A DNA stretch of 64,000 nt from Gammaproteobacteria bacterium. GTDB lineage: Bacteria; Pseudomonadota; Gammaproteobacteria; Eutrophobiales; Eutrophobiaceae. The notes beneath the pieces are model-generated. The model was not told where the DNA came from. It was given only the letters and a program-made list of their open reading frames with translations, and made no database searches. Shown piece by piece: positions 1 to 64,000 of the stretch (position 1 is its first letter; the number at the start of each line of letters is the position of its first letter). The translations under genes were made by a program, and so were the position numbers. The DNA lies in contig JAPOQU010000124.1 in NCBI GenBank assembly GCA_026710545.1, forward strand, positions 62,001-126,000, read 5' to 3'.

Positions 1-2
1 GT

Positions 3-440
3 GATCAGGCAAGTTATATTATCGAAGCAGGATATACACCGGATGAAGATCTGATTAAAGCCTTACCTTATACCGGCTTTGAACCGCATAATCATCATAT
101 ACAGGCGGCGCCGGCAACCTGGATCCTCCAGGAAGGAGATGTTATAGACCTGGGGAATCGTGCCTTCGAGGTATTGCATCTACCCGGCCATACGCCGGGC
201 AGTATCGGCCTGTGGGAAGCTGATACAGGCATCCTGTTTTCCGGGGATGCTATCTATGACGGGCCGTTGCTGGCCAACCTGCCGGAAGCAAACATCGATG
301 ACTATATCGACACGATGGAGCGCCTGATAAGACTGCCGGTGCGTACCGTGCATGGGGGCCATGAGAGAAGTTTTGATCAACCACGGCTGCTGGAAATTGC
401 AAGAAAGTACCTGGAGTCCTGGCGTGACGGCAGCACCTGA
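3..440 (+). CDS. MBL-fold metallo-hydrolase, C-terminal part (cut by window edge)
   Basis: Only the last ~145 residues are present; the reading frame is open from base 3, so the N-terminus and the usual HxHxDH metal motif lie outside. Visible are the HLPGHTPGS segment around residue 60 (metal-binding His of the glyoxalase II/beta-lactamase fold), the FSGD segment (bridging Asp) about 20 residues later, and a terminal HGGH motif. Together these are the later metal ligands of a zinc-dependent hydrolase. The substrate cannot be told. The stop lies 9 nt before the next ORF in the same frame (an MFS permease), so the two are probably co-transcribed and translationally coupled. A glyoxalase II-like or N-acyl-lactonase-like activity is equally possible. 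Confidence 0.85.
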   Translation, partial: DQASYIIEAGYTPDEDLIKALPYTGFEPHNHHIQAAPATWILQEGDVIDLGNRAFEVLHLPGHTPGSIGLWEADTGILFSGDAIYDGPLLANLPEANIDDYIDTMERLIRLPVRTVHGGHERSFDQPRLLEIARKYLESWRDGST

Positions 441-449
441 TCCCTGGGT

Positions 450-1610
450 TTGACTGGGACAAATACAAAGCCGGAAACCCCCGTCCACATAACCGGCATC
501 CTTGGCGGTTATATATTCGGCATGCTCAGTCTCTGGCTGGCGCCCGTCTTTGTCGGCGAATTCATGCATGCCTACGACATTTCCGAGCAGGAAATTGGTC
601 TGATATTCGGGTTGCAGGCTGGGGCTATCGCCCTTGTTTCACTCTACTGTTCATACAGGGTCAGCGTCCTGCGGTTAAGGAAACTTGCCTGTGCGGGCGC
701 CGTACTTGCCTTGACGGCACACGGCTTATCTCTCATGGCGGACACATTCCAGGTGTTTACGCTGTGCCGTATCTTGGCGGGCACAGGTGAGGGCATGGCG
801 TTCGCAGCAGCGAATACTGCAGGAGCAGCCGTTAAAAACCCGGATCGCGTATTCGCCCAGGCACAACTGGCCAGCATGTCTGTTGTTGTCGTTTTACTGT
901 TTGCTGTCCCGGATATCACGGCCCAGTACGGGTTTCGTATGAGTTTAGGCGCAATGATCCTGGCACTCGTCGTATCAGCCCCTCTCATGACCCGGTTCCC
1001 GGTTGCCGGCATCGGGGTCGACATCAAAATCAGCGGTAAATTCAACCACTATCCACTCCCGGTACTGGGCATCAGCATATTGATCGCCTTCACGCTGGTA
1101 AACCTGAGCGATATAGGCATATGGGTGTTCAGTGAACGTATTGCGGCAGACATAGGCATGACACCGGATGCCATCTCATGGAGCCTTGGCGCGGTGACGA
1201 TTCTCGGCATGAGCGGACCCTTGCTCGCTGCCCTGCTGGGGGACCGATTTGGCCTAGTGATACCCTTGACTGCAGGATTGGTTTTGGAAGGATGCAGCGC
1301 GCTCCTGGTGGTTTACGCAACCGGTCCGATCAGTTATAGCGCGGGATTGGTCCTGCTCCTGATCAGTATAGGTTTTCTCATTCCCTATTTTCTGGGCGTC
1401 CTGGCAAGGCTTGACAAGCACGGAGCGTGGACAACCCTGTCCGGTACCATCGTGTCATTCGCCATGGCCATCGGGCCGGTTTTTTCCGGGTTTATCGCGG
1501 CTCACGCAGGTTATACCACTGTGGGCTGGTTTACGGTTGGATTTTGCTGTGCAGCGTTATCCATATTACTGGCGGTCCTGCAATCCCTGGGCAGGACTAA
1601 AGAGTACTAG
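450..1610 (+). CDS. MFS permease, 12-TM, YbjJ/sugar-transporter-like
   Basis: About 386 residues made almost entirely of hydrophobic helices, with the size and layout of a 12-helix major facilitator permease in the inner membrane. The frame has no ATG near its beginning; the only early start is TTG, 9 nt after the stop of the preceding hydrolase, and there is no clear ribosome site, which fits translational coupling. It resembles the permease encoded at 4754-5905 on the other strand: both share the segments GTGEGMAFAAANTAGA versus GLGEGLVLGAANSAGA, an F-S-E-R motif in helix 7 and GAWTTLS near the end, so they are diverged paralogues flanking one oxidoreductase set. Substrate unknown; a small organic acid or amide handled by the neighbouring hydrolase is an inference. 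Confidence 0.85.
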   Translation: MTGTNTKPETPVHITGILGGYIFGMLSLWLAPVFVGEFMHAYDISEQEIGLIFGLQAGAIALVSLYCSYRVSVLRLRKLACAGAVLALTAHGLSLMADTFQVFTLCRILAGTGEGMAFAAANTAGAAVKNPDRVFAQAQLASMSVVVVLLFAVPDITAQYGFRMSLGAMILALVVSAPLMTRFPVAGIGVDIKISGKFNHYPLPVLGISILIAFTLVNLSDIGIWVFSERIAADIGMTPDAISWSLGAVTILGMSGPLLAALLGDRFGLVIPLTAGLVLEGCSALLVVYATGPISYSAGLVLLLISIGFLIPYFLGVLARLDKHGAWTTLSGTIVSFAMAIGPVFSGFIAAHAGYTTVGWFTVGFCCAALSILLAVLQSLGRTKEY

Positions 1611-1651
1611 CAGTGCACCATCATGGACCGGTTGGATAGGCTTTATGTCCT

Positions 1652-2083
1652 TTAAGGTAATGTGAAATCCACAGCTTCCAGTGACTGCAACATTTCAAGT
1701 GTATCGCTGGCGTACCACATGCAAGTAATCATGTTATTTTCAATGAGAAACATATCTCTAATTCTCCATGATACCCGTTTGCCATGTGCAGGTATGCCTT
1801 TGTACTCTTCTAAAAAATCCGCACTGTAAACAGCATCCACCGTTACCATGCCTGTTTCTTCACCCACAACAATATAGTTGATATCAAAGTTTTCATTGCG
1901 GAATGCCCTGTCTGATGGGCGTATGATCTGCTCCAGCACCGCTTCCTTTCCATTGACCACCCCGGCTTTTGTCCAGTCATAGCAGACAACGTCTTCTGCA
2001 ACGTCTTTAAACCCATCTTCAAGAGTCTTCGCAGTGTGCATTTGATTTATAATCGCCAGCGCATTATCGGTATTAATTTTCAT
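1652..2083 (-). CDS. SnoaL-like (NTF2-fold) protein
   Basis: A 143-residue protein with the pattern of small NTF2-like/SnoaL-type proteins: an N-terminal helix with an F..D..W region (DVVCYDWTKAG), a G-K-E-A-V segment typical of the ring where the substrate pocket forms, and alternating beta strands ending in a W-Y-A motif. The family includes ketosteroid isomerase-like and polyketide cyclase-like enzymes as well as accessory subunits of hydroxylases. Its start codon overlaps the stop of the Rieske oxygenase gene by 4 nt (ATGA), so they are one transcriptional unit and probably act on the same substrate. No catalytic residue assignment is attempted. Confidence 0.75.
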   Translation of the reverse strand: MKINTDNALAIINQMHTAKTLEDGFKDVAEDVVCYDWTKAGVVNGKEAVLEQIIRPSDRAFRNENFDINYIVVGEETGMVTVDAVYSADFLEEYKGIPAHGKRVSWRIRDMFLIENNMITCMWYASDTLEMLQSLEAVDFTLP

Positions 2084-3099
2084 GTTCTAATCTCAACTTT
2101 TAACCAGTCACCGTATAACCGTCTCAGGGACAGCCCGGGATGGTCTGCAGGGACGCTTAACTGCAGGTTAAGGTTATCATCACTTTGTACCTGTCTTTGC
2201 ATACAGCCGATCAGTGTTTCATCTTCATCGTTCTGTACCCGCAGGTACCACCTTACCACCCGATTACGGAACCAGTTTGAACGATCGGACTCAAACGCCG
2301 TGAAGAACCAGGTATATTCATCATCGCTGGGCGTCGCCATCCCGGAAAAAATGAGTATCTCACCGTTAACATGTTCATACAGAAAATAGACCAGGCCGGC
2401 CACATCAAAACCGACTGTCACGGATTTTAACGGCGTCGTTCCATAGATTACCCTTGCTCTCCAGTCCGGTTTATCGGCCGTCTGGTGGGTGTACTCTGCA
2501 TTAACCGCCGTTTCATCGATGTGATACTGCATGCGGCGTCTGTTTTCCGAAATCCTGACATCGCGCCGGGGTAACTGTGTCGGCACCACCTCATCCAGGG
2601 TATGTACAAACGGCGGGTGTGCGTCATCCAGGCCGTTTTCCAGGATTGTTAATGGGGTAGCCGCCTGCAGACGCGTATCGGCAATACGGTTGACAACCGT
2701 TTCGTCACGAAATATATCGGCGCCCGGTAATCTTTCATCCATAGCGCCTTCATCCCCCATCCAGAGCCAGACAATACCGTGTTGTTCTTTCACTGTATAA
2801 CATGGGACACGCGCAGTCTCGTACACGGGGTGCGGGGGTGGTTGTGACGGAATATACCGGCAGATACCCTTGGTGTCATACTGCCAGCCATGGAAAGGAC
2901 ATTGAATGTGATCGCCAACCAGTTTACCAGCCGACAGGTCCGCATTACGGTGACGGCACATGGCATTCAGGGCATGAATTTCACCACTGCCGTCGCGGAA
3001 CATCACTACACGCTCGCCCAGCAGATTGCGACCGAATGGTTTGTCCTCAATCTCTGAAGACCAGGCCGCCATGTACCAGGAGTTTTTTATATATGCCAC
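2080..3099 (-). CDS. Rieske non-heme iron oxygenase, terminal oxygenase subunit (vanillate demethylase-like)
   Basis: A 339-residue oxygenase that would use a reductase-supplied electron to hydroxylate or O/N-demethylate a substrate. The Rieske 2Fe-2S motif is complete: C48-x-H50 and C67-x2-H70. The mononuclear iron site is seen as NGLDDAHPPFVH, giving H161 and H166 with a bridging Asp at 158/159. Length and the absence of a separate beta subunit fit the single-component vanillate O-demethylase/dicamba demethylase type. The start is a GTG 14 nt downstream of the Lrp/AsnC gene. No ferredoxin or reductase gene is nearby, so the electron donor must be encoded elsewhere. The substrate is unknown. 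Confidence 0.88.
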   Translation of the reverse strand: MAYIKNSWYMAAWSSEIEDKPFGRNLLGERVVMFRDGSGEIHALNAMCRHRNADLSAGKLVGDHIQCPFHGWQYDTKGICRYIPSQPPPHPVYETARVPCYTVKEQHGIVWLWMGDEGAMDERLPGADIFRDETVVNRIADTRLQAATPLTILENGLDDAHPPFVHTLDEVVPTQLPRRDVRISENRRRMQYHIDETAVNAEYTHQTADKPDWRARVIYGTTPLKSVTVGFDVAGLVYFLYEHVNGEILIFSGMATPSDDEYTWFFTAFESDRSNWFRNRVVRWYLRVQNDEDETLIGCMQRQVQSDDNLNLQLSVPADHPGLSLRRLYGDWLKVEIRT

Positions 3100-3113
3100 A
3101 GAAACTCTGCCGG

Positions 3114-3608
3114 CTATTGTAATGATGGTCTGTTATAAACCAGTTTACGGGTTTCCAGGATAAGATTAAGTTCCGTAGACTTTATTTCCGGGATACCCCT
3201 GATGAGGCGTAATACGGATAGCAGTTCATCGTAATCCCTGCAGACCAGTTCGGCCATCAGGTCAAACAACCCGGCCGTCAGGATGACATATTCAACCTGT
3301 TTTATGGCTGCAAGCCGGTCGGCGACTTCAACAAAATCGCCATCGACTTTCATGCCCACCGAAGCCACCGCGTTCAAACCCAGCGCCTTCGGGTCCATTA
3401 CCGCAGTTATCTGGCAAACCTTGTCTTTAACCAGCCGGTTCACCCGCTGCCTGACCGCGGCTTCCGATAATCCTACTATCTCGGCAATGGCCCGATACGG
3501 CATGCGCCCGTCATTGCGTAGTTCCGTGATAATGCCTATGTCATGTTCATCGAGCAAACCATGAAAGTTTTCAGCTGACTTCCTACCGCGTTTTATATTT
3601 TTGGGCAT
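3114..3608 (-). CDS. Lrp/AsnC-family transcriptional regulator
   Basis: 164 residues with an N-terminal winged helix-turn-helix (about residues 18-70; the run ELRNDGRMPYRAIAEIVGLS and AVRQRVNRL are the hallmark HTH of AsnC proteins) and a C-terminal RAM/AsnC ligand-binding domain with the typical V-G-x-K-V-x-G-D strand and a late region on per-residue specificity. The first ~18 residues are basic and not part of the fold. It heads the minus-strand unit with the Rieske oxygenase and SnoaL-like gene and is divergent from the flavin oxidoreductase at 3745. The 136-nt AT-rich gap, with several TAT/ATA dyads, is the natural place for its binding sites, so it probably controls both directions. Confidence 0.88.
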   Translation of the reverse strand: MPKNIKRGRKSAENFHGLLDEHDIGIITELRNDGRMPYRAIAEIVGLSEAAVRQRVNRLVKDKVCQITAVMDPKALGLNAVASVGMKVDGDFVEVADRLAAIKQVEYVILTAGLFDLMAELVCRDYDELLSVLRLIRGIPEIKSTELNLILETRKLVYNRPSLQ

Positions 3609-3744
3609 TCAGTTCTCCACCGTTCACTATAAGATACTGATATTATAGCTTAGCAGGTCGACTGAATCCGTAGTAAAATGCAGAATAAACTACTATTATC
3701 GTAAAGCCGAACGGAATATTATATAACTTAATATCGAACGCCTG

Positions 3745-4749
3745 ATGGAAATATCAACGCTGATGGTAGGCTGGGGCTGGAACTACGAACAGCTCCGGGC
3801 CGGGTGGCAGGAAATCGAGGAACTGGGTTACGATGCCTGTTATATGGGAGACGATTTGTTTCCCCATTATTTTGACGATGACCCTGCCAATGCCCAGGCC
3901 CGGGTAGAAGTTTACGATCCTTGGACGGTCCTGCCGGCCATGGCGGAGACCACACAGCGCATGCGCATCGGGCCACTGGTTTCACCTTGCGGCCGGCGCC
4001 ATCCGGCGCTGTTTGCCAAGATCACAACGCTGGTGGACATTATCAGTGAAGGCCGGTTGACGGTCGGCATGGGCGCCGGTAACTCCCCGGACCAGACCCG
4101 GGCGGTGGGTGACCCCTATCTTGGTGCAACTGAGCGCGCCGCAAAGCTGGAGGAGGAAGTCCGGATACTGAATTCCCTGTGGACCGAGGAACGCACTACT
4201 TTTGAAGGCAAGTACTACACCGTGAAAAACCTGGTCAATTTCCCCAAACCGGCCCGCCGGTCCGGTCCGGAACTCCAGATCGCATTCAAGAGCAGGAAAT
4301 TCCTGACCCGGCTCGCCGCAGAGTTTGCCGACCGGGTGAATCTCCTTGGCACGGATGATGAAAAGGTAGTGGAGGCATTGAATACACTGAAAACCCATTG
4401 CGAAGATTTAGGCCGGAATTATGACGAGATAAAAAAAGGCCGGCTCTCCGCCATTTTGTTTACGGAGAGTGAAGTCGGACCCGATGAACTGGATCACGTC
4501 CTCGAGGAACGTGCCGCCCGGATCAACTATGACCCCGACGAACTCAAACGGGAACACAAGGGGTTTGTGCTTTCCTATGTCGGTCCGGTCAGTACCTGTG
4601 CTGCGGCATTGCGCAAACAGACAGTCGATATCGGCATAACTGAACTCGTGATCTGTCCCGATACAGTCGGGGAAAATTCCTACGAGCGGACCATGGAAGG
4701 ACTGCGAATATTCGCCCGGCAGGTGATGCCGCAGTTGAAAGCCTTATAG
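3745..4749 (+). CDS. LLM-class flavin-dependent oxidoreductase (luciferase-like)
   Basis: 334 residues with the sequence style of bacterial luciferase-like TIM-barrel monooxygenases or F420-dependent reductases: an N-terminal W-G-W strand, E-x2-G-Y-D (residues ~25-30), the H-P-A-L-x-A-K helix followed by D-I-I-S-E-G-R-L and then the G-M-G-A-G-N phosphate/flavin-binding loop around residue 110. The ATG start has no obvious ribosome site. Its stop is 4 nt from the convergently transcribed MFS gene. It is divergent from the Lrp/AsnC regulator and so probably belongs to the same regulon as the Rieske oxygenase. FMN versus F420 use cannot be decided; no F420 synthesis genes are in view, which favours FMN. 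Confidence 0.85.
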   Translation: MEISTLMVGWGWNYEQLRAGWQEIEELGYDACYMGDDLFPHYFDDDPANAQARVEVYDPWTVLPAMAETTQRMRIGPLVSPCGRRHPALFAKITTLVDIISEGRLTVGMGAGNSPDQTRAVGDPYLGATERAAKLEEEVRILNSLWTEERTTFEGKYYTVKNLVNFPKPARRSGPELQIAFKSRKFLTRLAAEFADRVNLLGTDDEKVVEALNTLKTHCEDLGRNYDEIKKGRLSAILFTESEVGPDELDHVLEERAARINYDPDELKREHKGFVLSYVGPVSTCAAALRKQTVDIGITELVICPDTVGENSYERTMEGLRIFARQVMPQLKAL

Positions 4750-4753
4750 GTAC

Positions 4754-5905
4754 TCATCGTTGCACATACCTGAAAACCGGCCGGTTCAACACCACCAGCA
4801 TTAAGCCCAACGCCCCCAGGGTCAGCGTACCCGCAAACCACCCGACCGCCTCATATCCTGATTGCGCGGCCAATACCCCGGCTATGATTGGACCGAGTAC
4901 CAGGCCGAACGATACGACGGGTGCGGACAGGGTGGTCCATGCGCCGGATGTGTCTATTTCGGCCAGGGCGCCAAGGAAATAGGGATAGAGAAACAGGATG
5001 GTAAAGTTCAGAGGTAACAGACAAATAACATAAGTCTGCATACTGGATGCGTGGGTGAGCCCGATAATAGAACCTGCGAGAAGTAAAAGTCCTGCACTGA
5101 AGGGCAGAATACGGCCATAGCGGACATGCACCAGAATGGCAAGGACCGGCCCTGCGAGCCCGAGACCTGTCCCGACGCCTAGCAACAACCCGATCGTTGT
5201 TGGTGAGAGACCTATCCGGTCACCCATACGTTCGCTGAATAACCAGACACTTAGGTCTGCCAGGGAAAATAACAGGAATGCCAGCAGGATCAGGATTCCC
5301 AGCGGCAGATGTGGAAACCTGGTGGGCGAAGATATCCGTTTATCAGGCTTTTCTGCAACCGCGTGTTCCGGTAGAAAACTCAGAAAATAGCCCGCGAGCA
5401 GTACCACGGCAAGGACCAGGCACATGCCGGCGCGGTAATCCCAATGTACCGTCAATTGGGGTATCGTACTCACCAGAAGCATCGTGGCCAAACTGATGGC
5501 CAGTTGCGCTACACCAAAGACGCGTTCTGAATTGGAAGCCGTTGCGCCCGCTGAGTTCGCAGCGCCCAGCACCAGTCCCTCGCCGAGCCCGATGACGAAG
5601 CGCGCAAGGGCAAACTGCCAGAGCTGCATGGAAGCCAAGGCAACCAGATATCCTGCGGTAATAGCCAAAAGACCGAAAAGTGAGAAACGTCGAATATTCA
5701 GTACGGTACCCTTTCCGGCAAACCAGACAGAAGCAATGGCAAGAGCCAGCATTTCCAGGCCGAACAACGCGCCAATTCCGGCCTCCGTCAGGTTAAACCG
5801 CTCCATGAGCGGGCCGACGAGGACAACAAAACTGTATAGTCCTGCGTAGCCCGCGACGTAGCCCGCGGCTACGCCGGCAGTCGGTCGTGAGTGAGAATAT
5901 TCCAT
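4754..5905 (-). CDS. MFS permease, paralogue of the 450-1610 permease
   Basis: A 12-helix inner-membrane permease of about 383 residues. An ATG at 5941 is possible, but the ATG at 5905 has a good ribosome site (CAAGG, 7 nt upstream) and brings the length close to its paralogue, so it is preferred. Shared segments with the permease at 450-1610 include the GLGEG helix, the LFSERMGDRIG motif after the central loop and the GAWTTLSAPVVSFG helix near the C-terminus. It lies convergent with the flavin oxidoreductase and divergent from the TonB-dependent receptor; with the latter it would complete a two-membrane import route. Substrate unknown. Confidence 0.85.
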   Translation of the reverse strand: MEYSHSRPTAGVAAGYVAGYAGLYSFVVLVGPLMERFNLTEAGIGALFGLEMLALAIASVWFAGKGTVLNIRRFSLFGLLAITAGYLVALASMQLWQFALARFVIGLGEGLVLGAANSAGATASNSERVFGVAQLAISLATMLLVSTIPQLTVHWDYRAGMCLVLAVVLLAGYFLSFLPEHAVAEKPDKRISSPTRFPHLPLGILILLAFLLFSLADLSVWLFSERMGDRIGLSPTTIGLLLGVGTGLGLAGPVLAILVHVRYGRILPFSAGLLLLAGSIIGLTHASSMQTYVICLLPLNFTILFLYPYFLGALAEIDTSGAWTTLSAPVVSFGLVLGPIIAGVLAAQSGYEAVGWFAGTLTLGALGLMLVVLNRPVFRYVQR

Positions 5906-5964
5906 GCGTGAACCTTGCCCTTGAGGTAGTTTGGCTATCATTCTAGTCGAATTGCCCGGATAAT

Positions 5965-5993
5965 TTGCGAAATTCGTTTTTCGGTGTTAGTAT
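5965..5993 (+). promoter_or_regulatory. candidate sigma70 promoter for the TonB receptor gene
   Basis: TTGCGA (5965-5970) and TAGTAT (5988-5993) are separated by 17 nt, each matching four of six consensus positions. A start about 6000 would give a leader of ~100 nt before the ATG at 6100. This is a by-eye match only. Confidence 0.35.
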
Positions 5994-6099
5994 TTGTACG
6001 GAAGTAGTAGACGCGTGTGTTCTGGATTCCATTTATCGCGTACACATGGCGGCTATCCTGTAAGGAACGTTGAAGAAATCGCCATCTGAGGGGGAATTG

Positions 6100-8679
6100 A
6101 TGAAAAAATCATCGAAATCTCGCGCTTCCCGAAAGGGTTCCCGCGTCTCTGAATCTGCTCGGTTTATCCTCACACCTCTGGCCGCCGGGATCCTGACGGC
6201 AACCCAGGCCCCTGCCCAGGAGTTGGAGGAGATTATGGTCACCGCGACACGCCGGGCGCAGACGGTACTGGATATCCCCTACAACATCTCCGCCTTCAGC
6301 GAAGAGGATCTCAAGAGGGCGAGAACAGCGACGCTGAGCGACCTGACCCGCCTGGTATCCGGGCTGTTTACCATCGACCAGGGCCCCGGGGTTCGCGGCG
6401 CGAACAATAACTTCGTGCTGAGGGGCCTCAATGCCCAGTCGGGCACGAACCAGCAGGATTTTCCACACCTTTCGGATCCCACGGTATCTACGTATCTTGG
6501 GGAAACCCCGGTCTTTTTTCCTATGTCCATCAAGGATATAGAGCGTGTGGAAGTGTTGCGCGGGCCGCAGGGAACCCTGTATGGAGCCAGTTCTGCAGGG
6601 GGGACCATTCGGTTTATCCCGAACCGGCCTGATGCCGGCGCTTTTACCGTGGACGCGTCGTCTGATATTTCCATTACCGATGCGTCCGATGAGGTAAGCT
6701 ATGGTTTCGACGCCGTTGTCAATGTGCCATTGGTTACGGACCGCATGGCGTTGCGCATAGCCGCCGGCTATGAGGAGCTGGGCGGTTTTATCGACGGCAA
6801 CGGCCTTGTTGCCACCGAGGGCGGTGGCGGTAGTCCCGGCGAATTCCCGGGCAGGCCGACACCGAGGGTGGCGGATGATCTGGCCAGTGGCTTTGTGATC
6901 GATCCAAGGAAAGACACCAATGACTACGATAACTGGTACGCACGGGTATCTGTTCTCTGGCAACCTAACGATAGTTTGGAAGCGCTACTCTCCTACCATC
7001 ACGAGGAGAGCAGCCAGGATGACCTGCAGGGAGTAAATCAGGGGTTTACCGGGTGCTTCTGTGACAACAGTGTTCCACAGTTCCCCGGTTCTTTCTTCGA
7101 AAACATTGCCGGCATCCCCGGCGGAGCCTATCCGGACGGAGCGACCACGTTCCCCGGTAATGACGGTGATTATGCCCATAACAAGGTAGCGCCCTCGCCC
7201 TACGAGGATGAGACGGATGTCGTATCCGCAGAGATTAATGTCAATTTCGGGTTTGCCACGTTTACTTCGGCGACGTCGTATTTCGATACGGAGACCGATT
7301 ACCTTCGTGTCGACAACGGCTTTTACGAAATCGTTCCCAGTCCGGACAATATCAATCTTGCTTACCTGTACGGTTACTATCCCCGCCTCATGGGTCTCGA
7401 CAGGGATGTGCTCAGCAAGGATGGGTTTTCCCAGGAGGTGCGTCTGGCCTCCGACTGGGACAAGCGCCTTGATTTTGTAATCGGCGCCTATTACCAGGAT
7501 ACGGATTTCGAATGGTTCCTGGATGCGGAATTTCCCGGTTTTAATGAATTTGACCAGGAAATTCTGGGAGGATACGGCTTCAACCCGCAATTACCCAACA
7601 AGGTTTTTGCTATTGATTTTGACACCACGTTTGAAAATTTCGCGGTATTCGGTGAGATTACCTATAGAATCACCGACCAGTGGCAGGTGACCGGCGGGAT
7701 TCGCGCATTCTGGCAGGACTTCGAAGCGAACCTGATACAGACGGTGCCCTTCTGCGGGCCATACTGCGCAAATGACGGTGAAGATTTACTGGGCACTACC
7801 GCAGTCGGGCCGATCGGATCAGACTTTGAGGACCAGTTGTTCAAGGTCAACACCTCCTATGACATCAGCGATGCAATGATGGTGTACTTTACCTGGGCGG
7901 AAGGATTCCGTCGCGGTGGCGCAAATCCCTTCCCCACAGGCGGTTTTTATGCCTCTCTTCCAGAATTTCTCACCTATGACCCGGATCAGGTAACCAATTA
8001 CGAAGCCGGAATCAAGGGCAGACTTGCGGATAACGTGACTTATTCACTGGCCGGTTATTACATAGACTGGAATAAGTTTCAGTTCGATGAAACAACACCC
8101 GCAGGGCAACTGGGTGTGTTCAACGGTTCGGAGGCCCGCTCCATAGGAGTCGAACTGGAAGCCAACGGCAGAATAACGGAACAACTCCATTTCAACCTTG
8201 GCTACAGCTACACGGATGCCGAGATAACTGAAGACTTTGTAATTCGGGACCTCGAGGCTTTTGGTGGGGTGTTCACCAATACCATCGAAGATTCCATAGC
8301 GGCATATGATGGCGATAACCTGCCCAATGTTCCCAAACACTCCTTCTCAGGCGGACTGGATTTCGAACAGCCACTCATGAACAACTGGTTTCTGAACTGG
8401 CATGTCGATACCAGCTTCCGGAGCAAATCACAATCAACTTTTAACCGGGAGGTCCTGCACGGCAGAAACTACTTTGAACCGGATTCATTTTTTATCTGGA
8501 ATGCGTCGGTCACCCTGGATACCGGCAAATGGAGTGCGAGCATCTACGGCCGGAATCTTTTCAGCGAAGAGGGTATTACCGGGGGCACACCACCAGGATT
8601 TTCCGGCAACCGGAGCGCCTATGAGTACGTGACCCGGCCCCGGACGATTGGTTTGGCAGTAAGCTACAGTTACAACTAA
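6100..8679 (+). CDS. TonB-dependent outer-membrane receptor
   Basis: About 859 residues. The ATG at 6100 is preferred over a TTG at 6070 because it has a strong ribosome site (GAGGGGGAA) just upstream. A basic N-terminus and hydrophobic stretch ending in QAPAQ form the signal peptide; the mature start LEEIMVTATRR is a TonB box-like segment; the plug domain follows with RVEVLRGPQGTLYG, the signature of the family, and the chain ends in an aromatic beta strand (SYSYN) for barrel insertion. It imports a large or scarce ligand across the outer membrane using TonB energy. Sequence style (ETRR..DIP..I.AF, many aromatic loops) is like receptors for organic substrates rather than classic siderophore receptors, but the ligand is not known. 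An MFS permease lies just upstream on the other strand. Confidence 0.93.
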   Translation: MKKSSKSRASRKGSRVSESARFILTPLAAGILTATQAPAQELEEIMVTATRRAQTVLDIPYNISAFSEEDLKRARTATLSDLTRLVSGLFTIDQGPGVRGANNNFVLRGLNAQSGTNQQDFPHLSDPTVSTYLGETPVFFPMSIKDIERVEVLRGPQGTLYGASSAGGTIRFIPNRPDAGAFTVDASSDISITDASDEVSYGFDAVVNVPLVTDRMALRIAAGYEELGGFIDGNGLVATEGGGGSPGEFPGRPTPRVADDLASGFVIDPRKDTNDYDNWYARVSVLWQPNDSLEALLSYHHEESSQDDLQGVNQGFTGCFCDNSVPQFPGSFFENIAGIPGGAYPDGATTFPGNDGDYAHNKVAPSPYEDETDVVSAEINVNFGFATFTSATSYFDTETDYLRVDNGFYEIVPSPDNINLAYLYGYYPRLMGLDRDVLSKDGFSQEVRLASDWDKRLDFVIGAYYQDTDFEWFLDAEFPGFNEFDQEILGGYGFNPQLPNKVFAIDFDTTFENFAVFGEITYRITDQWQVTGGIRAFWQDFEANLIQTVPFCGPYCANDGEDLLGTTAVGPIGSDFEDQLFKVNTSYDISDAMMVYFTWAEGFRRGGANPFPTGGFYASLPEFLTYDPDQVTNYEAGIKGRLADNVTYSLAGYYIDWNKFQFDETTPAGQLGVFNGSEARSIGVELEANGRITEQLHFNLGYSYTDAEITEDFVIRDLEAFGGVFTNTIEDSIAAYDGDNLPNVPKHSFSGGLDFEQPLMNNWFLNWHVDTSFRSKSQSTFNREVLHGRNYFEPDSFFIWNASVTLDTGKWSASIYGRNLFSEEGITGGTPPGFSGNRSAYEYVTRPRTIGLAVSYSYN

Positions 8680-8705
8680 CAGGTTTGACACGGCTCTGCC
8701 CGTTT

Positions 8706-9443
8706 ATGGAAATCCAGGTTGTTTCGCATAAGGAGCGGCCGGAATTCTCCGGCAGACTCAGCGAACTGGAAGGGGAATCATTTCCAGAGTTCCTGTTGCA
8801 TGACGGATTCGATGAATGCCGTCCGCATCTGCTTGGCGAATTTGCCCGTTATCAGCTTTATATCGTTGACAATGTCGGTGGAAACCTATTAGGCGCAGCC
8901 AACGCACTGCCGTACTTCAGGCAGGCTGATGAGCCCCTGCCGAAGTTCCAGCAGTTATTGACCACGGCACCCGAACAGTTCCGGCAGGGCATTGTGCCCA
9001 ACGTTCTGTGCCCGGTACAGGCCATGGTGATCGATGACGCACGGGGCAGCGGAGTCTCCGACCGCATCATCTCCGCTTATAAGGATCTGGCTTCAGCGGA
9101 CAGCCTTAAAGCAATCTGTGTCCCGGTCAGACCCACACTTAAACCCCTTTATCCCCTGGCGCCGATAGAGCGCTACGTAACCTGGACACGGGAGAATGGC
9201 GAGAAATTCGATCCGTGGCTGCGCATGCAGGAGCGCACCGGCGCAGAGTTTACGGAAATCGCCTGCGATTCAACCGTTATTACGGCTCCGGTTTCCGACT
9301 GGGAAGCCTGGACCGGGATGAGATTCCCCGAAAATGGCGAATACGTTATCCAGGGGGGACACGTGCCGCTGGTCATCGACTGCGAAAACGATACGGGAAG
9401 ATACTCGGAACCCCACGTCTGGTATACCTACCAGCTCGGTTAA
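8706..9443 (+). CDS. GNAT-fold-like protein, possible N-acyltransferase
   Basis: A 245-residue soluble protein starting at ATG 8706; an upstream GTG/TTG in frame is possible but lacks support. The central segment with MVIDDARGSGVSDRII (roughly residues 115-130) resembles the acetyl-CoA pyrophosphate loop region of GNAT enzymes (x-x-R-G-x-G-x-S/A), following a strand rich in L-G-A. The C-terminal third (WEAWTGMRFPENGEYVI) has no family that I recognise. It follows the receptor gene by 26 nt and precedes the P450, so it may act in the same pathway. The GNAT call is tentative. Confidence 0.6.
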   Translation: MEIQVVSHKERPEFSGRLSELEGESFPEFLLHDGFDECRPHLLGEFARYQLYIVDNVGGNLLGAANALPYFRQADEPLPKFQQLLTTAPEQFRQGIVPNVLCPVQAMVIDDARGSGVSDRIISAYKDLASADSLKAICVPVRPTLKPLYPLAPIERYVTWTRENGEKFDPWLRMQERTGAEFTEIACDSTVITAPVSDWEAWTGMRFPENGEYVIQGGHVPLVIDCENDTGRYSEPHVWYTYQLG

Positions 9444-9471
9444 GCAGACACGGGAAACACCTGGGGTCAGG

Positions 9472-9556
9472 ACATTTGGGGTCAGAGTAAAAATACCCGG
9501 GACTGAACCGGCAACGCCTACCTGAAAGAGTGTATTTTTACTCTGACCCCAAATGT
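9472..9556. repeat. perfect 25-bp inverted repeat (REP/RAYT-type palindrome)
   Basis: The arms 9472-9496 and 9532-9556 are exact reverse complements over 25 nt, with a 35-nt loop. The core GGGGTCAGAGTAAAAATAC is followed on the other arm by its complement. Partial further copies of the GGGTCAG/CTGAGCCC core flank it (9463-9471 and 9557-9570). GGGGTCAGAGTA-type palindromes are known to me as dispersed elements associated with REP-type tyrosine transposases in Gammaproteobacteria; no transposase is in this window. The element ends 16 nt before the P450 start codon and leaves no normal ribosome site there. Confidence 0.85.
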
Positions 9557-9572
9557 CTTACTCTGAGCCCGT

Positions 9573-10760
9573 ATGACCATCGAACCATTCAGCTTTGACC
9601 CGTTCGACACGGACATGGATGAAGACAAACGTTTCGCAATCTACCGGCAAGCCCGGGACGAGCAGCCTGTCATGTTGCACGAAGGTCCGCGCCGGATCTG
9701 GTCCGTGTTTCGTTACGAAGATATTTTCCGAATTGTCCACGACCACGAAATGTTTCCATCGGTCCCGGAATTCAAAGGCAGTTTTGCGGTGCTGTTTGAT
9801 GATCCACCACAGCACACCCGCCTGCGCAAGGTGGTGGATGAGACGTTCAGCCGGCGCGGGGTTGAACAACTGCGGGCACGTATAGCGGCGATTGTTGAAG
9901 AACTCCTGCGTACTGCTATAGAAGCCGGTGAGGCTGACTTCTACACCCGGGTAGCGGAATCATTGTTTAGTCGTATCATCAGCGAAATCCTGGGATTGCC
10001 CGGAAGTAATCAGGATACATTTCACCGGTGGTCGGAGGAGATCGTGAAGGTTGATGAATTACATCTGTTCACGGATCCTGATCCCAAGAAAAAATGGGAC
10101 CTGGTGTTGCAGCCTCTGTACCGGGAAGTCGGTGAATTTCTCACGCCGGCACTTGAACAGCGGCGCCGGGTCTCGACGGAGGACCTGCTGGGCATACTCG
10201 TGCAGAACACCCATGCCGGGGCAATGCTTACCCGGGAAGAATTGTATGAATTAGCCATAATGGTCGTGGTCGGCGGACAGGAGGCAGCGCCGCTGTTACT
10301 CGCCAATGCAATCCTGTTGCTGGATAAATATCCTGCACAGCAATCGCTTTTGCGGTCCGATCCGGACCTGGTTTCCGGCGCCGTCGAGGAGGTGCTGCGC
10401 TTCAGACCTTCATTCCGTAACGTGGAGCGTTACGTGGCTGCTGATACGCAACTGCATGGCGTTACCCTGAAGAAAGGTGACGTTCTGACGTGCTGGCTGG
10501 ACTCGGCTAACCGGGACGAACGAAAATTCAGGCGGGCGGAACAATTCGATATCACTCGCAAGAATAATTCACATCTTGCTTTCAATCGCGGCATACATAT
10601 GTGTCTTGGCATATTCCTGTCCCGGGTCCTTGCACAGGAAACCTTGAAGATGTTGATACGCCTGACAGCTTCGTTCGAAGTCAGCGGAACACCGGTTCCT
10701 TTTCCGGCACCCAGCCTCAACGGCCCGCAAAACCTTCCTGTAAAACTGATAGCAGCTTAA
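9573..10760 (+). CDS. cytochrome P450 (soluble, bacterial CYP)
   Basis: 395 residues. The heme-ligand loop is FNRGIHMCLG with Cys344, the K-helix ExxR is E273-R276, and the acidic C-helix region HTRLRKVVDETFSRR is typical of bacterial class I P450s. The I-helix, around 230-242, reads VVVGGQEAAP: the usual acid-alcohol pair (E/D-T) is E-A here, so the threonine that helps O-O bond scission is missing, as in some P450s that use substrate-assisted catalysis or peroxide. No ferredoxin gene is adjacent. The ATG lies directly after the palindromic repeat and has no clear ribosome site. It likely oxidises a hydrophobic small molecule; the substrate is unknown. Confidence 0.92.
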   Translation: MTIEPFSFDPFDTDMDEDKRFAIYRQARDEQPVMLHEGPRRIWSVFRYEDIFRIVHDHEMFPSVPEFKGSFAVLFDDPPQHTRLRKVVDETFSRRGVEQLRARIAAIVEELLRTAIEAGEADFYTRVAESLFSRIISEILGLPGSNQDTFHRWSEEIVKVDELHLFTDPDPKKKWDLVLQPLYREVGEFLTPALEQRRRVSTEDLLGILVQNTHAGAMLTREELYELAIMVVVGGQEAAPLLLANAILLLDKYPAQQSLLRSDPDLVSGAVEEVLRFRPSFRNVERYVAADTQLHGVTLKKGDVLTCWLDSANRDERKFRRAEQFDITRKNNSHLAFNRGIHMCLGIFLSRVLAQETLKMLIRLTASFEVSGTPVPFPAPSLNGPQNLPVKLIAA

Positions 10761-10793
10761 CCTGCTCAACATCAGTGAAATAATGTTCAGGCC

Positions 10794-12401
10794 ATGACAC
10801 AGGCACAAACTGCAGAACAATTAGAGCGTATCGTCAATGATGCAATTCAGCATGGCCGGTTTGATGCTGCAATTGCGCAAAGCCGGGAACTGACAGAGAT
10901 CGACCCAGGCAATCCTCTCGGATGGTTTTTATTGGGTCGGGCAACCCGGCTGAGCGGGGAGCTTAAAAAAGCATCCGCATTCCAAGAGAAAGCCGTCAGC
11001 CTTGATGCGGGCAATACCCAGTCATTACTGGAACTGGCTTCCTGCTATTTTGGCCGCGGCCTGTCGGCAAAAAGCCTTGAAGTGCTTGATCGGATGGAAA
11101 AATTGGAACCGGATGATGCAACCACGTCAGGGCGGGCTGCGATGTTATACAACCGATTGGGGGAACACTCAAAACCCCTCGCTTTGTTTCAAAATGCGCT
11201 AATCAAGGAACCCAATACGGCCGGGTTACATTTTAATCTGGCGGAAACACTGCGTTTCAATGGTGAATTTGGCAAGGCAGATGCGGAGTATAATGCCGCG
11301 CTTCGATGTGATGAGCATTGCTATGAGGCGTATTATGAACTGGCAAATTTGCATACCTACACCAGGGAAACCAATCACACCAGGAAAATTGAGACCCTGT
11401 TGAATAGTGGAGTACGCTCCAGGCGCGGTGCTGCAAAGCTGCTGTACGCCCTGGCAAAGGAATACGAAGATTTCGGTGAGCATAAACGCGCGTTTATCAA
11501 TATGGTGCGTGCCGGGGAGTTGCTGGCCCAAATCAATAAGTATGATGTGAAAGCCGATGCCGGGTTCTTTAAGGAAATGTCTGATACCTATTCAAAGGAA
11601 TACGTCGACGCAAATGCTGTCACCGGTGGATTTGAAAGCCAAACCCCGATTTTTATTACAGGCATGCCCCGTACCGGCACAACACTCGTCGAACGTATTC
11701 TGGGCAGCCATAGTAAAGTATATCCAGTCGGGGAACACCTGGGCCTTGTTACACAATTGCATGAACTTATCCCGGAGGCTGAATATGCATCAGGGGGACT
11801 GGTCTTTCTCAGTAACAACCTTATCAGACAATCAATACGGCTCGATCATAAGCAACTGGGGCTGAAATATATTGAATCTTTACACGGGCGTATTAAAAAT
11901 CATCCGTATTTTACAGACAAGCTACCCATCAACTTTTATTACATTGGCCTCATTCGGCAGGCACTTCCAAACGCGAAGATTATTCACGTGACGCGCAATC
12001 CAATGGATACGTGTATCAGTAATTTCAAACAATATTTTACTGAAGGCGCGTACCTGTTTTCGTACAGTTTAGAGGATTTGAGCGCCTACTATATGGCTTA
12101 TCGCCGTCTTATGGATCACTGGCACAATGTGCATCCCGGGGTGATTCTTGACGTGAGCTACGAGGATCTTGTGAATGATATTGAAGGCGAATCCAAACGT
12201 ATGTTGAATTATTGCGGCCTGGATTTCGAACCGGAATGCCTCAGGTTCTACGAGAACAAAACGCCAACAACCTCTCGCAGCGCGCGCCAGGTGCGCGAGG
12301 CTGTCTACACTTCGTCCGCCAGTGGCTGGAAGCGTTATGAAAAATATGTCCGGCCGTTGGTTGCCCACTTCCAAGCGAATGGAATTCCTGTCGATAGATA
12401 G
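10794..12401 (+). CDS. tetratricopeptide-repeat sulfotransferase
   Basis: A 535-residue fusion. Residues 1 to about 245 are helical repeats with the TPR pattern (for example W-F-L-L-G-R-A and A-x-x-x-Y-x-x-A-L-R), and residues ~280-530 are a PAPS-dependent sulfotransferase: the 5'-phosphosulfate loop FITGMPRTGTTLVERIL at 287-303 and the 3'-phosphate motif with R401 and S409 in TRNPMDTCISNF. This TPR-sulfotransferase arrangement is common in marine Proteobacteria but the acceptor is usually unknown (a protein tyrosine, polysaccharide or small molecule are all possible). No signal peptide. It follows the P450 by 33 nt and might modify the hydroxyl that the P450 introduces, which is inference only. 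Confidence 0.9.
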   Translation: MTQAQTAEQLERIVNDAIQHGRFDAAIAQSRELTEIDPGNPLGWFLLGRATRLSGELKKASAFQEKAVSLDAGNTQSLLELASCYFGRGLSAKSLEVLDRMEKLEPDDATTSGRAAMLYNRLGEHSKPLALFQNALIKEPNTAGLHFNLAETLRFNGEFGKADAEYNAALRCDEHCYEAYYELANLHTYTRETNHTRKIETLLNSGVRSRRGAAKLLYALAKEYEDFGEHKRAFINMVRAGELLAQINKYDVKADAGFFKEMSDTYSKEYVDANAVTGGFESQTPIFITGMPRTGTTLVERILGSHSKVYPVGEHLGLVTQLHELIPEAEYASGGLVFLSNNLIRQSIRLDHKQLGLKYIESLHGRIKNHPYFTDKLPINFYYIGLIRQALPNAKIIHVTRNPMDTCISNFKQYFTEGAYLFSYSLEDLSAYYMAYRRLMDHWHNVHPGVILDVSYEDLVNDIEGESKRMLNYCGLDFEPECLRFYENKTPTTSRSARQVREAVYTSSASGWKRYEKYVRPLVAHFQANGIPVDR

Positions 12402-12433
12402 TACGGTCGTCAAGCGGCTTCGAATATATTAGT

Positions 12434-13438
12434 ATGCCGGCTATGGTTGACGACATATACGCCAGGACTATCAAGATGTTCGGTTCCCGTCCCGAGCCTG
12501 CGTTTGAAACCGCGGCTGAACTCAAGGCTGTCTGGGGCCGGGAGTGGGGCTGTGATACCGACGTGGGGAAATTGAAAACGGTATTGATGCACCGGCCCGG
12601 TTCCGAATTCGATATTATCGATACAACCAAACGCCTAGAACGTATCGGCTCTTACGGCGATATCGAGGAAGGCTGGTATTTCCAGAGTGACACCATTCCT
12701 GACCTGCCGTCGATGCAGGCCGACCACGACGGCCTGGTACGGGTCCTGAAGGAAGAGGGTGTTGAGGTAATTATGCTGGAAGGTGATATCGGCGGCCGCT
12801 TCAAATCCTGTTATACGCGTGATTCCTCCATTGCCGTCAAGGGCGGCGCCATAGTTTCGCGGCTTGCGCCGAAGATGCGCCGGGGAGAGGAGTTGCCTGT
12901 CACCCGGACCCTGGCGAGACATGGCGTACCTATATTGCATACGATAAATGGAACCGGGATGCTGGAAGGAGGAAGTTTTGCCTGGTTGAATTCCGGAACA
13001 GCCGTGGTCGGACGTTCAATCCGTGTGAACAATGCCGCTATCGAACAACTGGAAAATACCCTGAAACACCAGGGAGTAGAGTTGATAGTGACCGACCTGT
13101 GCGGCTATTCCATCCATATTGATCTGTATTTTCTCATGATCGATGTCAACCTGGCTCTTGTGAATGCCGCCAACCTGGCATACGAATTTCTGCAGCAATT
13201 AAAGCAGATGAACATCGATACCGTTGAAATCACGCCGGATGATGACCCATGGGTTATGAATGGACTGGCTGTTGCGCCCGGCCGCGTTATCATGTCTCCC
13301 GGATTGTCTGCCGGGACCCGCGCAGAACTGGAACGGCGTAATATTGAGATAATTGAGATTCCCTACGGCAACATGCAGAAAAACGGTGGCAGCATACACT
13401 GTTCCACCTGCCCGCTTATGCGCGAACCGGTGGATTAA
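12434..13438 (+). CDS. amidinotransferase/dimethylargininase-fold guanidino hydrolase
   Basis: 334 residues of the pentein fold (arginine deiminase, DDAH, amidinotransferase). The expected catalytic set can be read: a substrate-binding acid pair near YTRD (D130), E178 in GMLEGGSF, the catalytic H228 in SIHID, and the nucleophile C323 in GGSIHCSTCPL near the C-terminus. These enzymes attack the guanidinium carbon of arginine, methylarginine, agmatine or related compounds and release ammonia, methylamine or transfer the amidino group. The order matches dimethylargininase-like proteins; the substrate cannot be assigned. It is the first of a run of genes that includes a ureohydrolase and the methylamine-assimilation genes. 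Confidence 0.87.
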   Translation: MPAMVDDIYARTIKMFGSRPEPAFETAAELKAVWGREWGCDTDVGKLKTVLMHRPGSEFDIIDTTKRLERIGSYGDIEEGWYFQSDTIPDLPSMQADHDGLVRVLKEEGVEVIMLEGDIGGRFKSCYTRDSSIAVKGGAIVSRLAPKMRRGEELPVTRTLARHGVPILHTINGTGMLEGGSFAWLNSGTAVVGRSIRVNNAAIEQLENTLKHQGVELIVTDLCGYSIHIDLYFLMIDVNLALVNAANLAYEFLQQLKQMNIDTVEITPDDDPWVMNGLAVAPGRVIMSPGLSAGTRAELERRNIEIIEIPYGNMQKNGGSIHCSTCPLMREPVD

Positions 13439-13468
13439 CAGATAGCCTGACAGTGGGGGGAACAGATA

Positions 13469-14422
13469 ATTTCCTATACATCTGACAGCAAGGGAACAAC
13501 AGGCGGCGCCAAGTTTTCCGGAATTGCCAGTTTTTTCGGATTGCCTCAGGCTGCCGGCCTTACCGGTATCGATATAGGACTGGCTGGCGTTCCGTTCGAT
13601 ATGGGGGTGACGAACAGGGCAGGGGCCAGGCATGGGCCCAGGGAAATCCGTAACCAGTCCACACTGATCCGCCACTATAACCAGTTGCAGGATATCGCGC
13701 CGGCAGAACTGTGTAACATCGCAGATCTTGGTGATTGCCCCCTCAAACACCTGTATCACCTGGAGCAAGGCCATGCTGATATCCAGTCTTTTTACGAGGA
13801 GGTTCACGAGGCCGGTATTATTCCCTTGACTGCAGGAGGCGATCATTCCATCACCTTGCCGATATTCAGGGCGCTGGGCAAAGGCCGGCCGTTGGGAATG
13901 GTCCATTTTGATGCGCATTGCGATACCGCGGACGATGTTGCGGATTCGAAGTTCCATCACGGAGCGCCGTTTAAAATAGCCGTGGAAGAGGGACTGCTGG
14001 ATCCATTGCGCACCATCCAGATTGGCATTCGGGGGTCATTGAGTGAAAGAGGGACCTGGCAGTTCAGCCACGACAGCGGAATGCGGGTTGTCTACATGGA
14101 TGAATTCTACGATAAGGGGTACAAAGCCATTATGGAAGAGGCAAGGGAGATAGTTGGAAACGGTCTTACATATATCAGTTTTGATGTGGATGGTCTGGAC
14201 CCGGTCTATACGCCGGGAACGGGGACACCGGAGATTGGAGGGTTTACAACCCATGAAGCCCAGATGATGCTACGTTCGCTACGCGGACTGAATCTGGTTG
14301 GCGCTGACGTGGTCGAAGTTGCACCGCCTTTTGACCCGAGCGGTAACACGGCACTGGTAGGGGCAAGCATGATGTTTGAAATCCTGTGTCTCCTGGCTGA
14401 TGCCGTTGCTTCCCCCAAGTAG
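13469..14422 (+). CDS. ureohydrolase family enzyme (agmatinase/guanidinobutyrase-like), apparent AUU start
   Basis: About 317 residues with the binuclear manganese site of ureohydrolases: GGDHS (H126), DAHCD (D148, H150, D152) and SFDVDGLDP (D239, D241), numbering from the ATT. The enzyme would split urea from agmatine, 4-guanidinobutyrate or a related guanidino compound. The first in-frame TTG (13541) is inside the conserved N-terminal segment KFSGIASFFGLPQ that belongs to the family, so the gene must start earlier. Upstream the frame is open only to a stop at 13448-13450 and holds no ATG, GTG or TTG; ATT at 13469 sits 6 nt after a strong ribosome site GGGGGGAA (13455-13462). An AUU start or a mutated ATG is the best reading. 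Confidence 0.85.
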   Translation: MSYTSDSKGTTGGAKFSGIASFFGLPQAAGLTGIDIGLAGVPFDMGVTNRAGARHGPREIRNQSTLIRHYNQLQDIAPAELCNIADLGDCPLKHLYHLEQGHADIQSFYEEVHEAGIIPLTAGGDHSITLPIFRALGKGRPLGMVHFDAHCDTADDVADSKFHHGAPFKIAVEEGLLDPLRTIQIGIRGSLSERGTWQFSHDSGMRVVYMDEFYDKGYKAIMEEAREIVGNGLTYISFDVDGLDPVYTPGTGTPEIGGFTTHEAQMMLRSLRGLNLVGADVVEVAPPFDPSGNTALVGASMMFEILCLLADAVASPK

Positions 14423-14435
14423 AGAGAATTCAACT

Positions 14436-15584
14436 TTGGCTGCAGACAAAGAAGTTCTTGACCAGTTACTGGAATCAGTACGGCGTTATGTAAGACAGCG
14501 ATTGCTGCCGATTGAACAGCAGGTTGACCGGGAAGACCGGATCCCCGAAGAAATCATCGAGGAAATGAGGGAGATGGGCCTGTTCGGTCTCTCCATACCT
14601 GAGGAATACGGCGGTCTGGGCCTGTCGATGTCTGAAGAAACGCTTGTCGCCCAGGAACTGGGATACACTTCGCCGGCATTCCGCACGGTAATAGCCACCA
14701 ACATAGGAATAGGTTCACAGGGAATTGTCATGGATGGTACCGAAGAGCAAAAAAAACATTACCTGCCGAAACTGGCTACAGGTGAGTTAATCGGTTCTTT
14801 TGCACTAACTGAGCCGGATGCAGGTTCCGATGCGGGTTCCCTGAAGACCAGCGCCCGGCTTGAAGGTGACCGCTATGTGCTTAATGGGACCAAGAGGTTC
14901 ATCACCAACGCTCCCCGTGCCGGCGTATTCACACTCATGGCCAGAACCGGCAGCCGTGAAGATAAAACACGCGGCATCTCGGCGTTCCTGGTCGATGCCG
15001 AATTGTCCGGGATCGAACTGGGAAAACTGGAACGCAAGATGGGACTCAGGGGGTCCGATGTTTGTGACATTGTGCTCACCGATGTAAAAGTCCCCAGGAC
15101 AGCCCTGATAGGCGGTGTCGAAGGTAACGGCTTTTCAACGGCGATGAAGGTTCTGGATCGCGGCCGCCTGCATATCAGCGCAGTATCGGTAGGGGCTGCT
15201 AATCGGTTGATTGATGACAGTGTGAAGTATGCCGGGGAACGCCGGCAATTCGGTACCGAGATTGGCAACTTCCAGTTAATACAGGCACTTCTGGCTGACA
15301 GCCGGACGGAATACTACGCCGGCAAGTGCATGGTGGAAACAACGGCCCGGCGTTACACCCGCGGCGAACAGGTTACGGAGGAAGTGGCATGTTGCAAGTT
15401 GTTCTGTACCGAGATGGTAAACAGGGTGGCGGACCGCGCGGTACAGATATTCGGCGGGTCGGGCTATATCGCGGATTATAATGTGGAACGGTTTTACCGT
15501 GATGTACGCCTGTTCAGGTTATATGAAGGCACTTCGCAGATACAACAGCTAATCATTGCCAGAAGCATGTTGAGGAACCTCTGA
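14436..15584 (+). CDS. acyl-CoA dehydrogenase
   Basis: About 382 residues. The TTG at 14436 is chosen because AGAGAGAA stands 7-8 nt before it and it follows the ureohydrolase stop by 13 nt; ATG 14400 or 14376 would overlap that gene. The family features are plain: the N-terminal helical domain with YGGLGLSMSEETL, the FAD/substrate strand ALTEPDAGSDAGSLKT, the VPRTALIGG edge, and the C-terminal RRQFGTEIGNFQLIQ and IFGGSGYIADYNVERFYRDVRLFRLYEGTSQIQ. It introduces a trans-2 double bond in a CoA thioester. In this gene set it could oxidise the acyl-CoA formed from a deguanidinated amino acid, but that is inference. Confidence 0.93.
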   Translation: MAADKEVLDQLLESVRRYVRQRLLPIEQQVDREDRIPEEIIEEMREMGLFGLSIPEEYGGLGLSMSEETLVAQELGYTSPAFRTVIATNIGIGSQGIVMDGTEEQKKHYLPKLATGELIGSFALTEPDAGSDAGSLKTSARLEGDRYVLNGTKRFITNAPRAGVFTLMARTGSREDKTRGISAFLVDAELSGIELGKLERKMGLRGSDVCDIVLTDVKVPRTALIGGVEGNGFSTAMKVLDRGRLHISAVSVGAANRLIDDSVKYAGERRQFGTEIGNFQLIQALLADSRTEYYAGKCMVETTARRYTRGEQVTEEVACCKLFCTEMVNRVADRAVQIFGGSGYIADYNVERFYRDVRLFRLYEGTSQIQQLIIARSMLRNL

Positions 15585-15598
15585 TATTCAGTTATAAG
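15570..15598 (+). promoter_or_regulatory. candidate promoter of the XRE-cupin regulator (leaderless type)
   Basis: TTGAGG (15570-15575) and TATAAG (15593-15598) are 17 nt apart. The ATG at 15606 is only 8 nt after the -10 box and has no ribosome site, so a message starting at or next to the A of ATG is likely. The -35 box is inside the end of the acyl-CoA dehydrogenase gene. The -10 region and first codons closely resemble those of the MFS gene at 22558. Confidence 0.5.
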
Positions 15599-15605
15599 AC
15601 TGTCC

Positions 15606-16250
15606 ATGCCGACTACTGAACATAAAGATCACCGTAACCAGATCTATGCCCGGTTACCCGAGGTCGGTGAAAAAGACCGTCTGCTCGCCGAGGCGATCGG
15701 CGCGCAGATCCGGGAATTCCGCAAGCAATTGAAAATGACTGTCGTGGAAGTCTCAAAGCAGTCAGGTTTATCCCAGGGAATGCTGTCAAAAATTGAACGG
15801 GGTGTGACATCTCCATCGCTCAGTACCTTGTCAGCTATTGCCGGGGCATTAAACGTGCCGGTTACCGCTTTTTTCAGGAAGTACGAAGAGCAACGGGATT
15901 GCAGTTACGTGAGAGACGGGGAGGGGCTTGTAATTGAGAGACGGGGATCGCGGGCCGGACACCAGTACCGCTTGCTGGGACATAACATCAGTAACCGGAT
16001 CAACACGGAACCTTACCTGATTACACTGACCGACGAGTCAGAGGTGTTTCCCCTGTTCCAGCACCAGGGAGTAGAGTTCATCTACCTGCTGGAAGGAGAA
16101 GTGTTATACCGGCATGCCAACCAGACCTATCTTCTCCGCCCCGGCGACTCCCTGTTCTTTGACGCTGAGGCCCCCCATGGGCCGGAGAAACTCATCAGCT
16201 TGCCAATCCGTATGATTGCAGTACTTTCCCGGTCGGGCGTGGAAGAATAA
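15606..16250 (+). CDS. XRE-family HTH regulator with C-terminal cupin domain
   Basis: 214 residues. Residues ~33-90 form an XRE helix-turn-helix (QIREFRKQLKMTVVEVSKQSGLSQGMLSKIERG); residues ~120-210 form a cupin barrel (GVEFIYLLEGEVLY..PGDSLFFDAEAPHGP) that binds a small ligand. Regulators of this type (PuuR-like) commonly sit next to amine, polyamine and methylamine genes. It lies between the guanidino genes and the glxBCD/gmaS genes, directly before the candidate operator at 16269-16306. Its first ~15 residues (PTTEHKDHRNQIYA) are not part of either domain and closely match the start of the MFS permease at 22558 (PDTEQKDYPNQAYA). Confidence 0.9.
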   Translation: MPTTEHKDHRNQIYARLPEVGEKDRLLAEAIGAQIREFRKQLKMTVVEVSKQSGLSQGMLSKIERGVTSPSLSTLSAIAGALNVPVTAFFRKYEEQRDCSYVRDGEGLVIERRGSRAGHQYRLLGHNISNRINTEPYLITLTDESEVFPLFQHQGVEFIYLLEGEVLYRHANQTYLLRPGDSLFFDAEAPHGPEKLISLPIRMIAVLSRSGVEE

Positions 16251-16268
16251 TATTCATATTTATAATAA

Positions 16269-16306
16269 AATATTCTTGATATTACCGTTTACTTGGTAAT
16301 ATTCTT
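16269..16306 (+). promoter_or_regulatory. candidate operator and promoter of the glxBCD-gmaS genes
   Basis: A perfect 8-bp inverted repeat ATATTACC/GGTAATAT (16279-16286 and 16295-16302, 8-nt spacer) is flanked by two direct copies of AATATTCTT (16269-16277 and 16298-16306). TTGATA (16276-16281) and TATTCT (16300-16305) are 18 nt apart and lie on the dyad, so a bound dimer would cover the promoter. The preceding gene encodes the likely binder, an XRE-cupin protein. Confidence 0.5.
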
Positions 16307-16343
16307 ATCCTGTTATCGACCTGCAGGAATATTGTCATAGCTT

Positions 16344-17240
16344 ATGTGTGGAATAGTCGGCCTGTTCAGTAAATCCCCAGCCATTGAAAACCACCTGGGC
16401 GAACTGGTGTCGCGCATGCTGATCGAGATGAGCGAGAGAGGCCCGGACAGTACCGGCATCGCCGTATATCGTGACCAGGCCCCCGGCACAATGACCAAGG
16501 TTACCCTGCTCAGCCGCGCGCTCGAGTTTGACTGGGAGACTATGGCTGGTGAGATAAACCGGGTTTTCCCCGGCCACAACCGCGTCGTACCCATGGAAAA
16601 CCATGCCGTGGTGACAACTGCAGCGAGACCGGCGCGATTGCGGGAGTGGATCGCCCGTGAATACCCGGAGTTGCATGTGAACAGCACAGGCGCCGCTATC
16701 GAGATATACAAGGAAAAGGGACTGCCGTCCGATGTAATAAAACGATTCGGGGTTGCGCAGATGCAGGGCACCCATGCCCTGGGGCATACGCGCATGGCTA
16801 CGGAGAGCGCAGTAACCACCGAACACTCGCATCCTTTTTCGACCGGTGAAGACCTGTGCCTGGTCCATAACGGCTCTCTCTCCAACCACAACCGCTTACG
16901 CGGGTTTCTCAAAAGACGGGGTATCGAGTTCAATACGGACAACGACAGTGAGGTGGCTGCCGGTTACCTGACCTGGCGGTTGAGGGAGGGTATGTCGCTC
17001 GATGAGGCATTGCAGGCGGCATTGCATGACCTGGACGGATTTTTTACCTTTGCCATAGGTACGGGTAACGGTTTTGCGGTATTGCGCGACCCGATTGCCT
17101 GCAAGCCTGCCGTTATGGCGGAGACAGCCGATTGGGTGGCAATGGCGTCCGAGTACAGGGCCATTGCGGTATTACCCGGCGCCGACCGGGCAGAACGCTG
17201 GGAACCGGAACCGGCAAAGGTTTACAGCTGGAGTCACTGA
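16344..17240 (+). CDS. glxB: class II glutamine amidotransferase subunit (GlxB/MgsA-like)
   Basis: 298 residues starting with MCGIVGLF: after Met removal Cys is the N-terminal nucleophile that hydrolyses glutamine or an amide. Conserved amidotransferase segments follow: SERGPDSTGIAVY (~30-43), ALGHTRMATES (~150), HPF..HNGSLSNH (~170-186) and DNDSEVAAGYL. In the N-methylglutamate pathway of methylotrophs the equivalent subunit belongs to N-methylglutamate synthase, which replaces the amino group of glutamate with methylamine. It forms an operon with the next two genes (6-nt gap, then a 1-nt overlap). Whether this complex makes N-methylglutamate or another product cannot be told from sequence alone. 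Confidence 0.88.
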   Translation: MCGIVGLFSKSPAIENHLGELVSRMLIEMSERGPDSTGIAVYRDQAPGTMTKVTLLSRALEFDWETMAGEINRVFPGHNRVVPMENHAVVTTAARPARLREWIAREYPELHVNSTGAAIEIYKEKGLPSDVIKRFGVAQMQGTHALGHTRMATESAVTTEHSHPFSTGEDLCLVHNGSLSNHNRLRGFLKRRGIEFNTDNDSEVAAGYLTWRLREGMSLDEALQAALHDLDGFFTFAIGTGNGFAVLRDPIACKPAVMAETADWVAMASEYRAIAVLPGADRAERWEPEPAKVYSWSH

Positions 17241-17245
17241 CGGCC

Positions 17246-17932
17246 ATGCACAGGTTTGACCTGGATAAAAACAGTGTCAGGGAACTGAACCAGGCACTGC
17301 ACGAACATAACGGCAGTAAGGAAAACTCCACGTGGATGGTGACCAATCCCAAGGGGAAACATGCCGTTGCCGTCGGCATAGACGCGCCGCTGGAGGTCAC
17401 GATAAACGGGCATGTCGGCTATTACTGTGCCGGCATGAACAAGCAGGGAAGAGTCGTCATAGACGGCAATGCCGGGCCGGGTGTTGCGGAAAACATGATG
17501 TCGGGACTGGTGCGGGTGACCGGTAGCGCTTCGCAGTACGCCGGCGCCACTGCCCATGGCGGCCTGCTGGTCATCGAAGGCAATGCCAGCTCCCGTTGCG
17601 GCATCTCCATGAAGGGGATTGATATTGTTGTCAGGGGCTCCGTCGGCCAAATGAGCGCATTCATGGCCCAGAAAGGGCGCCTGGTCATCTGCGGCGATGC
17701 CGGGAATGCCCTGGGTGATTCGCTGTACGAGGCGCGCATCTACGTGAAAGGGGATGTCGCCGGGCTGGGGGCGGATTGTGTTGAAAAGCCGATGACGGCG
17801 GAGCATGAGCAGGAATTGAGCGAATTACTGGAACAGGCGGGCGTTACCGGGATAACAGTGGCCGATTTCCGCCGCTACGGCTCGGCCCGCAAGCTCTATA
17901 ATTTCGATATCGATAATGTGGATGCTTATTGA
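17246..17932 (+). CDS. glxC: GXGXG-domain subunit of glutamate synthase-like complex (GlxC/MgsB-like)
   Basis: 228 residues from ATG 17246. The middle is the right-handed beta-helix of the GltB C-terminal (GXGXG) domain, with repeated strands ending in G-x-G or G-N-A: VTINGHVGYYCAGMN, GRVVIDGNAGPGVAENMMSG, GLLVIEGNASSRCG, GRLVICGDAGNALGDSLYEA. In full-length glutamate synthase this domain is fused to the others; here it is a separate subunit between the amidotransferase and the FMN-binding subunit, as in the mgsABC/glxBCD arrangement. It has a scaffold role within the complex. Confidence 0.88.
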   Translation: MHRFDLDKNSVRELNQALHEHNGSKENSTWMVTNPKGKHAVAVGIDAPLEVTINGHVGYYCAGMNKQGRVVIDGNAGPGVAENMMSGLVRVTGSASQYAGATAHGGLLVIEGNASSRCGISMKGIDIVVRGSVGQMSAFMAQKGRLVICGDAGNALGDSLYEARIYVKGDVAGLGADCVEKPMTAEHEQELSELLEQAGVTGITVADFRRYGSARKLYNFDIDNVDAY

Positions 17933-19260
17933 TGGCTGAAAAAAATAATATGGATTGGCTGCGCGAATCCGCGACGTTTCCGCGGCCGGTTATCGCCGAG
18001 ATCCAGCGCGCCGCGCGTACCGGGATATACGACATACGGGGGTTCGGCGCCAAGCGGCAGTTGCCGACGTTTGACGACCTGGTGTTTCTCGGCGCCAGCA
18101 TGTCGCGTTACCCCCTGGAGGGCTACCGGGAACGTTGTGATACCCGGGTGACGCTGGGCACGCGTTATGCAACAAAACCGATTGAACTGAAAATACCCGT
18201 CACCATAGCCGGCATGAGTTTCGGCGCGCTGTCGGCGCCGGCGAAAGAGGCATTGGGGCGGGGCGCAACCGAGGTCGGCACCAGCACCACCACCGGTGAC
18301 GGCGGCATGACCCCGGAAGAACGGGAGCATTCCAGGCTGCTGGTCTACCAGTTGCTGCCTTCGCGCTACGGCATGAACCCGGATGACCTGCGCAAGGCCG
18401 ACGCTATCGAGGTGGTGGTGGGGCAGGGCGCCAAACCCGGCGGCGGCGGGATGTTGCTGGGCCAGAAGATCAGCGCCCGGGTTGCGGAGATGCGGGACCT
18501 GCCGGAGGGGATTGACCAGCGCAGCGCCTGCCGTCACCCGGACTGGACCGGGCCCGATGACCTGGAGATCAAGATCCGTGAGTTGCGCGAGATCACTGAC
18601 TGGGAAAAACCCGTATTCATTAAAATCGGGGCTGCCCGGACCTATTTCGACACGGCGCTGGCGGTCAAGGCCGGCGCGGACGTTATCGTGGTTGACGGGA
18701 TGCAGGGCGGTACCGCGGCGACCCAGGATGTTTTCATCGAACACGTGGGCATACCCACGCTGCCGGCAGTCAGGCAGGCCGTGGAAGCCCTGCAGGAACT
18801 GGACATGCACCGCAAAGTCCAGTTGATCGTATCCGGGGGGATACGCAGCGGCGCCGACGTTGCCAAGGCGCTGGCCTTGGGCGCCGATGCGGTATCCATA
18901 GGGGTTGCAGCCCTGATCGCCCTGGGTGACAACAGTCCGGAACATGAGGAGGAATACCGCAAACTGGGTACCGCCCCCGGCTATTACGATGACTACCAGG
19001 ACGGCCGGGACCCTGCCGGGATTTCAACGCAAAGCGATGAACTCGCAGCCAGGTTCGACCCGGTCAAGGGCGGTCGCCGGCTGGCCAATTACCTGCGGGT
19101 ATTGACGCTGGAGACCCAGACCCTGGCGCGGGCCTGCGGCAAAAACCACGTGCACAACCTGGAACCCGAGGATTTGGCCGCGTTGACGATTGAAGCCGCG
19201 GCTATGGCCGGGGTGCCCCTTGCGGGCACCGACTGGGTCCCCGGTCACAACAAGATTTGA
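17932..19260 (+). CDS. glxD: FMN-binding glutamate synthase-like subunit (GlxD/MgsC-like)
   Basis: 442 residues; ATG 17932 overlaps the preceding TGA by one base, and TTG 17929 is a weaker alternative. The TIM barrel of GltB-type enzymes is seen in GMSFGALSAPAKEAL (~85-100), the glycine-rich GQGAKPGGGGMLLGQKI (~163-180), the strand VFIKIGAARTYFDTALAVKAGAD and the phosphate-binding IVSGGIRSGADVAKALALGADAVSIG. The C-terminal cysteine cluster of ordinary glutamate synthase is absent, and the end reads ARACGKNHVHNLEPEDL..PLAGTDW, the form I know from N-methylglutamate synthase large subunits. It performs the amination or N-methylation of 2-oxoglutarate-derived imine. Confidence 0.9.
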   Translation: MAEKNNMDWLRESATFPRPVIAEIQRAARTGIYDIRGFGAKRQLPTFDDLVFLGASMSRYPLEGYRERCDTRVTLGTRYATKPIELKIPVTIAGMSFGALSAPAKEALGRGATEVGTSTTTGDGGMTPEEREHSRLLVYQLLPSRYGMNPDDLRKADAIEVVVGQGAKPGGGGMLLGQKISARVAEMRDLPEGIDQRSACRHPDWTGPDDLEIKIRELREITDWEKPVFIKIGAARTYFDTALAVKAGADVIVVDGMQGGTAATQDVFIEHVGIPTLPAVRQAVEALQELDMHRKVQLIVSGGIRSGADVAKALALGADAVSIGVAALIALGDNSPEHEEEYRKLGTAPGYYDDYQDGRDPAGISTQSDELAARFDPVKGGRRLANYLRVLTLETQTLARACGKNHVHNLEPEDLAALTIEAAAMAGVPLAGTDWVPGHNKI

Positions 19261-19318
19261 ATCTGCAGTTCAATATGTGAAACCGTGATATTCAGTAGTT
19301 AACCGGGAGGACACCAAC

Positions 19319-20626
19319 ATGACAATCGACCTGGCAAAAGTTGCCGAAGAGAAGGGTATCAAGTATTTCCTGATCAGTTTCGTCGACCTGTTCGGCACGT
19401 TGCGTTCGAAACTGGTACCGGCGCGCGCGATCGCCGGCATGCAGGCAGACGGCGCCGGCTTTGCCGGTTTCGCCGCCAGGCTGGACATGACCCCGGCGGA
19501 TCCGGATATGTTCGGCATCCCCGATCCGGACAGCCTGATCCAGTTGCCGTGGAACAGGGAAGTAGGCTGGCTGGCGTCAGACCTGTGGATGAACGGCAAG
19601 GAAGTGGAAGCCTCGCCGCGTGTCGTCCTGAAACGGCAACTGGCGCAGGCTGAACAGGCAGGCTACTACATGAAGACCGGGGTCGAATGCGAATATTTCC
19701 TGATCAACCAGGAAGGCACGGCCATTTCCGACCCGGCCGATATACAGAGCAAGCCCTGTTATGACCAGCAGGCGCTGATGCGCCGTTATCCGGTAATAAA
19801 GGCCATATGCGACTGTATGCTGGAACTGGGCTGGGGTCCGTACCAGAACGACCACGAGGATGCGAACGGCCAGTTTGAAATGAACTGGGATTATGCCGAT
19901 TCCCTGACGACGGCAGACCGGCACGTCTTTTTCAAGTACATGGTCAAGACCATAGCGGAGCAGCACGGCTACCGCGCGACGTTCATGCCGAAACCTTTTG
20001 CCGACCTCACCGGCAACGGCTGCCATACCCACGTCTCGGTGTGGGATGCGGCGGGTCACGACAACCTGTTTCTGGATGAAAACGATGACCTGGGCCTGTC
20101 CGGGCTGGCCTACCGGTTCCTGGGCGGCGTCATGCACAATGCCACTGCACTCTGTGCGCTGTTCAACCCGACCGTCAACAGCTACAAGCGTATCGATGCG
20201 CCGCGCACCCTGTCCGGGGCAAGCTGGTCGCCTAGCTCGGTTACCTACACCGGGAACAACCGCACCCACATGATCCGGATTCCGGACCCGGGCCGGTTCG
20301 AACTGCGCCTCATGGACGGGTCCACCAACCCGTACCTGTCTCAGGCCGGCATACTGGCCGCCGGGCTGGACGGGGTAAATAACGAGCGCGACCCGGGCAA
20401 ACCATTGCATATCGACATGTACGCGGAGGGCCACAAGGTGAAATCCGCGCGCAAATTACCGGCAACCCTGCTGGATGCCCTGCGCCTGCTGGAAAAGAGC
20501 AAGGTGTTGCGCGGCGCTATGGGTGGCGAGTTTATCGATTCCTATATCAAGCTGAAAATGCAGGAGTGGGGGGAGTACACCGCGCACCTCAGCGACTGGG
20601 AACGCAGGAATACGCTGGATTGCTGA
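19319..20626 (+). CDS. gmaS: type III glutamine synthetase family ligase, gamma-glutamylmethylamide synthetase-like (GmaS/GlnT)
   Basis: 435 residues with a good ribosome site (GGGAGGACACC) before the ATG. It matches the short type III glutamine synthetases: the N-terminal segment LISFVDLFGTLRSKLVPA and the catalytic-domain motifs GVECEYFLI (glutamate-site residues), GPYQNDHEDANGQFEMN (metal ligands), GNGCHTHVS and NRTHMIRIPDPGRFELRLMDGSTNPY. In the methylamine pathway the enzyme joins methylamine to the gamma-carboxyl of glutamate. Directly following glxBCD it suggests a methylamine-assimilation set. N-methylglutamate dehydrogenase (mgdABCD) genes are not in the window, so either they are elsewhere or the function differs. 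A plain glutamine synthetase activity cannot be excluded. Confidence 0.85.
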   Translation: MTIDLAKVAEEKGIKYFLISFVDLFGTLRSKLVPARAIAGMQADGAGFAGFAARLDMTPADPDMFGIPDPDSLIQLPWNREVGWLASDLWMNGKEVEASPRVVLKRQLAQAEQAGYYMKTGVECEYFLINQEGTAISDPADIQSKPCYDQQALMRRYPVIKAICDCMLELGWGPYQNDHEDANGQFEMNWDYADSLTTADRHVFFKYMVKTIAEQHGYRATFMPKPFADLTGNGCHTHVSVWDAAGHDNLFLDENDDLGLSGLAYRFLGGVMHNATALCALFNPTVNSYKRIDAPRTLSGASWSPSSVTYTGNNRTHMIRIPDPGRFELRLMDGSTNPYLSQAGILAAGLDGVNNERDPGKPLHIDMYAEGHKVKSARKLPATLLDALRLLEKSKVLRGAMGGEFIDSYIKLKMQEWGEYTAHLSDWERRNTLDC

Positions 20627-20811
20627 ACAACGCCGGACCTGAAGTTTTCATTTAAAGAATGCCTGATGCCAGATAATGGTAACCGTTTCCGCGGCAACGT
20701 TAAAGCTGGAATACCACTCTACCTGGCTTGCTGAATAGCACTGGCAAGAACTTGCGGACTTTGAAATAATCATAGCTTCTACCGAACATTATCGATTAAA
20801 ACGACCGGAAC

Positions 20812-21693
20812 ATGACCGTAAGCAATCCAACTGAAAGGGCGGACGTTCACAGTTTCTTTGACGACGAGACCTGCACGTTCAGTTACGTGGTTGTCGACGG
20901 GCAAACGGGGGAGTGCGCCGTCATCGATTCGGTGGCCGGGTTCGATTATGTTTCCGGCCGTACCAACATGGCCTCGGCAGACAGGATTATCGCCTTTGTC
21001 AGGGAACGCGGTTATGCCGTCAAATGGCTTCTTGAAACGCATATCCATGCCGATCATTTGTCGGGAGCGCCCTATATCAAGAAACGTCTGGGCGGTACTA
21101 TCGGTATCGGCCAGAACATAGTGGAGGTTCAGAGAAATTTTTACCATATCTTTAATACGGAAGATGATTTCGAATGTGACGGCCACGATTTTGACTACCT
21201 GTTTCGCGCCGGTGAACGTCTGAGTATCGGACAACTGGCCGGCAAGGTTCTGCACACCCCCGGCCATACGCCGGCCTGCATGTCTTACCTCGTCGGCGAT
21301 GCTCTGTTTGTCGGAGATACCGTCTTCATGCCCGACGTGGGCACGGCAAGGTGCGATTTCCCGGGTGGAAATGCAAAAATGTTATACCGCTCGATCAGGG
21401 AACTGCTCAGCCTGCCTGGTGATACGCGCCTGTTTGTCTGTCACGATTATCCTCCGCCTGGCCGTTCACCGGCATGTGAAACGACGATTGCCGCGCAACG
21501 CGCCGGGAACATACATATCAGTGATGAGACAACCGAGGATGAATTTGTACACATGCGGCATAACCGGGACAAGACACTGGATATGCCGGTGCTGTTGATA
21601 CCTTCCATACAGGTCAACATGCGGGCAGGCCGCCTGCCGGAAGTAGAGCGGAACGGCGCTCGCTATATCAGGATTCCGATCGATATGTTTTAA
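20812..21693 (+). CDS. MBL-fold hydrolase, persulfide dioxygenase/Blh-like
   Basis: 293 residues. The metal motif is HIHADH (~78-83), then H in VLHTPGHTP (~152), D in FVGDTVF, and a late FVCHDY His. The central region PDVGTARCDFPGGNAKMLYRSI and the C-terminal extension with P-S-I-Q-V-N-M-R-A-G-x-L-P are those of ETHE1/persulfide dioxygenase and beta-lactamase hydrolase-like (Blh) proteins, which oxidise glutathione persulfide or act in sulfide detoxification. The gene has its own position 185 nt after gmaS and no obvious operon partner; it need not be tied to the methylamine genes. Confidence 0.82.
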   Translation: MTVSNPTERADVHSFFDDETCTFSYVVVDGQTGECAVIDSVAGFDYVSGRTNMASADRIIAFVRERGYAVKWLLETHIHADHLSGAPYIKKRLGGTIGIGQNIVEVQRNFYHIFNTEDDFECDGHDFDYLFRAGERLSIGQLAGKVLHTPGHTPACMSYLVGDALFVGDTVFMPDVGTARCDFPGGNAKMLYRSIRELLSLPGDTRLFVCHDYPPPGRSPACETTIAAQRAGNIHISDETTEDEFVHMRHNRDKTLDMPVLLIPSIQVNMRAGRLPEVERNGARYIRIPIDMF

Positions 21694-21747
21694 CGAATTT
21701 ACCCCTTACGCTCAACAACAAAATCAGCAATGTTACAAGACGATGTC

Positions 21748-21849
21748 CTATCTGCAAGTGTCTCGAGAGCCGGGGTGACAAGTGCTCAACATACGGCTTG
21801 CCTCTTTTGACCAGGCATCAAGATCTGCCATAGCTGGGTTAAGTTTCAT
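21748..21849 (-). CDS. short ORF behind the toxin gene (33 residues), possibly a remnant
   Basis: An ATG lies 2 nt after the toxin stop on the minus strand and runs 33 codons (MKLNPAMADLDAWSKEASRM...). No ribosome site of note. No recognised family. Its position directly behind the mazF-like gene suggests it is either a small third gene of the unit or the start of a gene that has decayed; another frame downstream stays open a little longer without a start codon. Confidence 0.25.
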   Translation of the reverse strand: MKLNPAMADLDAWSKEASRMLSTCHPGSRDTCR

Positions 21850-21850
21850 C

Positions 21851-22189
21851 TTACAGGGCCAAAACCAGCTTCAATCCTGCGTCCATGGCGGCAATGTTTC
21901 GGACAGACAATATACCAACTCGCTCAGTCAGGAAGGATTTATCCACGGTCATAACCTGTGACAGCTTGAGCACGGAGTCTCTGGGCAGCCCGGACTCATA
22001 CCGGTCCAGCAGTACATTACCCGGTGCAGCAGCCAGTCGTAAATTTGAAGTAATTATGGCGATGACTACAGTACTGATGCGGCTTTCATTAAACTGGTCG
22101 CTCTGAACAACTGCTATCGGTCGTCGATAGCCCGGCCCTGAACCTTGTGGAGCAGGGAGCGAGGCCCACCATATCTCGCCACGGCGCAC
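21851..22189 (-). CDS. mazF: MazF/PemK-family endoribonuclease toxin
   Basis: About 112 residues from a GTG at 22189 that overlaps the antitoxin stop by 1 nt (TAGTG), with GGAAGA 7 nt before it; a longer form starting at 22219 is possible but would overlap by 31 nt. The N-terminus VRRGEIWWASL, the central GYRRPIAVVQSDQFN and the strand TVVIAIITSN are the signature of MazF/PemK ribonucleases, with R/T residues of the active site present. MazF cuts single-stranded mRNA at short motifs. It is followed by a very short ORF and preceded by the antitoxin. Confidence 0.9.
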   Translation of the reverse strand: MRRGEIWWASLPAPQGSGPGYRRPIAVVQSDQFNESRISTVVIAIITSNLRLAAAPGNVLLDRYESGLPRDSVLKLSQVMTVDKSFLTERVGILSVRNIAAMDAGLKLVLAL

Positions 22190-22425
22190 TACCAGTCTTC
22201 CTTTGGCAACGAAGCCCATTGCATCTCGGCCAGGGCTTCGTCAACGCTGGATGACTCCTCGGTATAGACATTATCAAGAGCATCTTGCACCTTGTCATGC
22301 TTGTGCTCTTCAATGTAACTCTCAAGCGCATGGCGGTAAAGTTCACTTCTCGACATCCCCATGCGTTCGGCGAGTGATTCGGCCGTACAGAACAATGAGT
22401 CGGGTATGGATATTGCTGTCTTCAT
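22189..22425 (-). CDS. MazE-like ribbon-helix-helix antitoxin
   Basis: 78 residues. Residues 1-45 (KTAISIPDSLFCTAESLAER...SRSELYRHALESYIEEH) form a ribbon-helix-helix DNA-binding domain; the charged, less ordered C-terminus (~50-78) is the part expected to wrap and block the toxin. It is the first gene of a two-gene unit with the MazF-like toxin. The palindrome in its promoter (22432-22460) is the likely site of autoregulation by the antitoxin and the toxin-antitoxin complex. It does not look like a classic SpoVT-AbrB-fold MazE; the RHH type is known for many mazF partners. Confidence 0.88.
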   Translation of the reverse strand: MKTAISIPDSLFCTAESLAERMGMSRSELYRHALESYIEEHKHDKVQDALDNVYTEESSSVDEALAEMQWASLPKEDW

Positions 22426-22431
22426 GCTTTG

Positions 22432-22460
22432 AGTATAACCCGAGTTATACCGACAGGCAA
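22432..22460 (-). promoter_or_regulatory. promoter-operator of the mazEF-like pair
   Basis: On the minus strand TTGCCT (22460-22455) and TATACT (22437-22432) are 17 nt apart. The inverted repeat GTATAAC/GTTATAC (22433-22439 and 22444-22450, 4-nt spacer) covers the -10 box, the usual place for autoregulation by an RHH antitoxin. The antitoxin ATG (22425) begins 7 nt after the -10 box, so the message is probably leaderless. Confidence 0.65.
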
Positions 22461-22557
22461 GAGTTAGCTGGTATTTCTCACCGTTATTGGATATAAGTTT
22501 GCTGCCAATGCCGGAAATATGTTAAATAAGCATTGACATTCGGTTATAACGTTCTCC

Positions 22558-23907
22558 ATGCCAGATACTGAACAAAAAGACTACCCGAATCAGGCCTATG
22601 CCTGGTACGTCGTCGGTGTATTGACCGTCGCCTACATCTTTTCATTTATAGACCGGCAGATACTGAACCTGCTGGTCGAACCGATCCGGGAAGACCTGCA
22701 ACTCTCGGATACGCAGATATCGCTGCTGCAGGGTATCGCCTTTGCCCTGTTCTACACCCTGATGGGCATTCCCATCGCCCGTCTTGCCGATGTCGCCAAC
22801 CGGCGCTCCATCATTGCCGCCGGGGTGTTCCTGTGGAGCCTGATGACTGCCATGTGCGGGCTGACAAAAACATTCTGGCAGTTGTTTGCCGCGCGCATAG
22901 GGGTGGGAGTAGGGGAGGCCGCACTGTCGCCGCCGTCTTATTCGTTGTTCACCGACTACTTTCCTCCCGGCAAGGTCACCAGGGCCATTGCGGTCTTTAC
23001 CGGCGGCAGTTTTCTCGGTGCGGGACTGGCGTATATCATCGGCGGCACCGTGGTCGATTACGTTGCTCGGCTTGACGTTGTTAGCGTTCCCGTTTTCGGG
23101 GAGTTGCGCGCATGGCAACTGGCATTTATTGTCGTCGGTTTGCCGGGGGTATTACTGGCGTTGCTGATAATGACACTGCGCGAGCCCGCACGCAGGGGTC
23201 TGCTCGGCGATCAGCAGGGATCGTCGCCGAAAGGTATTCCAATCAAGGATGTTATCGGATTTTTGCGCAATCACCGCCGTACCTACGGGCATCACCTGAT
23301 CGGAGTTTCCATGTTCGTGATGCTCGCTTATGCGATCCTGGCCTGGACGCCGGCATTTTTTATCCGTAAATATGGCTGGACACCGGGGGAGGTCGGCCTG
23401 GTATACGGAAGCATGCTGCTCATCTTCGGTACTTCCGGCGTAGTCGGCGCGGGATGGATGGCGGATGCGTTGCGCCGGCGCGGGTATACGGACGCCAACC
23501 TCAGAGTCATCATGATCGGGGCGCTCTGTTCCGTTCCATTCGGCATAGCCGCGCACCTGGTCAACAATGTCTGGCTGGCATTGGCGCTCATGGCGCCGTT
23601 TACCTTCCTGTGGGGTCTGCCGCACGGGATAGCGCCTGCCGCGATACAGCCTGTTACACCCAACCAGATGCGGGCGCAGGTCTCGGCCCTCTACCTGCTG
23701 AGCGTCAACCTGATCGGGCTTGGGATTGGCCCGACCTTTGTTGCCTTGCTGACTGACTACGTATACGGAGATACTGCCCTGGTGGGTTATTCCCTTGCCA
23801 CGGTAGTGGCGATCTCGGCGCCGTTATCTGCGCTCATCCTGTATACGGGACTAAAGTATTACCGTGCCAGCCTGGCGGAGGCAGAACGGGGGTGGCAGGA
23901 GTTGTAA
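22558..23907 (+). CDS. MFS permease (module A)
   Basis: 449 residues, 12 predicted helices, in the subgroup that carries FSFIDRQILNLLVEPI in helix 1 and GVGVGEAALSPPSYSLFTDYF in helix 4 (spinster-like/general organic-substrate permeases). It is very similar along its whole length to the permease at 28814-30166 (by eye roughly 85% identical in the first half). The ATG has no ribosome site; TATAAC lies at 22545-22550, 8 nt before it, so a leaderless message is possible. Its first 15 residues match those of the XRE regulator at 15606. It precedes a TonB receptor gene, matching inner- and outer-membrane import. Confidence 0.92.
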   Translation: MPDTEQKDYPNQAYAWYVVGVLTVAYIFSFIDRQILNLLVEPIREDLQLSDTQISLLQGIAFALFYTLMGIPIARLADVANRRSIIAAGVFLWSLMTAMCGLTKTFWQLFAARIGVGVGEAALSPPSYSLFTDYFPPGKVTRAIAVFTGGSFLGAGLAYIIGGTVVDYVARLDVVSVPVFGELRAWQLAFIVVGLPGVLLALLIMTLREPARRGLLGDQQGSSPKGIPIKDVIGFLRNHRRTYGHHLIGVSMFVMLAYAILAWTPAFFIRKYGWTPGEVGLVYGSMLLIFGTSGVVGAGWMADALRRRGYTDANLRVIMIGALCSVPFGIAAHLVNNVWLALALMAPFTFLWGLPHGIAPAAIQPVTPNQMRAQVSALYLLSVNLIGLGIGPTFVALLTDYVYGDTALVGYSLATVVAISAPLSALILYTGLKYYRASLAEAERGWQEL

Positions 23908-23941
23908 ATTAACAACACTGTTGATTATGTAGGACAATTTA

Positions 23942-23970
23942 TTGACTTTCCAACTGAATAGTACTATTCT
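23942..23970 (+). promoter_or_regulatory. candidate promoter for the module A receptor
   Basis: TTGACT (23942-23947), 17-nt spacer, TATTCT (23965-23970). A start near 23977 would leave a leader of ~220 nt before the receptor ATG at 24197. That stretch (23977-24196) holds only a weak 55-codon ORF (23995-24162) without ribosome site or recognisable family; nothing else was seen in it. Confidence 0.45.
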
Positions 23971-24196
23971 CTGATTAACAGAGAACCTATTCAGATGCAT
24001 AACATGGCATTATCTGGCCAGTTCGTGTCTAGCTTGCTACTCATGATGTCATCCCATGTTGCCCGCACTGCCGATTCGCTAGTGCTGTCCTGGCGAAATA
24101 AAAACCCAATTCGGAATCATTTCTACGACTCTGGTGCCAACGAAGGCATCGGATTTACCTGATAGTTTTATTTGCGCTGTACAAGGGGGGGGTATC

Positions 24197-26557
24197 ATGG
24201 CACACGTATTTCAACACCTGGTGTTAGTCAGCAGTCAGTATTTTCGTCTGGGTTTGTTCATTTTCGCAAATCTCAGTTTATTGGCCGCGATCCCAATGCA
24301 TGCTGCACATGCACAGGCGACGGCAATCGAAGAAATTGTTGTAACCGCTCAATATCGGGAACAGCGGATACAGGATATTCCCATTTCGATGCAGGCCTTC
24401 AGTGGAGAAGACCTGTTGGGAATGCGAATCCACACGCCGAAGGACCTCGCGAGCATTGTTCCCGGCCTGTTCATGAATGAAAGTTCCCTGAACCAGACAG
24501 ACCCGGAGTTTACCCTGCGCGGTATCGGCACCAACAGTAATTCAAGTAATCAGAATCCGACACTTCCACTTTACGTTGGCGGCGTCGCAGTCCCCTACAA
24601 CGGCATGGTTGCTCATGCCTTGTTTGACATGGACAGGATCGAGGTTTTAAAAGGGCCGCAGGGTACCCTGTACGGCCGCAATACAACGGGTGGAGCAGTT
24701 AATTTTATCCCGCGCCGGCCGGGGTCTGAGTGGGGTGGTTATGTCAGCGCGTCGTATGGTAACCGTAACACTACCAACGTCGAGGGAGCGGTCGATATTC
24801 CGGTCGGTGAATCATTCGCCCTGAGGGTCGCAGGCGTGGTCGCGCTGGAAGATGGATGGCAGACCATAGATAACCGGCATCTCTTCGATAATCCCAGTCT
24901 TGGCAGCCATCGTCGCAACGGTGATATAGACCGCAATGCCTTTCGCATAAGTTCCCTCTGGCAGCCTACATCTGATTTTGAGGTGCTGACGGCAATCGAT
25001 GCCGGTTGGGACGATTCCCAGGTAATAGCCATGAAACATGCCGGCAATACCATCCACACAGACCCGAATACTTTCTGCAGTTTTGCCGTCACTGGAGTAC
25101 GGGATGAAAGCCAGTGTGCCTCCTTTGGCTATAATACTGCGAATGCCGTACATATCCCTGTCCACATCAGCGGTTACGACCTCACTGTACAAGGCCCAAC
25201 GGACCGTGGTGTTCTGACCGTAGTAACTGATCCCAACCCGGATCCCAGAACTACTATCAAGGAGTTCGGGCTCGGCAGCAATATAGATGCTCAATCCATA
25301 GGCCTTGCCAATACGATTAACTGGACCCTCGAGCGTGTGACTCTCACTTCTGTTACCGGCTATCGGAATTTTCAGAGAACGACCGGTATCGGTCAGCAGG
25401 GCGGGCCGTTCAAAACGATAGGCGGAATTTCCAAGCAGAACATCAGCGTAGTCACCCAGGAACTCAGGATAGCTTCAGATGATTCATGGGGTGACTTCAA
25501 TTGGGTCGTGGGCGCCTATTATTCGGAAGAGGAACAGTACGACCTGCTGGTGCCCGATCTCAGCGAGCACCATCTCTTTTCTACCATCTTTCACCACAAC
25601 ACGGAACAGCAGACCGACTCTGTGGCCGGCTTCGGCCAGGTCGAATGGGACATGACTGAGCAGATTCAGTTGGTTGCGGGCATTCGATACACCTCGGAGT
25701 CCAGAGACTTCCAACAAAACGGCCACCTGGTCGGGACCCCGCTTCCGTTGGTTACCGCTTACAACGGCACCATAGATGGTGACCAGGTGACCTGGAAAGC
25801 GGGTGTCAATTACAGGCCAAACGCGGATATGCTGGTCTATGCCAGCGTCGCCACCGGCTTCCGCGGGCAGAGTTTTCCCGGTTCCATCAGTTTTGGCGAT
25901 CCGGACCAGTTTCAGCCCTTTGATGAAGAAAATATTATCGCGTATGAAGCGGGCTTCAAATCCCGGTTGCTGGACGGCAGGCTGAAATTCAATGCAGCTG
26001 CATATTATTATGACTGGGAGGATTTCCAGGCCTCTACCGGGGTCGACGTAAACGAGATTCGCCTGATCATACTGGGCAATGCCGGTGATGTTGAGATTTA
26101 TGGTGTGGAGGCTGAACTGGTATGGTCGCCCACTGCTGAACTCTCATTTTACCTTGGCGCCAATTACGTTGACTCTGACATAGTAGCCGGTACCTACGAA
26201 GGAGACACTACCACCCGCACACCGGAAATTTCTCTGAATGGTATGCTGCGCTATGATTCGGAAAAAACTTACGGACCGTTTCAGCCTTTCGCTCAATTCG
26301 ACTTCAGCTTTACGGACGATGTGGAATTCCAGTTGCCAAATCACCCGGGATCTTCGGGTTATTCGTACTGGCTTGCCAATGCATCAGTTGGCGCGAAACT
26401 CCCGGATCAGAATTGGGAGGTGTCATTCTGGATGCGGAATATCGGTGACAAGACATACCGGACCGAGGCTTTTGGCGCTGCTTCCACGTTTCTACCGGCA
26501 GGTATTCTGTACGGTTCACCCCAAACTTACGGTGCAAGTGTTTCCTACAGCTTCTGA
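24197..26557 (+). CDS. TonB-dependent outer-membrane receptor (module A)
   Basis: About 786 residues from ATG 24197, which has a run of G (GGGGGGGG) as ribosome site; the open frame extends further upstream but without support. The signal peptide ends near HAAHAQA, then AIEEIVVTAQYREQRIQDIPISMQAF (TonB box and plug start), the plug with RIEVLKGPQGTLYGRNTTGGAVNFIPRRP and a C-terminal SVSYSF strand. It is more like the receptor at 30253 than like the one at 6100. Its import partner is the MFS gene upstream and its degradation partner the S9 peptidase downstream, so peptides or proline-rich ligands are a reasonable guess. Confidence 0.93.
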   Translation: MAHVFQHLVLVSSQYFRLGLFIFANLSLLAAIPMHAAHAQATAIEEIVVTAQYREQRIQDIPISMQAFSGEDLLGMRIHTPKDLASIVPGLFMNESSLNQTDPEFTLRGIGTNSNSSNQNPTLPLYVGGVAVPYNGMVAHALFDMDRIEVLKGPQGTLYGRNTTGGAVNFIPRRPGSEWGGYVSASYGNRNTTNVEGAVDIPVGESFALRVAGVVALEDGWQTIDNRHLFDNPSLGSHRRNGDIDRNAFRISSLWQPTSDFEVLTAIDAGWDDSQVIAMKHAGNTIHTDPNTFCSFAVTGVRDESQCASFGYNTANAVHIPVHISGYDLTVQGPTDRGVLTVVTDPNPDPRTTIKEFGLGSNIDAQSIGLANTINWTLERVTLTSVTGYRNFQRTTGIGQQGGPFKTIGGISKQNISVVTQELRIASDDSWGDFNWVVGAYYSEEEQYDLLVPDLSEHHLFSTIFHHNTEQQTDSVAGFGQVEWDMTEQIQLVAGIRYTSESRDFQQNGHLVGTPLPLVTAYNGTIDGDQVTWKAGVNYRPNADMLVYASVATGFRGQSFPGSISFGDPDQFQPFDEENIIAYEAGFKSRLLDGRLKFNAAAYYYDWEDFQASTGVDVNEIRLIILGNAGDVEIYGVEAELVWSPTAELSFYLGANYVDSDIVAGTYEGDTTTRTPEISLNGMLRYDSEKTYGPFQPFAQFDFSFTDDVEFQLPNHPGSSGYSYWLANASVGAKLPDQNWEVSFWMRNIGDKTYRTEAFGAASTFLPAGILYGSPQTYGASVSYSF

Positions 26558-28700
26558 GCCGCTACTTGTCAGTGTGCTGGCCGCGCTATGTAGCTGTTGC
26601 ATTGGTCCGGCAGCAGCAGAAAATGGTGAAACTGCATGGTCACTGGAGCGCCTGTATAGCGACCCACCATTATTGGGAAGCCCTCCTGAGCAGTTCCACT
26701 GGTGCGGCGATAATCAGCACATTGCCTTCCTGTGGAATGAAAAAGGTGAGGCAACCCCCTCAATCTGGCTTTATTCAGCAGCGACCGGCAGTAAACAACC
26801 TGTTGTTCCTGGAATGCCCGCTGAGGCCGGCAAGTCTGTCATCAATGAAGCCAGGTGTCTTGCCGATGGACGAATAATATTTGCGGGGGATGGACGCCTT
26901 TACCTGGCCGCGAGTGATACTCGGCCGGTTATGCTGCAGGAACATGTATCGGGCATCAGCCAGCTATCCCTCTCTCCGGATCAACAGCTTCTTGCCTACC
27001 TGGTTGATGGACAACTCTGGATACGCAACCTTGGTGATGGAAAGGCGAAATCCCGGCGTCTGACAAGCACAGAACATGAAAGGGTGTTTATTGAGAGTTA
27101 TCGTTGGTCACCCGATAGTAAACTTCTGGCCTTCATTGAAATCGACAATCGCGATGTGCGCGAATTAGAGGTTGATTATCACCAGGACAGAAAAGCCCAG
27201 GTGCACCGGGTGACACGTGCCTTTCCCGGTGACCGGACGCCTGCACGCAAGGTAGGTGTAACAGCAGTTTCGAATGGTCAAATACGCTGGCTCGACGCAG
27301 AAAACCCCAGAGACAAGATCTGGGGCTATGGCTGGTCCGCTGACAGTGCATCCCTGTTTGTTGACAACACTGATTTCCTTATCAAGGAACGCAACATTTT
27401 TGTGTACGACGTGGCATCCGGTAAACGCCAGGTCCATTACAGTGCGCACGACAGTAACCGTAATCACGGCGGCTGGTCTGCCGCCTGGGCGCCCGGTGAC
27501 CAGGGTCTGGTTATTCTTTCGGATCGCGACGGTTATTATCATCTATATCACCAACCACAAGCCAGTGGTGCGCTTGTTGCGCTCACCAGCGGCAAATGGG
27601 AAGTGGCCGACTTTATCGTCGATAGTAACCATCAACAAATCTATTTCATCGCCAACCGTGAGCATGTCGCCGATCGCCAGCTATATCGTGTCGCGGTTGC
27701 GCCCGGGGCTGTGGTCACTCGTATCAGCAACACGCCGGGTACTTACGAACCGGTATATTCCCGGAATTTCAGTCAGGTTGCTTACCGTTTCTCGGACGAC
27801 CATACTCCAGCGGATCTATACCTTGCCCGGACCATCAACAAAAGTCAGCCGGCAAAGATTACACATTCGCCGTCACCACATTTTACGTCCTACTCGTGGG
27901 CAGAGGTAAAATATGTAAAATTTACCAGTCACATCGATGGCGTACCCCTGGTTGGTCGCCTGTACCTGCCACCTGATTTCAACCCAACGCAGCGGTATCC
28001 ACTGGTAGTCGGCTCGGCCTATCGCGATACCGTGCGTAACCAATGGGGAGGGAGTCAGAATTCGGGCGGTAATGCGCCGCATCCGACCTGGGGCCTTGAC
28101 CAGTTGCTGGTTGCCCGGGGTTATCTGGTTTTCAACGTCAACGTACGGGGCAGTTGGGGTCATGGACGCGCCTTCCGGGAGGCCCTGAAAGAGTATGGCA
28201 GCATTGAGGTGGATGATATTGAGAGTGGTGTTCGTCACCTGGTGGCACAGGGTTTTGTTGACCCGGAACGTGTAGGAATATGGGGATTGAGTTATGGCGG
28301 ACTGATGACAACCATGTCGCTGTTCAAGAAACCGGGGGTATACGCAGCTGGTATCGCCGTCGCACCTGCTACCAATGTCTGGCACGCCTACCCTGAGCAG
28401 ATGTGGGTGATGGGTGAACCCCATGGAAATGACTACCCGGGACGATACGAAAGACAATCAGCTTTGTACCAGTCTTCCGGGCTTCAGGATCCACTGATGC
28501 TGATTCATGGTACACGTGATACTGTCGTACTCTATTCGGACACCATCGCGCTCGCGGAAAACCTGATCGCTGAAGATCAGCCTTTTGAACTGGTGACCTT
28601 GCCTGGGGCGAATCACGCCATTGCAAACGACAGTATTAAACAGACCCGCTTTGCTTTCGGAAAGATAGTAAATTTTTTCGACAGACATCTTAAACCCTGA
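26538..28700 (+). CDS. S9-family prolyl oligopeptidase/dipeptidyl peptidase-like
   Basis: About 720 residues. The N-terminal part to ~residue 420 is a WD-like beta-propeller (W-S-P-D-S, W-A-P-G-D repeats); the C-terminal part is an alpha/beta hydrolase with the catalytic triad S585 (GLSYGG), D661 (HGTRDT) and H693 (GANHAI), numbering from GTG 26538. A secretion signal (LLVSVLAALCSC..PAAAENG) suggests export to the periplasm. The start is uncertain: GTG 26532, 26538 or 26574 all lie inside or near the end of the receptor gene, so translation is probably coupled to it. It would trim imported peptides. Confidence 0.9.
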   Translation: MFPTASEPLLVSVLAALCSCCIGPAAAENGETAWSLERLYSDPPLLGSPPEQFHWCGDNQHIAFLWNEKGEATPSIWLYSAATGSKQPVVPGMPAEAGKSVINEARCLADGRIIFAGDGRLYLAASDTRPVMLQEHVSGISQLSLSPDQQLLAYLVDGQLWIRNLGDGKAKSRRLTSTEHERVFIESYRWSPDSKLLAFIEIDNRDVRELEVDYHQDRKAQVHRVTRAFPGDRTPARKVGVTAVSNGQIRWLDAENPRDKIWGYGWSADSASLFVDNTDFLIKERNIFVYDVASGKRQVHYSAHDSNRNHGGWSAAWAPGDQGLVILSDRDGYYHLYHQPQASGALVALTSGKWEVADFIVDSNHQQIYFIANREHVADRQLYRVAVAPGAVVTRISNTPGTYEPVYSRNFSQVAYRFSDDHTPADLYLARTINKSQPAKITHSPSPHFTSYSWAEVKYVKFTSHIDGVPLVGRLYLPPDFNPTQRYPLVVGSAYRDTVRNQWGGSQNSGGNAPHPTWGLDQLLVARGYLVFNVNVRGSWGHGRAFREALKEYGSIEVDDIESGVRHLVAQGFVDPERVGIWGLSYGGLMTTMSLFKKPGVYAAGIAVAPATNVWHAYPEQMWVMGEPHGNDYPGRYERQSALYQSSGLQDPLMLIHGTRDTVVLYSDTIALAENLIAEDQPFELVTLPGANHAIANDSIKQTRFAFGKIVNFFDRHLKP

Positions 28701-28813
28701 GTGATGTAATAGTCGTATGCCGGCAATTTCAGGTTGAAAGAGTACTAGCACGCTATCGCGGCCACCACAAAGTCGAATCCTTCTCCTGCCTCGACCAGTT
28801 CCTGCCCGGCCCG

Positions 28814-30166
28814 ATGTCCCTAATCAACAGGCAAGAAGACTACCCAAACCAGATCTACGCCTGGTACGTCGTCGGTGTTTTGACGGTTGCTTATATCTTT
28901 TCCTTCGTCGACCGGCAGATTATCAACCTGCTGGTCGAACCTATCCAGCAAGACCTGCAGCTTACCGACACACAGATATCGCTCCTGCAGGGGATTGCCT
29001 TTGCCCTGTTCTACACCCTGATGGGCATCCCCATTGCCCGTCTTGCAGACGTCTCGAACCGGCGCGCCATCATTGCCGCCGGCGTGTTCCTCTGGAGCCT
29101 GATGACCGCGCTGTGCGGACTGGCAAAATCTTTCGGGCAGTTGTTTGTCGCGCGCATCGGGGTGGGAATAGGGGAGGCCGCGCTGTCGCCGCCTGCTTTT
29201 TCGCTGTTTACTGATTACTTTCCTCCCGGCAAGGTTACCCGGGCCATTGCAGTATTTTCCGGGGGCAGCTTTCTCGGCGCCGGGCTGGCATATATTATCG
29301 GCGGTTACGTAGTTGATTTTGTCACCAGGCTGGACGTTGTTGATATCCCGGTTTTCGGACAGCTCCGCGCCTGGCAGATGGCATTCATCGCCGTCGGCTT
29401 ACCCGGCATTTTACTTGCGCTGCTGGTGCTGTCCCTGCGCGAACCGGCACGCAGGGGACTGCTCGGAGATCAACCGGGCGCAGTTCCCAAGAGCATTCCA
29501 ATCAGGGAAATCATTGCATTTTTGCGCAAACACCGGGGCACCTATGGGTATCATTTTATCGGGGCTTCGCTGTTCGTGATGCTGGCCCATGCGATCCTGT
29601 CCTGGGCCCCGGTATTTTTTATTCGCAAGTACGACTGGATGCCGGGAGAGGTCGGACTCATCTACGGAAGCACGTTGCTGATTTTCGGTACTTCCGGCGT
29701 GGTCGGAGCGGGATGGATCGCGGACGCATTGCGCCGGCGTGGTTATACGGACGCTAACCTGAGAGTTATCGTGATTGGGGCTCTCTGCTGCACTCCGTTC
29801 GGCGCTGCCGCCTTCCTGGTCGACAATATCTGGCTCGCAGTGGCGCTGATGGCGCCGTTTACCTTTCTCTGGGCCCTGCCGCATGGTATTTCTCCTGCCG
29901 CGATACAACTGGTCACACCTAACCAGATGCGGGCCCAGGTCACGGCGCTGTATTTTTTGACTGTCAACCTCATAGGACTTGGTATAGGTCCGACCTTCGT
30001 CGCCCTGCTGACCGACTATGTATACGAAGATCCGGCCCTGGTCGGCCATTCCCTGGCAACCGTGGTTGCAATATCGGCGCCGCTGTCGGCGCTCATCCTG
30101 TATCCAGGACTGAAATATTACCGGGCCAGCCTGGTGCAGGCAGAGCAGGGCTGGCAGAAGTTGTGA
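28814..30166 (+). CDS. MFS permease (module B, paralogue of 22558-23907)
   Basis: 450 residues, nearly the same protein as that encoded at 22558: identical landmark segments FTDYFPPGKVTRAIAVF, TSGVVGAGW and RRRGYTDANLRVI. Only the first ~8 residues differ (SLINRQED versus PDTEQKD), after which YPNQ.YAWYVVGVLTVAYIFSF is shared. The 3' flank also matches module A: AACAACACTGT.GATTAT follows the stop in both. The pair of modules is best explained by a segmental duplication that carried the permease and the receptor. The ATG lies in GC-rich sequence without clear ribosome site. Confidence 0.92.
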   Translation: MSLINRQEDYPNQIYAWYVVGVLTVAYIFSFVDRQIINLLVEPIQQDLQLTDTQISLLQGIAFALFYTLMGIPIARLADVSNRRAIIAAGVFLWSLMTALCGLAKSFGQLFVARIGVGIGEAALSPPAFSLFTDYFPPGKVTRAIAVFSGGSFLGAGLAYIIGGYVVDFVTRLDVVDIPVFGQLRAWQMAFIAVGLPGILLALLVLSLREPARRGLLGDQPGAVPKSIPIREIIAFLRKHRGTYGYHFIGASLFVMLAHAILSWAPVFFIRKYDWMPGEVGLIYGSTLLIFGTSGVVGAGWIADALRRRGYTDANLRVIVIGALCCTPFGAAAFLVDNIWLAVALMAPFTFLWALPHGISPAAIQLVTPNQMRAQVTALYFLTVNLIGLGIGPTFVALLTDYVYEDPALVGHSLATVVAISAPLSALILYPGLKYYRASLVQAEQGWQKL

Positions 30167-30186
30167 AATAACAACACTGTCGATTA

Positions 30187-30215
30187 TTGACAATTTTACG
30201 CGTAATCAATATCCT
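30187..30215 (+). promoter_or_regulatory. candidate promoter for the module B receptor
   Basis: TTGACA (30187-30192), 17-nt spacer, TATCCT (30210-30215). The leader would be ~30 nt and contains a strong ribosome site (GGGGGGGAGG) immediately before ATG 30253. The box arrangement corresponds to that in front of the module A receptor. Confidence 0.55.
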
Positions 30216-30252
30216 GTAACAGGCGCAATGCTCACTTACCGAGGGGGGGAGG

Positions 30253-32562
30253 ATGATGATGAATTACTTGATTGGCCGGTTTTCCGTTTATTTTCAGTCT
30301 ATTACAATACTTATTTCATGTATTGCCTTATTTTCTGCACCTGTTTCCGCCCAGATTGAAGAAATCATCGTCACGGCGCAGAAACGCGAACAGAACGTCC
30401 AGGACGTATCTATTTCCATAACGGCATTTACCGGTGATACGTTACAGGACCTCGGTGTTGCTCAACCCCGGGACCTGGCGCAATTCACGCCCGGGTTAAC
30501 GGTTAACGCCAGTTCCTCCTACGAGGGCGATTCGGTGTTCACCATTCGCGGGGTGGGGATGAATGACGTCACCAGCAAGCAGAACCCGGCGGTCATGATC
30601 TACCTGGATGAAATCGCCCTGCCGTCGCACGTAATGCTGGGCTTTCAGATGTTCGATGTGGATCGGGTTGAGGTACTGAAGGGACCGCAAGGTACCCTGT
30701 ATGGCCGCAATACCACGGGCGGCGCGATAAAGGTCGTGCCGCGCAAACCCACCAAGGAATTCGACCTGCAGGCGCGCTTCGATTACGCGGAATATGACCG
30801 GACGGAGTTGGAACTAGGTGTCGGCGGTCCTTTGGGCGATACCTTGTCGGCGCGGGTTGCCGCAAACATCAACGTATCGCAGCACGGCTGGCAGACCCTG
30901 GAGACAATACCGGAAGTGCCGTTCGGTCCAGGAGTGGACCCCGATAACGGGGAGATTGACAGGAAGGCCTATCGCGGATCGATACTGTGGGAACCCACTG
31001 AGCAATTTGACATCCTCATCAGCGGCGACTATTCAGAGGATAAATCCGAGGTAATGGCATTCAAACATGCGGGTAATTTGTTTGCGGATGGTTCACCAGG
31101 CTTTTGTTCCTATGCAACCGAAGGCATACGCAATGAGGTGGAATGCGCCTCGTTCGCGCAGATACGCGACCGCACGGGTGGTACGCCTTTAACGCCTGAA
31201 AGAGAGATAATCCAGGACCGCAACCCGGATATACGCACGGTACTGGGCGAATTCTCCACCGGCAACCAGGTAGATGCCGAATCCTGGGGAATTTCAGCGA
31301 CTGTCAACATTGATTTCGACCGGTTTACCGCCACCTCCATCACCGGTTACCGGGAATTTGACCGGTACCAGCCCCTGGACCAGGGCGGTTCGCCTGCGTA
31401 TATACATGAAATCAGGAACTGGGAAGATATTACCAGTTTTACCCAGGAAATACGCTTTGCCTCCGATGACAGCTGGGGGCCGATAGACTGGATCGTCGGC
31501 GGGTTCTACAGTAAAGATGATAATGACTTCTTCTCGGATACCGATTTTCGCGACCATGCCTCATTCTCCGGTTTTTTTGAAAGCGGATCAGACCAGGAGA
31601 CGGAAGGCATCTCCGCATTTGCCCAGGTTGACTGGCGTATGCATGAAATGTTCAAACTGTCGCTGGGGATTCGCTATACCGATGAAGATCGCGAGTTTTC
31701 CTTCAGCGGCAAGATTACCGGCAGTGGCCCGGTACCGCTTCCTTTGTTCACGCATCCGAAGCTGAATACCGAGGAGGTCGGCGGCAGGGTGGCGCTGGAA
31801 TTTACGCCGACCGACAACCTGCTGTTATACGCCAGTTTCAACCGCGGCTTCAAGAGCGGCGGGTTCCCGGCTTCGATTGCCTTCAGCCGCAACCAGTTGC
31901 TGCCGTTTAAGTCCGAGGAATTACTGGCGTACGAAGCCGGCTTCAAGTCCACGCTGCTTGACGGCAACGTACGGTTTAACGCCGCGGGCTATTACTACGA
32001 CTGGAATGACATGCAGGCGCGCGCGGCGCTCGACAGGATCGACCCCGTTTCGGGACAGAATGTCAGGGTGATTACGTTGGGCACTGCAGGTGACGTTGAA
32101 ATCTACGGCGCCGAGGCGGAGTTCACCTGGCAGCTTACTCCTGAATTGCTGGTCTATACCGGCGTTAGCCTGATGGATGCGGAAATTCAAAACGGGGATT
32201 ATGAGGACCAGACCCCTGCCCATGCGCCTGATTTCACGATAAACGGCCTGGCCAGCTACACGGCGTCACAGGGAATAGGCGGGTTCCGGCCTTTTGCCCA
32301 GTTCGATTACAGCTATACGGATTCAAACCAGTTTATCCTGCCGAATCACCCCGGCGCGGTGCAGAATTCCTATACGCTGCTGAATGCCCGAATAGGTCTC
32401 AGGTCCGATGACGGGCACTGGGAACTGGCGGGCTGGGGCCGTAACCTGTCGGACAAGGAGTACTTCAGTGAGATTTTCGGGCCTGCTTCAGGCTTTCTGC
32501 CGGGCCGTCTTCACTACGGTCCACCGCGGATATTCGGGGTAAGCATCAGCTACAGTCATTAA
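30253..32562 (+). CDS. TonB-dependent outer-membrane receptor (module B)
   Basis: 769 residues. Three ATG codons stand in a row (30253, 30256, and 30259 after an intervening residue pattern MMMN); the ribosome site GGGGGGGAGG fits the first or second. The signal peptide ends near VSAQ; IEEIIVTAQKREQNVQDVSIS starts the plug, which carries RVEVLKGPQGTLYGRNTTGGAIKVVPRKP. Many positions match the module A receptor (for example FKSGGFPASIAF versus FRGQSFPGSISF; WEDFQAST versus WNDMQARA), but overall similarity is lower than that of the permeases, as expected if ligand loops diverged. The C-terminal strand is SISYSH. Confidence 0.93.
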   Translation: MMMNYLIGRFSVYFQSITILISCIALFSAPVSAQIEEIIVTAQKREQNVQDVSISITAFTGDTLQDLGVAQPRDLAQFTPGLTVNASSSYEGDSVFTIRGVGMNDVTSKQNPAVMIYLDEIALPSHVMLGFQMFDVDRVEVLKGPQGTLYGRNTTGGAIKVVPRKPTKEFDLQARFDYAEYDRTELELGVGGPLGDTLSARVAANINVSQHGWQTLETIPEVPFGPGVDPDNGEIDRKAYRGSILWEPTEQFDILISGDYSEDKSEVMAFKHAGNLFADGSPGFCSYATEGIRNEVECASFAQIRDRTGGTPLTPEREIIQDRNPDIRTVLGEFSTGNQVDAESWGISATVNIDFDRFTATSITGYREFDRYQPLDQGGSPAYIHEIRNWEDITSFTQEIRFASDDSWGPIDWIVGGFYSKDDNDFFSDTDFRDHASFSGFFESGSDQETEGISAFAQVDWRMHEMFKLSLGIRYTDEDREFSFSGKITGSGPVPLPLFTHPKLNTEEVGGRVALEFTPTDNLLLYASFNRGFKSGGFPASIAFSRNQLLPFKSEELLAYEAGFKSTLLDGNVRFNAAGYYYDWNDMQARAALDRIDPVSGQNVRVITLGTAGDVEIYGAEAEFTWQLTPELLVYTGVSLMDAEIQNGDYEDQTPAHAPDFTINGLASYTASQGIGGFRPFAQFDYSYTDSNQFILPNHPGAVQNSYTLLNARIGLRSDDGHWELAGWGRNLSDKEYFSEIFGPASGFLPGRLHYGPPRIFGVSISYSH

Positions 32563-32653
32563 GCAACATAGTAGTCGCGCATCCTGTTCAGACGGGGTGC
32601 GCGGCTCCTGCTCCATTCCTGCTTGCGCAGGCACGACGAGGAGACACAATCAA

Positions 32654-34021
32654 ATGGTCACCATGAGAAACATTTTTTCAGCCATCACATGCATTCTATT
32701 GTTTAGCGCACCAGGTATCAGTGCGGCAGAAACCACCACTTTCACTACTACGGATGATACCCGGAAGGTGCCGGTCCCACCCCATGATTACTCTGCAGAC
32801 CCGTTGCTCGTATTACAGGGGGGGACCCTGATTAACGGCACCGGTACGGCTCCCATAACCGACGCATTGGTGGCGCTGCGCGGTGATCGGATATTTTATG
32901 CCGGAAATGCGGCCGGGGCCGAGGTTTCGACGGAAGAGGGGCAGGTTATCGACACGTCAGGTTTATATATCGTGCCGGGATTGATTGACCTGCATGTTCA
33001 CTTCACCCAGCAACGCGGCATGGATTTTACCCGCTATCGCAACTCGGATGCGGCCTCGGCCATTCGCGGGGTCCTGCTGCTGGGCCAACTGGCTGACGCC
33101 GGAGTTACCACGGTCCGTGACGTGGGCACCTCCAATGACGTTGCATTACGGATCAAGGAGGCCGTCGAAAGGCGCATGGTCGACGGGCCGCGCGTGTTAT
33201 GGAGCGGTAATCTCATTGCTGCGAGAGGCGGGCATGCGGATGAGATTTCGTCAACAGCTACAGGCAAGCCGAAAAGCACGGCGACTTCCAGCCGGGTGCG
33301 TGTCGCGACCGGGCCCTGGGACTGGAGGTTGGCGGTACGGGAACAGATTCGCAAGCAGGCGGACTGGATCAAGCTTACCTCGCCCTATACCCGGGAGGAG
33401 GTCAATGCCGCAGTGGACGAAGCTCACATGCAGGGTATTCCTGTTACTGTTGACTCATTCGGCAAATATACCGAGTGGGCGTCCGAAGCAGGTGTCGACT
33501 CGATCGAGCATCCTCTGGGGATGGACGAGCATATTATCGCAGTCATGGCCCGCAACAAGACGGACTTTGTGCCGACACTAACCGCATTCTATAACGTGGA
33601 GAAAACGGGCTATCCCTCGGCGGGAATCCCCTCCGGTGGTTTTTTCTACACTTTCGCTCGCCGTTTTCCCGTCGTTCATGCACAACATCTTGAGATGGTC
33701 GGACTCGCGCACAAGGCTGGAATCCGTATCGGTGTAGGTTCGGATATCCCGTTCGAAAACGACGTGCGCTATCCCCAGGATTATTATGTAGAGCTTGGCT
33801 TGTTGAAAGACGCAGGTCTCACGGATGCGGACGTGTTTGCCTCAGCGACCCGTGTCGGCGCAGAAATATTGAAAATGGAGGACAAACTCGGCACCCTGGA
33901 GCCAGGAAAGCTGGCGGACATCCTTGTAGTCGGCAGTAACCCCCTTGAGGACATACAAAACCTCCAGGATGTAAAACTGGTCGTTGCGGACGGCAGGGTG
34001 ATACGCGATTTCATCCAGTGA
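32654..34021 (+). CDS. secreted amidohydrolase (imidazolonepropionase/prolidase-like)
   Basis: About 455 residues from ATG 32654, which follows GAGGAGA; ATG 32663 is also possible. The signal peptide ends near ISAAE. The metal site pieces of the amidohydrolase superfamily can be read: LIDLHVHFTQQ (HxH), the carboxylated Lys strand GADWIKLTSPYT, a helix with IEHPLGMDEH (His ligands) and the last Asp in GVGSDIPFENDV. The C-terminus has the standard LGTLEPGKLADILVV. Enzymes of this type release proline- or amide-containing fragments from peptides in the periplasm. It directly follows the module B receptor (92 nt) and overlaps the next gene by 4 nt. Confidence 0.9.
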   Translation: MVTMRNIFSAITCILLFSAPGISAAETTTFTTTDDTRKVPVPPHDYSADPLLVLQGGTLINGTGTAPITDALVALRGDRIFYAGNAAGAEVSTEEGQVIDTSGLYIVPGLIDLHVHFTQQRGMDFTRYRNSDAASAIRGVLLLGQLADAGVTTVRDVGTSNDVALRIKEAVERRMVDGPRVLWSGNLIAARGGHADEISSTATGKPKSTATSSRVRVATGPWDWRLAVREQIRKQADWIKLTSPYTREEVNAAVDEAHMQGIPVTVDSFGKYTEWASEAGVDSIEHPLGMDEHIIAVMARNKTDFVPTLTAFYNVEKTGYPSAGIPSGGFFYTFARRFPVVHAQHLEMVGLAHKAGIRIGVGSDIPFENDVRYPQDYYVELGLLKDAGLTDADVFASATRVGAEILKMEDKLGTLEPGKLADILVVGSNPLEDIQNLQDVKLVVADGRVIRDFIQ

Positions 34022-34503
34022 ATCGCATCATCAGGTTTACCGAGCTCCGGTCCGGACTATCGGCGAGGTGTGTTCTACTCGACGATAAAGCTCCACATTC
34101 AGCCGAATTTTTATGGCGACTGGCGCAGACCCGGCCCACGCACGACGCCATCCATGCCATGTGGACAGGACCGGAACTCTCCTGTCCGCTACCCGCTGCA
34201 GTATTGCCTGAGGAACTCGCGCAGACTGATATGCCATTGGAGAATGCCAGCTCATTTCCCCAGGCCGGGGAAATTGTCCTTGCCTATGCCAGGTCGGGCA
34301 GCATAAAAGGAATCCCGCCCGGGGCGTTCTTTGACCTGGGCATTTTCTACGGAGATGGAGGTCGCCTGTTTTTCCCGTTCGGCTGGATGATGGCCAATAT
34401 CTGTGGCGAGATTGTTCCAGAGGACCTTGCTGATGCGCAAAGCTGTATCGGTCAGATCCGGAATAGTGGTGCCTGTAAGTTGTCCATAGAACCGCTGGAC
34501 TGA
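34018..34503 (+). CDS. DUF3830 family protein
   Basis: 161 residues; GTG 34018 overlaps the amidohydrolase stop (GTGA), so the genes are coupled. The sequence has the DUF3830/cyclophilin-like pattern: an early A-P-H-S-A-E-F-L-W-R-L region, W-T-G-P-E-L, and a C-terminal F-D-L-G-I-F-Y-G-D strand with N-I-C-G-E. DUF3830 proteins are commonly found beside hydantoinase- and amidohydrolase-type genes, but no enzymatic role is established to my knowledge. No signal peptide, so it acts in the cytoplasm. Confidence 0.75.
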   Translation: MNRIIRFTELRSGLSARCVLLDDKAPHSAEFLWRLAQTRPTHDAIHAMWTGPELSCPLPAAVLPEELAQTDMPLENASSFPQAGEIVLAYARSGSIKGIPPGAFFDLGIFYGDGGRLFFPFGWMMANICGEIVPEDLADAQSCIGQIRNSGACKLSIEPLD

Positions 34504-34515
34504 TCAGGACCCACC

Positions 34516-35832
34516 ATGAGCGCGGGTGAGGTAGAAGAAAATACGCTTTGGAACAAAGTTACGCTGTCTGTGTCAGGCTTTACCTCTTTGACGGGTATCC
34601 ATGAAACTGAAATTGCAGTCGTAGGCGGCGGGGTTGCCGGACTCTCGCTTGCGTACCATTTAACCGAAGCAGGCATGGCGCCTGTGGTATTGGAGGCGCT
34701 AACCCCTGGTGGTGATGCTGCCGGGAAAAGCGCCGGTCTCGTAGTGTCTCTTTCAGTCCGCCACAGCCCGTATGAATTACTGGAACAATACGGTGAAGAA
34801 AAAGGTCGATGCCTTGTGGACATGATAGGAGAGTCCGGGGAATACGTGTTTTCCCTGGTGCGTAAACTGGGTCTCGATTGCGCACCCCAGCAAACGGGAT
34901 TCCTGGGCCCGGCGAGAACCGTTCGGGAGGTTGAACGGGTCAACAAGGTAGCTTCAGAGTGGCGTTCGTTTGGGTACGGGATTCAAACCGTTGATAAGAA
35001 CACAATCTGCCGCCTGACAGGACTGGATACCTACCAGGGGGCGCTGCTGGACCCGGCCGGCGGCGCAATCAACCCGCTTGCTTATGTGCGGGAACTGGCG
35101 CGGGCGGCGACAGGGCAGGGCGCTCGGTTATTCATTAACAGCCCGGTGTTTGAAGTACATAAGACCGGCACAGGATGGCGCCTCGAGTCAGATAAATTCC
35201 GGGTTAATGCAAGAACAGTCGTGCTTTGTGCAGGTGGAGGCAATCGAAAACTGTCTGCCGGCCTCGCCAACACGGTCCTGCCGTTCAGGGTTTTTCAGAT
35301 GGCAACGGAACCTCTGGATAGTGAAGTAAGGGAAGTAATCCTGCCTGAAAACCACTCAATGACAGATGTCAGTCCGAATATTTATTCGATGCGTTACGAC
35401 AGGGATGGACGGCTGATTACGGCCTGTCCTGCATTTATGTTAAATAATGCCAAAAGCCGGATTGTCCATTTTGTCGAAGAACGGCTAAAACACTTCTCTC
35501 CGCTGCTGGCTTCGGCCCGTATCCGCTACCTGTGGATGGGGACGACGTGGATAAGCCGTTCCATATTGCCCAGGTTTACGGAATTGTCGGAAGGATTGTT
35601 TGCCATGCAGGCCTGTAACGGCAGGGGCCTGGCGATTAACACGGTTCTCGGGCGCGAAGCCGCCGGATTTATTAAACAGGGACACACCGGAAAACTGAAT
35701 TTATTGATTGAGAGACCGGATGCAATTCGCCATTACCGTTTGATGTCACACTTACCCGCTATACTTATCAATGCTGCCAGGCTTCGCTCCCGGGTAATGC
35801 ATAGAATCACGGGTCTTCACTGTTACAACTGA
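34516..35832 (+). CDS. FAD-dependent oxidoreductase (DAO family: amine/D-amino-acid oxidase-like)
   Basis: 438 residues. The Rossmann FAD-binding motif VVGGGVAGLSLAYHLTEAG begins at about residue 35, with the following acidic end of the second strand (VVLEA) for the ribose. Residues 190-260 carry GGAINPLAYVRELARAATGQGA and the VVLCAGG strand of the DAO family; AMQACNGRGLAINTVLGREAA near 370 is the C-terminal FAD-site helix. It would oxidise a primary or secondary amine, such as a (N-methyl) amino acid or glycine derivative. It is 12 nt downstream of the DUF3830 gene and forms an operon with it and the amidohydrolase, so the amine may be what the hydrolase releases. Confidence 0.88.
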   Translation: MSAGEVEENTLWNKVTLSVSGFTSLTGIHETEIAVVGGGVAGLSLAYHLTEAGMAPVVLEALTPGGDAAGKSAGLVVSLSVRHSPYELLEQYGEEKGRCLVDMIGESGEYVFSLVRKLGLDCAPQQTGFLGPARTVREVERVNKVASEWRSFGYGIQTVDKNTICRLTGLDTYQGALLDPAGGAINPLAYVRELARAATGQGARLFINSPVFEVHKTGTGWRLESDKFRVNARTVVLCAGGGNRKLSAGLANTVLPFRVFQMATEPLDSEVREVILPENHSMTDVSPNIYSMRYDRDGRLITACPAFMLNNAKSRIVHFVEERLKHFSPLLASARIRYLWMGTTWISRSILPRFTELSEGLFAMQACNGRGLAINTVLGREAAGFIKQGHTGKLNLLIERPDAIRHYRLMSHLPAILINAARLRSRVMHRITGLHCYN

Positions 35833-35888
35833 GTACATGCATTTCCATCGACAAATGGAACAGTAACTTATCAATTCCGGAGAACACC

Positions 35889-37586
35889 ATGAAACACATA
35901 CACGCAGATTTCCTGCCAATTTTAGTTGCCTTCGCTGTTCTTTGCAGCGGCTGTGCCGAACAAAATCGGGCGGCAGACCTGATTATTCACAATGGGAAAA
36001 TTGTCACGGTCGACAAGGATTTCTCCATCGCTGAAGCCGCTGCAGTCAAGGATGGGAAGTTCATGCAGGTGGGAACAGAAGATTCGGTCCTTGAGAGCGC
36101 GGGCCCGGGTACGATGATGGTTGACCTTGGAGGCCAGACGGTCCTTCCCGGGTTCAACGATACCCACAGCCACATGACGACAATGGGGATCAACCTGCCG
36201 ACGATGATAGACCTGACCGAAGTAACTTCGATCGACGATATCAAGCAGGCGGTTGCTGAACGTGTCGCGGTCACGGAAAAGGGCGAATGGATTTTCAGCG
36301 AGGGTGGCTGGTGGCAGTTCATGCTGGAGGATGGGCGCCTGCCCAATCGGCATGACCTTGACGAGGTCTCACCTGACAACCCGGTGACCTTGAAAGGCGG
36401 CCATTATGTCATAGCTAACAGTATGGCGCTGGAACGGGTAGGCTACGACAGGGACAGCGAAAATCCGCCTGGTGGAGAGATATGGAAGGATAATAAGGGA
36501 GAGCCCACCGGCTTTCTTGTGCGCAATGCCATGTACCCGTTTCTGGATCATTTTCAGACACCGGACAGGGAAGTGCAGTTGGATGGTATCCGCCAGGCAA
36601 TCAGGCGCGTGAACAGTTGGGGCATGACGAGCCTGAGAGAACCCGGCGGTAGCCGGGAACTTGTCGATATGCTGCGCGAACTGTATGAAGGCGGGGAACT
36701 CACCGTAAGGATCGACTGGTGCTACGATGTCGACGCCAATACCCCGGAGGATGAGATGGATGCCATGTTCGAAGCCCTGGGAGACCCGGAAGAGAAATGG
36801 GGAGACGGTATGTTCAGGACTGACGGCTTAGCGGAAATGATGCTGGACGGCGCCGAGGAATCTGCCCAGATTCGCACGGAATACCTGGGCCGGCCCGGCT
36901 ACTACGGACTGCGGCTTATTGAACAGGACCAACTGAACAAGTTTGTGCTGGCAGCCGCGCGGCACGGATGGCGCCCGGGCCCCCATGCCGTCGGCGGGGC
37001 CTCCATCGATCAGCTGCTGGATGCTTACGAGTATGTCAACGAACACATCGACATTCGCGACCAGCGCTGGATTGTGGACCACGGCATCCTGCTGCAACCG
37101 GATCATTACGACCGGGTCAAAAGTCTCGGACTGATCGTGCTGCCCCAACCCAGGCACCTGTATATCATCGGCGACAAATTCATAGAGCACTGGGGTGAGG
37201 AACTGGCGCATAAATCCTATCGTCTGAGGGACTGGCTGGACAACGGCATAAAACTTTCACTGGGCGCGGACAAGCCGGTATCTTCCCGTTCAAAACCGAT
37301 AATGCAGATTTACGTCGCAGTCACCAGAGGAACAGGCTGGGGCGGGGTACTCGGTGCGGACCAGGGACTGACCCGGGAAGAGGCCATACGCGGCATTACG
37401 CTGGATTCGGCCTACACCAGCTTTGAGGAAGATGTCAAAGGATCAATCGAGCCGGGCAAGTATGCGGACTTTGTGGTGTTGTCGGACGATATCCTTACCG
37501 TGCCGGCCGAGGATATCAAGGACATTGAAGTCGAGGCAACCGTGCTGGCGGGGAAGGTCGTATACGGTTCATATCCGGCAAACTGA
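35889..37586 (+). CDS. amidohydrolase, YtcJ-like, probable lipoprotein
   Basis: 565 residues. The N-terminus (KHIHADFLPILVAFAVLCSGCAE) has a hydrophobic segment ending in C-S-G-C, an imperfect lipobox, so an outer-membrane lipoprotein is possible. Metal-site features follow: NDTHSHMTTMG (HxH around 98), an HGGH-like shift to GGHYVIANSM, PHAVGG, and the final Asp in LGADKP. The chain contains the E-E-A-I-R-G-I-T-L-D-S and IEPGKYADFVVLS of YtcJ-type amidases, which hydrolyse N-substituted formamides or amides. Expressed 56 nt after the oxidoreductase, with its own ribosome site GGAG. Confidence 0.87.
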   Translation: MKHIHADFLPILVAFAVLCSGCAEQNRAADLIIHNGKIVTVDKDFSIAEAAAVKDGKFMQVGTEDSVLESAGPGTMMVDLGGQTVLPGFNDTHSHMTTMGINLPTMIDLTEVTSIDDIKQAVAERVAVTEKGEWIFSEGGWWQFMLEDGRLPNRHDLDEVSPDNPVTLKGGHYVIANSMALERVGYDRDSENPPGGEIWKDNKGEPTGFLVRNAMYPFLDHFQTPDREVQLDGIRQAIRRVNSWGMTSLREPGGSRELVDMLRELYEGGELTVRIDWCYDVDANTPEDEMDAMFEALGDPEEKWGDGMFRTDGLAEMMLDGAEESAQIRTEYLGRPGYYGLRLIEQDQLNKFVLAAARHGWRPGPHAVGGASIDQLLDAYEYVNEHIDIRDQRWIVDHGILLQPDHYDRVKSLGLIVLPQPRHLYIIGDKFIEHWGEELAHKSYRLRDWLDNGIKLSLGADKPVSSRSKPIMQIYVAVTRGTGWGGVLGADQGLTREEAIRGITLDSAYTSFEEDVKGSIEPGKYADFVVLSDDILTVPAEDIKDIEVEATVLAGKVVYGSYPAN

Positions 37587-37658
37587 CAATTAATCTTATA
37601 TATAACAACCGGCCACAGGAAGCCGGTTACTGATGCCTGACTACGGGAGGATTTGATA

Positions 37659-38924
37659 ATGAATTTCCAGTTTTTCCAGAAGTTACTCCTGACAGCCGGA
37701 AAAACAGCTTTTTTGCTGTTTTGCTGTAACGCGTTTGCAGAACCTTATTGGATAACGGGGGGTACTTTGATTGATGGGACCGGGGCCGAGCAGAGACCCA
37801 ATCCCGGCATTCTCATCAATGAAGGAAACATAGTTTCCCTGGGTAACCCCGGCTCTCTGCCGGAAGATGCACGGGAAATCAATGCCAAGGGGAAATGGCT
37901 GCTGCCAGGACTGTACGACCTGCATGCGCACATTACCTTCAAGCTGGCGGGCGCCCGAGACCTGGAAGACGATGTTATCAATGCCCTGCGATCCGAACGT
38001 TTCCTGGAGCGTTACCAGGAAATAGGCGTCACGGTGGTACGGGACGTGGCGTCCCGCTACCATGTCGGTTACTCGCTCAAGCGGGCTCAGCGGGACGGGC
38101 TTATCGGGGGCGCCAGGCTGTACGTATCGGGTCCGTTGATTACCACGACCGGGGGACATGCCACGGAATTCCAGCCGTTGATACCGCCAATATGGGCAGT
38201 GGAAGCCGACGGCCCCTGGGAATTCCGCAAGCGCGTGCGCGAGGCGGCGAAACTGGGCGCAGACCTGATCAAGACGACGACCCCGTATACGCTGGAGGAA
38301 CTCAGCGCCGCGGTTGAGGAAGCACATTTATGGAAGCTGCGCCTCACTGCACACCTGGGCGGCGCCCAGGACCCGTATCATACTTCCGGACGGATCGCCG
38401 TTGATGCCGGTGTCGACAGCATGGAGCACCTTTATCCGTTCGGTGATGACGCCGTATACCGGGACATGGTGAAGAAAAATATCAACCTGGTGCCGACCAT
38501 CGGCTACCACCTGCGTGAACTGGATGGGGAGTACACGTATCCTCCGGACTACCTGGCGAAACACCTGGGTCACACCTACGAAGGCATGGTCGAGCGGTTC
38601 AGGAGAATGCACGAACTGGGGGTGAAGTTTGCCGTCGGTACGGATTCCAATGCAAAAGACCTTCCGACCATTGACAAGATCTATTTGCAGGAACTGGAGG
38701 GCTTCACATTAGGCGGATTGACACACATGGAAGTCATCCAGGGGGCTACCTTGATCGGCGCGGAAACGATGGGACTTGACGGGGAGGCCGGCAGCATTGA
38801 AGTGGGGAAATGGGGGGATGTGATATTGCTCGATTCAGACCCTCTAGAAAGCCTGGAAGCGCTGGTAAACCCGAGCCTGGTGATGCAGAACGGAGAGATT
38901 GTCTTCAGGAAAAATCCGCAATAG
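37659..38924 (+). CDS. amidohydrolase, prolidase-like, secreted
   Basis: About 421 residues from ATG 37659, which has GGGAGG 8 nt upstream (a TTG at 37653 is in frame but less likely). The signal peptide ends at NAFAEPYW. Metal ligands: LYDLHAHITF (HxH), the Lys-strand GADLIKTTTPYT, IEHLYP-like MEHLYPFG and the Asp in AVGTDSN. The same family as the protein at 32654-34021, with which it shares K-T-T-x-P-Y-T-x-E-E and the C-terminal GKWGDVILLDSDPLE. A third amidohydrolase in 6 kb suggests that amide-bond cleavage is the common task of this region. Confidence 0.9.
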   Translation: MNFQFFQKLLLTAGKTAFLLFCCNAFAEPYWITGGTLIDGTGAEQRPNPGILINEGNIVSLGNPGSLPEDAREINAKGKWLLPGLYDLHAHITFKLAGARDLEDDVINALRSERFLERYQEIGVTVVRDVASRYHVGYSLKRAQRDGLIGGARLYVSGPLITTTGGHATEFQPLIPPIWAVEADGPWEFRKRVREAAKLGADLIKTTTPYTLEELSAAVEEAHLWKLRLTAHLGGAQDPYHTSGRIAVDAGVDSMEHLYPFGDDAVYRDMVKKNINLVPTIGYHLRELDGEYTYPPDYLAKHLGHTYEGMVERFRRMHELGVKFAVGTDSNAKDLPTIDKIYLQELEGFTLGGLTHMEVIQGATLIGAETMGLDGEAGSIEVGKWGDVILLDSDPLESLEALVNPSLVMQNGEIVFRKNPQ

Positions 38925-38944
38925 TGTCTCAGCTTAAAAGTATG

Positions 38945-38977
38945 TTATGTTAAATAGACAAAGTCTATTTAACATAA
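38945..38977. terminator. perfect 15-bp hairpin between convergent genes
   Basis: Arms 38945-38959 and 38963-38977 are exact complements with a 3-nt AAA loop. A second perfect 14-nt palindrome ATTATGCGCATAAT (38983-38996) follows. Both lie between the amidohydrolase stop and the convergent flavin-type gene. A bidirectional terminator is the natural reading, but the stem is AT-rich and lacks a clear T-tract, so a binding site is an alternative. Confidence 0.55.
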
Positions 38978-39100
38978 TATATATTATGCGCATAATGTGG
39001 AGGTATGACAAAGATGCTTAAACAGAAACCTGGAGTTCTGAAATAAATACCCGATTAAAACCAGCGGTTCCGGCGTCTTGCTTGAAGAGCCGAATCAGTT

Positions 39101-39721
39101 TCAGTAAAGGTTGTCCTGGTATTCCTGGTCCACTATTCCCTGTACTTCTTCCCTTGACTTGGGCACACCTGACTGATCCTTGATAACCTGGCCGAATGGC
39201 GCTATCACACCTTTTGCTATGTGCTGGTCGGGGTCCCAGAGTTTTGAGCGTATCAAAGCCTTGCCGCAATGCATGTATGCTTTGGTAACTTTTATGAGAG
39301 TGGCTGTTGCAGGCAATTTGGATCCAGCCTTGCCCAGTTTGAGGAGATCTGTGTCCAGCACTATCTCGGCTTCGCCATGGACACGTAATGTTTCCATAAC
39401 GCCCGGAATAAAAAATATCAGGGAAACCTTGGGGTTTTCCACAATATTTCCGAATCCCTCAACTTTATTATTCCCGGGCCTGTCGGGTATTAGCAGTGTT
39501 TTCTCATCAAGAACTTTAACAAATCCCGGGGCATCCCCTTTGGGTGATACGGCCGGTTGACCTGCGGCCCCGGTGCTGGCTAAACATATGAATGGAGAAT
39601 GTTCTATAAAGTGTCGATGATGCTTGTCAAGCTGTGGCTTTTCTACTGCAACGGCGATGTGCAACGGTTCGCCAAAGTGCTCGCGTAATTCCTGTGGTTC
39701 AGTTATTGTATCCAAAGCCAT
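39101..39721 (-). CDS. pyridoxamine 5'-phosphate oxidase-like FMN-binding protein
   Basis: 206 residues of the split-barrel flavin-binding fold, of the kind annotated as the MSMEG_1061 family. Landmarks are ICLASTGAAGQPAVSPKGDAPGFVKV (FMN phosphate region), TLLIPDRPGNNKVEGFGNIVENPKVSLIFFIPG (residues ~95-125) and the late MHCGKALIRSKLWDP. Likely a small flavoenzyme or flavin/heme-binding protein. It is divergent from the M20 gene (119 nt) and convergent with the amidohydrolase gene. The relation to either is unclear. Confidence 0.85.
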   Translation of the reverse strand: MALDTITEPQELREHFGEPLHIAVAVEKPQLDKHHRHFIEHSPFICLASTGAAGQPAVSPKGDAPGFVKVLDEKTLLIPDRPGNNKVEGFGNIVENPKVSLIFFIPGVMETLRVHGEAEIVLDTDLLKLGKAGSKLPATATLIKVTKAYMHCGKALIRSKLWDPDQHIAKGVIAPFGQVIKDQSGVPKSREEVQGIVDQEYQDNLY

Positions 39722-39840
39722 GATTTATCTCCCGTGTCTTGATGAATCCGGTTTTCAAAATAGTTGATATCTTCTATTCGTTTGATACCCTGAGTTTAAT
39801 ATAATTACAAATGTCGAAAAATTAATTTCTGTCCAAGCCC

Positions 39841-41163
39841 ATGCAAAATTATTCCCTGCTCCTCGTTATCCTAATTCAACTGGCATTCAATGTATCCGCA
39901 GATTCTACGCTTAAAACGGCGATACATGATGATTATCCTTATCTTGAAGCCCTTTATACACACCTGCACATGAATCCTGAGATTTCTTTCCAGGAAGAGA
40001 ATACCAGTGTACGGATGGCGAACGAACTCCGCAGCCTGGGGTTTACGGTCACCGAAAAGGTCGGCGGCCATGGTGTCGTCGGCGTATTGATAAACGGTGA
40101 AGGTCCTACTGTACTGCTGAGAACGGACATGGATGCCCTGCCCATCCTTGAGAAAACAGGAAAACCCTATGCAAGCACTAAAACCACCGTAGACGAGCAC
40201 GGAAATACGGTCAGTGTCATGCATGCCTGTGCCCATGACGTGAATATGACCGTTTTTACCGGTGCTGCCAGGCGTCTCACGGCCATGACTGACAAGTGGC
40301 AAGGTACCCTGGTCATGATTGCGCAACCTGCCGAAGAGCGCGGCGCCGGCGCCCGTGCGATGCTGAAAGACGGCCTGTTCGAACGTTTCCCGCGACCCGA
40401 TTACAACCTGGGCATGCATGTGAGCGCATCCCTACCAGCCGGGACAGTGATCCATACAAAGGGTTATGTGATGGCCAGCGTTGATTCCGTGGATATCACG
40501 GTATATGGCGTTGGAGGTCACGGCGCCTATCCACAACGGACGAAAGATCCTGTCGTGCTCTCGGCCCAGATCATCAATGCCCTGCAAACCCTTGTTTCGC
40601 GCGAGATTAAACCCATAGATGCCGGTGTCGTCACGGTTGGTTCCATACATGGAGGGACCAAACACAACATCATTCCCGATGAAGTGAAACTGCAACTGAC
40701 GGTACGTTCATATACGGATGAAACGCGTGCCAAACTGCTCGATGGTATTAAAAGAATAGCCAGGGGCCAGGCCATTGCCATGGGACTGCCGGACGACAAA
40801 CTGCCCGACGTTATAATTGCGGACGAATCCACCCCTTCCACGTATAACAACCCTGAACTGGCTGATCGCATAGTTAACGTGCTGCAGGCAAAACTGAAAG
40901 ATGTGCCGATAATCCCCGGTGAGCCGGTCATGGGTGGTGAAGATTTCTCCCGGTACGGGCGCGTTGAACCTAAAATACCCAGCCTGTTCCTGTTTATCGG
41001 CGGCGTATATGCCGATAAATATGCAGCGGCCAGGGAAAAAGGTGAAGTCCTGCCCTCCCTGCACTCCCCTTTCTTCGCCCCGGACCCTGAACCGACCATC
41101 CTGACCGGCGTTGAGGTGATGACGACCAGCGCCCTGGAATTGCTGGGGAAAGCCGGTAATTAA
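39841..41163 (+). CDS. secreted M20-family amidohydrolase (N-acyl-amino-acid hydrolase-like)
   Basis: 440 residues with a signal peptide ending at NVSADS. Metal and catalytic features of M20D: RTDMDALPI (Asp), MHACAHDVNMTV, where the usual MHACGHDGH is altered to CAHDVN, a catalytic Glu in QPAEERGAGA, and VMGGEDFSRY near the end. Members cleave amide bonds of N-acyl-amino acids, hippurate or aminobenzoyl-glutamate. The altered His region (GHDGH to AHDVN) should be checked for activity. TATAAT is present about 40 nt before the start but no matching -35 at the right distance was seen. Confidence 0.88.
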   Translation: MQNYSLLLVILIQLAFNVSADSTLKTAIHDDYPYLEALYTHLHMNPEISFQEENTSVRMANELRSLGFTVTEKVGGHGVVGVLINGEGPTVLLRTDMDALPILEKTGKPYASTKTTVDEHGNTVSVMHACAHDVNMTVFTGAARRLTAMTDKWQGTLVMIAQPAEERGAGARAMLKDGLFERFPRPDYNLGMHVSASLPAGTVIHTKGYVMASVDSVDITVYGVGGHGAYPQRTKDPVVLSAQIINALQTLVSREIKPIDAGVVTVGSIHGGTKHNIIPDEVKLQLTVRSYTDETRAKLLDGIKRIARGQAIAMGLPDDKLPDVIIADESTPSTYNNPELADRIVNVLQAKLKDVPIIPGEPVMGGEDFSRYGRVEPKIPSLFLFIGGVYADKYAAAREKGEVLPSLHSPFFAPDPEPTILTGVEVMTTSALELLGKAGN

Positions 41164-41184
41164 TCCCTGATCCAACCCGGCGTT

Positions 41185-42336
41185 CTATGCTTTAACCGCA
41201 CGCAGGATACGCTGTGCCAATCGTTCGCTGAGTTGATCCCAGTAAGGCGCATACTGGCCATGGTCTGCTGCCGCTGTTTTTCGCCCGGCCTGCAATTTCT
41301 CAAGGATAACAACGTCCTGCGTGTTGATTTCATTAAGCAGTTCGGCAAAGCCGGCACGATATTCTTCCAGGGAATCTGACATCATGGCGTCTCCTACCAG
41401 GTATCCGGCAAGCAGTTCATGTGTCAGGGCCGGGCCTTGTGGCGCCAGGCTGATGAGCTGGAGCCAGCTCGGCGTAATCATGAGGAGTGTATTCGGGAAG
41501 ATGAAAACAAGATCTAGCGCATATTCGAAACGCGTTTCGATGCCGGGAAAGAGGGTTGGTACAAATTCCGCCTGATCCCGCCCGCGATCAAAATCAGGCT
41601 TGATAAATCCAAAGATATCATCGCTGAGATAGGTAAACTCCAGACCTGAAAACATTTCGTCAGGGCCTCCCAGCCGGCTGTGTACCCAGGGAACATGGTA
41701 CGTATCCAGAAAATTTTCACAGGCAAGCTTCCAGTTTGATGAGACCGTGTATCTGTTCGAATAAGCAAGTCGAAGCAAGGACAGATCAAAATGGTGCCAG
41801 CGTTGTTGTAACGGGGCGATGAATTCCTCGAAAGGTTGTGCTTTGCCCGACAAATTCACAAATATTATGTCAGCCCATACAGCAAACCGGATGGGCAGTA
41901 AACCCGATTTCTCCTTTATAGTGTTATCAGGAAATGAATCTTTATTGCTGTCGAAATAAGGGGTTGCCATCAGTCTTCCATCGAGGGCATAACCCCAGCT
42001 GTGATACGGGCAACTGAGTAGTCCGCTGCATTTTTGCGGCAGTTCGCCATCAACCAGCTTTAATCCCCGGTGACGGCAGATATTATAAAAAACGTGAACC
42101 TGGTTTTTGCTGTCACGGGTGATTATCAATGGTTCGCCTGCAGCATTGACAGGTAATATTTCCCCGGGAGAGAGAAGCTGTTGAGTAGTAGCGATGCTGA
42201 TCCAGCCTGTGCGGAAACAGCACTCGATTTCCCGGTCGAACTGTTCCCGGCTGGTGTAACTTCTTGCCGGCAGGCAGGTGGCGCCTTCCATGAAGCCGGG
42301 TGGTTGTTTCGGCGTGTCAGAAGCGGAGATAGCCAT
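41185..42336 (-). CDS. Rieske ring-hydroxylating/demethylating oxygenase, alpha-type subunit
   Basis: 383 residues. The Rieske site is C87-x-H89 and C109-x2-H112; the mononuclear iron site is CENFLDTYHVPWVH (D211, H214, H219). The size and the sequence around the C-terminal SRPBCC domain are like choline monooxygenase, glycine-betaine or carnitine monooxygenase-type single subunit oxygenases, so N-demethylation of a quaternary or tertiary amine is a fair alternative to ring hydroxylation. It is the last gene of the minus-strand run that begins near 49.4 kb, 18 nt after the PHP-domain gene. No reductase gene is visible nearby. Confidence 0.88.
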   Translation of the reverse strand: MAISASDTPKQPPGFMEGATCLPARSYTSREQFDREIECCFRTGWISIATTQQLLSPGEILPVNAAGEPLIITRDSKNQVHVFYNICRHRGLKLVDGELPQKCSGLLSCPYHSWGYALDGRLMATPYFDSNKDSFPDNTIKEKSGLLPIRFAVWADIIFVNLSGKAQPFEEFIAPLQQRWHHFDLSLLRLAYSNRYTVSSNWKLACENFLDTYHVPWVHSRLGGPDEMFSGLEFTYLSDDIFGFIKPDFDRGRDQAEFVPTLFPGIETRFEYALDLVFIFPNTLLMITPSWLQLISLAPQGPALTHELLAGYLVGDAMMSDSLEEYRAGFAELLNEINTQDVVILEKLQAGRKTAAADHGQYAPYWDQLSERLAQRILRAVKA

Positions 42337-42354
42337 GTTTGACGTAATGGTAGT

Positions 42355-43611
42355 TTACTTCATCTCATCTTTATGGAACAGCTTGATCCTGCCGTATTCG
42401 CCGTCGTAACCGGCCTCGCGTATTACATCACCATTTCGCATACGGGCGATGGCCTCGGGGAACAGCGGCGAGCTGGAATGGCTTTGTATCTCCTCCAGGG
42501 GAATGTCGGTCAGTAGCGGCAGTTCAGCGCCGAGTTTGTTCAGTACCCGGTCATATTCTCTTGCGACTGTTTTACTGCCGGGACCGACGCCCTCTGTTTC
42601 GGCAATCACCTCCGGCAAAGGGATCAGGCTGACGAACGGCTCGGTGATTTCCGTTTCAGCCTGTTCCGTTCGATCGGCCAGTTCCCGCACGCGGTGCATC
42701 ACACCCAGGGTCAGCGGCTTGTTGCATACAGGGCAGATACCGTCCAGTTCACGGCTCTCTTCAGGAGACAGGCGGATATTGCATTTGCGGTGTCCGTCCA
42801 GGTAGTACTTGCCCTCTTCCGGGAAAAACTCCACGGTGCCGCCGTAACCAGCACCCGTTTCCAGGGCCCGGCGCATGGAAAAATAATCAAGATCGGTAGT
42901 AAAGATACACGCTTCGCGTCCCAGTTTTGCCGGGGAATGTGCGTCCGAATTGGAAACCAGGCGGTAACGGTCCAGGTCGGAAACCAGCCGGATCATTTCC
43001 GGGTCGGCCGAGAGACCGGTCTCCACAGCAAAGATATGCCCAGCCAGGTCGCCGTAGCACTCACCGATGGAATCAAATCCTGATTTTGACCCCAGGACCG
43101 CAAACCAGGGAGTCCAGATATGGGCCGGCACCAGATAGCAGCCCTCCCCTGCCTCCAGCACTATCTCCAGCAAGTGGCGGGAATCAAGCCCCAGGATGGG
43201 GCGGCCATCTGACTTGATATTGCCTATGCGCTCAAGTTTCCTGCTGATAAATTCTGCCTGGTGTAAGGTCGGCACATAGATCAGATGGTGGATTTTGCGT
43301 ATCTTGTCACCCTTCTTGTAAATAGTGGATATCTCTACTGACAGCATAAACCGGGTTATTCCCCGGCAGCTTCCCGGCAATTTCTCACCAATTTCTCTTT
43401 CAAGGTCTTCACGCAGACGGAACAGGCCCGGTTCAGCAGGCGCCAGTTTTTCCTTGATTTCCCTGAACCATGCCGGGTGGGTAAAGTCACCCGTGCCGAT
43501 AACGCTGACGCCTTTCTTTTGCCCCCAGTAGCCCAGGTGTTCCAGGTCGCAATCCTTGCTGGTGGCGCGGGAATACTTCGAATGGATATGAAGATCCGCA
43601 TAAAAACGCAT
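42355..43611 (-). CDS. PHP-domain protein, endonuclease Q-like
   Basis: 418 residues. The PHP metal site is plain: DLHIHSKYS (residues 6-14), GTGDFTHP (~40), SVEIS (~90), KIHHLIY (~107), VPAHIWTPWF (~165), AVETG and SNSDAHSP (~235). After the PHP domain a Cys-rich segment CNIRL..GICPVCNKPLTLG (~275-305) forms a zinc-ribbon-like region. This layout is that of endonuclease Q, an enzyme that cuts DNA 5' of deaminated bases and is mainly known from archaea and some Bacilli. Its presence in a Gammaproteobacterium and inside a metabolic run is unusual. Function is by homology pattern only. Confidence 0.8.
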   Translation of the reverse strand: MRFYADLHIHSKYSRATSKDCDLEHLGYWGQKKGVSVIGTGDFTHPAWFREIKEKLAPAEPGLFRLREDLEREIGEKLPGSCRGITRFMLSVEISTIYKKGDKIRKIHHLIYVPTLHQAEFISRKLERIGNIKSDGRPILGLDSRHLLEIVLEAGEGCYLVPAHIWTPWFAVLGSKSGFDSIGECYGDLAGHIFAVETGLSADPEMIRLVSDLDRYRLVSNSDAHSPAKLGREACIFTTDLDYFSMRRALETGAGYGGTVEFFPEEGKYYLDGHRKCNIRLSPEESRELDGICPVCNKPLTLGVMHRVRELADRTEQAETEITEPFVSLIPLPEVIAETEGVGPGSKTVAREYDRVLNKLGAELPLLTDIPLEEIQSHSSSPLFPEAIARMRNGDVIREAGYDGEYGRIKLFHKDEMK

Positions 43612-43640
43612 TTCTGTAATTTGGAATCAGGAATTAAGAA

Positions 43641-44612
43641 TCAGGGAACCAGTATCGGCGAGCCAATGATAGAGCGGTTTTCCAGGTGCCTGTGCGCCGC
43701 TGCAGCGTCTCTCAATCCAAAAGGCACGCCTTGTTCAATGGTCAGCAACCCGTTCGTGATGGCCGAGAAGTATCGCCCTGCAGACAGTAACAGATCATCC
43801 CTGACATTCGCATAGCCGTACAGCGTCGGCCGGGTCAGGAACAAGCATCCGCGTTTTGCCAGTTCCAGGACATCCAGGGGGTCCGGTTTCCCGGAAGCAT
43901 TGCCGAAGCTGACCATCATGCCCCTGGGCCTGATACAGTCCAGGGATTTCATAAACGTGGACTTGCCGATCGAGTCATAGGCGACATCGACCCCCTGCCC
44001 TCCCGTCAGTTGCTTTACCTGCGGGGCAAAATCCTGTTGATGCAGCAGCGCCTGCGAACAGCCGTTTTCCAGGGCGATGTCCTTCTTGTCTTCGGAGCCG
44101 ACCGTACCGATAACGGTTGCACCGATCCTGGCAGCCCACTGGCACAGAATCCTGCCGGTACCGCCGGCCGCGGCATGAACCAGTACCGTCTCGCCTGCTT
44201 TCAGTTCATACAGTCGATGCGTCAGGTACTCGACAGTAAGGCCGCGGGTCAGTGTTGTCCCGGCCACCTCATCGGATATACCGTCCGGCAGCGGCACGAG
44301 CAGGCTTGCATCTATAATTCTTTCCGAGGCATAGGCGCCGAGCGGTTTCGAAGCGTAGCCCACCCGGTCCCCCTGGTTGAATCCGTCGACGCCGGGACCG
44401 ACGGCCTCTACGACCGCGGCAGCCTGGTCGCCGGGTATCAACGGCAATGCAGCCGGATACAAGCCGGAACGGAAGTAGGTATCGATGTAATTGACGCCGA
44501 TGGCCGTGTTTCGCACCAGGACTTCACCCGGGCCGGGTTCACCTGCCTGGTAATCCTCGTATGACAGTACTTCGGGACCGCCGTATTGGTTGACAAATAT
44601 CGCCTTGCTCAT
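43641..44612 (-). CDS. quinone oxidoreductase (MDR family, Qor-like)
   Basis: 323 residues from ATG 44612, supported by AGGA upstream; longer open frame to 44813 overlaps the next gene and is not credible. Features of the zeta-crystallin/QOR branch of medium-chain dehydrogenases: N-terminal GPEVLSYEDYQAGEPGPGEVLVRN, NYIDTYFRSGLY, and the NADPH-binding VLVHAAAGGTGRILCQWAARIGATVIGT (residues ~145-172). No zinc-ligand set, as usual for QORs. It reduces quinones or alpha,beta-unsaturated carbonyls with NADPH. It lies between the MetE-like and PHP-domain genes on the same strand. Confidence 0.92.
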   Translation of the reverse strand: MSKAIFVNQYGGPEVLSYEDYQAGEPGPGEVLVRNTAIGVNYIDTYFRSGLYPAALPLIPGDQAAAVVEAVGPGVDGFNQGDRVGYASKPLGAYASERIIDASLLVPLPDGISDEVAGTTLTRGLTVEYLTHRLYELKAGETVLVHAAAGGTGRILCQWAARIGATVIGTVGSEDKKDIALENGCSQALLHQQDFAPQVKQLTGGQGVDVAYDSIGKSTFMKSLDCIRPRGMMVSFGNASGKPDPLDVLELAKRGCLFLTRPTLYGYANVRDDLLLSAGRYFSAITNGLLTIEQGVPFGLRDAAAAHRHLENRSIIGSPILVP

Positions 44613-44661
44613 AATCCTGTCCGTTCCTCTTCTTTTTGTTCTATTATGTCGCAGATAGTCT

Positions 44662-45708
44662 CTACAGGGCCTCAGCCGCTTTCCGGTGGCTGGCAAGCAG
44701 GCCGGGGACCCGCTTCGGGTCTGCCCTGCCCCATCCACATTCCGTGCCGATGCCGAAATCTCCGGCATATACCTGCGCCGCCTCGATGCGTCGCCGGTCA
44801 CCGTCTTCATCATCGTGGTGTATCAGCCCCAGGTACAGTTTTGTCTCACCCCTGAAGTTCTCCAGCGGCATGAAATAGCCACGGTCGGTCCGGTTCCTGG
44901 GCACGGGGATATGCAGAAAGTCCACCTTGCGCTTAACGCCGCCCATGATACCGTTCATCAGTTCCACCAGTATCCCCGCATCTTTCGGCATGACCAGGTG
45001 TTCATCGTAAGGGGTACCGTAGCACAGGTGATAACCCAGTCTCACGCCTGCCGGCACGGCATCGCCCAGTACGGCCAGTTCATTGAATATCTGCTCCTTG
45101 TAGTCCGGGGGACGGTGCGGGAAGTAATCCTCGAAGATCAGCACTTCCTGGCACACGTCATACTGTATGTACAGGTCTTCATGGGGGATATTGTCCAGTA
45201 TCCTGTTCAGGGCGTTCAGCAGTGATTTAAGGTAAACGCGTTGATAATCATCGTAGGATTTGTGGCTGACATACATGTAACAACTGGACATGGGTGTGGG
45301 CAGGCAGACCTGGAAGCGTACTCCGGGGGAGATGACGCCCTCCTCTCGCAGTCGTTGAAATACGCCGTAAGAATATTCCGCTGCCCTGTCGTAACCGGTT
45401 GCAAATTCGACCCCATCCGGGTCGATGCCTTTCCTGAAACGCAACAGCGGCAATGAGCGCAACAACTTGCCGTCCCATTGGTGTAGTGCCAGTTCAGGCA
45501 CCGTCGGATCGATTTCCATTGCCGGATGCTCCATCAACATGGTCCTCTGGAAATAGATCCAGCGCGCCCGCTCACCGGTCTCGCCATCGGGTATCTTGTC
45601 AAGGTATGGGCCCAGTTCAGCGCTGATTTCCCGAAACACCTGCTCGCAGTTGTCCATGGCGATGCTGCCCACAAGATGGACGGCGCCGGATCCTGCTGGT
45701 TGGTTCAT
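44662..45708 (-). CDS. MetE/UROD-like TIM-barrel protein of unknown function
   Basis: 348 residues with the look of the cobalamin-independent methionine synthase C-terminal/UROD superfamily: a start VHLVGSIAMDN, the long strand-helix units ending RFQVCLPTPMSS, YIQYDVCQEVLIF and LGYHLCYG, and a C-terminal GIGTECGWGRADP, where MetE enzymes have the zinc-binding G-x-x-x-x-C-G. The Cys-rich pieces CQEV, HLCYG and ECGWG may bind zinc, but a full MetE set (His, Cys, Glu, Cys) cannot be confirmed by eye. A methyl- or one-carbon transfer role is possible but unproven. It stands between the permease and QOR genes. Confidence 0.65.
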   Translation of the reverse strand: MNQPAGSGAVHLVGSIAMDNCEQVFREISAELGPYLDKIPDGETGERARWIYFQRTMLMEHPAMEIDPTVPELALHQWDGKLLRSLPLLRFRKGIDPDGVEFATGYDRAAEYSYGVFQRLREEGVISPGVRFQVCLPTPMSSCYMYVSHKSYDDYQRVYLKSLLNALNRILDNIPHEDLYIQYDVCQEVLIFEDYFPHRPPDYKEQIFNELAVLGDAVPAGVRLGYHLCYGTPYDEHLVMPKDAGILVELMNGIMGGVKRKVDFLHIPVPRNRTDRGYFMPLENFRGETKLYLGLIHHDDEDGDRRRIEAAQVYAGDFGIGTECGWGRADPKRVPGLLASHRKAAEAL

Positions 45709-45738
45709 AGCATTTCTCCCGGTTGCTGAATAGATAAA

Positions 45739-47487
45739 TTATGCAGAGGGCGCCGCCTCGACGCGCACCGTGACCACGTCAGTATCATGATACTGCTGGT
45801 GGCGCACGGATGCAGCATAATGGCGCAGCAGGCGCAGGGGCATCTCCTCAATGGAACCACCTGCCGCCCAGTTACCCAGCGCCACCATCCGATCTTCCAG
45901 ATTGGTCTCGTCTGTGGTCGCGATGAACTCCAGGTCCGCGGCGCCACCGTCGTCGTGCACTATCAGCAACAGGCGCCGTTCGTGCTCCGGTTCCCCGTCA
46001 ACCTTGTGTCCCATCAGGATGTTCAGGGTTTCCTCTCCGACGGCGCGCACGCGCATGCTCATCTCCTCGTTCCATTTTCTCTGTGCGGAAAACCCTGACA
46101 GGAATTCGTCGACCCTTGCGTGGGAATTGGCATCCAGACCGGTCTTGATACGCCGCCGCCGGCTTCCCGCAGCCTCGCTGAACAGCGTCAGCAGAATCAC
46201 GGTAAGACCGCCCGTGGTCATGCCGTTTGCCAGTAGATCGCTCCACGCTCCCTGGAAGTATTCCGGGAAGATCCAGTCAAGCTGGAAGCCCAGACCGATC
46301 CAGAATGCAACGCCTACCACCAGGCTCTTGCGGTAGTTCAGGCCGTCGTGCAGGAGAATTTCCATGCCGAAAACGAAGATGAACGCTACTATTATGACGA
46401 GAAATGCAGCGGCTACCGGCCCCGGTATCGCGATAATGGCAGCCACCAGCTTAGGTAGAAACGCGAGCACGATAAAGATAACCCCGACACAGACGCCTAC
46501 CGAACGTGCGGCCACGCCGGTGAGTTCGGCTATAGAAATACTCATCCCGTAAGTCGTATTGGGGACCGTACCGGACAAGCCGGACAGCAGGTTGCCGAGA
46601 CCGTCAGCAGCGATCGCTCCCTGGATCGAGCGGAAATCGGTCGAACGCTGCTTGCGCCAGGAGATGCGCTGTATCGCAATACTGTCACCCAGCGTGTCCA
46701 TGGCCCCGACCAGGGTTACCATCACGAATGCCGGTAACAGGGCCCAGAATTCCGGCCCGAAGCTGAGATCGAAGCCCACGAAGGCTTGCTCCGGCAACCC
46801 TACCCAGGAGGCCTCCAGGACACTGGCGCTATCGTAGATACCGAATACCAAACCCGCAGTCAGTGTGCCGGAAACTATCCCGATGACGGGCGCCCAGAGC
46901 CGCCATACCCCTGCCGAGCGCAAGGCAATCACGAGTATGACAAGCAGGGTGATACCCGCTACGACCGGTGCGGTCGCTGCGGCAGCGCCTTCAGGGACAT
47001 CATAAAGCTTGCGAATGATGAGCGGGGCAATCGTTACCGGGATCAGCATGAGCACGGTGCCGGCGACGGTAGGGGTAAATATCCTGCGCAGCAGGGACAT
47101 CCTGGCGGCAAGGACGAACTGGACCAGCGACGACATGATAATCAGGCTGGCCAGCAGACCCGGCCCGCCCTGCTCCAGCGCGGTAATGGATACGGCCAGG
47201 AATGCGCTGGTGCTGCCCATGACAAGTATATAACCGGCCCCTACCCGGCCGATGCGTATTGCCTGGACCACGGTGGCAATCCCGCTGACCAACAGGGCGG
47301 CGAATACCGCCCAGGACAGGTACGCATCACTGCCTCCTGCAATGGTGATCATGACGGTCGGCGTTATAACGATACTGGCGATAGCAATCATCGCGTACTG
47401 GAGGCCAAGTCCCGCCGTAAGCAGTAACGGCGGGCGGTCGTCGGGTTCGTAGCGTACGTCACGGAGAGATCGGGTGGCTGATTCCAT
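45739..47487 (-). CDS. NCS2 (uracil/xanthine) permease with C-terminal extra domain
   Basis: 582 residues. Residues ~20-450 are the 14-segment nucleobase-cation symporter-2 core (AGLGLQYAMIAIASIVITP at the first helices, then the long central helices and the FGMEILLHDGLNYRKSL loop). The last ~125 residues (from about 458) are soluble and not part of the transporter; they look like a degenerate GHKL/anti-sigma ATPase fold: helix RVRAVGEETLNIL, strand LLLIVHDDGGAADLEF and helix LRLLRHYAASVRHQQY. The core should import xanthine, uracil or a related base; the tail may sense a ligand or bind a partner. It starts 4 nt from the aminotransferase stop, so they share a message. Confidence 0.85.
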   Translation of the reverse strand: MESATRSLRDVRYEPDDRPPLLLTAGLGLQYAMIAIASIVITPTVMITIAGGSDAYLSWAVFAALLVSGIATVVQAIRIGRVGAGYILVMGSTSAFLAVSITALEQGGPGLLASLIIMSSLVQFVLAARMSLLRRIFTPTVAGTVLMLIPVTIAPLIIRKLYDVPEGAAAATAPVVAGITLLVILVIALRSAGVWRLWAPVIGIVSGTLTAGLVFGIYDSASVLEASWVGLPEQAFVGFDLSFGPEFWALLPAFVMVTLVGAMDTLGDSIAIQRISWRKQRSTDFRSIQGAIAADGLGNLLSGLSGTVPNTTYGMSISIAELTGVAARSVGVCVGVIFIVLAFLPKLVAAIIAIPGPVAAAFLVIIVAFIFVFGMEILLHDGLNYRKSLVVGVAFWIGLGFQLDWIFPEYFQGAWSDLLANGMTTGGLTVILLTLFSEAAGSRRRRIKTGLDANSHARVDEFLSGFSAQRKWNEEMSMRVRAVGEETLNILMGHKVDGEPEHERRLLLIVHDDGGAADLEFIATTDETNLEDRMVALGNWAAGGSIEEMPLRLLRHYAASVRHQQYHDTDVVTVRVEAAPSA

Positions 47488-47491
47488 GCTG

Positions 47492-48625
47492 CTATACCAG
47501 GAGTTTCCGCAGGCTGTTCAAGGCTTCGAACAGCATCTCCACATCGTCATGATTATTATAGAAATGCGGCGAGACCCTGATGTTGCCGTCGCGACAGGAT
47601 GCAATGACCCCTTTTTCCTCAAGCGCTGCCACCAGCCGGTACATGTCTGTTGACTTTATGGTAACCAGTGGTCCGTGGCCGTTATCTGCTACGGGCATAG
47701 CCAGTTGGAAGCCGTTTTCCCGAGCTTTCTGTTTGATGGCCCGGGTAAGTGTCCTGACGTGCCGTTCTATCGCTTCCAGTCCCACCTCGTCAACCAGTTG
47801 CAGGCCGGCTATGGAGGCATACAGGCTGGAAACGGCAGGTGTGCCGGTCTCAAACCTGCGGGCGTTTTGTGCCGGGTCGTTCCGGTAGATATCCATGGCA
47901 TTTATGTCCGCCTGGCTGAACCAGCCGCTGGCGCCGGGATAGAGTCCGTTGACCAGGTCCTCTTTTACGTATAAAAAAGTCAACCCGGCCGATGAAACCA
48001 GGTACTTCAACGTGCCGGCAGCGGCAAAATCCACGTCCAGGGACTTAAGATCGATGGGCCTGGAACCGGCAGCCTGGTAGAAGTCCAGGAATACCAGGGC
48101 GCCTCTTTCATGGGCAGCGTCAATGATCGGTTTAATATCCAGTCGCGCGCCGTTGCGATAGCAGATTTCGGGAACAGACACGACCAGCGTGGTTTCGTCG
48201 ATGTGCTCGGCGAACCGTTCAGGCGCTATTGTCAGTTCACCCGGATGGCAGGGTACGCAGCCGATGACCGCGCCCCGTTTCTCCTGGGCGCGCCAGATCT
48301 GAGCCGTGGTGGGGAAATCGAAATCCGTGAGCAGGACCTTGTTGCGTTTGCCGGAAAAATCAAACGCGCTGGCCAGCGAATTCAGGCTGTTACTCAGGCA
48401 TGAATTGGTCGCTATCTCATCTGCCGAGACATTGAACAGTTGCGCCAGCATGGCCCTCAAGGTCTCCAGCTTGCCGGCCCAGACCTCCCAGTGGGAGCCG
48501 AAGCGGTCCCTGTCGTCCAGGTAGGTCAGGTAGGCTTGCCTGACGTCGTCAGACAGGGCGCCATAGGAACAACTGTCCAGGTAGGCCCTGGACCGGAATA
48601 TCGGAAAGCGTTCGCGCAGTGGCAT
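47492..48625 (-). CDS. class V aminotransferase-fold PLP enzyme
   Basis: 377 residues. Fold-type I pattern with N-terminal YLDSCSYGALSDDV, Asp-region LVFLDFYQAAGS (PLP ring contact) and GTLKYLVSSAGLTFLYV containing the Lys that forms the PLP aldimine. Reads like the cysteine desulfurase/kynureninase/isopenicillin-N epimerase-like group, without the SufS active-site loop with Cys. It is the first gene after tatD on the same strand and is followed closely by the nucleobase permease. Substrate unknown. Confidence 0.87.
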   Translation of the reverse strand: MPLRERFPIFRSRAYLDSCSYGALSDDVRQAYLTYLDDRDRFGSHWEVWAGKLETLRAMLAQLFNVSADEIATNSCLSNSLNSLASAFDFSGKRNKVLLTDFDFPTTAQIWRAQEKRGAVIGCVPCHPGELTIAPERFAEHIDETTLVVSVPEICYRNGARLDIKPIIDAAHERGALVFLDFYQAAGSRPIDLKSLDVDFAAAGTLKYLVSSAGLTFLYVKEDLVNGLYPGASGWFSQADINAMDIYRNDPAQNARRFETGTPAVSSLYASIAGLQLVDEVGLEAIERHVRTLTRAIKQKARENGFQLAMPVADNGHGPLVTIKSTDMYRLVAALEEKGVIASCRDGNIRVSPHFYNNHDDVEMLFEALNSLRKLLV

Positions 48626-48648
48626 AGGTCAGGCTCTAAGGGGTGTCT

Positions 48649-49434
48649 TCAAAGCTGTCCCCTTAATTCGAACAGGGTTTCATAATTCCGTGTCGTCGCC
48701 GTAGTTATCTCTGACAGTTCAACCTGGTGTAATTCAGCAAGTTTCTCCGCAACATGGCGCACATAGGCCGGTTGATTCTGTTTGCCGCGGTTGGGAACCG
48801 GCGCCAGGTACGGTGAATCCGTTTCTACGAGGAGCCTGTCCAGGGGTAACTGTGTGGCCACATCCTGGAGTTCCTGTGCATTGCGGAACGTGACGATACC
48901 GGAAAACGAGATATAAAAATTCAAATCGATGGCCTGCCGCGCCGTTTCCAGGTCGCCGGTATAGCAGTGCATAACTCCTCCCACAGCATCAGCTTTTTCC
49001 TCGGTAAGAATTTTAATCACGTCATCCCCGGTCTCGCGGCTGTGTATGATAAGAGGCTTGTGAATCGTCCTGGCAGCCCGGATATGGGTGCGAAACCGTT
49101 GTCTCTGCCAGTCCAGGTCTCCCTGGCTCCGGTAATAATCCAGGCCGGTCTCGCCGATGGCGACCACCGAGGGGTCTTCAGCCAGTTCCAGCAGGATATC
49201 TTCGGATAATTCGATTTCCCTGTCGGAATTCGGGTGTACGCCTGCCGAGGCCGAAACGCAGGGGTGGGAATCGGCCAGTTGTTTGATTTCGGGGAAGGTC
49301 TCGAGGTCTATGGAAACGCAAAGCATATGCCCTACCCCGGCCTCCAGGGCCATATTGATCACGGCATCGGCACCACCCTCCATCTCAATCAGGGGGATAT
49401 GGCAATGAGAATCGACTAAATACGGGTTTTGCAT
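48649..49434 (-). CDS. tatD: TatD-family deoxyribonuclease
   Basis: 261 residues: YLVDSHCHIPL (metal His pair), GVHPNS, AIGETGLDYY (Glu), PLIIHSRE, VMHCYTG and ETDSPYLAP (last Asp). Length and motifs are typical of TatD/YcfH 3'-5' exonucleases, metal dependent, with a role in DNA turnover and quality control. It lies downstream of holB as in E. coli (holB-ycfH). The ATG at 49434 has no ribosome site; a hairpin repeat begins 9 nt upstream of it. Confidence 0.93.
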   Translation of the reverse strand: MQNPYLVDSHCHIPLIEMEGGADAVINMALEAGVGHMLCVSIDLETFPEIKQLADSHPCVSASAGVHPNSDREIELSEDILLELAEDPSVVAIGETGLDYYRSQGDLDWQRQRFRTHIRAARTIHKPLIIHSRETGDDVIKILTEEKADAVGGVMHCYTGDLETARQAIDLNFYISFSGIVTFRNAQELQDVATQLPLDRLLVETDSPYLAPVPNRGKQNQPAYVRHVAEKLAELHQVELSEITTATTRNYETLFELRGQL

Positions 49435-49442
49435 AGCTTATG

Positions 49443-49496
49443 TATCCGCAGATGACGCAGATTATCGCAGATATAAAAGTCTGCGTAATCTGCGGA
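49443..49496. repeat. dispersed repeat with imperfect hairpin in front of tatD
   Basis: TCCGCAGATGACGCAG (49445-49460) pairs with CTGCGTAATCTGCGGA (49481-49496), 15 of 16 positions. The 23 nt 49443-49465 are identical to 55638-55660 upstream of fabG. The element fills the whole space between holB and tatD, where a ribosome site for tatD would be. Confidence 0.8.
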
Positions 49497-49499
49497 TTA

Positions 49500-50477
49500 T
49501 TATCTGTGGACTGTTTGCCAGTGAATTATTATTTCTTCCAGCAGGCCCTGTTTATTCAGGTTGTACTCTCCGGTAATCAACCGGTAGTTCTTGAATACCA
49601 GATCATAACACTCGATGACCTGTGAGAGGCTCAACCCGTTTACAAGGCTGTGCAGTTCCCGGTCGAAAAGGGGTACGCCGGTATTCTCCGACAGTTTCGC
49701 ACAGCGCATGGCAGCCATTTTGCTGAACAGGAACAGCAGCCAGTTCAAAATCTCGACTGCATCATGCTTCTGCCATTTTTCAGCCAGTTTCACAGGATCA
49801 GTGTGCGCCTGCCGGGCTTCCTGCAGGTGCGCCAGTACCTCACGCCGAATTTGCACGGCATCCGTATCGTTCAACTGCAGCGCCTTGATCGGCGCCCCTC
49901 CGCTCAGCTCAAGCAATGTGTCAGCCTGTTCAGGGTCGTTTAGCTGTTCACCCAGCCAGGTGTGAGCCGACTGCCTGTCTACGCCGTTGAAGCTGATTTT
50001 CTGGCAGCGGCTGCGTATGGTAACAGGCAATTTGCCGGTCTGGTAGGAAACCAGCATCAGCAGCGCCGATGGCGCCGGTTCTTCCAGGGTTTTCAGCAGG
50101 CTGTTAGCCGAGTGCCGGTTCAACCCCTCAGCCGGTTCTATGATGACAATCTTGTACTTGCCGTAGTGGTTGCTGAGTTGCAGGTAAGCGATCATGTCGC
50201 GCACGGCCTCCACCTTGATTTGCGTTGCGTTGTCTTCCGGGTTGACCACAAGAATATCAGGGTGGTTGCCGGCGTTGAACAGGAGGCAGGAACGGCATTG
50301 CCCGCATGCTGCCGTATTGGAACCTGCCTCACACAACAGCAACTGGGCGAACTCAAGAGCAAACCGGCTGATGCCGCAACCTTCGGCCCCGCTCAGTAAA
50401 ACAGCGTGCGCCAGCCTGTTTTGCTCGACAGCAAGCCGGGCCTGTTGCCATTGTTTGCTGTGCCAGGGGTAAGGCAT
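49500..50477 (-). CDS. holB: DNA polymerase III delta' subunit (HolB)
   Basis: About 325 residues from ATG 50477, 40 nt after the tmk stop; the open frame to 50540 (TTG) would overlap tmk. Clamp-loader features: AVLLSGAEGCGISRFALEFA, a Walker-A-like loop in which the Lys is missing as expected for delta', the zinc module C-G-Q-C-R-S-C (~60-75), IEPAEGLNRHSANSLLKTLEEP and the SRCQ motif (residues ~155). Part of the clamp loader that puts the beta clamp on DNA. In E. coli it sits in the same place, downstream of tmk. Confidence 0.92.
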   Translation of the reverse strand: MPYPWHSKQWQQARLAVEQNRLAHAVLLSGAEGCGISRFALEFAQLLLCEAGSNTAACGQCRSCLLFNAGNHPDILVVNPEDNATQIKVEAVRDMIAYLQLSNHYGKYKIVIIEPAEGLNRHSANSLLKTLEEPAPSALLMLVSYQTGKLPVTIRSRCQKISFNGVDRQSAHTWLGEQLNDPEQADTLLELSGGAPIKALQLNDTDAVQIRREVLAHLQEARQAHTDPVKLAEKWQKHDAVEILNWLLFLFSKMAAMRCAKLSENTGVPLFDRELHSLVNGLSLSQVIECYDLVFKNYRLITGEYNLNKQGLLEEIIIHWQTVHR

Positions 50478-50517
50478 CAATAACCGGCAGGGCTGGCGGG
50501 TATGGTGGCGGGGGGTA

Positions 50518-51144
50518 TCAACATAAACCTTTAGCCTCAAGCAAAGCCGTTATTTCCCGTGTGACATCGTCCGCTTCTCTTGCAGCGTCAACCACGTGGA
50601 CTCTTTCAGGGTATCGCCCGGCCAGTTCCAGGTACTTGTTCCTGACCCGCTGAAAAAAATTCATTGTTTCCGCCTCGAACCGGTCTGGTGCGCCGCGTTC
50701 CCGCATGCGCGCCAGGCCCACCTCCGGTGCCGCATCAAGCAACACGGTCAGGTCCGGTCTCAGCCTGCCCTGGACCATATCCTGCAGACGGGAAACCAGT
50801 TGCTCATCTACACCGCGGCCGCCGCCCTGGTAGGCGAACGTCGCATCGGTAAAGCGGTCGCATAAAACAATCATCCCCGCGTCCAGGGACGGCAGGATTA
50901 CATCCTGGATGTGCTGGCGTCGGGCGGCGAATACCAGGAGCATTTCCGTGATTCCGTCTATCCGGCCGGTGTCTTTTTGCAGGATAATGTCGCGAATAAC
51001 TTCGCCTGTGGGGGTGCCGCCGGGTTCCCTTGTGATAATGACGCCCCCGGGATGCCTTGCTGAAAGCAGGTCGAAGGCTTTTTCTACCTGCGTGGTTTTG
51101 CCAACCCCCTCTATACCTTCAAATGTGATAAAAAATCCCGTCAT
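50518..51144 (-). CDS. tmk: thymidylate kinase
   Basis: 208 residues. The phosphate loop FEGIEGVGKTTQ at 8-19, the LCDRFTDATFAYQGGGRG lid/NMP motif near 95-112 and REPGGTPTGE are those of dTMP kinases of the E. coli type. It phosphorylates dTMP to dTDP. mltG ends 6 nt before the tmk ATG, so pabC-mltG-tmk-holB form one unit in the canonical order. Confidence 0.95.
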   Translation of the reverse strand: MTGFFITFEGIEGVGKTTQVEKAFDLLSARHPGGVIITREPGGTPTGEVIRDIILQKDTGRIDGITEMLLVFAARRQHIQDVILPSLDAGMIVLCDRFTDATFAYQGGGRGVDEQLVSRLQDMVQGRLRPDLTVLLDAAPEVGLARMRERGAPDRFEAETMNFFQRVRNKYLELAGRYPERVHVVDAAREADDVTREITALLEAKGLC

Positions 51145-51150
51145 TGCGGC

Positions 51151-52143
51151 TCATCTGAGTTGATACCTTGCCACTGCCTGGTTGTGTTCGGCAAGCGTAT
51201 CGGAAAAGTAATGCCGGCCGTTTTCTCCTGTCGCGACAAAGAATAAAGCCGTCCCGGGTTCCGGTTGCAGCGCAGCGTGTATGGAGGCTCTTCCGGGCGC
51301 TGCTATAGGCGTAGGCGGAAGCCCTTTGTAACGATAGGTGTTGTACGGTGAATCGAACTCCAGGTCCCTGCGCCTGATATTCCCGTCATAGTTTTCTCCC
51401 AGGGCGTAAATCACGGTGGGGTCCGTCTGCAGTTTCATATTTTTTTCCAGACGGCGCACGAATACCCCGGCAATCCGGTTTCTTTCGTCGGCTGCCGCAG
51501 TTTCCTTCTCAATCAGGGACGCCATTATCAAAGCTTCGTAGGGTGACCGGTATGGCAGACCTGCCATGCGCCGGTCCCATTCCTGGGATAAAACAGCTTC
51601 CATCTGCTTGAACGAACGGCGCAGAAAATCCACGTCGGTCGTCTCGGCAGGGAAATAATACGTATCGGGGAAAAAACGCCCCTCCGCGTGATACCCCGGA
51701 TAACCTATTTCTGCCATTACCCGATCGGGCCGGGTCGAATTCAATTGTCTCCTGATATACCTGCTATCGTGCAGCGCAGCCATGATCTGGGGGAAGGACC
51801 AGCCCTCCACTATGGTCAGTGCATGCTGGGTTACCTTGCCGGCCACTATCGTGTCGAGTAATGACGATGCTGTGGCGCCGGGTTCTACCTGGTACTGACC
51901 GGCTTTTATCAAACCGTCAACACCCCTGATTTTACCTTCAAGCTGCAGGTAAAAAGGATATTCGAACCAGCCCCGAGCCGCCAGCCCTTCCGCTACGGCA
52001 AGCAGGGACATGCCGGGCTCTATGGAGAAATACTCCTGCCCTTCAATATTCAGCGGCATGTTCAATTGCTTTTCCATATCCTGGTAGAACAACCATCCGG
52101 CCAGGACGAGAGCAAGACCGGAAATGCATGCCGCAATCTTCAT
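51151..52143 (-). CDS. mltG: endolytic murein transglycosylase MltG (YceG)
   Basis: About 330 residues from ATG 52143, whose ATGA overlaps the pabC stop. One N-terminal membrane segment (ISGLALVLAGWLFY), a LysM-like region (VEPGMSLLAVAEGLAARGW), and the catalytic YceG domain with LIMASLIEKETAAADERN (the Glu cuts glycan strands) and DPTVIYALG..YNTYRYKGLPPTPI. It terminates nascent peptidoglycan strands in the periplasm while anchored in the inner membrane. The coupled gene order pabC-mltG-tmk is strictly conserved in Gammaproteobacteria. Confidence 0.95.
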   Translation of the reverse strand: MKIAACISGLALVLAGWLFYQDMEKQLNMPLNIEGQEYFSIEPGMSLLAVAEGLAARGWFEYPFYLQLEGKIRGVDGLIKAGQYQVEPGATASSLLDTIVAGKVTQHALTIVEGWSFPQIMAALHDSRYIRRQLNSTRPDRVMAEIGYPGYHAEGRFFPDTYYFPAETTDVDFLRRSFKQMEAVLSQEWDRRMAGLPYRSPYEALIMASLIEKETAAADERNRIAGVFVRRLEKNMKLQTDPTVIYALGENYDGNIRRRDLEFDSPYNTYRYKGLPPTPIAAPGRASIHAALQPEPGTALFFVATGENGRHYFSDTLAEHNQAVARYQLR

Positions 52144-52973
52144 GATACGGGTACGATACAATTGTCGGAAATTAATTTCCCCATTATTTCTATGCCTGCA
52201 TCAATGCTGTTAAAGGCTTTGTTGCCAATACGCCTGACGGGCCAGATGCCGATCACGCTGTTGCAATAGAATACTTCATCTGCTTCGAATATTTCCTCGC
52301 GGGCAATAGTCCTGATGGCGGTATCACGGCCTGCAGCCTTGTCCAGTTCAATGATCGCTCTTCTTATCACTCCGGCAACACCGCACCGGGACAGGTCCGG
52401 AGTGATTAATCCAGCGTTTTTGACCATGAAGATATTACTCATGGAACCCTCTACCACGTTGTCCTGCGGGTCTAGTACGAGACCTTCAGGGTATGGTGTG
52501 GCAGTCACCTCCCGGCGCAGGAGGACTTGTTCCAAACGGTTCAGGTGCTTGATGCCGGCGAGTTCGGGTTGATGGCTGATACGGCGGCCGCAAACGTATG
52601 AGTCTATGCCGTCGCGATAATAGCCGGATGGATAAACCGGTTGCCGGTGGACGCTGAGTATCCGGTTGGCCGGGATATTTTCAGGCGGTTGATAACCACG
52701 CCCTCCCATTCCCCGGGTAATGATGATCTTGAGTACTGCTGATGTAAGGGATGCGCAGAGCCGGTCTGCTTCCCGTTCGAGCAGGCTTCTGTCCGGGCAG
52801 GTTATCGACAATTGCCGGCAACCGGTTTCAAGACGGGTAAAATGCGCATCCCGGCAAAGCAGCTTACCGGACTGAACGGCTATTGTCTCGAACACACCAT
52901 CGCCGAACTGTAGGCCGCGATCGTGAATGGAAATGGCATCACCCGGCGTGCCATTGACCAGTGTGTCAACCAC
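52140..52973 (-). CDS. pabC: aminodeoxychorismate lyase (PabC)
   Basis: 277 residues; GTG start 52973. Fold-type IV PLP enzyme: SIHDRGLQFGDGVFETI (~15-30), the PLP Lys in AGIKHLNRLEQVLLRRE (~135-152) and the substrate-loop Glu-rich VVEGSMSNIFMVKN (~175). It splits 4-amino-4-deoxychorismate into p-aminobenzoate and pyruvate for folate synthesis. It lies between the repeat element after fabF and mltG, as in E. coli (fabF-pabC-yceG). Confidence 0.93.
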   Translation of the reverse strand: MVDTLVNGTPGDAISIHDRGLQFGDGVFETIAVQSGKLLCRDAHFTRLETGCRQLSITCPDRSLLEREADRLCASLTSAVLKIIITRGMGGRGYQPPENIPANRILSVHRQPVYPSGYYRDGIDSYVCGRRISHQPELAGIKHLNRLEQVLLRREVTATPYPEGLVLDPQDNVVEGSMSNIFMVKNAGLITPDLSRCGVAGVIRRAIIELDKAAGRDTAIRTIAREEIFEADEVFYCNSVIGIWPVRRIGNKAFNSIDAGIEIMGKLISDNCIVPVS

Positions 52974-52980
52974 GGTTGCC

Positions 52981-53060
52981 CGTCATTCCGGCGTTGCAGT
53001 CCTTGAAAAGGACTCGCCATTCCCTGCGGACTGCGCCTTGTCTTGAAGCCGCCGCTTGGC
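52981..53060. repeat. non-coding palindromic intergenic element between fabF and pabC
   Basis: The stretch contains AGTCCTT/AAGGACT (52998-53004 and 53008-53014) as a 7-bp hairpin with a 3-nt loop and a further GGACTGC (53028-53034) that can pair with GCAGTCC instead. On the minus strand it reads as GCGCAGTCCGCAGGGAATGG..GAGTCC..AAGGACTGCAACGC, the style of an imperfect BIME/ERIC-like repeat in Gammaproteobacteria. No coding potential. No second full copy in this window. Boundaries are approximate. Confidence 0.5.
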
Positions 53061-53092
53061 TCTGAACATGGCAATATCACCTGGAAAGAGTA

Positions 53093-54331
53093 CTAGATGC
53101 GTTTTAGGATTATACACCCGTTCGTGCCGCCAAAACCGAAGGAATTGGACAAAACGTGGTTCAATGCCATGGGCCGCGCGTCATGGGGTATATAATCCAG
53201 GTCACAGGCCGGGTCAGGATTGTCGAGGTTAATTGTGGGCGGCGCCACCTGGTCGCGTAATGCCAGGGCGCAGAATACGGTTTCCACACTGCCGGCGGCT
53301 CCGAGCATGTGCCCGCACATGGATTTTGTGGAACTGATTGCCAGTTTCCGGGCATGGTCGCCAAAAACCTGTTTGACGGCATTATTTTCGGCAATGTCAC
53401 CCGCCGGCGTCGATGTGCCGTGGGCATTGATGTAGTCAATTTCCGTTTTATCAATACCTGCGTTGCCGAGCGCATTCTCCATGCATCGGATTGCGCCTGC
53501 GCCGTCTACTGCGGGTGCAGTCATGTGGTAGGCATCACCATTCATTGCGGAACCGGTAATTTCGGCATACACATTTGCGCCCCTGGCCCTGGCATGCTCG
53601 TATTCCTCCACAACCACGGCGCCGGCGCCGTCGCTTAAGACAAACCCGTCCCGCTCCAGGTCCCAGGGACGGCTGGCTTGCTCCGGTTCATCGTTGCGTG
53701 TGGATAACGCTTTTGCATTGGCGAACCCGGCCATGGATGTAGGTGATGATGCATATTCAGCGCCACCTGCTATCATTAAGTCGGCATCACCGTATTCAAT
53801 CAGGCGGGCCGCTTCGCTGATGTTATGAGTACCGGTCGCGCATGCGGTGACAATGCAGAAGTTGGGTCCCTTGAAACCGTATTGTATCGACAGGTTCCCG
53901 GAGATCATGTTAATGATGTTACTGGGCACGTAGAACGGAGAAATTCTCCTCGGGCCACTGCCCTGGATGCTCCCTGCCCCTTTTTCTATACCCGAGATGC
54001 CGCCTATCCCCGATCCGATAGCCACGCCGACCCGGTGCGGGTCAATGCCATTAACATCAATTCCCGCATCCTCTACTGCCTGGATACCAGCCACCATGCC
54101 GTAGTGTATGAAGGTGCCCATTTTTTTCTGTTCTTTTCTGGGGATATAGGCATCCAGTTCAAGATTTTTTATCGAGCCGGAGATCCTGACGGGATAACTG
54201 CACGCATCAAAGTGGCTGATTGCGGATATACCGCTGTTCCCCGCCAGAAGGCTCTCCCAGGATTCCTTGACACTGTTTCCCAAAGGAGTCACCAGGCCCA
54301 GCCCGGTAATGACGACTCTACGTTTGTTCAC
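53093..54331 (-). CDS. fabF: beta-ketoacyl-ACP synthase II (FabF)
   Basis: 412 residues; GTG start, no ribosome site. The thiolase fold motifs are complete: active Cys164 in TACATGTHN, His in NAHGTSTPAGD and His in TKSMCGHMLGAAG; the C-terminus SFGFGGTNGCIIL is invariant. Condenses acyl-ACP with malonyl-ACP during fatty acid elongation (KASII). A strong intrinsic terminator lies between acpP and this start, so its expression level is partly uncoupled from acpP. Confidence 0.97.
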   Translation of the reverse strand: MNKRRVVITGLGLVTPLGNSVKESWESLLAGNSGISAISHFDACSYPVRISGSIKNLELDAYIPRKEQKKMGTFIHYGMVAGIQAVEDAGIDVNGIDPHRVGVAIGSGIGGISGIEKGAGSIQGSGPRRISPFYVPSNIINMISGNLSIQYGFKGPNFCIVTACATGTHNISEAARLIEYGDADLMIAGGAEYASSPTSMAGFANAKALSTRNDEPEQASRPWDLERDGFVLSDGAGAVVVEEYEHARARGANVYAEITGSAMNGDAYHMTAPAVDGAGAIRCMENALGNAGIDKTEIDYINAHGTSTPAGDIAENNAVKQVFGDHARKLAISSTKSMCGHMLGAAGSVETVFCALALRDQVAPPTINLDNPDPACDLDYIPHDARPMALNHVLSNSFGFGGTNGCIILKRI

Positions 54332-54357
54332 TGTTCGGAAAGGTTGTCGGATGTACG

Positions 54358-54394
54358 AAAAAAGGCCGCTTTAGTTCAACTATGAAGCGGCCTT
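54358..54394 (-). terminator. intrinsic terminator between acpP and fabF
   Basis: On the minus strand AAGGCCGCTT (54394-54385) and AAGCGGCCTT (54371-54362) form a 10-bp perfect GC-rich stem with a 13-nt loop, itself partly self-complementary, followed at once by six T. It stands 22 nt after the acpP stop and 31 nt before the fabF GTG. Confidence 0.9.
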
Positions 54395-54416
54395 GTTAAG
54401 GATTTATCTACAGCAG

Positions 54417-54653
54417 TTATTCAAGATGCGTATCAATATAGTCGATAGCTTGTTGTACAGTAGTTATTTTTTCTGCATCTTCATCAGGTATCTCAATTTT
54501 AAACTCCTCTTCCAGAGCCATTACCAATTCGACGGTGTCCAGTGAATCAGCTCCTAGATCATCAACAAACGATGCTTCACTGGTAACTTCTTCCTCTTTA
54601 ACCCCCAGCTGTTCTACGATGATTTTCATCACTCGTTCTTCAACATTGCTCAT
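54417..54653 (-). CDS. acpP: acyl carrier protein
   Basis: 78 residues from ATG 54653, which is preceded by AAGGAGGTTATTTCTC, an excellent ribosome site; the longer open frame starting at 54686 is not used. Ser37 in [13 protein letters not shown] carries the phosphopantetheine arm. Acidic, helical, as expected. It carries growing acyl chains for the surrounding Fab enzymes and PlsX. Confidence 0.98.
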
Positions 54654-54696
54654 GAGAAATAACCTCCTTCGCGGTACCAAGACCAAAAGCGGGTGT

Positions 54697-54725
54697 ACGA
54701 TAAGCTAAATATTCCTTGCTTTCAA
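54697..54725 (-). promoter_or_regulatory. candidate acpP promoter
   Basis: TTGAAA (54725-54720) and TATCGT (54702-54697), 17 nt apart, on the minus strand. Start near 54690 would give a short leader with the strong ribosome site. The region up to the fabG stop (54726-54882) is AT-rich and holds another TATAAT-like box; no gene is seen in it. Confidence 0.35.
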
Positions 54726-54882
54726 GTTATTTTATAAATAAAAAACAGATCTTAAAGAATAACGCAATATATTATAGTCCCAACGGGTTTGAAAAATCCA
54801 CTCTAAATGCTGCTCCCCGGCCCTGTATGATGATAACTCATGGTGGGTAATATCGTGGCTGTACAACCGGCAAGGACCCGGT

Positions 54883-55632
54883 TCACGCCATATACATTCC
54901 ACCGTTTACATTCAGCACTTCCCCGGTAATATAGCCGGCGGCCGGGGAGGCAATGAACTCGACAGCGCAGGCGATGTCTTCAGCAAGACCGAGCCGCCCC
55001 AGCGGAATTTGCTCAAGCAGTTTTGCGCGTTGTTCGGCAGAAAGTTCTGCAGTCATGTCCGTGTCAATAAACCCGGGAGCGATACAGTTAACCGTGATGC
55101 CGCGCGAGCCTATTTCCTTGGCCAATGCACGGGTAAAACCGATCATGCCCGATTTGGCCGCAGCATAGTTGGTCTGACCCGGGTTGCCCGACAGGGCTAC
55201 TACGGAAGTGATATTGATAATCCGGCCGTGGCGCGCCTTGACCATGTCACGCAGGCACAATTTACATAACCGGTATACTGAATTCAGATTGGTATCGATA
55301 ACCTCATCCCACTCCTGCTGTTTCATCCGCATCATCAGGTTATCCCGGGTGATGCCGGCATTGTTGACCAGGATAGAAGGTCTTGAATCGGCTGACTTCA
55401 GGGCCTCGTTCAGATCGGCGACGGATTCATCCGCGCTGATATCCAGTACGTATCCCTTGCCGTTTATTCCCGCATCCCTGAAATATTCCTCTATCCCGGC
55501 TGCGCCGTTCTCCGTGGTGGCCGTGCCTGCCACGAAGGCGCCCGCCCGGCCCAGCCGTTCAGCGGCTGCTTTTCCTATGCCCCTGCTTGCTCCAGTTACC
55601 AGGGCGACCTGATCTTTCAGTGTAATGTTCAT
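54883..55632 (-). CDS. fabG: 3-oxoacyl-ACP reductase FabG
   Basis: 249 residues. Rossmann NADPH motif TGASRGIG at 14-21, NNAGITRDNLMMRM near 90 and the catalytic tetrad Ser/Tyr/Lys in NITSVVAL and NYAAAKSGM. The C-terminus has GYITGEVLNVNGGMYM. It reduces beta-ketoacyl-ACP. Its ATG at 55632 has no ribosome site; a copy of the dispersed repeat ends 6 nt before it. Confidence 0.97.
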   Translation of the reverse strand: MNITLKDQVALVTGASRGIGKAAAERLGRAGAFVAGTATTENGAAGIEEYFRDAGINGKGYVLDISADESVADLNEALKSADSRPSILVNNAGITRDNLMMRMKQQEWDEVIDTNLNSVYRLCKLCLRDMVKARHGRIINITSVVALSGNPGQTNYAAAKSGMIGFTRALAKEIGSRGITVNCIAPGFIDTDMTAELSAEQRAKLLEQIPLGRLGLAEDIACAVEFIASPAAGYITGEVLNVNGGMYMA

Positions 55633-55637
55633 AATTT

Positions 55638-55660
55638 TATCCGCAGATGACGCAGATTAT
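55638..55660. repeat. dispersed repeat copy upstream of fabG
   Basis: 23 nt (TAT then CCGCAGATGACGCAGATTAT) identical to 49443-49465 upstream of tatD. It lies in the 46-nt gap between fabD stop and fabG start, only 5 nt from the ATG. CCGCAGAT.ACGCAGATT units are a style of short repeat seen scattered in many bacterial genomes. Confidence 0.75.
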
Positions 55661-55678
55661 ATTTGGTTTCATTGAGGA

Positions 55679-56614
55679 TTACATTGACAGGGCCGCATCC
55701 AGGGATGCCGTATCGGAAATGCCGTTGCAGGCTATATTTTTATCGACACGCCGGATCAGACCGCTGAGTACTCTTCCGGGACCACACTCTATAATCCTGC
55801 CGATGCCTTTATCCCGCATCAGGGCGATGCATTTCGACCACAGGACGGGCTGATGCATGTGCAGCATCATTGCTTCCTTTATCTCACCAGGGTCGGTCCG
55901 TGCGCGGGCGTCGACGTTCTGTACAACAGGAATAGCTGCAGGCGCAAAATCGATCTCATTGACGCGCAGTTGCAGCCTGTCTGCAGCAGGCAACATCAGC
56001 CGGCAATGGGCAGGCACGCTGACCGGCAGGGGCGTGACCCGTCTGGCTCCTGCTTTTTTCGCCAGATCACATGCCCGTTCCACCGCACCGGCATTACCGG
56101 CAATGACCACCTGTCCCGGGAAATTAAAATTCGCAGCCGAGACTACCTCCTCCTGCGCCGCCCCGGCACACACGTCAATGACGGTATCATCATCCAGTCC
56201 GGAAACAGCCGCCATCGCTCCCGCGCCGTGGGGCACGGCATCCTGCATAATCCGTCCCCGGTCGGCCACCAGTTCGACTGCGTCGGCAAAGTCCAGGACT
56301 TCGGCGCACACCAGGGCCGTGTACTCGCCGAGGCTGTGTCCGGCAAGGAACCCGGGGCGGGCGCCCCCGTTATCTTGCCAGATGCGCCAGATGGCGTAAC
56401 TCGCGGTCAATAACGCGGGCTGGGTATACTCTGTACGGTTAAGCTTATCCTCAGGTCCATTGAGGCATAATGACAGCAGGTCATAATCCAGTCTAGCCGA
56501 TGCTTCGGCGAAGATCCCGGTTACGGCGGGGAAGTTTTCCGCCAGGCCGGAGAGCATGCCCACGGATTGGGAACCCTGCCCGGGAAATACGAAAGCCAGA
56601 CCGTCAGTCGTCAT
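55679..56614 (-). CDS. fabD: malonyl-CoA-ACP transacylase FabD
   Basis: 311 residues. FVFPGQGSQSVGML at 9-22 and the active Ser94 in GHSLGEYTA, with the conserved Arg in the ADRGRIMQDAV region and His in VPAHCRLM. It transfers malonyl groups to ACP. Middle gene of plsX-fabH-fabD-fabG on the minus strand; 14 nt after fabH. Confidence 0.97.
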   Translation of the reverse strand: MTTDGLAFVFPGQGSQSVGMLSGLAENFPAVTGIFAEASARLDYDLLSLCLNGPEDKLNRTEYTQPALLTASYAIWRIWQDNGGARPGFLAGHSLGEYTALVCAEVLDFADAVELVADRGRIMQDAVPHGAGAMAAVSGLDDDTVIDVCAGAAQEEVVSAANFNFPGQVVIAGNAGAVERACDLAKKAGARRVTPLPVSVPAHCRLMLPAADRLQLRVNEIDFAPAAIPVVQNVDARARTDPGEIKEAMMLHMHQPVLWSKCIALMRDKGIGRIIECGPGRVLSGLIRRVDKNIACNGISDTASLDAALSM

Positions 56615-56628
56615 GATACCCAGGTTCT

Positions 56629-57585
56629 CTAATACCGGATCAATGCCGAGCCCCAGGTAAACCCGCCGCCTACAGCTTCCATGAACAGGGTGTCCCCTTG
56701 CCTGATGCGGCCGTCGCGTACGCCTGTATTCAGCGCCAGGGGGATGGATGCCGCTGACGTGTTGCCGTGCTCCGCCACTGTCAATATAACATCGTCCATA
56801 CTCATGCCGAGTTTTTTGACGGTAGCTGAGATGATTCTCAGGTTTGCCTGGTGTGGCACCAGCCAGTTTATGTCCTTTCTTGTAAATCCGGTATCCGCGA
56901 GCGTTTCATCCACGATTTCGTCCATTGCCTGGACGGCAAATCTGAAGACTTCGTTGCCGTGCATACGGATGTAGGGATCGGCGGTCGGATTGGATACCCC
57001 CGAAGGTACCTGGAGGTGTTCACTGTAACTGCCGTCTGCATGTAATAACGTCTTATAAATGCCAGGTTCGTCACTTCTGCCGAGGATGACGGCGCCGGCG
57101 CCGTCGCCGAACAGCACGCAGGTCGTCCGATCCGTCCAGTCGAGTATCCTGGAGTTCATGTCGGCGCCGATAACGAGAGCCCGCCGCATCGTACCGGACC
57201 TGATAAATTGATCCGCAATACTTAACGCGTAAATAAACCCGGAACACACGGCCTGGACGTCGAATGCAGCGGCGCCGTTACGTATGCCGAGCCTTTTCTG
57301 GAGCAGGCACGCCGTACTCGGGTAGATGAGATCAGGAGTGGAAGTGGCAACGATAATCAGGTCGATGGAACCGGCCTCTATCCCGGCCATATCAATGGCG
57401 CCAAGCGCTGCGTTACAGGCCATCTCGGACGTGGTTTCGTCTTCCCGGGCAATATGCCTTTGCCTGATCCCGGTACGCGTCCGGATCCAGTCATCCGATG
57501 TGTCTACCAGGTCTTCCAGTTCCGAATTGGGCATGACCCGTTCCGGAAGGTAGCCGCCACAACCTATGACCCGGGCGTAATTCAT
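56629..57585 (-). CDS. fabH: beta-ketoacyl-ACP synthase III FabH
   Basis: 318 residues. Active Cys114 in VQAVCSGFIYA, His in LVPHQANLRI and Asn in EHGNTSAASIPLAL complete the triad. TPDLIYPSTACLLQKRLG and GAFGDGAGAV-like AVLFGDGAGAVIL are typical. It makes acetoacetyl-ACP from acetyl-CoA, starting fatty acid synthesis. Its start is only 3 nt from the plsX stop, so the two are coupled. Confidence 0.97.
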   Translation of the reverse strand: MNYARVIGCGGYLPERVMPNSELEDLVDTSDDWIRTRTGIRQRHIAREDETTSEMACNAALGAIDMAGIEAGSIDLIIVATSTPDLIYPSTACLLQKRLGIRNGAAAFDVQAVCSGFIYALSIADQFIRSGTMRRALVIGADMNSRILDWTDRTTCVLFGDGAGAVILGRSDEPGIYKTLLHADGSYSEHLQVPSGVSNPTADPYIRMHGNEVFRFAVQAMDEIVDETLADTGFTRKDINWLVPHQANLRIISATVKKLGMSMDDVILTVAEHGNTSAASIPLALNTGVRDGRIRQGDTLFMEAVGGGFTWGSALIRY

Positions 57586-57588
57586 CGG

Positions 57589-58602
57589 TCAGTTCCGGAT
57601 TAATAAAGCTTCAAGTTGGGAGGTAATACGGGCAGGGATGTTTTTCTCGACTTCAAGTATCGCCTCTTCCAGCGCGTGTGCGAAAGATACCCTGTCTGCC
57701 CCACCGTGACTCTTGATGACAATTCCGCGCAGTCCGAGCAGACTTGCACCGTTGTAGCGCCTGGGATCGATTTTCCTGCGGATGGATTTCAGTACCGGCA
57801 TCGAAATGACCGAGGCAAGTCTGCCGTAGTAGTTTCTTTTAAATTCACTGAACACGTGGTGAGAAAAAAAATCGGCTACCCCTTCACTGGCCTTCAGTGC
57901 GATATTGCCCACAAAACCGTCGCATACGATTACATCAGCGTGACCGGAATAAATATGGTTGCCCTCGACGAACCCAATGTAATTGAGGTGGCTGCCGGAC
58001 AGCAACCCCGCGGCCTGTTTCACCCGGTAGTTGCCTTTATTCTCCTCGGTGCCGACGTTCAGCAGTCCTACCTTCGGCGAAGCAATATTATTAATGGCGC
58101 CGGCCAGCTCCGCGCCCATTACCGCAAACTGAAATAATTGCTCGGCGCTGGAATCAACGTTGGCGCCGAGATCGAGTATATGCGTCTGGTTGTTGATACC
58201 GGGTATGGTCGTACAAATGGCAGGCCTGTCAATACCCGGCAGCATCTTCAGGACGTAGCGCGAAATGGCCATTAACGCACCGGTATTGCCGGAACTGACA
58301 CAGGCATGCGCCAGCCCTTTCTTTACCTGTTCAATTGCGACCCGCATTGATGATTTTTTCTTGTTGCGCAACGCTGAAGAGGGCGCCTCATCCATGGTAA
58401 CGACTTCCGGCGCATGGATTATCTGAACCCGGACGGACAGATCAGGGCTCAAGGACGACAGCCTGGATTTGACTACGTCTTCCAGCCCTACCAGTTGAAG
58501 CTCCAGTTCCGGGTGTTTTTTCAGCGTATGGATTGCTGCGGGGATAATCTCACCAGGCCCATGGTCTCCCCCCATGGTATCGAGCGCAAGACGCAGTGCC
58601 AT
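57589..58602 (-). CDS. plsX: phosphate acyltransferase PlsX
   Basis: 337 residues beginning ALRLALDTMGGDHGPGEIIPAA (residues 2-23), with SGNTGALMAISRYVLKMLPGIDRPAI, GANVDSSAEQL, LNVGTEENKG and VCDGFVGNIALKASEG. It converts acyl-ACP to acyl-phosphate for phospholipid synthesis. It follows rpmF as in E. coli, separated by a hairpin-forming gap. Confidence 0.96.
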   Translation of the reverse strand: MALRLALDTMGGDHGPGEIIPAAIHTLKKHPELELQLVGLEDVVKSRLSSLSPDLSVRVQIIHAPEVVTMDEAPSSALRNKKKSSMRVAIEQVKKGLAHACVSSGNTGALMAISRYVLKMLPGIDRPAICTTIPGINNQTHILDLGANVDSSAEQLFQFAVMGAELAGAINNIASPKVGLLNVGTEENKGNYRVKQAAGLLSGSHLNYIGFVEGNHIYSGHADVIVCDGFVGNIALKASEGVADFFSHHVFSEFKRNYYGRLASVISMPVLKSIRRKIDPRRYNGASLLGLRGIVIKSHGGADRVSFAHALEEAILEVEKNIPARITSQLEALLIRN

Positions 58603-58649
58603 TGTATCTAACCGGCGAATGCCCGTTGCCGATTCATGCTTTCATGACA

Positions 58650-58676
58650 GTCCGTGCAGGGCAGTCCCTGCCGGAC
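58650..58676 (-). other. hairpin between rpmF and plsX
   Basis: GTCCG.GCAGGG (58650-58661) pairs with CCCTGC.CGGAC-type arm (58666-58676), 11 bp with one bulge and a 4-nt loop. No T-run follows on the minus strand, so it is more likely an RNA processing or attenuation point than a terminator. Confidence 0.45.
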
Positions 58677-58680
58677 GGGT

Positions 58681-58866
58681 TTATTCATTATCGTCTTCGG
58701 TATTCAGCACTTTTTCTCCCCGGTAGTAACCGTCAGGGCTGACATGATGACGTCTGTGAACTTCGCCGGTTGTCGGTTCAATTGACAGGCAGGGAGATTC
58801 AAGCGAGTCGTGGGCGCGGCGGGAATCCCGTCTGGAAGTGGATTTCTTGCGTTGTTGTACAGCCAT
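58681..58866 (-). CDS. rpmF: 50S ribosomal protein bL32
   Basis: 61 residues, [18 protein letters not shown] at the start and [12 protein letters not shown] in the middle. This variant lacks the four-Cys zinc site of C+ L32, as in many Gammaproteobacteria. Lies between yceD and plsX. Confidence 0.97.
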
Positions 58867-58882
58867 GGTAACAGCCTCCTGG

Positions 58883-59383
58883 TTATCCCGATTTCAGTTT
58901 TTTCAGTATGTGGAACGGGCCGGACCCAACAGGATCGCGTTCCGCTGCCTGTGTTCCCGCAGCACAATCCTCCAGCCGATGCATCGGTGAAATCGGCAAG
59001 CCCAGTAATATTTCGTCTTCAATAAAATCTGTCAGTTGCATGGTTTCCTGTTTGAGCACCAGGGGTTCCATCGACGCCGGTATTTTCTTAAGCGTCGTTC
59101 CTTCAAAAACAACTCCCACCTTGATTGTATGGGCCAGCTTTACCGCAAACGGCTCCAGGCAACGCTGGCATATCAGCAGCAGGTCTGTCCTGTACCCGCC
59201 GTTAATGCAGGTGATCCCGTCCTCAGAGCGGCTGAAAGCCAACTTCAACTCAACCATACCCCGGTTATCGCTCAATAATTCGACAAGACGGGGCATTTTG
59301 CTCAACTCAAGCCGCCCTTCAATGCAGGCGCCCGCTTCCGCGAGATGCCCGGGCACTATTTTGTAAGGCAAATCCGGAGACAT
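58883..59383 (-). CDS. yceD: YceD/DUF177 family protein (23S rRNA accumulation factor)
   Basis: About 166 residues from ATG 59383. A TTG at 59422 is also open, but it lies inside a TTGACA box, and the sequence from [14 protein letters not shown] lines up with Pseudomonas-type YceD starts. Conserved ICQRCLEPF (~80) and the [13 protein letters not shown] segment. YceD is needed for normal 23S rRNA amounts, and its gene is regularly in front of rpmF. The ATG lies 11 nt after a -10 box. Confidence 0.92.
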
Positions 59384-59393
59384 CAGGGACGCA

Positions 59394-59422
59394 AGTTTAA
59401 CTACCGGAGAACTGAGTGTCAA
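59394..59422 (-). promoter_or_regulatory. promoter of yceD-rpmF-plsX-fab operon
   Basis: On the minus strand a perfect -35 box TTGACA (59422-59417), 17-nt spacer, and TAAACT (59399-59394). The expected start is about 59387, only ~4 nt before the yceD ATG, so the message would be almost leaderless. The best promoter match in the window. Confidence 0.65.
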
Positions 59423-59462
59423 ACTATTGACTTGACAGTAGGTTAGAGAACATTATGTGTGA

Positions 59463-60050
59463 ATGACAACACTTGCAAAACTGGTTCTGGCGTCTTCATC
59501 GGTTCACCGTAAGGCTTTGCTGGAACGGCTGGGGCTTTCGTTCGTTTGCCATTCCCCGGATATCGATGAAAGTATCAGGGACGGCGAAGCAGCGCCTGCA
59601 CTGGTAGAACGATTGGCGCGGGGCAAGGCCGTTACTGTAGCAAAAGAGTACCCGGATGCGCTGGTGATAGGTTCTGATGAAGTTGCTGCAGCTAACGGCC
59701 GAATACTGACGAAGCCTGAAGGCTATGAGGGCGCCGTGCAGCAACTCAGGATTATGTCGGGAAACCTGGTGGAATTCGTGACCTGCGTTTGCCTGGTCAA
59801 CAGCCGGTCAGGACAACAGCAACTTGATACTGTTACGGTTGAAGTCCGGTTCAGGGAATTAACGGATGCGGAGATCAGCCGTTACCTGGATCGGGAGCAG
59901 CCCTTTGATTGTTCCGGCAGCTTCAAATCAGAAGGCGCCGGAATTACCCTTGTGCAACGGATCAGCAGCGATGACAATACTGCCTTGCTGGGACTGCCTT
60001 TGATCTCCTTGCAGGGCATGTTGCGGAATGAAGGTTATATAATACCTTAG
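59463..60050 (+). CDS. Maf/YceF nucleoside triphosphate pyrophosphatase
   Basis: 195 residues starting TTLAKLVLASSSVHRKALLERLGL; the SSS..R..LL motif is the nucleotide-binding mark of the Maf family, and conserved acidic E-A..G-S-D-E and K-P are present. Length and the neighbours (yceD, rpmF) fit YceF rather than YhdE. It hydrolyses m7GTP or related non-canonical nucleotides. The ATG has no ribosome site; TTGACT/CATTAT at 59427-59456 lie just upstream, another possible leaderless start. Confidence 0.9.
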   Translation: MTTLAKLVLASSSVHRKALLERLGLSFVCHSPDIDESIRDGEAAPALVERLARGKAVTVAKEYPDALVIGSDEVAAANGRILTKPEGYEGAVQQLRIMSGNLVEFVTCVCLVNSRSGQQQLDTVTVEVRFRELTDAEISRYLDREQPFDCSGSFKSEGAGITLVQRISSDDNTALLGLPLISLQGMLRNEGYIIP

Positions 60051-60072
60051 ATAATAAATATAATATATTGAT

Positions 60073-61044
60073 TTATCTAAATTTGTAATGATATTCCGTA
60101 TGTTGTAACCGGTTTGTGAACAGCGTACCTATCTCGCGTGATATCTGCTCAAGCAGAGTGTCCCTGTAGGTAAAATCCACTATCTCCTCAACGCCGATAA
60201 CCTCACGGGCGACATAATCGGTATTGCCCAGTTCGTCAATCAGGCCCAGTTCAATGGATTGCTCACCTGTCCATACCAGGCCGGAAAAGATTCTGTCATC
60301 CTCGGCCAGGCGCTCTCCCCGCCCTTCTTTCACAACCTGCACAAACTGCCGGTAAATTCCATCCAGCAGTTGATCAACATGTTCAACTTCGTCGTCCTGT
60401 TCCGGCGAAAACGGATCCAGGAATGCCTTGTGCCTGCCTGCATGGTACACGCGCCGCTCGATGCCAAGTTTGTTGATGGCGTCGACAAATCCGAAACTGG
60501 ACATTATCACCCCGATTGAACCAATCAGGCTTGCCTTGTCCGCATAAATCCCGTCTGCCGCCACGGCAATGTAGTAACCGCCGGATGCGCAAAGATCACC
60601 GATTACCGCGTAGACCGGGATGTCGGGATGTGCGTTTTTCAGACGCTTGATCTCATCGTTGACATGGCCGGCCTGCACCGGACTCCCGCCCGGACTGTTA
60701 ATCCGGAGTATGATGCCCGCCGTGTTACTGTCTTCATAGGCTGCGCGCAGACTTGCCGTCACGTAATCGGCCCTGACCTGCCCATTGCCGGAAATAACAC
60801 CCTGGATATCTATCAGCGCCGTATGTTTACCATTCGTCAGACTGCCGGGCGTAATATCCGTTTTGCCCATCAGGTAGGCCACCAGGAAAACTGCCATAAA
60901 CAAGGCAATAAACAGCTTGAATGCGATGTTCCAGCGCCTCGCCCTGCGTTGCTCGGCAAGGAATTCCCTGGCGAGCTGGTTCACAAGGGTCTGTTCAAAC
61001 CGTGAATCGTTGTCATCGTTATTCTGTTGCCAGGGGTCGGTCAT
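60073..61044 (-). CDS. sppA: S49-family signal peptide peptidase (SppA 36K/SohB type)
   Basis: 323 residues with one N-terminal membrane segment (FKLFIALFMAVFLVAYLMG). Serine protease core: INSPGGSPVQAGHVNDEI (residues ~110-128), the catalytic Ser in LCASGGYYIAVAAD, and Lys in GRHKAFLDPFSP; the middle segment SLIGSIGVIMSSFGFVD is typical. It degrades leftover signal peptides and membrane fragments. It lies between maf and rne, the order of Pseudomonas-like chromosomes. Confidence 0.93.
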   Translation of the reverse strand: MTDPWQQNNDDNDSRFEQTLVNQLAREFLAEQRRARRWNIAFKLFIALFMAVFLVAYLMGKTDITPGSLTNGKHTALIDIQGVISGNGQVRADYVTASLRAAYEDSNTAGIILRINSPGGSPVQAGHVNDEIKRLKNAHPDIPVYAVIGDLCASGGYYIAVAADGIYADKASLIGSIGVIMSSFGFVDAINKLGIERRVYHAGRHKAFLDPFSPEQDDEVEHVDQLLDGIYRQFVQVVKEGRGERLAEDDRIFSGLVWTGEQSIELGLIDELGNTDYVAREVIGVEEIVDFTYRDTLLEQISREIGTLFTNRLQHTEYHYKFR

Positions 61045-61076
61045 AGTCGGTTTGCGAGTTTTTTACCTGCCAAACG

Positions 61077-63095
61077 TCATTCCTCCGGGGCAGTGGTAAC
61101 CACAACTTCTTTTTTTTCAGTTGTTTTTTCCGTTTTGCTACTGCTTTCCGGACTCTCGCCGGCCTGCTTTTTCTCACGAGTTCCCCTGCCTCTCGATGAA
61201 GAGCGGGATTGCCTGCCTTCATTTCCGCCCTGGTCCCGGTTTCCCTGCCGGCGCTGGTTGCCTGACCCTGAATTTTCGTTTCTGCGGGGATTCCTGCGTT
61301 GTTGTTGCCTGCCGGAAGAATTACCTGAATACCTGTTTCTGTTCCTGCTGCGTGACGACTGTGGCTTATTGCGAGGCGATGGTTTGCTCTCCTGCTTCTT
61401 TGTTTCCGTGCCGCCGAACAATTTGTTGAATAACCGGCTCATCATTCCAATACCTTTATTCGCTTGAGCCGTAGGGACCGGTTTTTCCGGAATAATCTGG
61501 GTCAGTGCAGGTTGCTCCGGCGGTTTCCGGTTTTCGTTGGTAATGGCTGTACCGGGATTATCCTGTCTGACCTCCGCAAACTTGTAGCTTTCTTTCTGGG
61601 ATGAATCTGCCGCGGACTCGGACAGGTTCATACGCTGGACCAGGTATTGTGGTGTTTCCATCATCGGATTGGGACTGATGATAATCTCCACGTCGAGGCG
61701 TTGCTCTATATCGCGTATGGACTGGCGCTTTTCATTCAGCAAAAAGGTAGCGGCATCCACCGGTAACTGGGCCACTACCTTGGCGGTCAGTTCCTTCATG
61801 GCCTCTTCCTGGATAATGCGCAGGACCGCCAATGACAGCGACTTGATATCGCGGATAGTTCCTTGTCCGTCGCAGCGCGGGCACGGAATGTGGCTTGATT
61901 CGCCCAGTGAAGGCCTTAATCTCTGGCGCGACATTTCAAGCAGGCCAAAGCGCGAAATTCGCCCGGTCTGTACCCGGGCGCGGTCCACCTTGAGGCCGTC
62001 CCTCAGGCGGTTTTCGACCTCGCGCTGGTTCCTGTTGCTCGCCATATCGATAAAGTCGATGACAAACAGGCCACCCAGGTCGCGCAGACGCAACTGGCGT
62101 GCTACTTCATCGGCTGCTTCAAGGTTGGTATTGAATGCCGTTTCCTCAATATCCTCACCCTTGGTGGCGCGTGCCGAATTGATATCTACGGATGTCAGGG
62201 CTTCGGTATGGTCGATGATCAGCACACCCCCTGAAGGAAGTTGAACCTCGCGGGCAAACGCAGTCTCTATCTGGCCTTCAATCTGGTAGCGGCTGAACAA
62301 GGGGTCGCTGCCGGAGTAAAGCTTCAGCTTGGGCAGGTTATGGGGCATAACCTGTTGCATGAAGTCCCGCGCCCGGTGGAAGATATCATTATCATCAATC
62401 CAGATCTCGGCGATATCGTTTCTCAGGTAATCCCGGATGGCCCTGATAATGACTTCGCTCTCCTGGTAAATGAGAAACGGCCCCGGCTTTTCCTTTGCGG
62501 TTGTTTTGATTGAGTCCCAGAGTACTTTCAGGTAATCCAGGTCCCATTGCAGTTCTTCTGCGCTTTTGCCGACACCGGCAGTGCGCAGTATCAAGCCCAT
62601 GCCCTGAGGTATTTCCAGGGTGCTCATTGCCTCCCGGGCATCACTGCGGTCATTGCCCTCGATCTGTCTTGAGACGCCCCCTGCCCTGGGGTTATTAGGC
62701 ATCAGCACCAGGTAGCGCCCGGCAAGGCTGATGAAGGTGGTGAGCGCCGCGCCTTTATTTCCGCGTTCTTCCTTTTCCACCTGGACAATATATTCCTGTC
62801 CCACTTCCAATGCGTCCTTGACGTTTATGCGGCCGCGATTATCCTCACTGTTCTTGGATTTGAGAAGGGAGCGGGCTATTTCCTTGAACGGCAGGAAACC
62901 ATGTCTTTCGGCTCCGAAATCGACAAATGCAGCCTCAAGACTGGGTTCAATCCTGACAATCCTGCATTTATAGATATTTGACTTCTTCTGTTCCCGCCCT
63001 GTTGCTTCGATATCAAGATCGTACAGGCGTTGGCCGTCCACTAGCGCCACTCGCAACTCTTCCGGCTGAGTTGCGTTAATCAACATTCTTTTCAT
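61077..63095 (-). CDS. rne: ribonuclease E
   Basis: 672 residues, ATG 63095 with AAAGGA 8 nt upstream. N-terminal half: S1 domain ([34 protein letters not shown]), RNase H-like and DNase I-like domain with VDINSARAT and [20 protein letters not shown] (catalytic Asp), and the Zn-link CPRCDGQG. The C-terminal part after ~500 is low-complexity, rich in R/S/G/Q/N ([20 protein letters not shown]), and much shorter than in E. coli (1061 residues). It has Arg-rich RNA binding but no recognisable sites for RhlB, enolase or PNPase, so the degradosome assembly may be reduced or different. Confidence 0.95.
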
Positions 63096-63574
63096 TGTAA
63101 ATATCCTTTACGTACCGGCTCGACCATGTTCTGACATACAGTCAGGCACCAGCCATCCCGGCTGACAACTGGGAGCCGCGTAATTCTGTTTTCGTGCTGC
63201 TGTTGCGCAGCCGCTACTAATCCCGGGTACACCGATACGGGTGTACTTTGTAAAGCGTCTGTCCCGACGATTTGTTATTCCCGGGCTTTCATAAATCACT
63301 TTCCGCCTGATGACTGCCTCGAATCCGGGTTACCGGTGTTCATCAGGCAATGTGCTTTCCTGCAACAAACACTTGATCCTTCCCTATCGCTTCGCTGTCA
63401 GAGCTGGAGCGCCATTATGTTAATCCATACCGGATCGGGTTCCGGTTCTCAAATTCTACCGCTGTTAAAGACAGGCGCTTTGTAATGGCTTATCCTTGCA
63501 GGATATCTGATTTTCAGCGTCAGCAAGTGTAAATATAACAAACTTGCGGCCTTACGGCAATCTCATTGTTTAAA
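63096..63574. other. 479-nt non-coding gap between rne and rluC
   Basis: No credible ORF. On the minus side it is the long rne leader (in E. coli a leader hairpin helps autoregulation of rne; a matching hairpin was not checked). On the plus side it carries the candidate rluC promoter at 63511-63539. Nothing else recognised. Confidence 0.6.
63511..63539 (+). promoter_or_regulatory. candidate rluC promoter
   Basis: TTTTCA (63511-63516), 17-nt spacer, TATAAC (63534-63539). A start near 63546 leaves a 29-nt leader before ATG 63575. Confidence 0.45.
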
Positions 63575-64000
63575 ATGTCACAATTGAGCGGTAACAGGAG
63601 CAGACCGGAAAATATCGCCGTCAGTCCTGAACAGGCGGGCCGGCGTATCGACAACTTTCTGCTTGCCTACCTGAAAACAATACCAAAAAGCCGGGTTTAC
63701 CAGATGCTGAGGCGCGGGGAAGTCAGGGCCAACGGTGGCAGGATCAAGCCGGACTATCGCCTGCAGCCAGGTGATGATATCCGTATACCTCCGGTGTTTG
63801 AGCAAGCGCGAGCAGACCCCGGTAAACCGCCGGCGCGCCTGGTTGATATGATCCGGGCCTGTGTGATGCACGAGGATGAACGGATCATCGTTGTCAACAA
63901 ACCCTCCGGCCTGGTCGTGCATGCAGGCAGCGGCAGCGCCTTCGGCGTTATTGAAGCGTTGCGCGAACTGTACCAGCCGGCGCAGACCCTGCACCTAGTC
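63575..64000 (+). CDS. rluC: 23S rRNA pseudouridine synthase RluC, N-terminal part
   Basis: 142 codons from ATG 63575 to the window edge. S4 RNA-binding domain with AGRRIDNFLLAYLKTIPKSRVYQMLRRGEVRANGGRIKPDYRL (~residues 20-63) and the beginning of the synthase domain VVNKPSGLVVHAGSGSAFGVIEAL; the catalytic Asp motif HRLDRDTSG would be just beyond the edge. The order rne then divergent rluC is the classical gammaproteobacterial one. Confidence 0.95.
   Translation, partial: MSQLSGNRSRPENIAVSPEQAGRRIDNFLLAYLKTIPKSRVYQMLRRGEVRANGGRIKPDYRLQPGDDIRIPPVFEQARADPGKPPARLVDMIRACVMHEDERIIVVNKPSGLVVHAGSGSAFGVIEALRELYQPAQTLHLV

What the first reader, a model, noticed from the sequence alone, without database searches (positions are those of the whole stretch)
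32654..41163. Amide-cleavage island: three amidohydrolases, DUF3830, DAO oxidase, M20 hydrolase
Six genes on one strand (with 4-nt overlap and 12-nt gaps in the first three) encode secreted amidohydrolases, a DUF3830 protein coupled to one of them, an amine-oxidising flavoenzyme and a secreted N-acyl hydrolase with an altered metal motif (CAHDVN for CGHDGH). It suggests stepwise release and oxidation of an amine or amino acid from an amide, perhaps from peptide-like or cyclic amide compounds. DUF3830 has no known function, and its coupling here links it to amide release.
Basis: partly seen in the sequence, partly recalled or inferred. Interest (0 to 1): 0.5.

Follow-up and report, generated by a model that had tools for sequence, protein, structure and literature searches.

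The report
Peptide-breakdown module built around DUF3830
A set of genes that probably take up a peptide-like compound, cut it and oxidise the amino acid it releases contains a small protein of unknown function that, in other bacteria too, nearly always lies near the same type of amino-acid oxidase, which gives this unknown protein family a concrete, testable job.

Summary
The genes are there, but the island is drawn wrongly. An opposite-strand PPOX gene separates M20 from the others, and M20 also occurs in a genus genome without DUF3830. The block conserved in the genus is MFS, TonB receptor, amidohydrolase AH1, DUF3830, DAO, AH3, AH2; an S9 peptidase upstream belongs with it. DUF3830 and DAO are a conserved pair: 79 of 80 DUF3830 loci from public genomes hold a DAO homologue (about 0.008 expected), in varying gene orders, across alpha-, beta- and gammaproteobacteria. 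In nine of nine non-genus genomes with the S9 orthologue it shares DUF3830's contig; AH1 is linked in four of five. Peptidases are a lineage-specific front end (12 of 80 loci). AH1 is an odd prolidase-like amidohydrolase with Asp for the strand-5 His in all seven sequences read. The DUF3830 model (pLDDT 95) resembles, after its own family's structure, bacterial Pictet-Spenglerases (Z 17) more than cyclophilins (Z up to 13.8). Best reading: peptides are cut outside the cytoplasm, the released (probably cyclic or N-substituted) amino acid is oxidised to an imine by DAO, and DUF3830 acts on that imine. Substrate and DUF3830 activity remain inferred.

The parts
22558..23907 (+). MFS transporter, first copy (MFS1)
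   Evidence: PF07690 E 1.4e-45; a second copy lies at 28814-30166
24134..26557 (+). TonB-dependent receptor, first copy (TonB1)
   Evidence: PF00593/PF07715
26640..28700 (+). S9 (DPP IV / prolyl oligopeptidase type) peptidase, Ser/Asp/His motifs present; true start uncertain (frame open from 26238)
   Evidence: PF00326, PF00930; motifs GLSYGG, HGTRD, GANH; orthologue on the DUF3830 contig in 9 of 9 non-genus genomes that have it, of 14 searched
28814..30166 (+). MFS transporter (MFS2)
   Evidence: PF07690; an MFS gene stands before TonB2 in 3 genus relatives (L013, L014, L015)
30253..32562 (+). TonB-dependent receptor (TonB2)
   Evidence: PF00593/PF07715; conserved before AH1 in L013, L014, L015, and its end in L016
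32654..34021 (+). AH1, amidohydrolase of the prolidase-like group with an export-like N-terminus (by eye) and Asp in place of the strand-5 His
   Evidence: PF01979 105 bits; alignments to 9kov, 2qs8, 3mkv, 3feq; Asp in 7 of 7 AH1 sequences, window included
34018..34503 (+). DUF3830 protein, 161 aa, cyclophilin-like fold
   Evidence: PF12903 102.9 bits, cut-off 26; AF2 model pLDDT 94.9; fold matches
34516..35832 (+). DAO-family FAD amino-acid oxidase, best named relative L-pipecolate oxidase AmaA (below cut-off)
   Evidence: PF01266 161 bits; NF050086 229 bits, cut-off 600; fold near glycine oxidase and L-proline dehydrogenase
35889..37586 (+). AH3, Amidohydro_3 protein with a lipoprotein-like N-terminus (by eye)
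   Evidence: PF07969 322.6 bits; conserved in L013, L015 and, cut by the contig end, L014
37653..38924 (+). AH2, prolidase / carboxypeptidase-like amidohydrolase with an export-like N-terminus (by eye)
   Evidence: PF01979 81.9 bits; best solved match 3mtw L-Arg carboxypeptidase Cc2672; conserved in L013 and L015
39101..39721 (-). PPOX-type flavoprotein, divergent from M20; not part of the module
   Evidence: TIGR04025 224 bits, cut-off 170; same divergent pair in G001, not seen beside M20 in G003 and G004
39841..41163 (+). M20 (M20D type) hydrolase; not part of the module
   Evidence: TIGR01891 274 bits; orthologue in G004, which lacks DUF3830

Best explanation
This is a catabolic module for a peptide or N-acyl compound. 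TonB2 brings it across the outer membrane; the exported S9 peptidase and the amidohydrolases AH1 and AH2 (AH3 probably as well) cut it down to an amino acid; a transporter (MFS here, an SBF or amino-acid ABC transporter in other lineages) takes that into the cytoplasm. There DAO oxidises the amine to an imine, and DUF3830, encoded between AH1 and DAO, acts on that product or on its precursor. The amino acid probably has a secondary amine (a cyclic imino acid such as pipecolate, or an N-alkyl amino acid), and DUF3830 most likely handles the (cyclic) imine. Shown: the genes, their conserved linkage, and the fold of DUF3830 as a confident model. Inferred: compartments (N-termini judged by eye), substrate class, order of steps, and the reaction of DUF3830.
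For: DUF3830-DAO linkage in 79 of 80 loci (24 of 25 representatives under 80% identity, window included) against about 0.008 expected per 20.5 kb, in different gene orders; the best DAO match of each of 20 searched genomes, own included, is the DUF3830-linked copy (by coordinates). S9 orthologue on the same contig in 9 of 9 non-genus genomes that have it, AH1 in 4 of 5, 14 non-genus genomes searched in each. AH1 orthologue in exactly the 5 of 7 genus genomes that have DUF3830. Different hydrolase families recur at some of the loci: S9, DUF885, AH1-type amidohydrolases and M24 (that DUF885 proteins are peptidases is recalled). DAO's best-named relative is L-pipecolate oxidase, and among its nearest folds are glycine oxidase, L-proline dehydrogenase and sarcosine oxidases. 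DUF3830's nearest enzyme folds are the Pictet-Spenglerases McbB and KslB, which close a ring through an iminium (recalled); H46, E75 and Y111 are invariant and position 106 is Asp or Glu in 20 of 20 aligned sequences of the long and short lineages.
Against: No substrate is identified. AH1, AH2, S9 and DAO all score below the cut-offs of the named specific families. Only 12 of the 80 loci (4 of them from the genus) match any of the peptidase or amidohydrolase queries; none of the 58 loci L068-L125, mostly Rhizobium and Mesorhizobium, does, so the peptide step is not general. Sphingomonads are rich in such genes (recalled), so part of the clustering there may be background. A shared fold does not show a shared reaction, and McbB/KslB did not appear in sequence-profile searches, so their catalytic residues were not mapped. 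The Deinococcus DAO best matches glycine oxidase ThiO (94.5 bits, cut-off 250.8), not pipecolate oxidase.
Confidence: 0.45

Rival explanations
1. DUF3830 is a racemase or epimerase that turns the released amino acid into the enantiomer that the DAO enzyme accepts.
For: DAO-family oxidases are stereospecific (recalled). The short DUF3830 lineage sits, in several genomes, next to proteins that look by eye like PuuE allantoinase and UraD, where a chiral allantoin centre next to N and C=O would also be a racemase substrate. Invariant H46 and E75 and the acidic position 106 could supply the bases.
Against: No racemase is among the 50 rows shown in either fold table. The PuuE/UraD naming was not tested with a family scan.
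Confidence: 0.2
2. DUF3830 is a non-catalytic small subunit or chaperone of the DAO enzyme.
For: Linkage with DAO and a fold shared with cyclophilins; heterotetrameric sarcosine oxidases, near in fold to DAO, have small subunits (recalled).
Against: Conserved polar residues H46, E75, Y111 and the acidic position 106 across lineages of about 20% identity. For the short lineage no match to the window DAO was found within about 1.5 kb or in L017 and L018; the longer stretches were not searched for DAO. Distance to DAO varies from adjacent to several kb, in Mesorhizobium on the opposite strand.
Confidence: 0.2
3. DUF3830 is a peptidyl-prolyl isomerase that helps prolidase-type enzymes cut cis Xaa-Pro bonds.
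For: Cyclophilin-like fold; prolidase-like, S9 and M24 neighbours at some loci.
Against: The constant partner is DAO. The hydrolases carry export-like N-termini and DUF3830 does not (by eye). Cyclophilins rank below the Pictet-Spenglerases (Z up to 13.8 against 17).
Confidence: 0.08
4. The gene neighbourhood is an ordinary scavenging cluster of unrelated hydrolases and the linkage has no shared pathway behind it.
For: AH1-type amidohydrolases are abundant in the genus: 2 to 13 matches per genome at E up to 1e-20.
Against: DUF3830-DAO linkage exceeds chance by far; S9 and AH1 orthologues score far above the next match and are linked in 9 of 9 and 4 of 5 non-genus genomes.
Confidence: 0.07

Closest known systems
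DUF3830 family (PF12903), solved member 3kop from Arthrobacter sp. FB24
   Same: Passes Pfam cut-off; model matches 3kop at Z 21.7, rmsd 2.1 over 150 residues; H46, E75, D106, Y111 and W123 keep their letters in 3kop
   Different: About 23-26% identity to 3kop; the Pfam title is 'unknown function', and no held paper was found with the family name or accession
Bacterial Pictet-Spenglerases McbB (3x27) and KslB (9nsc and others)
   Same: One half of each aligns to DUF3830 at Z 17, rmsd 2.0 over 133-134 residues
   Different: Chains of 286-314 residues; biosynthetic Trp enzymes. DUF3830 is a single 161-residue domain in a catabolic-looking setting; no sequence-profile hit; catalytic residues not mapped
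L-pipecolate oxidase AmaA and the glycine / sarcosine oxidase, L-proline dehydrogenase fold group
   Same: Best NCBIfam match for the window DAO and for 4 of 5 linked DAO enzymes of other bacteria; among the nearest folds
   Different: 229 bits against a cut-off of 600; the fifth, from Deinococcus, best matches ThiO, below cut-off
Solved prolidase- and carboxypeptidase-type amidohydrolases (2qs8, 3mkv, 3feq, 3mtw Cc2672; group name COG1228 recalled)
   Same: AH1 and AH2 align over nearly the whole length
   Different: AH1 has Asp where these have the strand-5 His; both score far below the Xaa-Pro dipeptidase cut-off (192 and 167 against 500)

Membership tests
DUF3830 (PF12903) | Pfam profile score above gathering cut-off | tested here: met
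   102.9 bits, cut-off 26
DUF3830 (PF12903) | Same fold as the solved member 3kop | tested here: met
   Z 21.7, rmsd 2.1, 150 residues
Cyclophilin peptidyl-prolyl isomerase | Cyclophilin fold | tested here: met
   Z 12-13, rmsd about 3.3; TM1367, titled atypical cyclophilin, Z 13.8; weaker than to the Pictet-Spenglerases
Cyclophilin peptidyl-prolyl isomerase | Cyclophilin catalytic residues | not testable with these tools
   The fold tool gives ranges only, no residue alignment
McbB/KslB Pictet-Spenglerase | Fold of the catalytic half | tested here: inconclusive
   One half of McbB (3x27, Z 17.4) and of KslB (9nsc, Z 17.1) matches; that the catalytic Glu lies in the matching half of McbB is recalled
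McbB/KslB Pictet-Spenglerase | Protein of about 300 residues with two halves | tested here: not met
   161 residues, one domain
McbB/KslB Pictet-Spenglerase | Catalytic Glu and substrate-binding residues | not testable with these tools
   McbB and KslB did not appear in profile searches of solved structures at E up to 10
DAO FAD oxidoreductase (PF01266) | Profile score above cut-off | tested here: met
   161.3 bits, cut-off 27.9
L-pipecolate oxidase AmaA (NF050086) | Curated score cut-off 600 | tested here: not met
   229 bits
Xaa-Pro dipeptidase (NF051886), for AH1 | Curated score cut-off 500 | tested here: not met
   192 bits
Xaa-Pro dipeptidase (NF051886), for AH1 | HxH, Lys, His (strand 6), Asp (strand 8) metal site | tested here: met
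   LH[VI]HF, WIK, EHP, GVG[ST]D in all 7 sequences; that these are ligands is recalled
Xaa-Pro dipeptidase (NF051886), for AH1 | His on strand 5 | tested here: not met
   Asp in 7 of 7 AH1 sequences; His in 9kov, 2qs8, 3mkv, 3feq in ungapped alignment. The MAFFT alignment with AH2 puts a gap at this spot, so the reading rests
Xaa-Pro dipeptidase (NF051886), for AH2 | Curated score cut-off 500 | tested here: not met
   167 bits
S9 peptidase (PF00326) | Profile score and Ser, Asp, His motifs | tested here: met
   145.3 bits, cut-off 22.6; GLSYGG, HGTRD, GANH
M20D amidohydrolase (TIGR01891) | Curated score cut-off 153.75 | tested here: met
   274.4 bits; but not part of the module

The most novel reading that the evidence does not exclude
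DUF3830 is a stand-alone Pictet-Spenglerase-type domain used in reverse: with its partner oxidase it opens cyclic imines or iminium ions made from cyclic amino acids (pipecolate-like or tetrahydro-beta-carboline-like residues of natural-product peptides). It would be a small, cofactor-free cyclic-imine-cleaving enzyme in catabolism, fed here by exported hydrolases that include an amidohydrolase with an unusual Asp-for-His metal site.
Probability: 0.18. Interest if true: 0.8.

Novelty: new variant of a known kind. Interest (0 to 1): 0.55.

Why it matters
DUF3830 has a solved structure (3kop) but no assigned function in Pfam, and no paper in the held library was found under its name or accession. 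Its near-constant partnership with one oxidase type, and its closeness in fold to Pictet-Spenglerases, turn an unknown family into a two-protein assay. If it cleaves cyclic imines it would add to a scarce class: a 2019 paper on a copper amine oxidase says that, as far as its authors knew, cyclic-imine-opening enzymes had not been found before (PMC6345859, passages read). AH1's Asp-for-His site is a separate, checkable departure from the amidohydrolase metal site.

Tried and rejected
A search on enduracididine catabolism (listing seen, none read), done because the class I PLP enzyme beside some DUF3830-DAO pairs best matches GntC (below cut-off), suggested no link. Of papers, passages only were read in PMC7024544, PMC6345859 and PMC12513458; those were seen as listings.

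Considered and rejected: M20 and PPOX as parts of the module; M20 as a broken enzyme; the amidohydrolase-DUF3830 coupling as the primary one (DAO is the constant partner); ectoine or creatine degradation as the whole answer (M24 and M20 neighbours exist at a few loci, but no full set was seen; recalled pathways only).

Results against my reading: only 12 of 80 loci match a peptidase or amidohydrolase query; the window DAO query did not detect the adjacent DAO-family gene in the two Deinococcus loci, which Pfam does assign in L011 and which is annotated as FAD-binding oxidoreductase in L012; five of 14 non-genus genomes lack the S9 orthologue and nine of 14 lack AH1; G788 has AH1 on another contig; G770 has S9 on another contig and G768 none at E up to 1e-40; PPOX was not found beside M20 in G003 and G004; AH2 and AH3 linkage was seen only in the genus. 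The 80 loci (of 144 confirmed) are dominated by Rhizobium and Mesorhizobium; the 25-representative count uses the 54 sequences of alignment A2, not all 80. L058 was left out of the DAO alignment because of a stop in the chosen stretch. The chance rate joins two searches with different databases and E-value scales, so it is an estimate.
Full report
What is in the window. Searches give, on the + strand: MFS1 (22558-23907), TonB1 (24134-26557), an S9 peptidase (about 26640-28700), MFS2 (28814-30166), TonB2 (30253-32562), amidohydrolase AH1 (32654-34021), DUF3830 (34018-34503, 4-nt overlap), DAO (34516-35832, 12-nt gap), Amidohydro_3 protein AH3 (35889-37586), amidohydrolase AH2 (37653-38924), then a PPOX flavoprotein on the minus strand (39101-39721) and the M20 gene (39841-41163, +).

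What belongs together within the genus. DUF3830 is in 5 of 7 genus genomes (own genome plus 4 of 6). It is rare around it: 3 of 369 genomes drawn from the class, own included, and 28 of 398 from the phylum. In L013 and L015 the order MFS-TonB2-AH1-DUF3830-DAO-AH3-AH2 is kept; L014 and L016 show the same order up to their contig ends. PPOX and M20 were not found within about 5 kb beyond AH2 there. M20 orthologues (about 81% identity) occur in G001, G003 and G004; G004 has no DUF3830. In G001 M20 and PPOX again form a divergent pair, 6-7 kb beyond AH2; in G003 and G004 no PPOX match lies beside M20. AH1 orthologues of 87-93% identity occur in exactly the five genomes with DUF3830, while G004 and G005 have only distant matches.

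The pair DUF3830-DAO. A scan of the collection of 84,980 species genomes with an alignment of window-type ('long', about 160 aa) DUF3830 gave 144 confirmed places, of which 80 were kept. In 79 of 80 the stretch fetched (up to 20.5 kb, shorter at contig ends) holds a homologue of the window DAO at E up to 1e-10; the one miss, L069, is a 6.1-kb contig. The DAO lies directly downstream (for example the gammaproteobacterial, Komagataeibacter and Caballeronia loci), behind an SBF-type symporter gene (sphingomonads; PF01758 in L054), about 3.3 kb downstream (many Rhizobium loci) or about 4 kb upstream on the other strand (Mesorhizobium). Among 25 representatives under 80% identity, window included, 24 have it. 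Twenty whole genomes, own included, hold 56 DAO matches in about 95 Mb, and in each genome the best match is the DUF3830-linked copy, by my comparison of coordinates. Leaving out the 20 linked copies, 0.38 per Mb remain, about 0.008 per 20.5 kb; the two searches use different E-value scales, so this is an estimate. In the two Deinococcus plasmid loci read DUF3830 abuts an FAD oxidoreductase gene (annotation; PF01266 for L011), next to genes annotated as aminopeptidase P or Xaa-Pro peptidase (PF00557 for one in L011) and a class V aminotransferase; the window DAO query does not reach that oxidoreductase.

The hydrolases. The window S9 peptidase has a clear orthologue (44-50% identity, 630-729 bits; next paralogue at most 187 bits) in 9 of 14 non-genus genomes searched; in all 9 it is on the same contig as DUF3830, in 8 within 2 kb and in Komagataeibacter (G777) 27.5 kb away (distances from the ranges). 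AH1 orthologues (54-58%) occur in 5 of 14 non-genus genomes and are linked in 4, at 6.1-10.6 kb. In all, 12 of the 80 loci, 4 of them from the genus, match an S9, DUF885, amidohydrolase, M24 or M20 query, and none of the 58 loci L068-L125 does. AH1 aligns over most of its length with solved prolidase-type amidohydrolases, but the strand-5 His of 9kov, 2qs8, 3mkv and 3feq is Asp in AH1, and Asp stands there in all seven AH1 sequences read, window and four genus relatives and two sphingomonads. That this His is a metal ligand is recalled. AH2 keeps a His at this strand and its best solved match is the L-Arg carboxypeptidase Cc2672. None of AH1, AH2, DAO or S9 reaches the cut-off of a named specific family.

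Structures. DUF3830 was modelled with 54 aligned sequences, mean pLDDT 94.9. Best fold matches: its own family's 3kop (Z 21.7), then McbB (3x27, Z 17.4, rmsd 2.0, 134 residues) and KslB (Z about 17), then TM1367 (13.8) and cyclophilins (12-13, rmsd about 3.3). McbB and KslB make beta-carbolines from Trp by a Pictet-Spengler step (passages read in PMC7024544 and PMC12513458). In 20 aligned sequences of the long and short DUF3830 lineages (about 20% identity between them) P26, H46, G51, E75, P81, G84, Y111, G122 and G151 are invariant and position 106 is Asp or Glu. The DAO model (pLDDT 89.1) is closest to glycine oxidase, L-proline dehydrogenase and sarcosine oxidases, whose Z values are nearly tied.

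Reading. The simplest account is uptake of a peptide-like compound, extracytoplasmic cutting by S9 and the amidohydrolases, transport, then oxidation of the released amino acid by DAO with DUF3830 acting next to it. A secondary (cyclic or N-alkyl) amino acid fits the DAO relatives, and imine handling fits the fold of DUF3830; both are inference. The conserved core is DUF3830 plus DAO, usually with a transporter gene nearby, and the peptidases are a lineage-specific front end. The isolate labels of the genus MAGs suggest marine or sponge sources; that is recalled from the labels and untested.

Noticed in passing
window 16344-20626 (+): GATase domain protein, a 266-aa frame, a glutamate-synthase-like protein and a type III glutamate-ammonia ligase (TIGR03105, 666 bits) in a row; such sets are known from N-methylglutamate synthesis from methylamine (recalled).
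   Followed up: no
window 12434-14422 (+): Arginine deiminase/DDAH-like protein next to an arginase-family protein.
   Followed up: no
window 9573-12401 (+): Cytochrome P450 followed by a TPR-sulfotransferase fusion.
   Followed up: no
window 22558-26557 and 28814-32562 (+): Duplicated MFS-TonB receptor pair flanking the S9 gene. L047 (same genus) shows S9 and then a single MFS-TonB pair; upstream of S9 was not read there.
   Followed up: partly
window 44662-45708 (-): 348-aa frame without a Pfam match at E 0.001 or an NCBIfam match at E 1e-15.
   Followed up: no
L022, L023, L026, L029, L030, L137: A short (about 137 aa) DUF3830 lineage, motif HVRWSGEG, sits in these genomes next to proteins that look by eye like PuuE allantoinase and UraD, a possible link to urate/allantoin breakdown.
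   Followed up: partly
L061 11872-13041, L066 12724-13929, L067 3931-5091: Class I PLP enzyme near DUF3830-DAO whose best NCBIfam match is GntC, the guanitoxin cyclodehydratase (325 bits in L061, 303 in L067, cut-off 415); L066 was scanned with Pfam only (Aminotran_1_2).
   Followed up: partly
L061 1285-9621: Komagataeibacter: genes that look by eye like an indolepyruvate oxidoreductase, an FAD monooxygenase, a cyclase and a RidA protein are divergent from DUF3830-DAO; possible aromatic amino-acid link.
   Followed up: no
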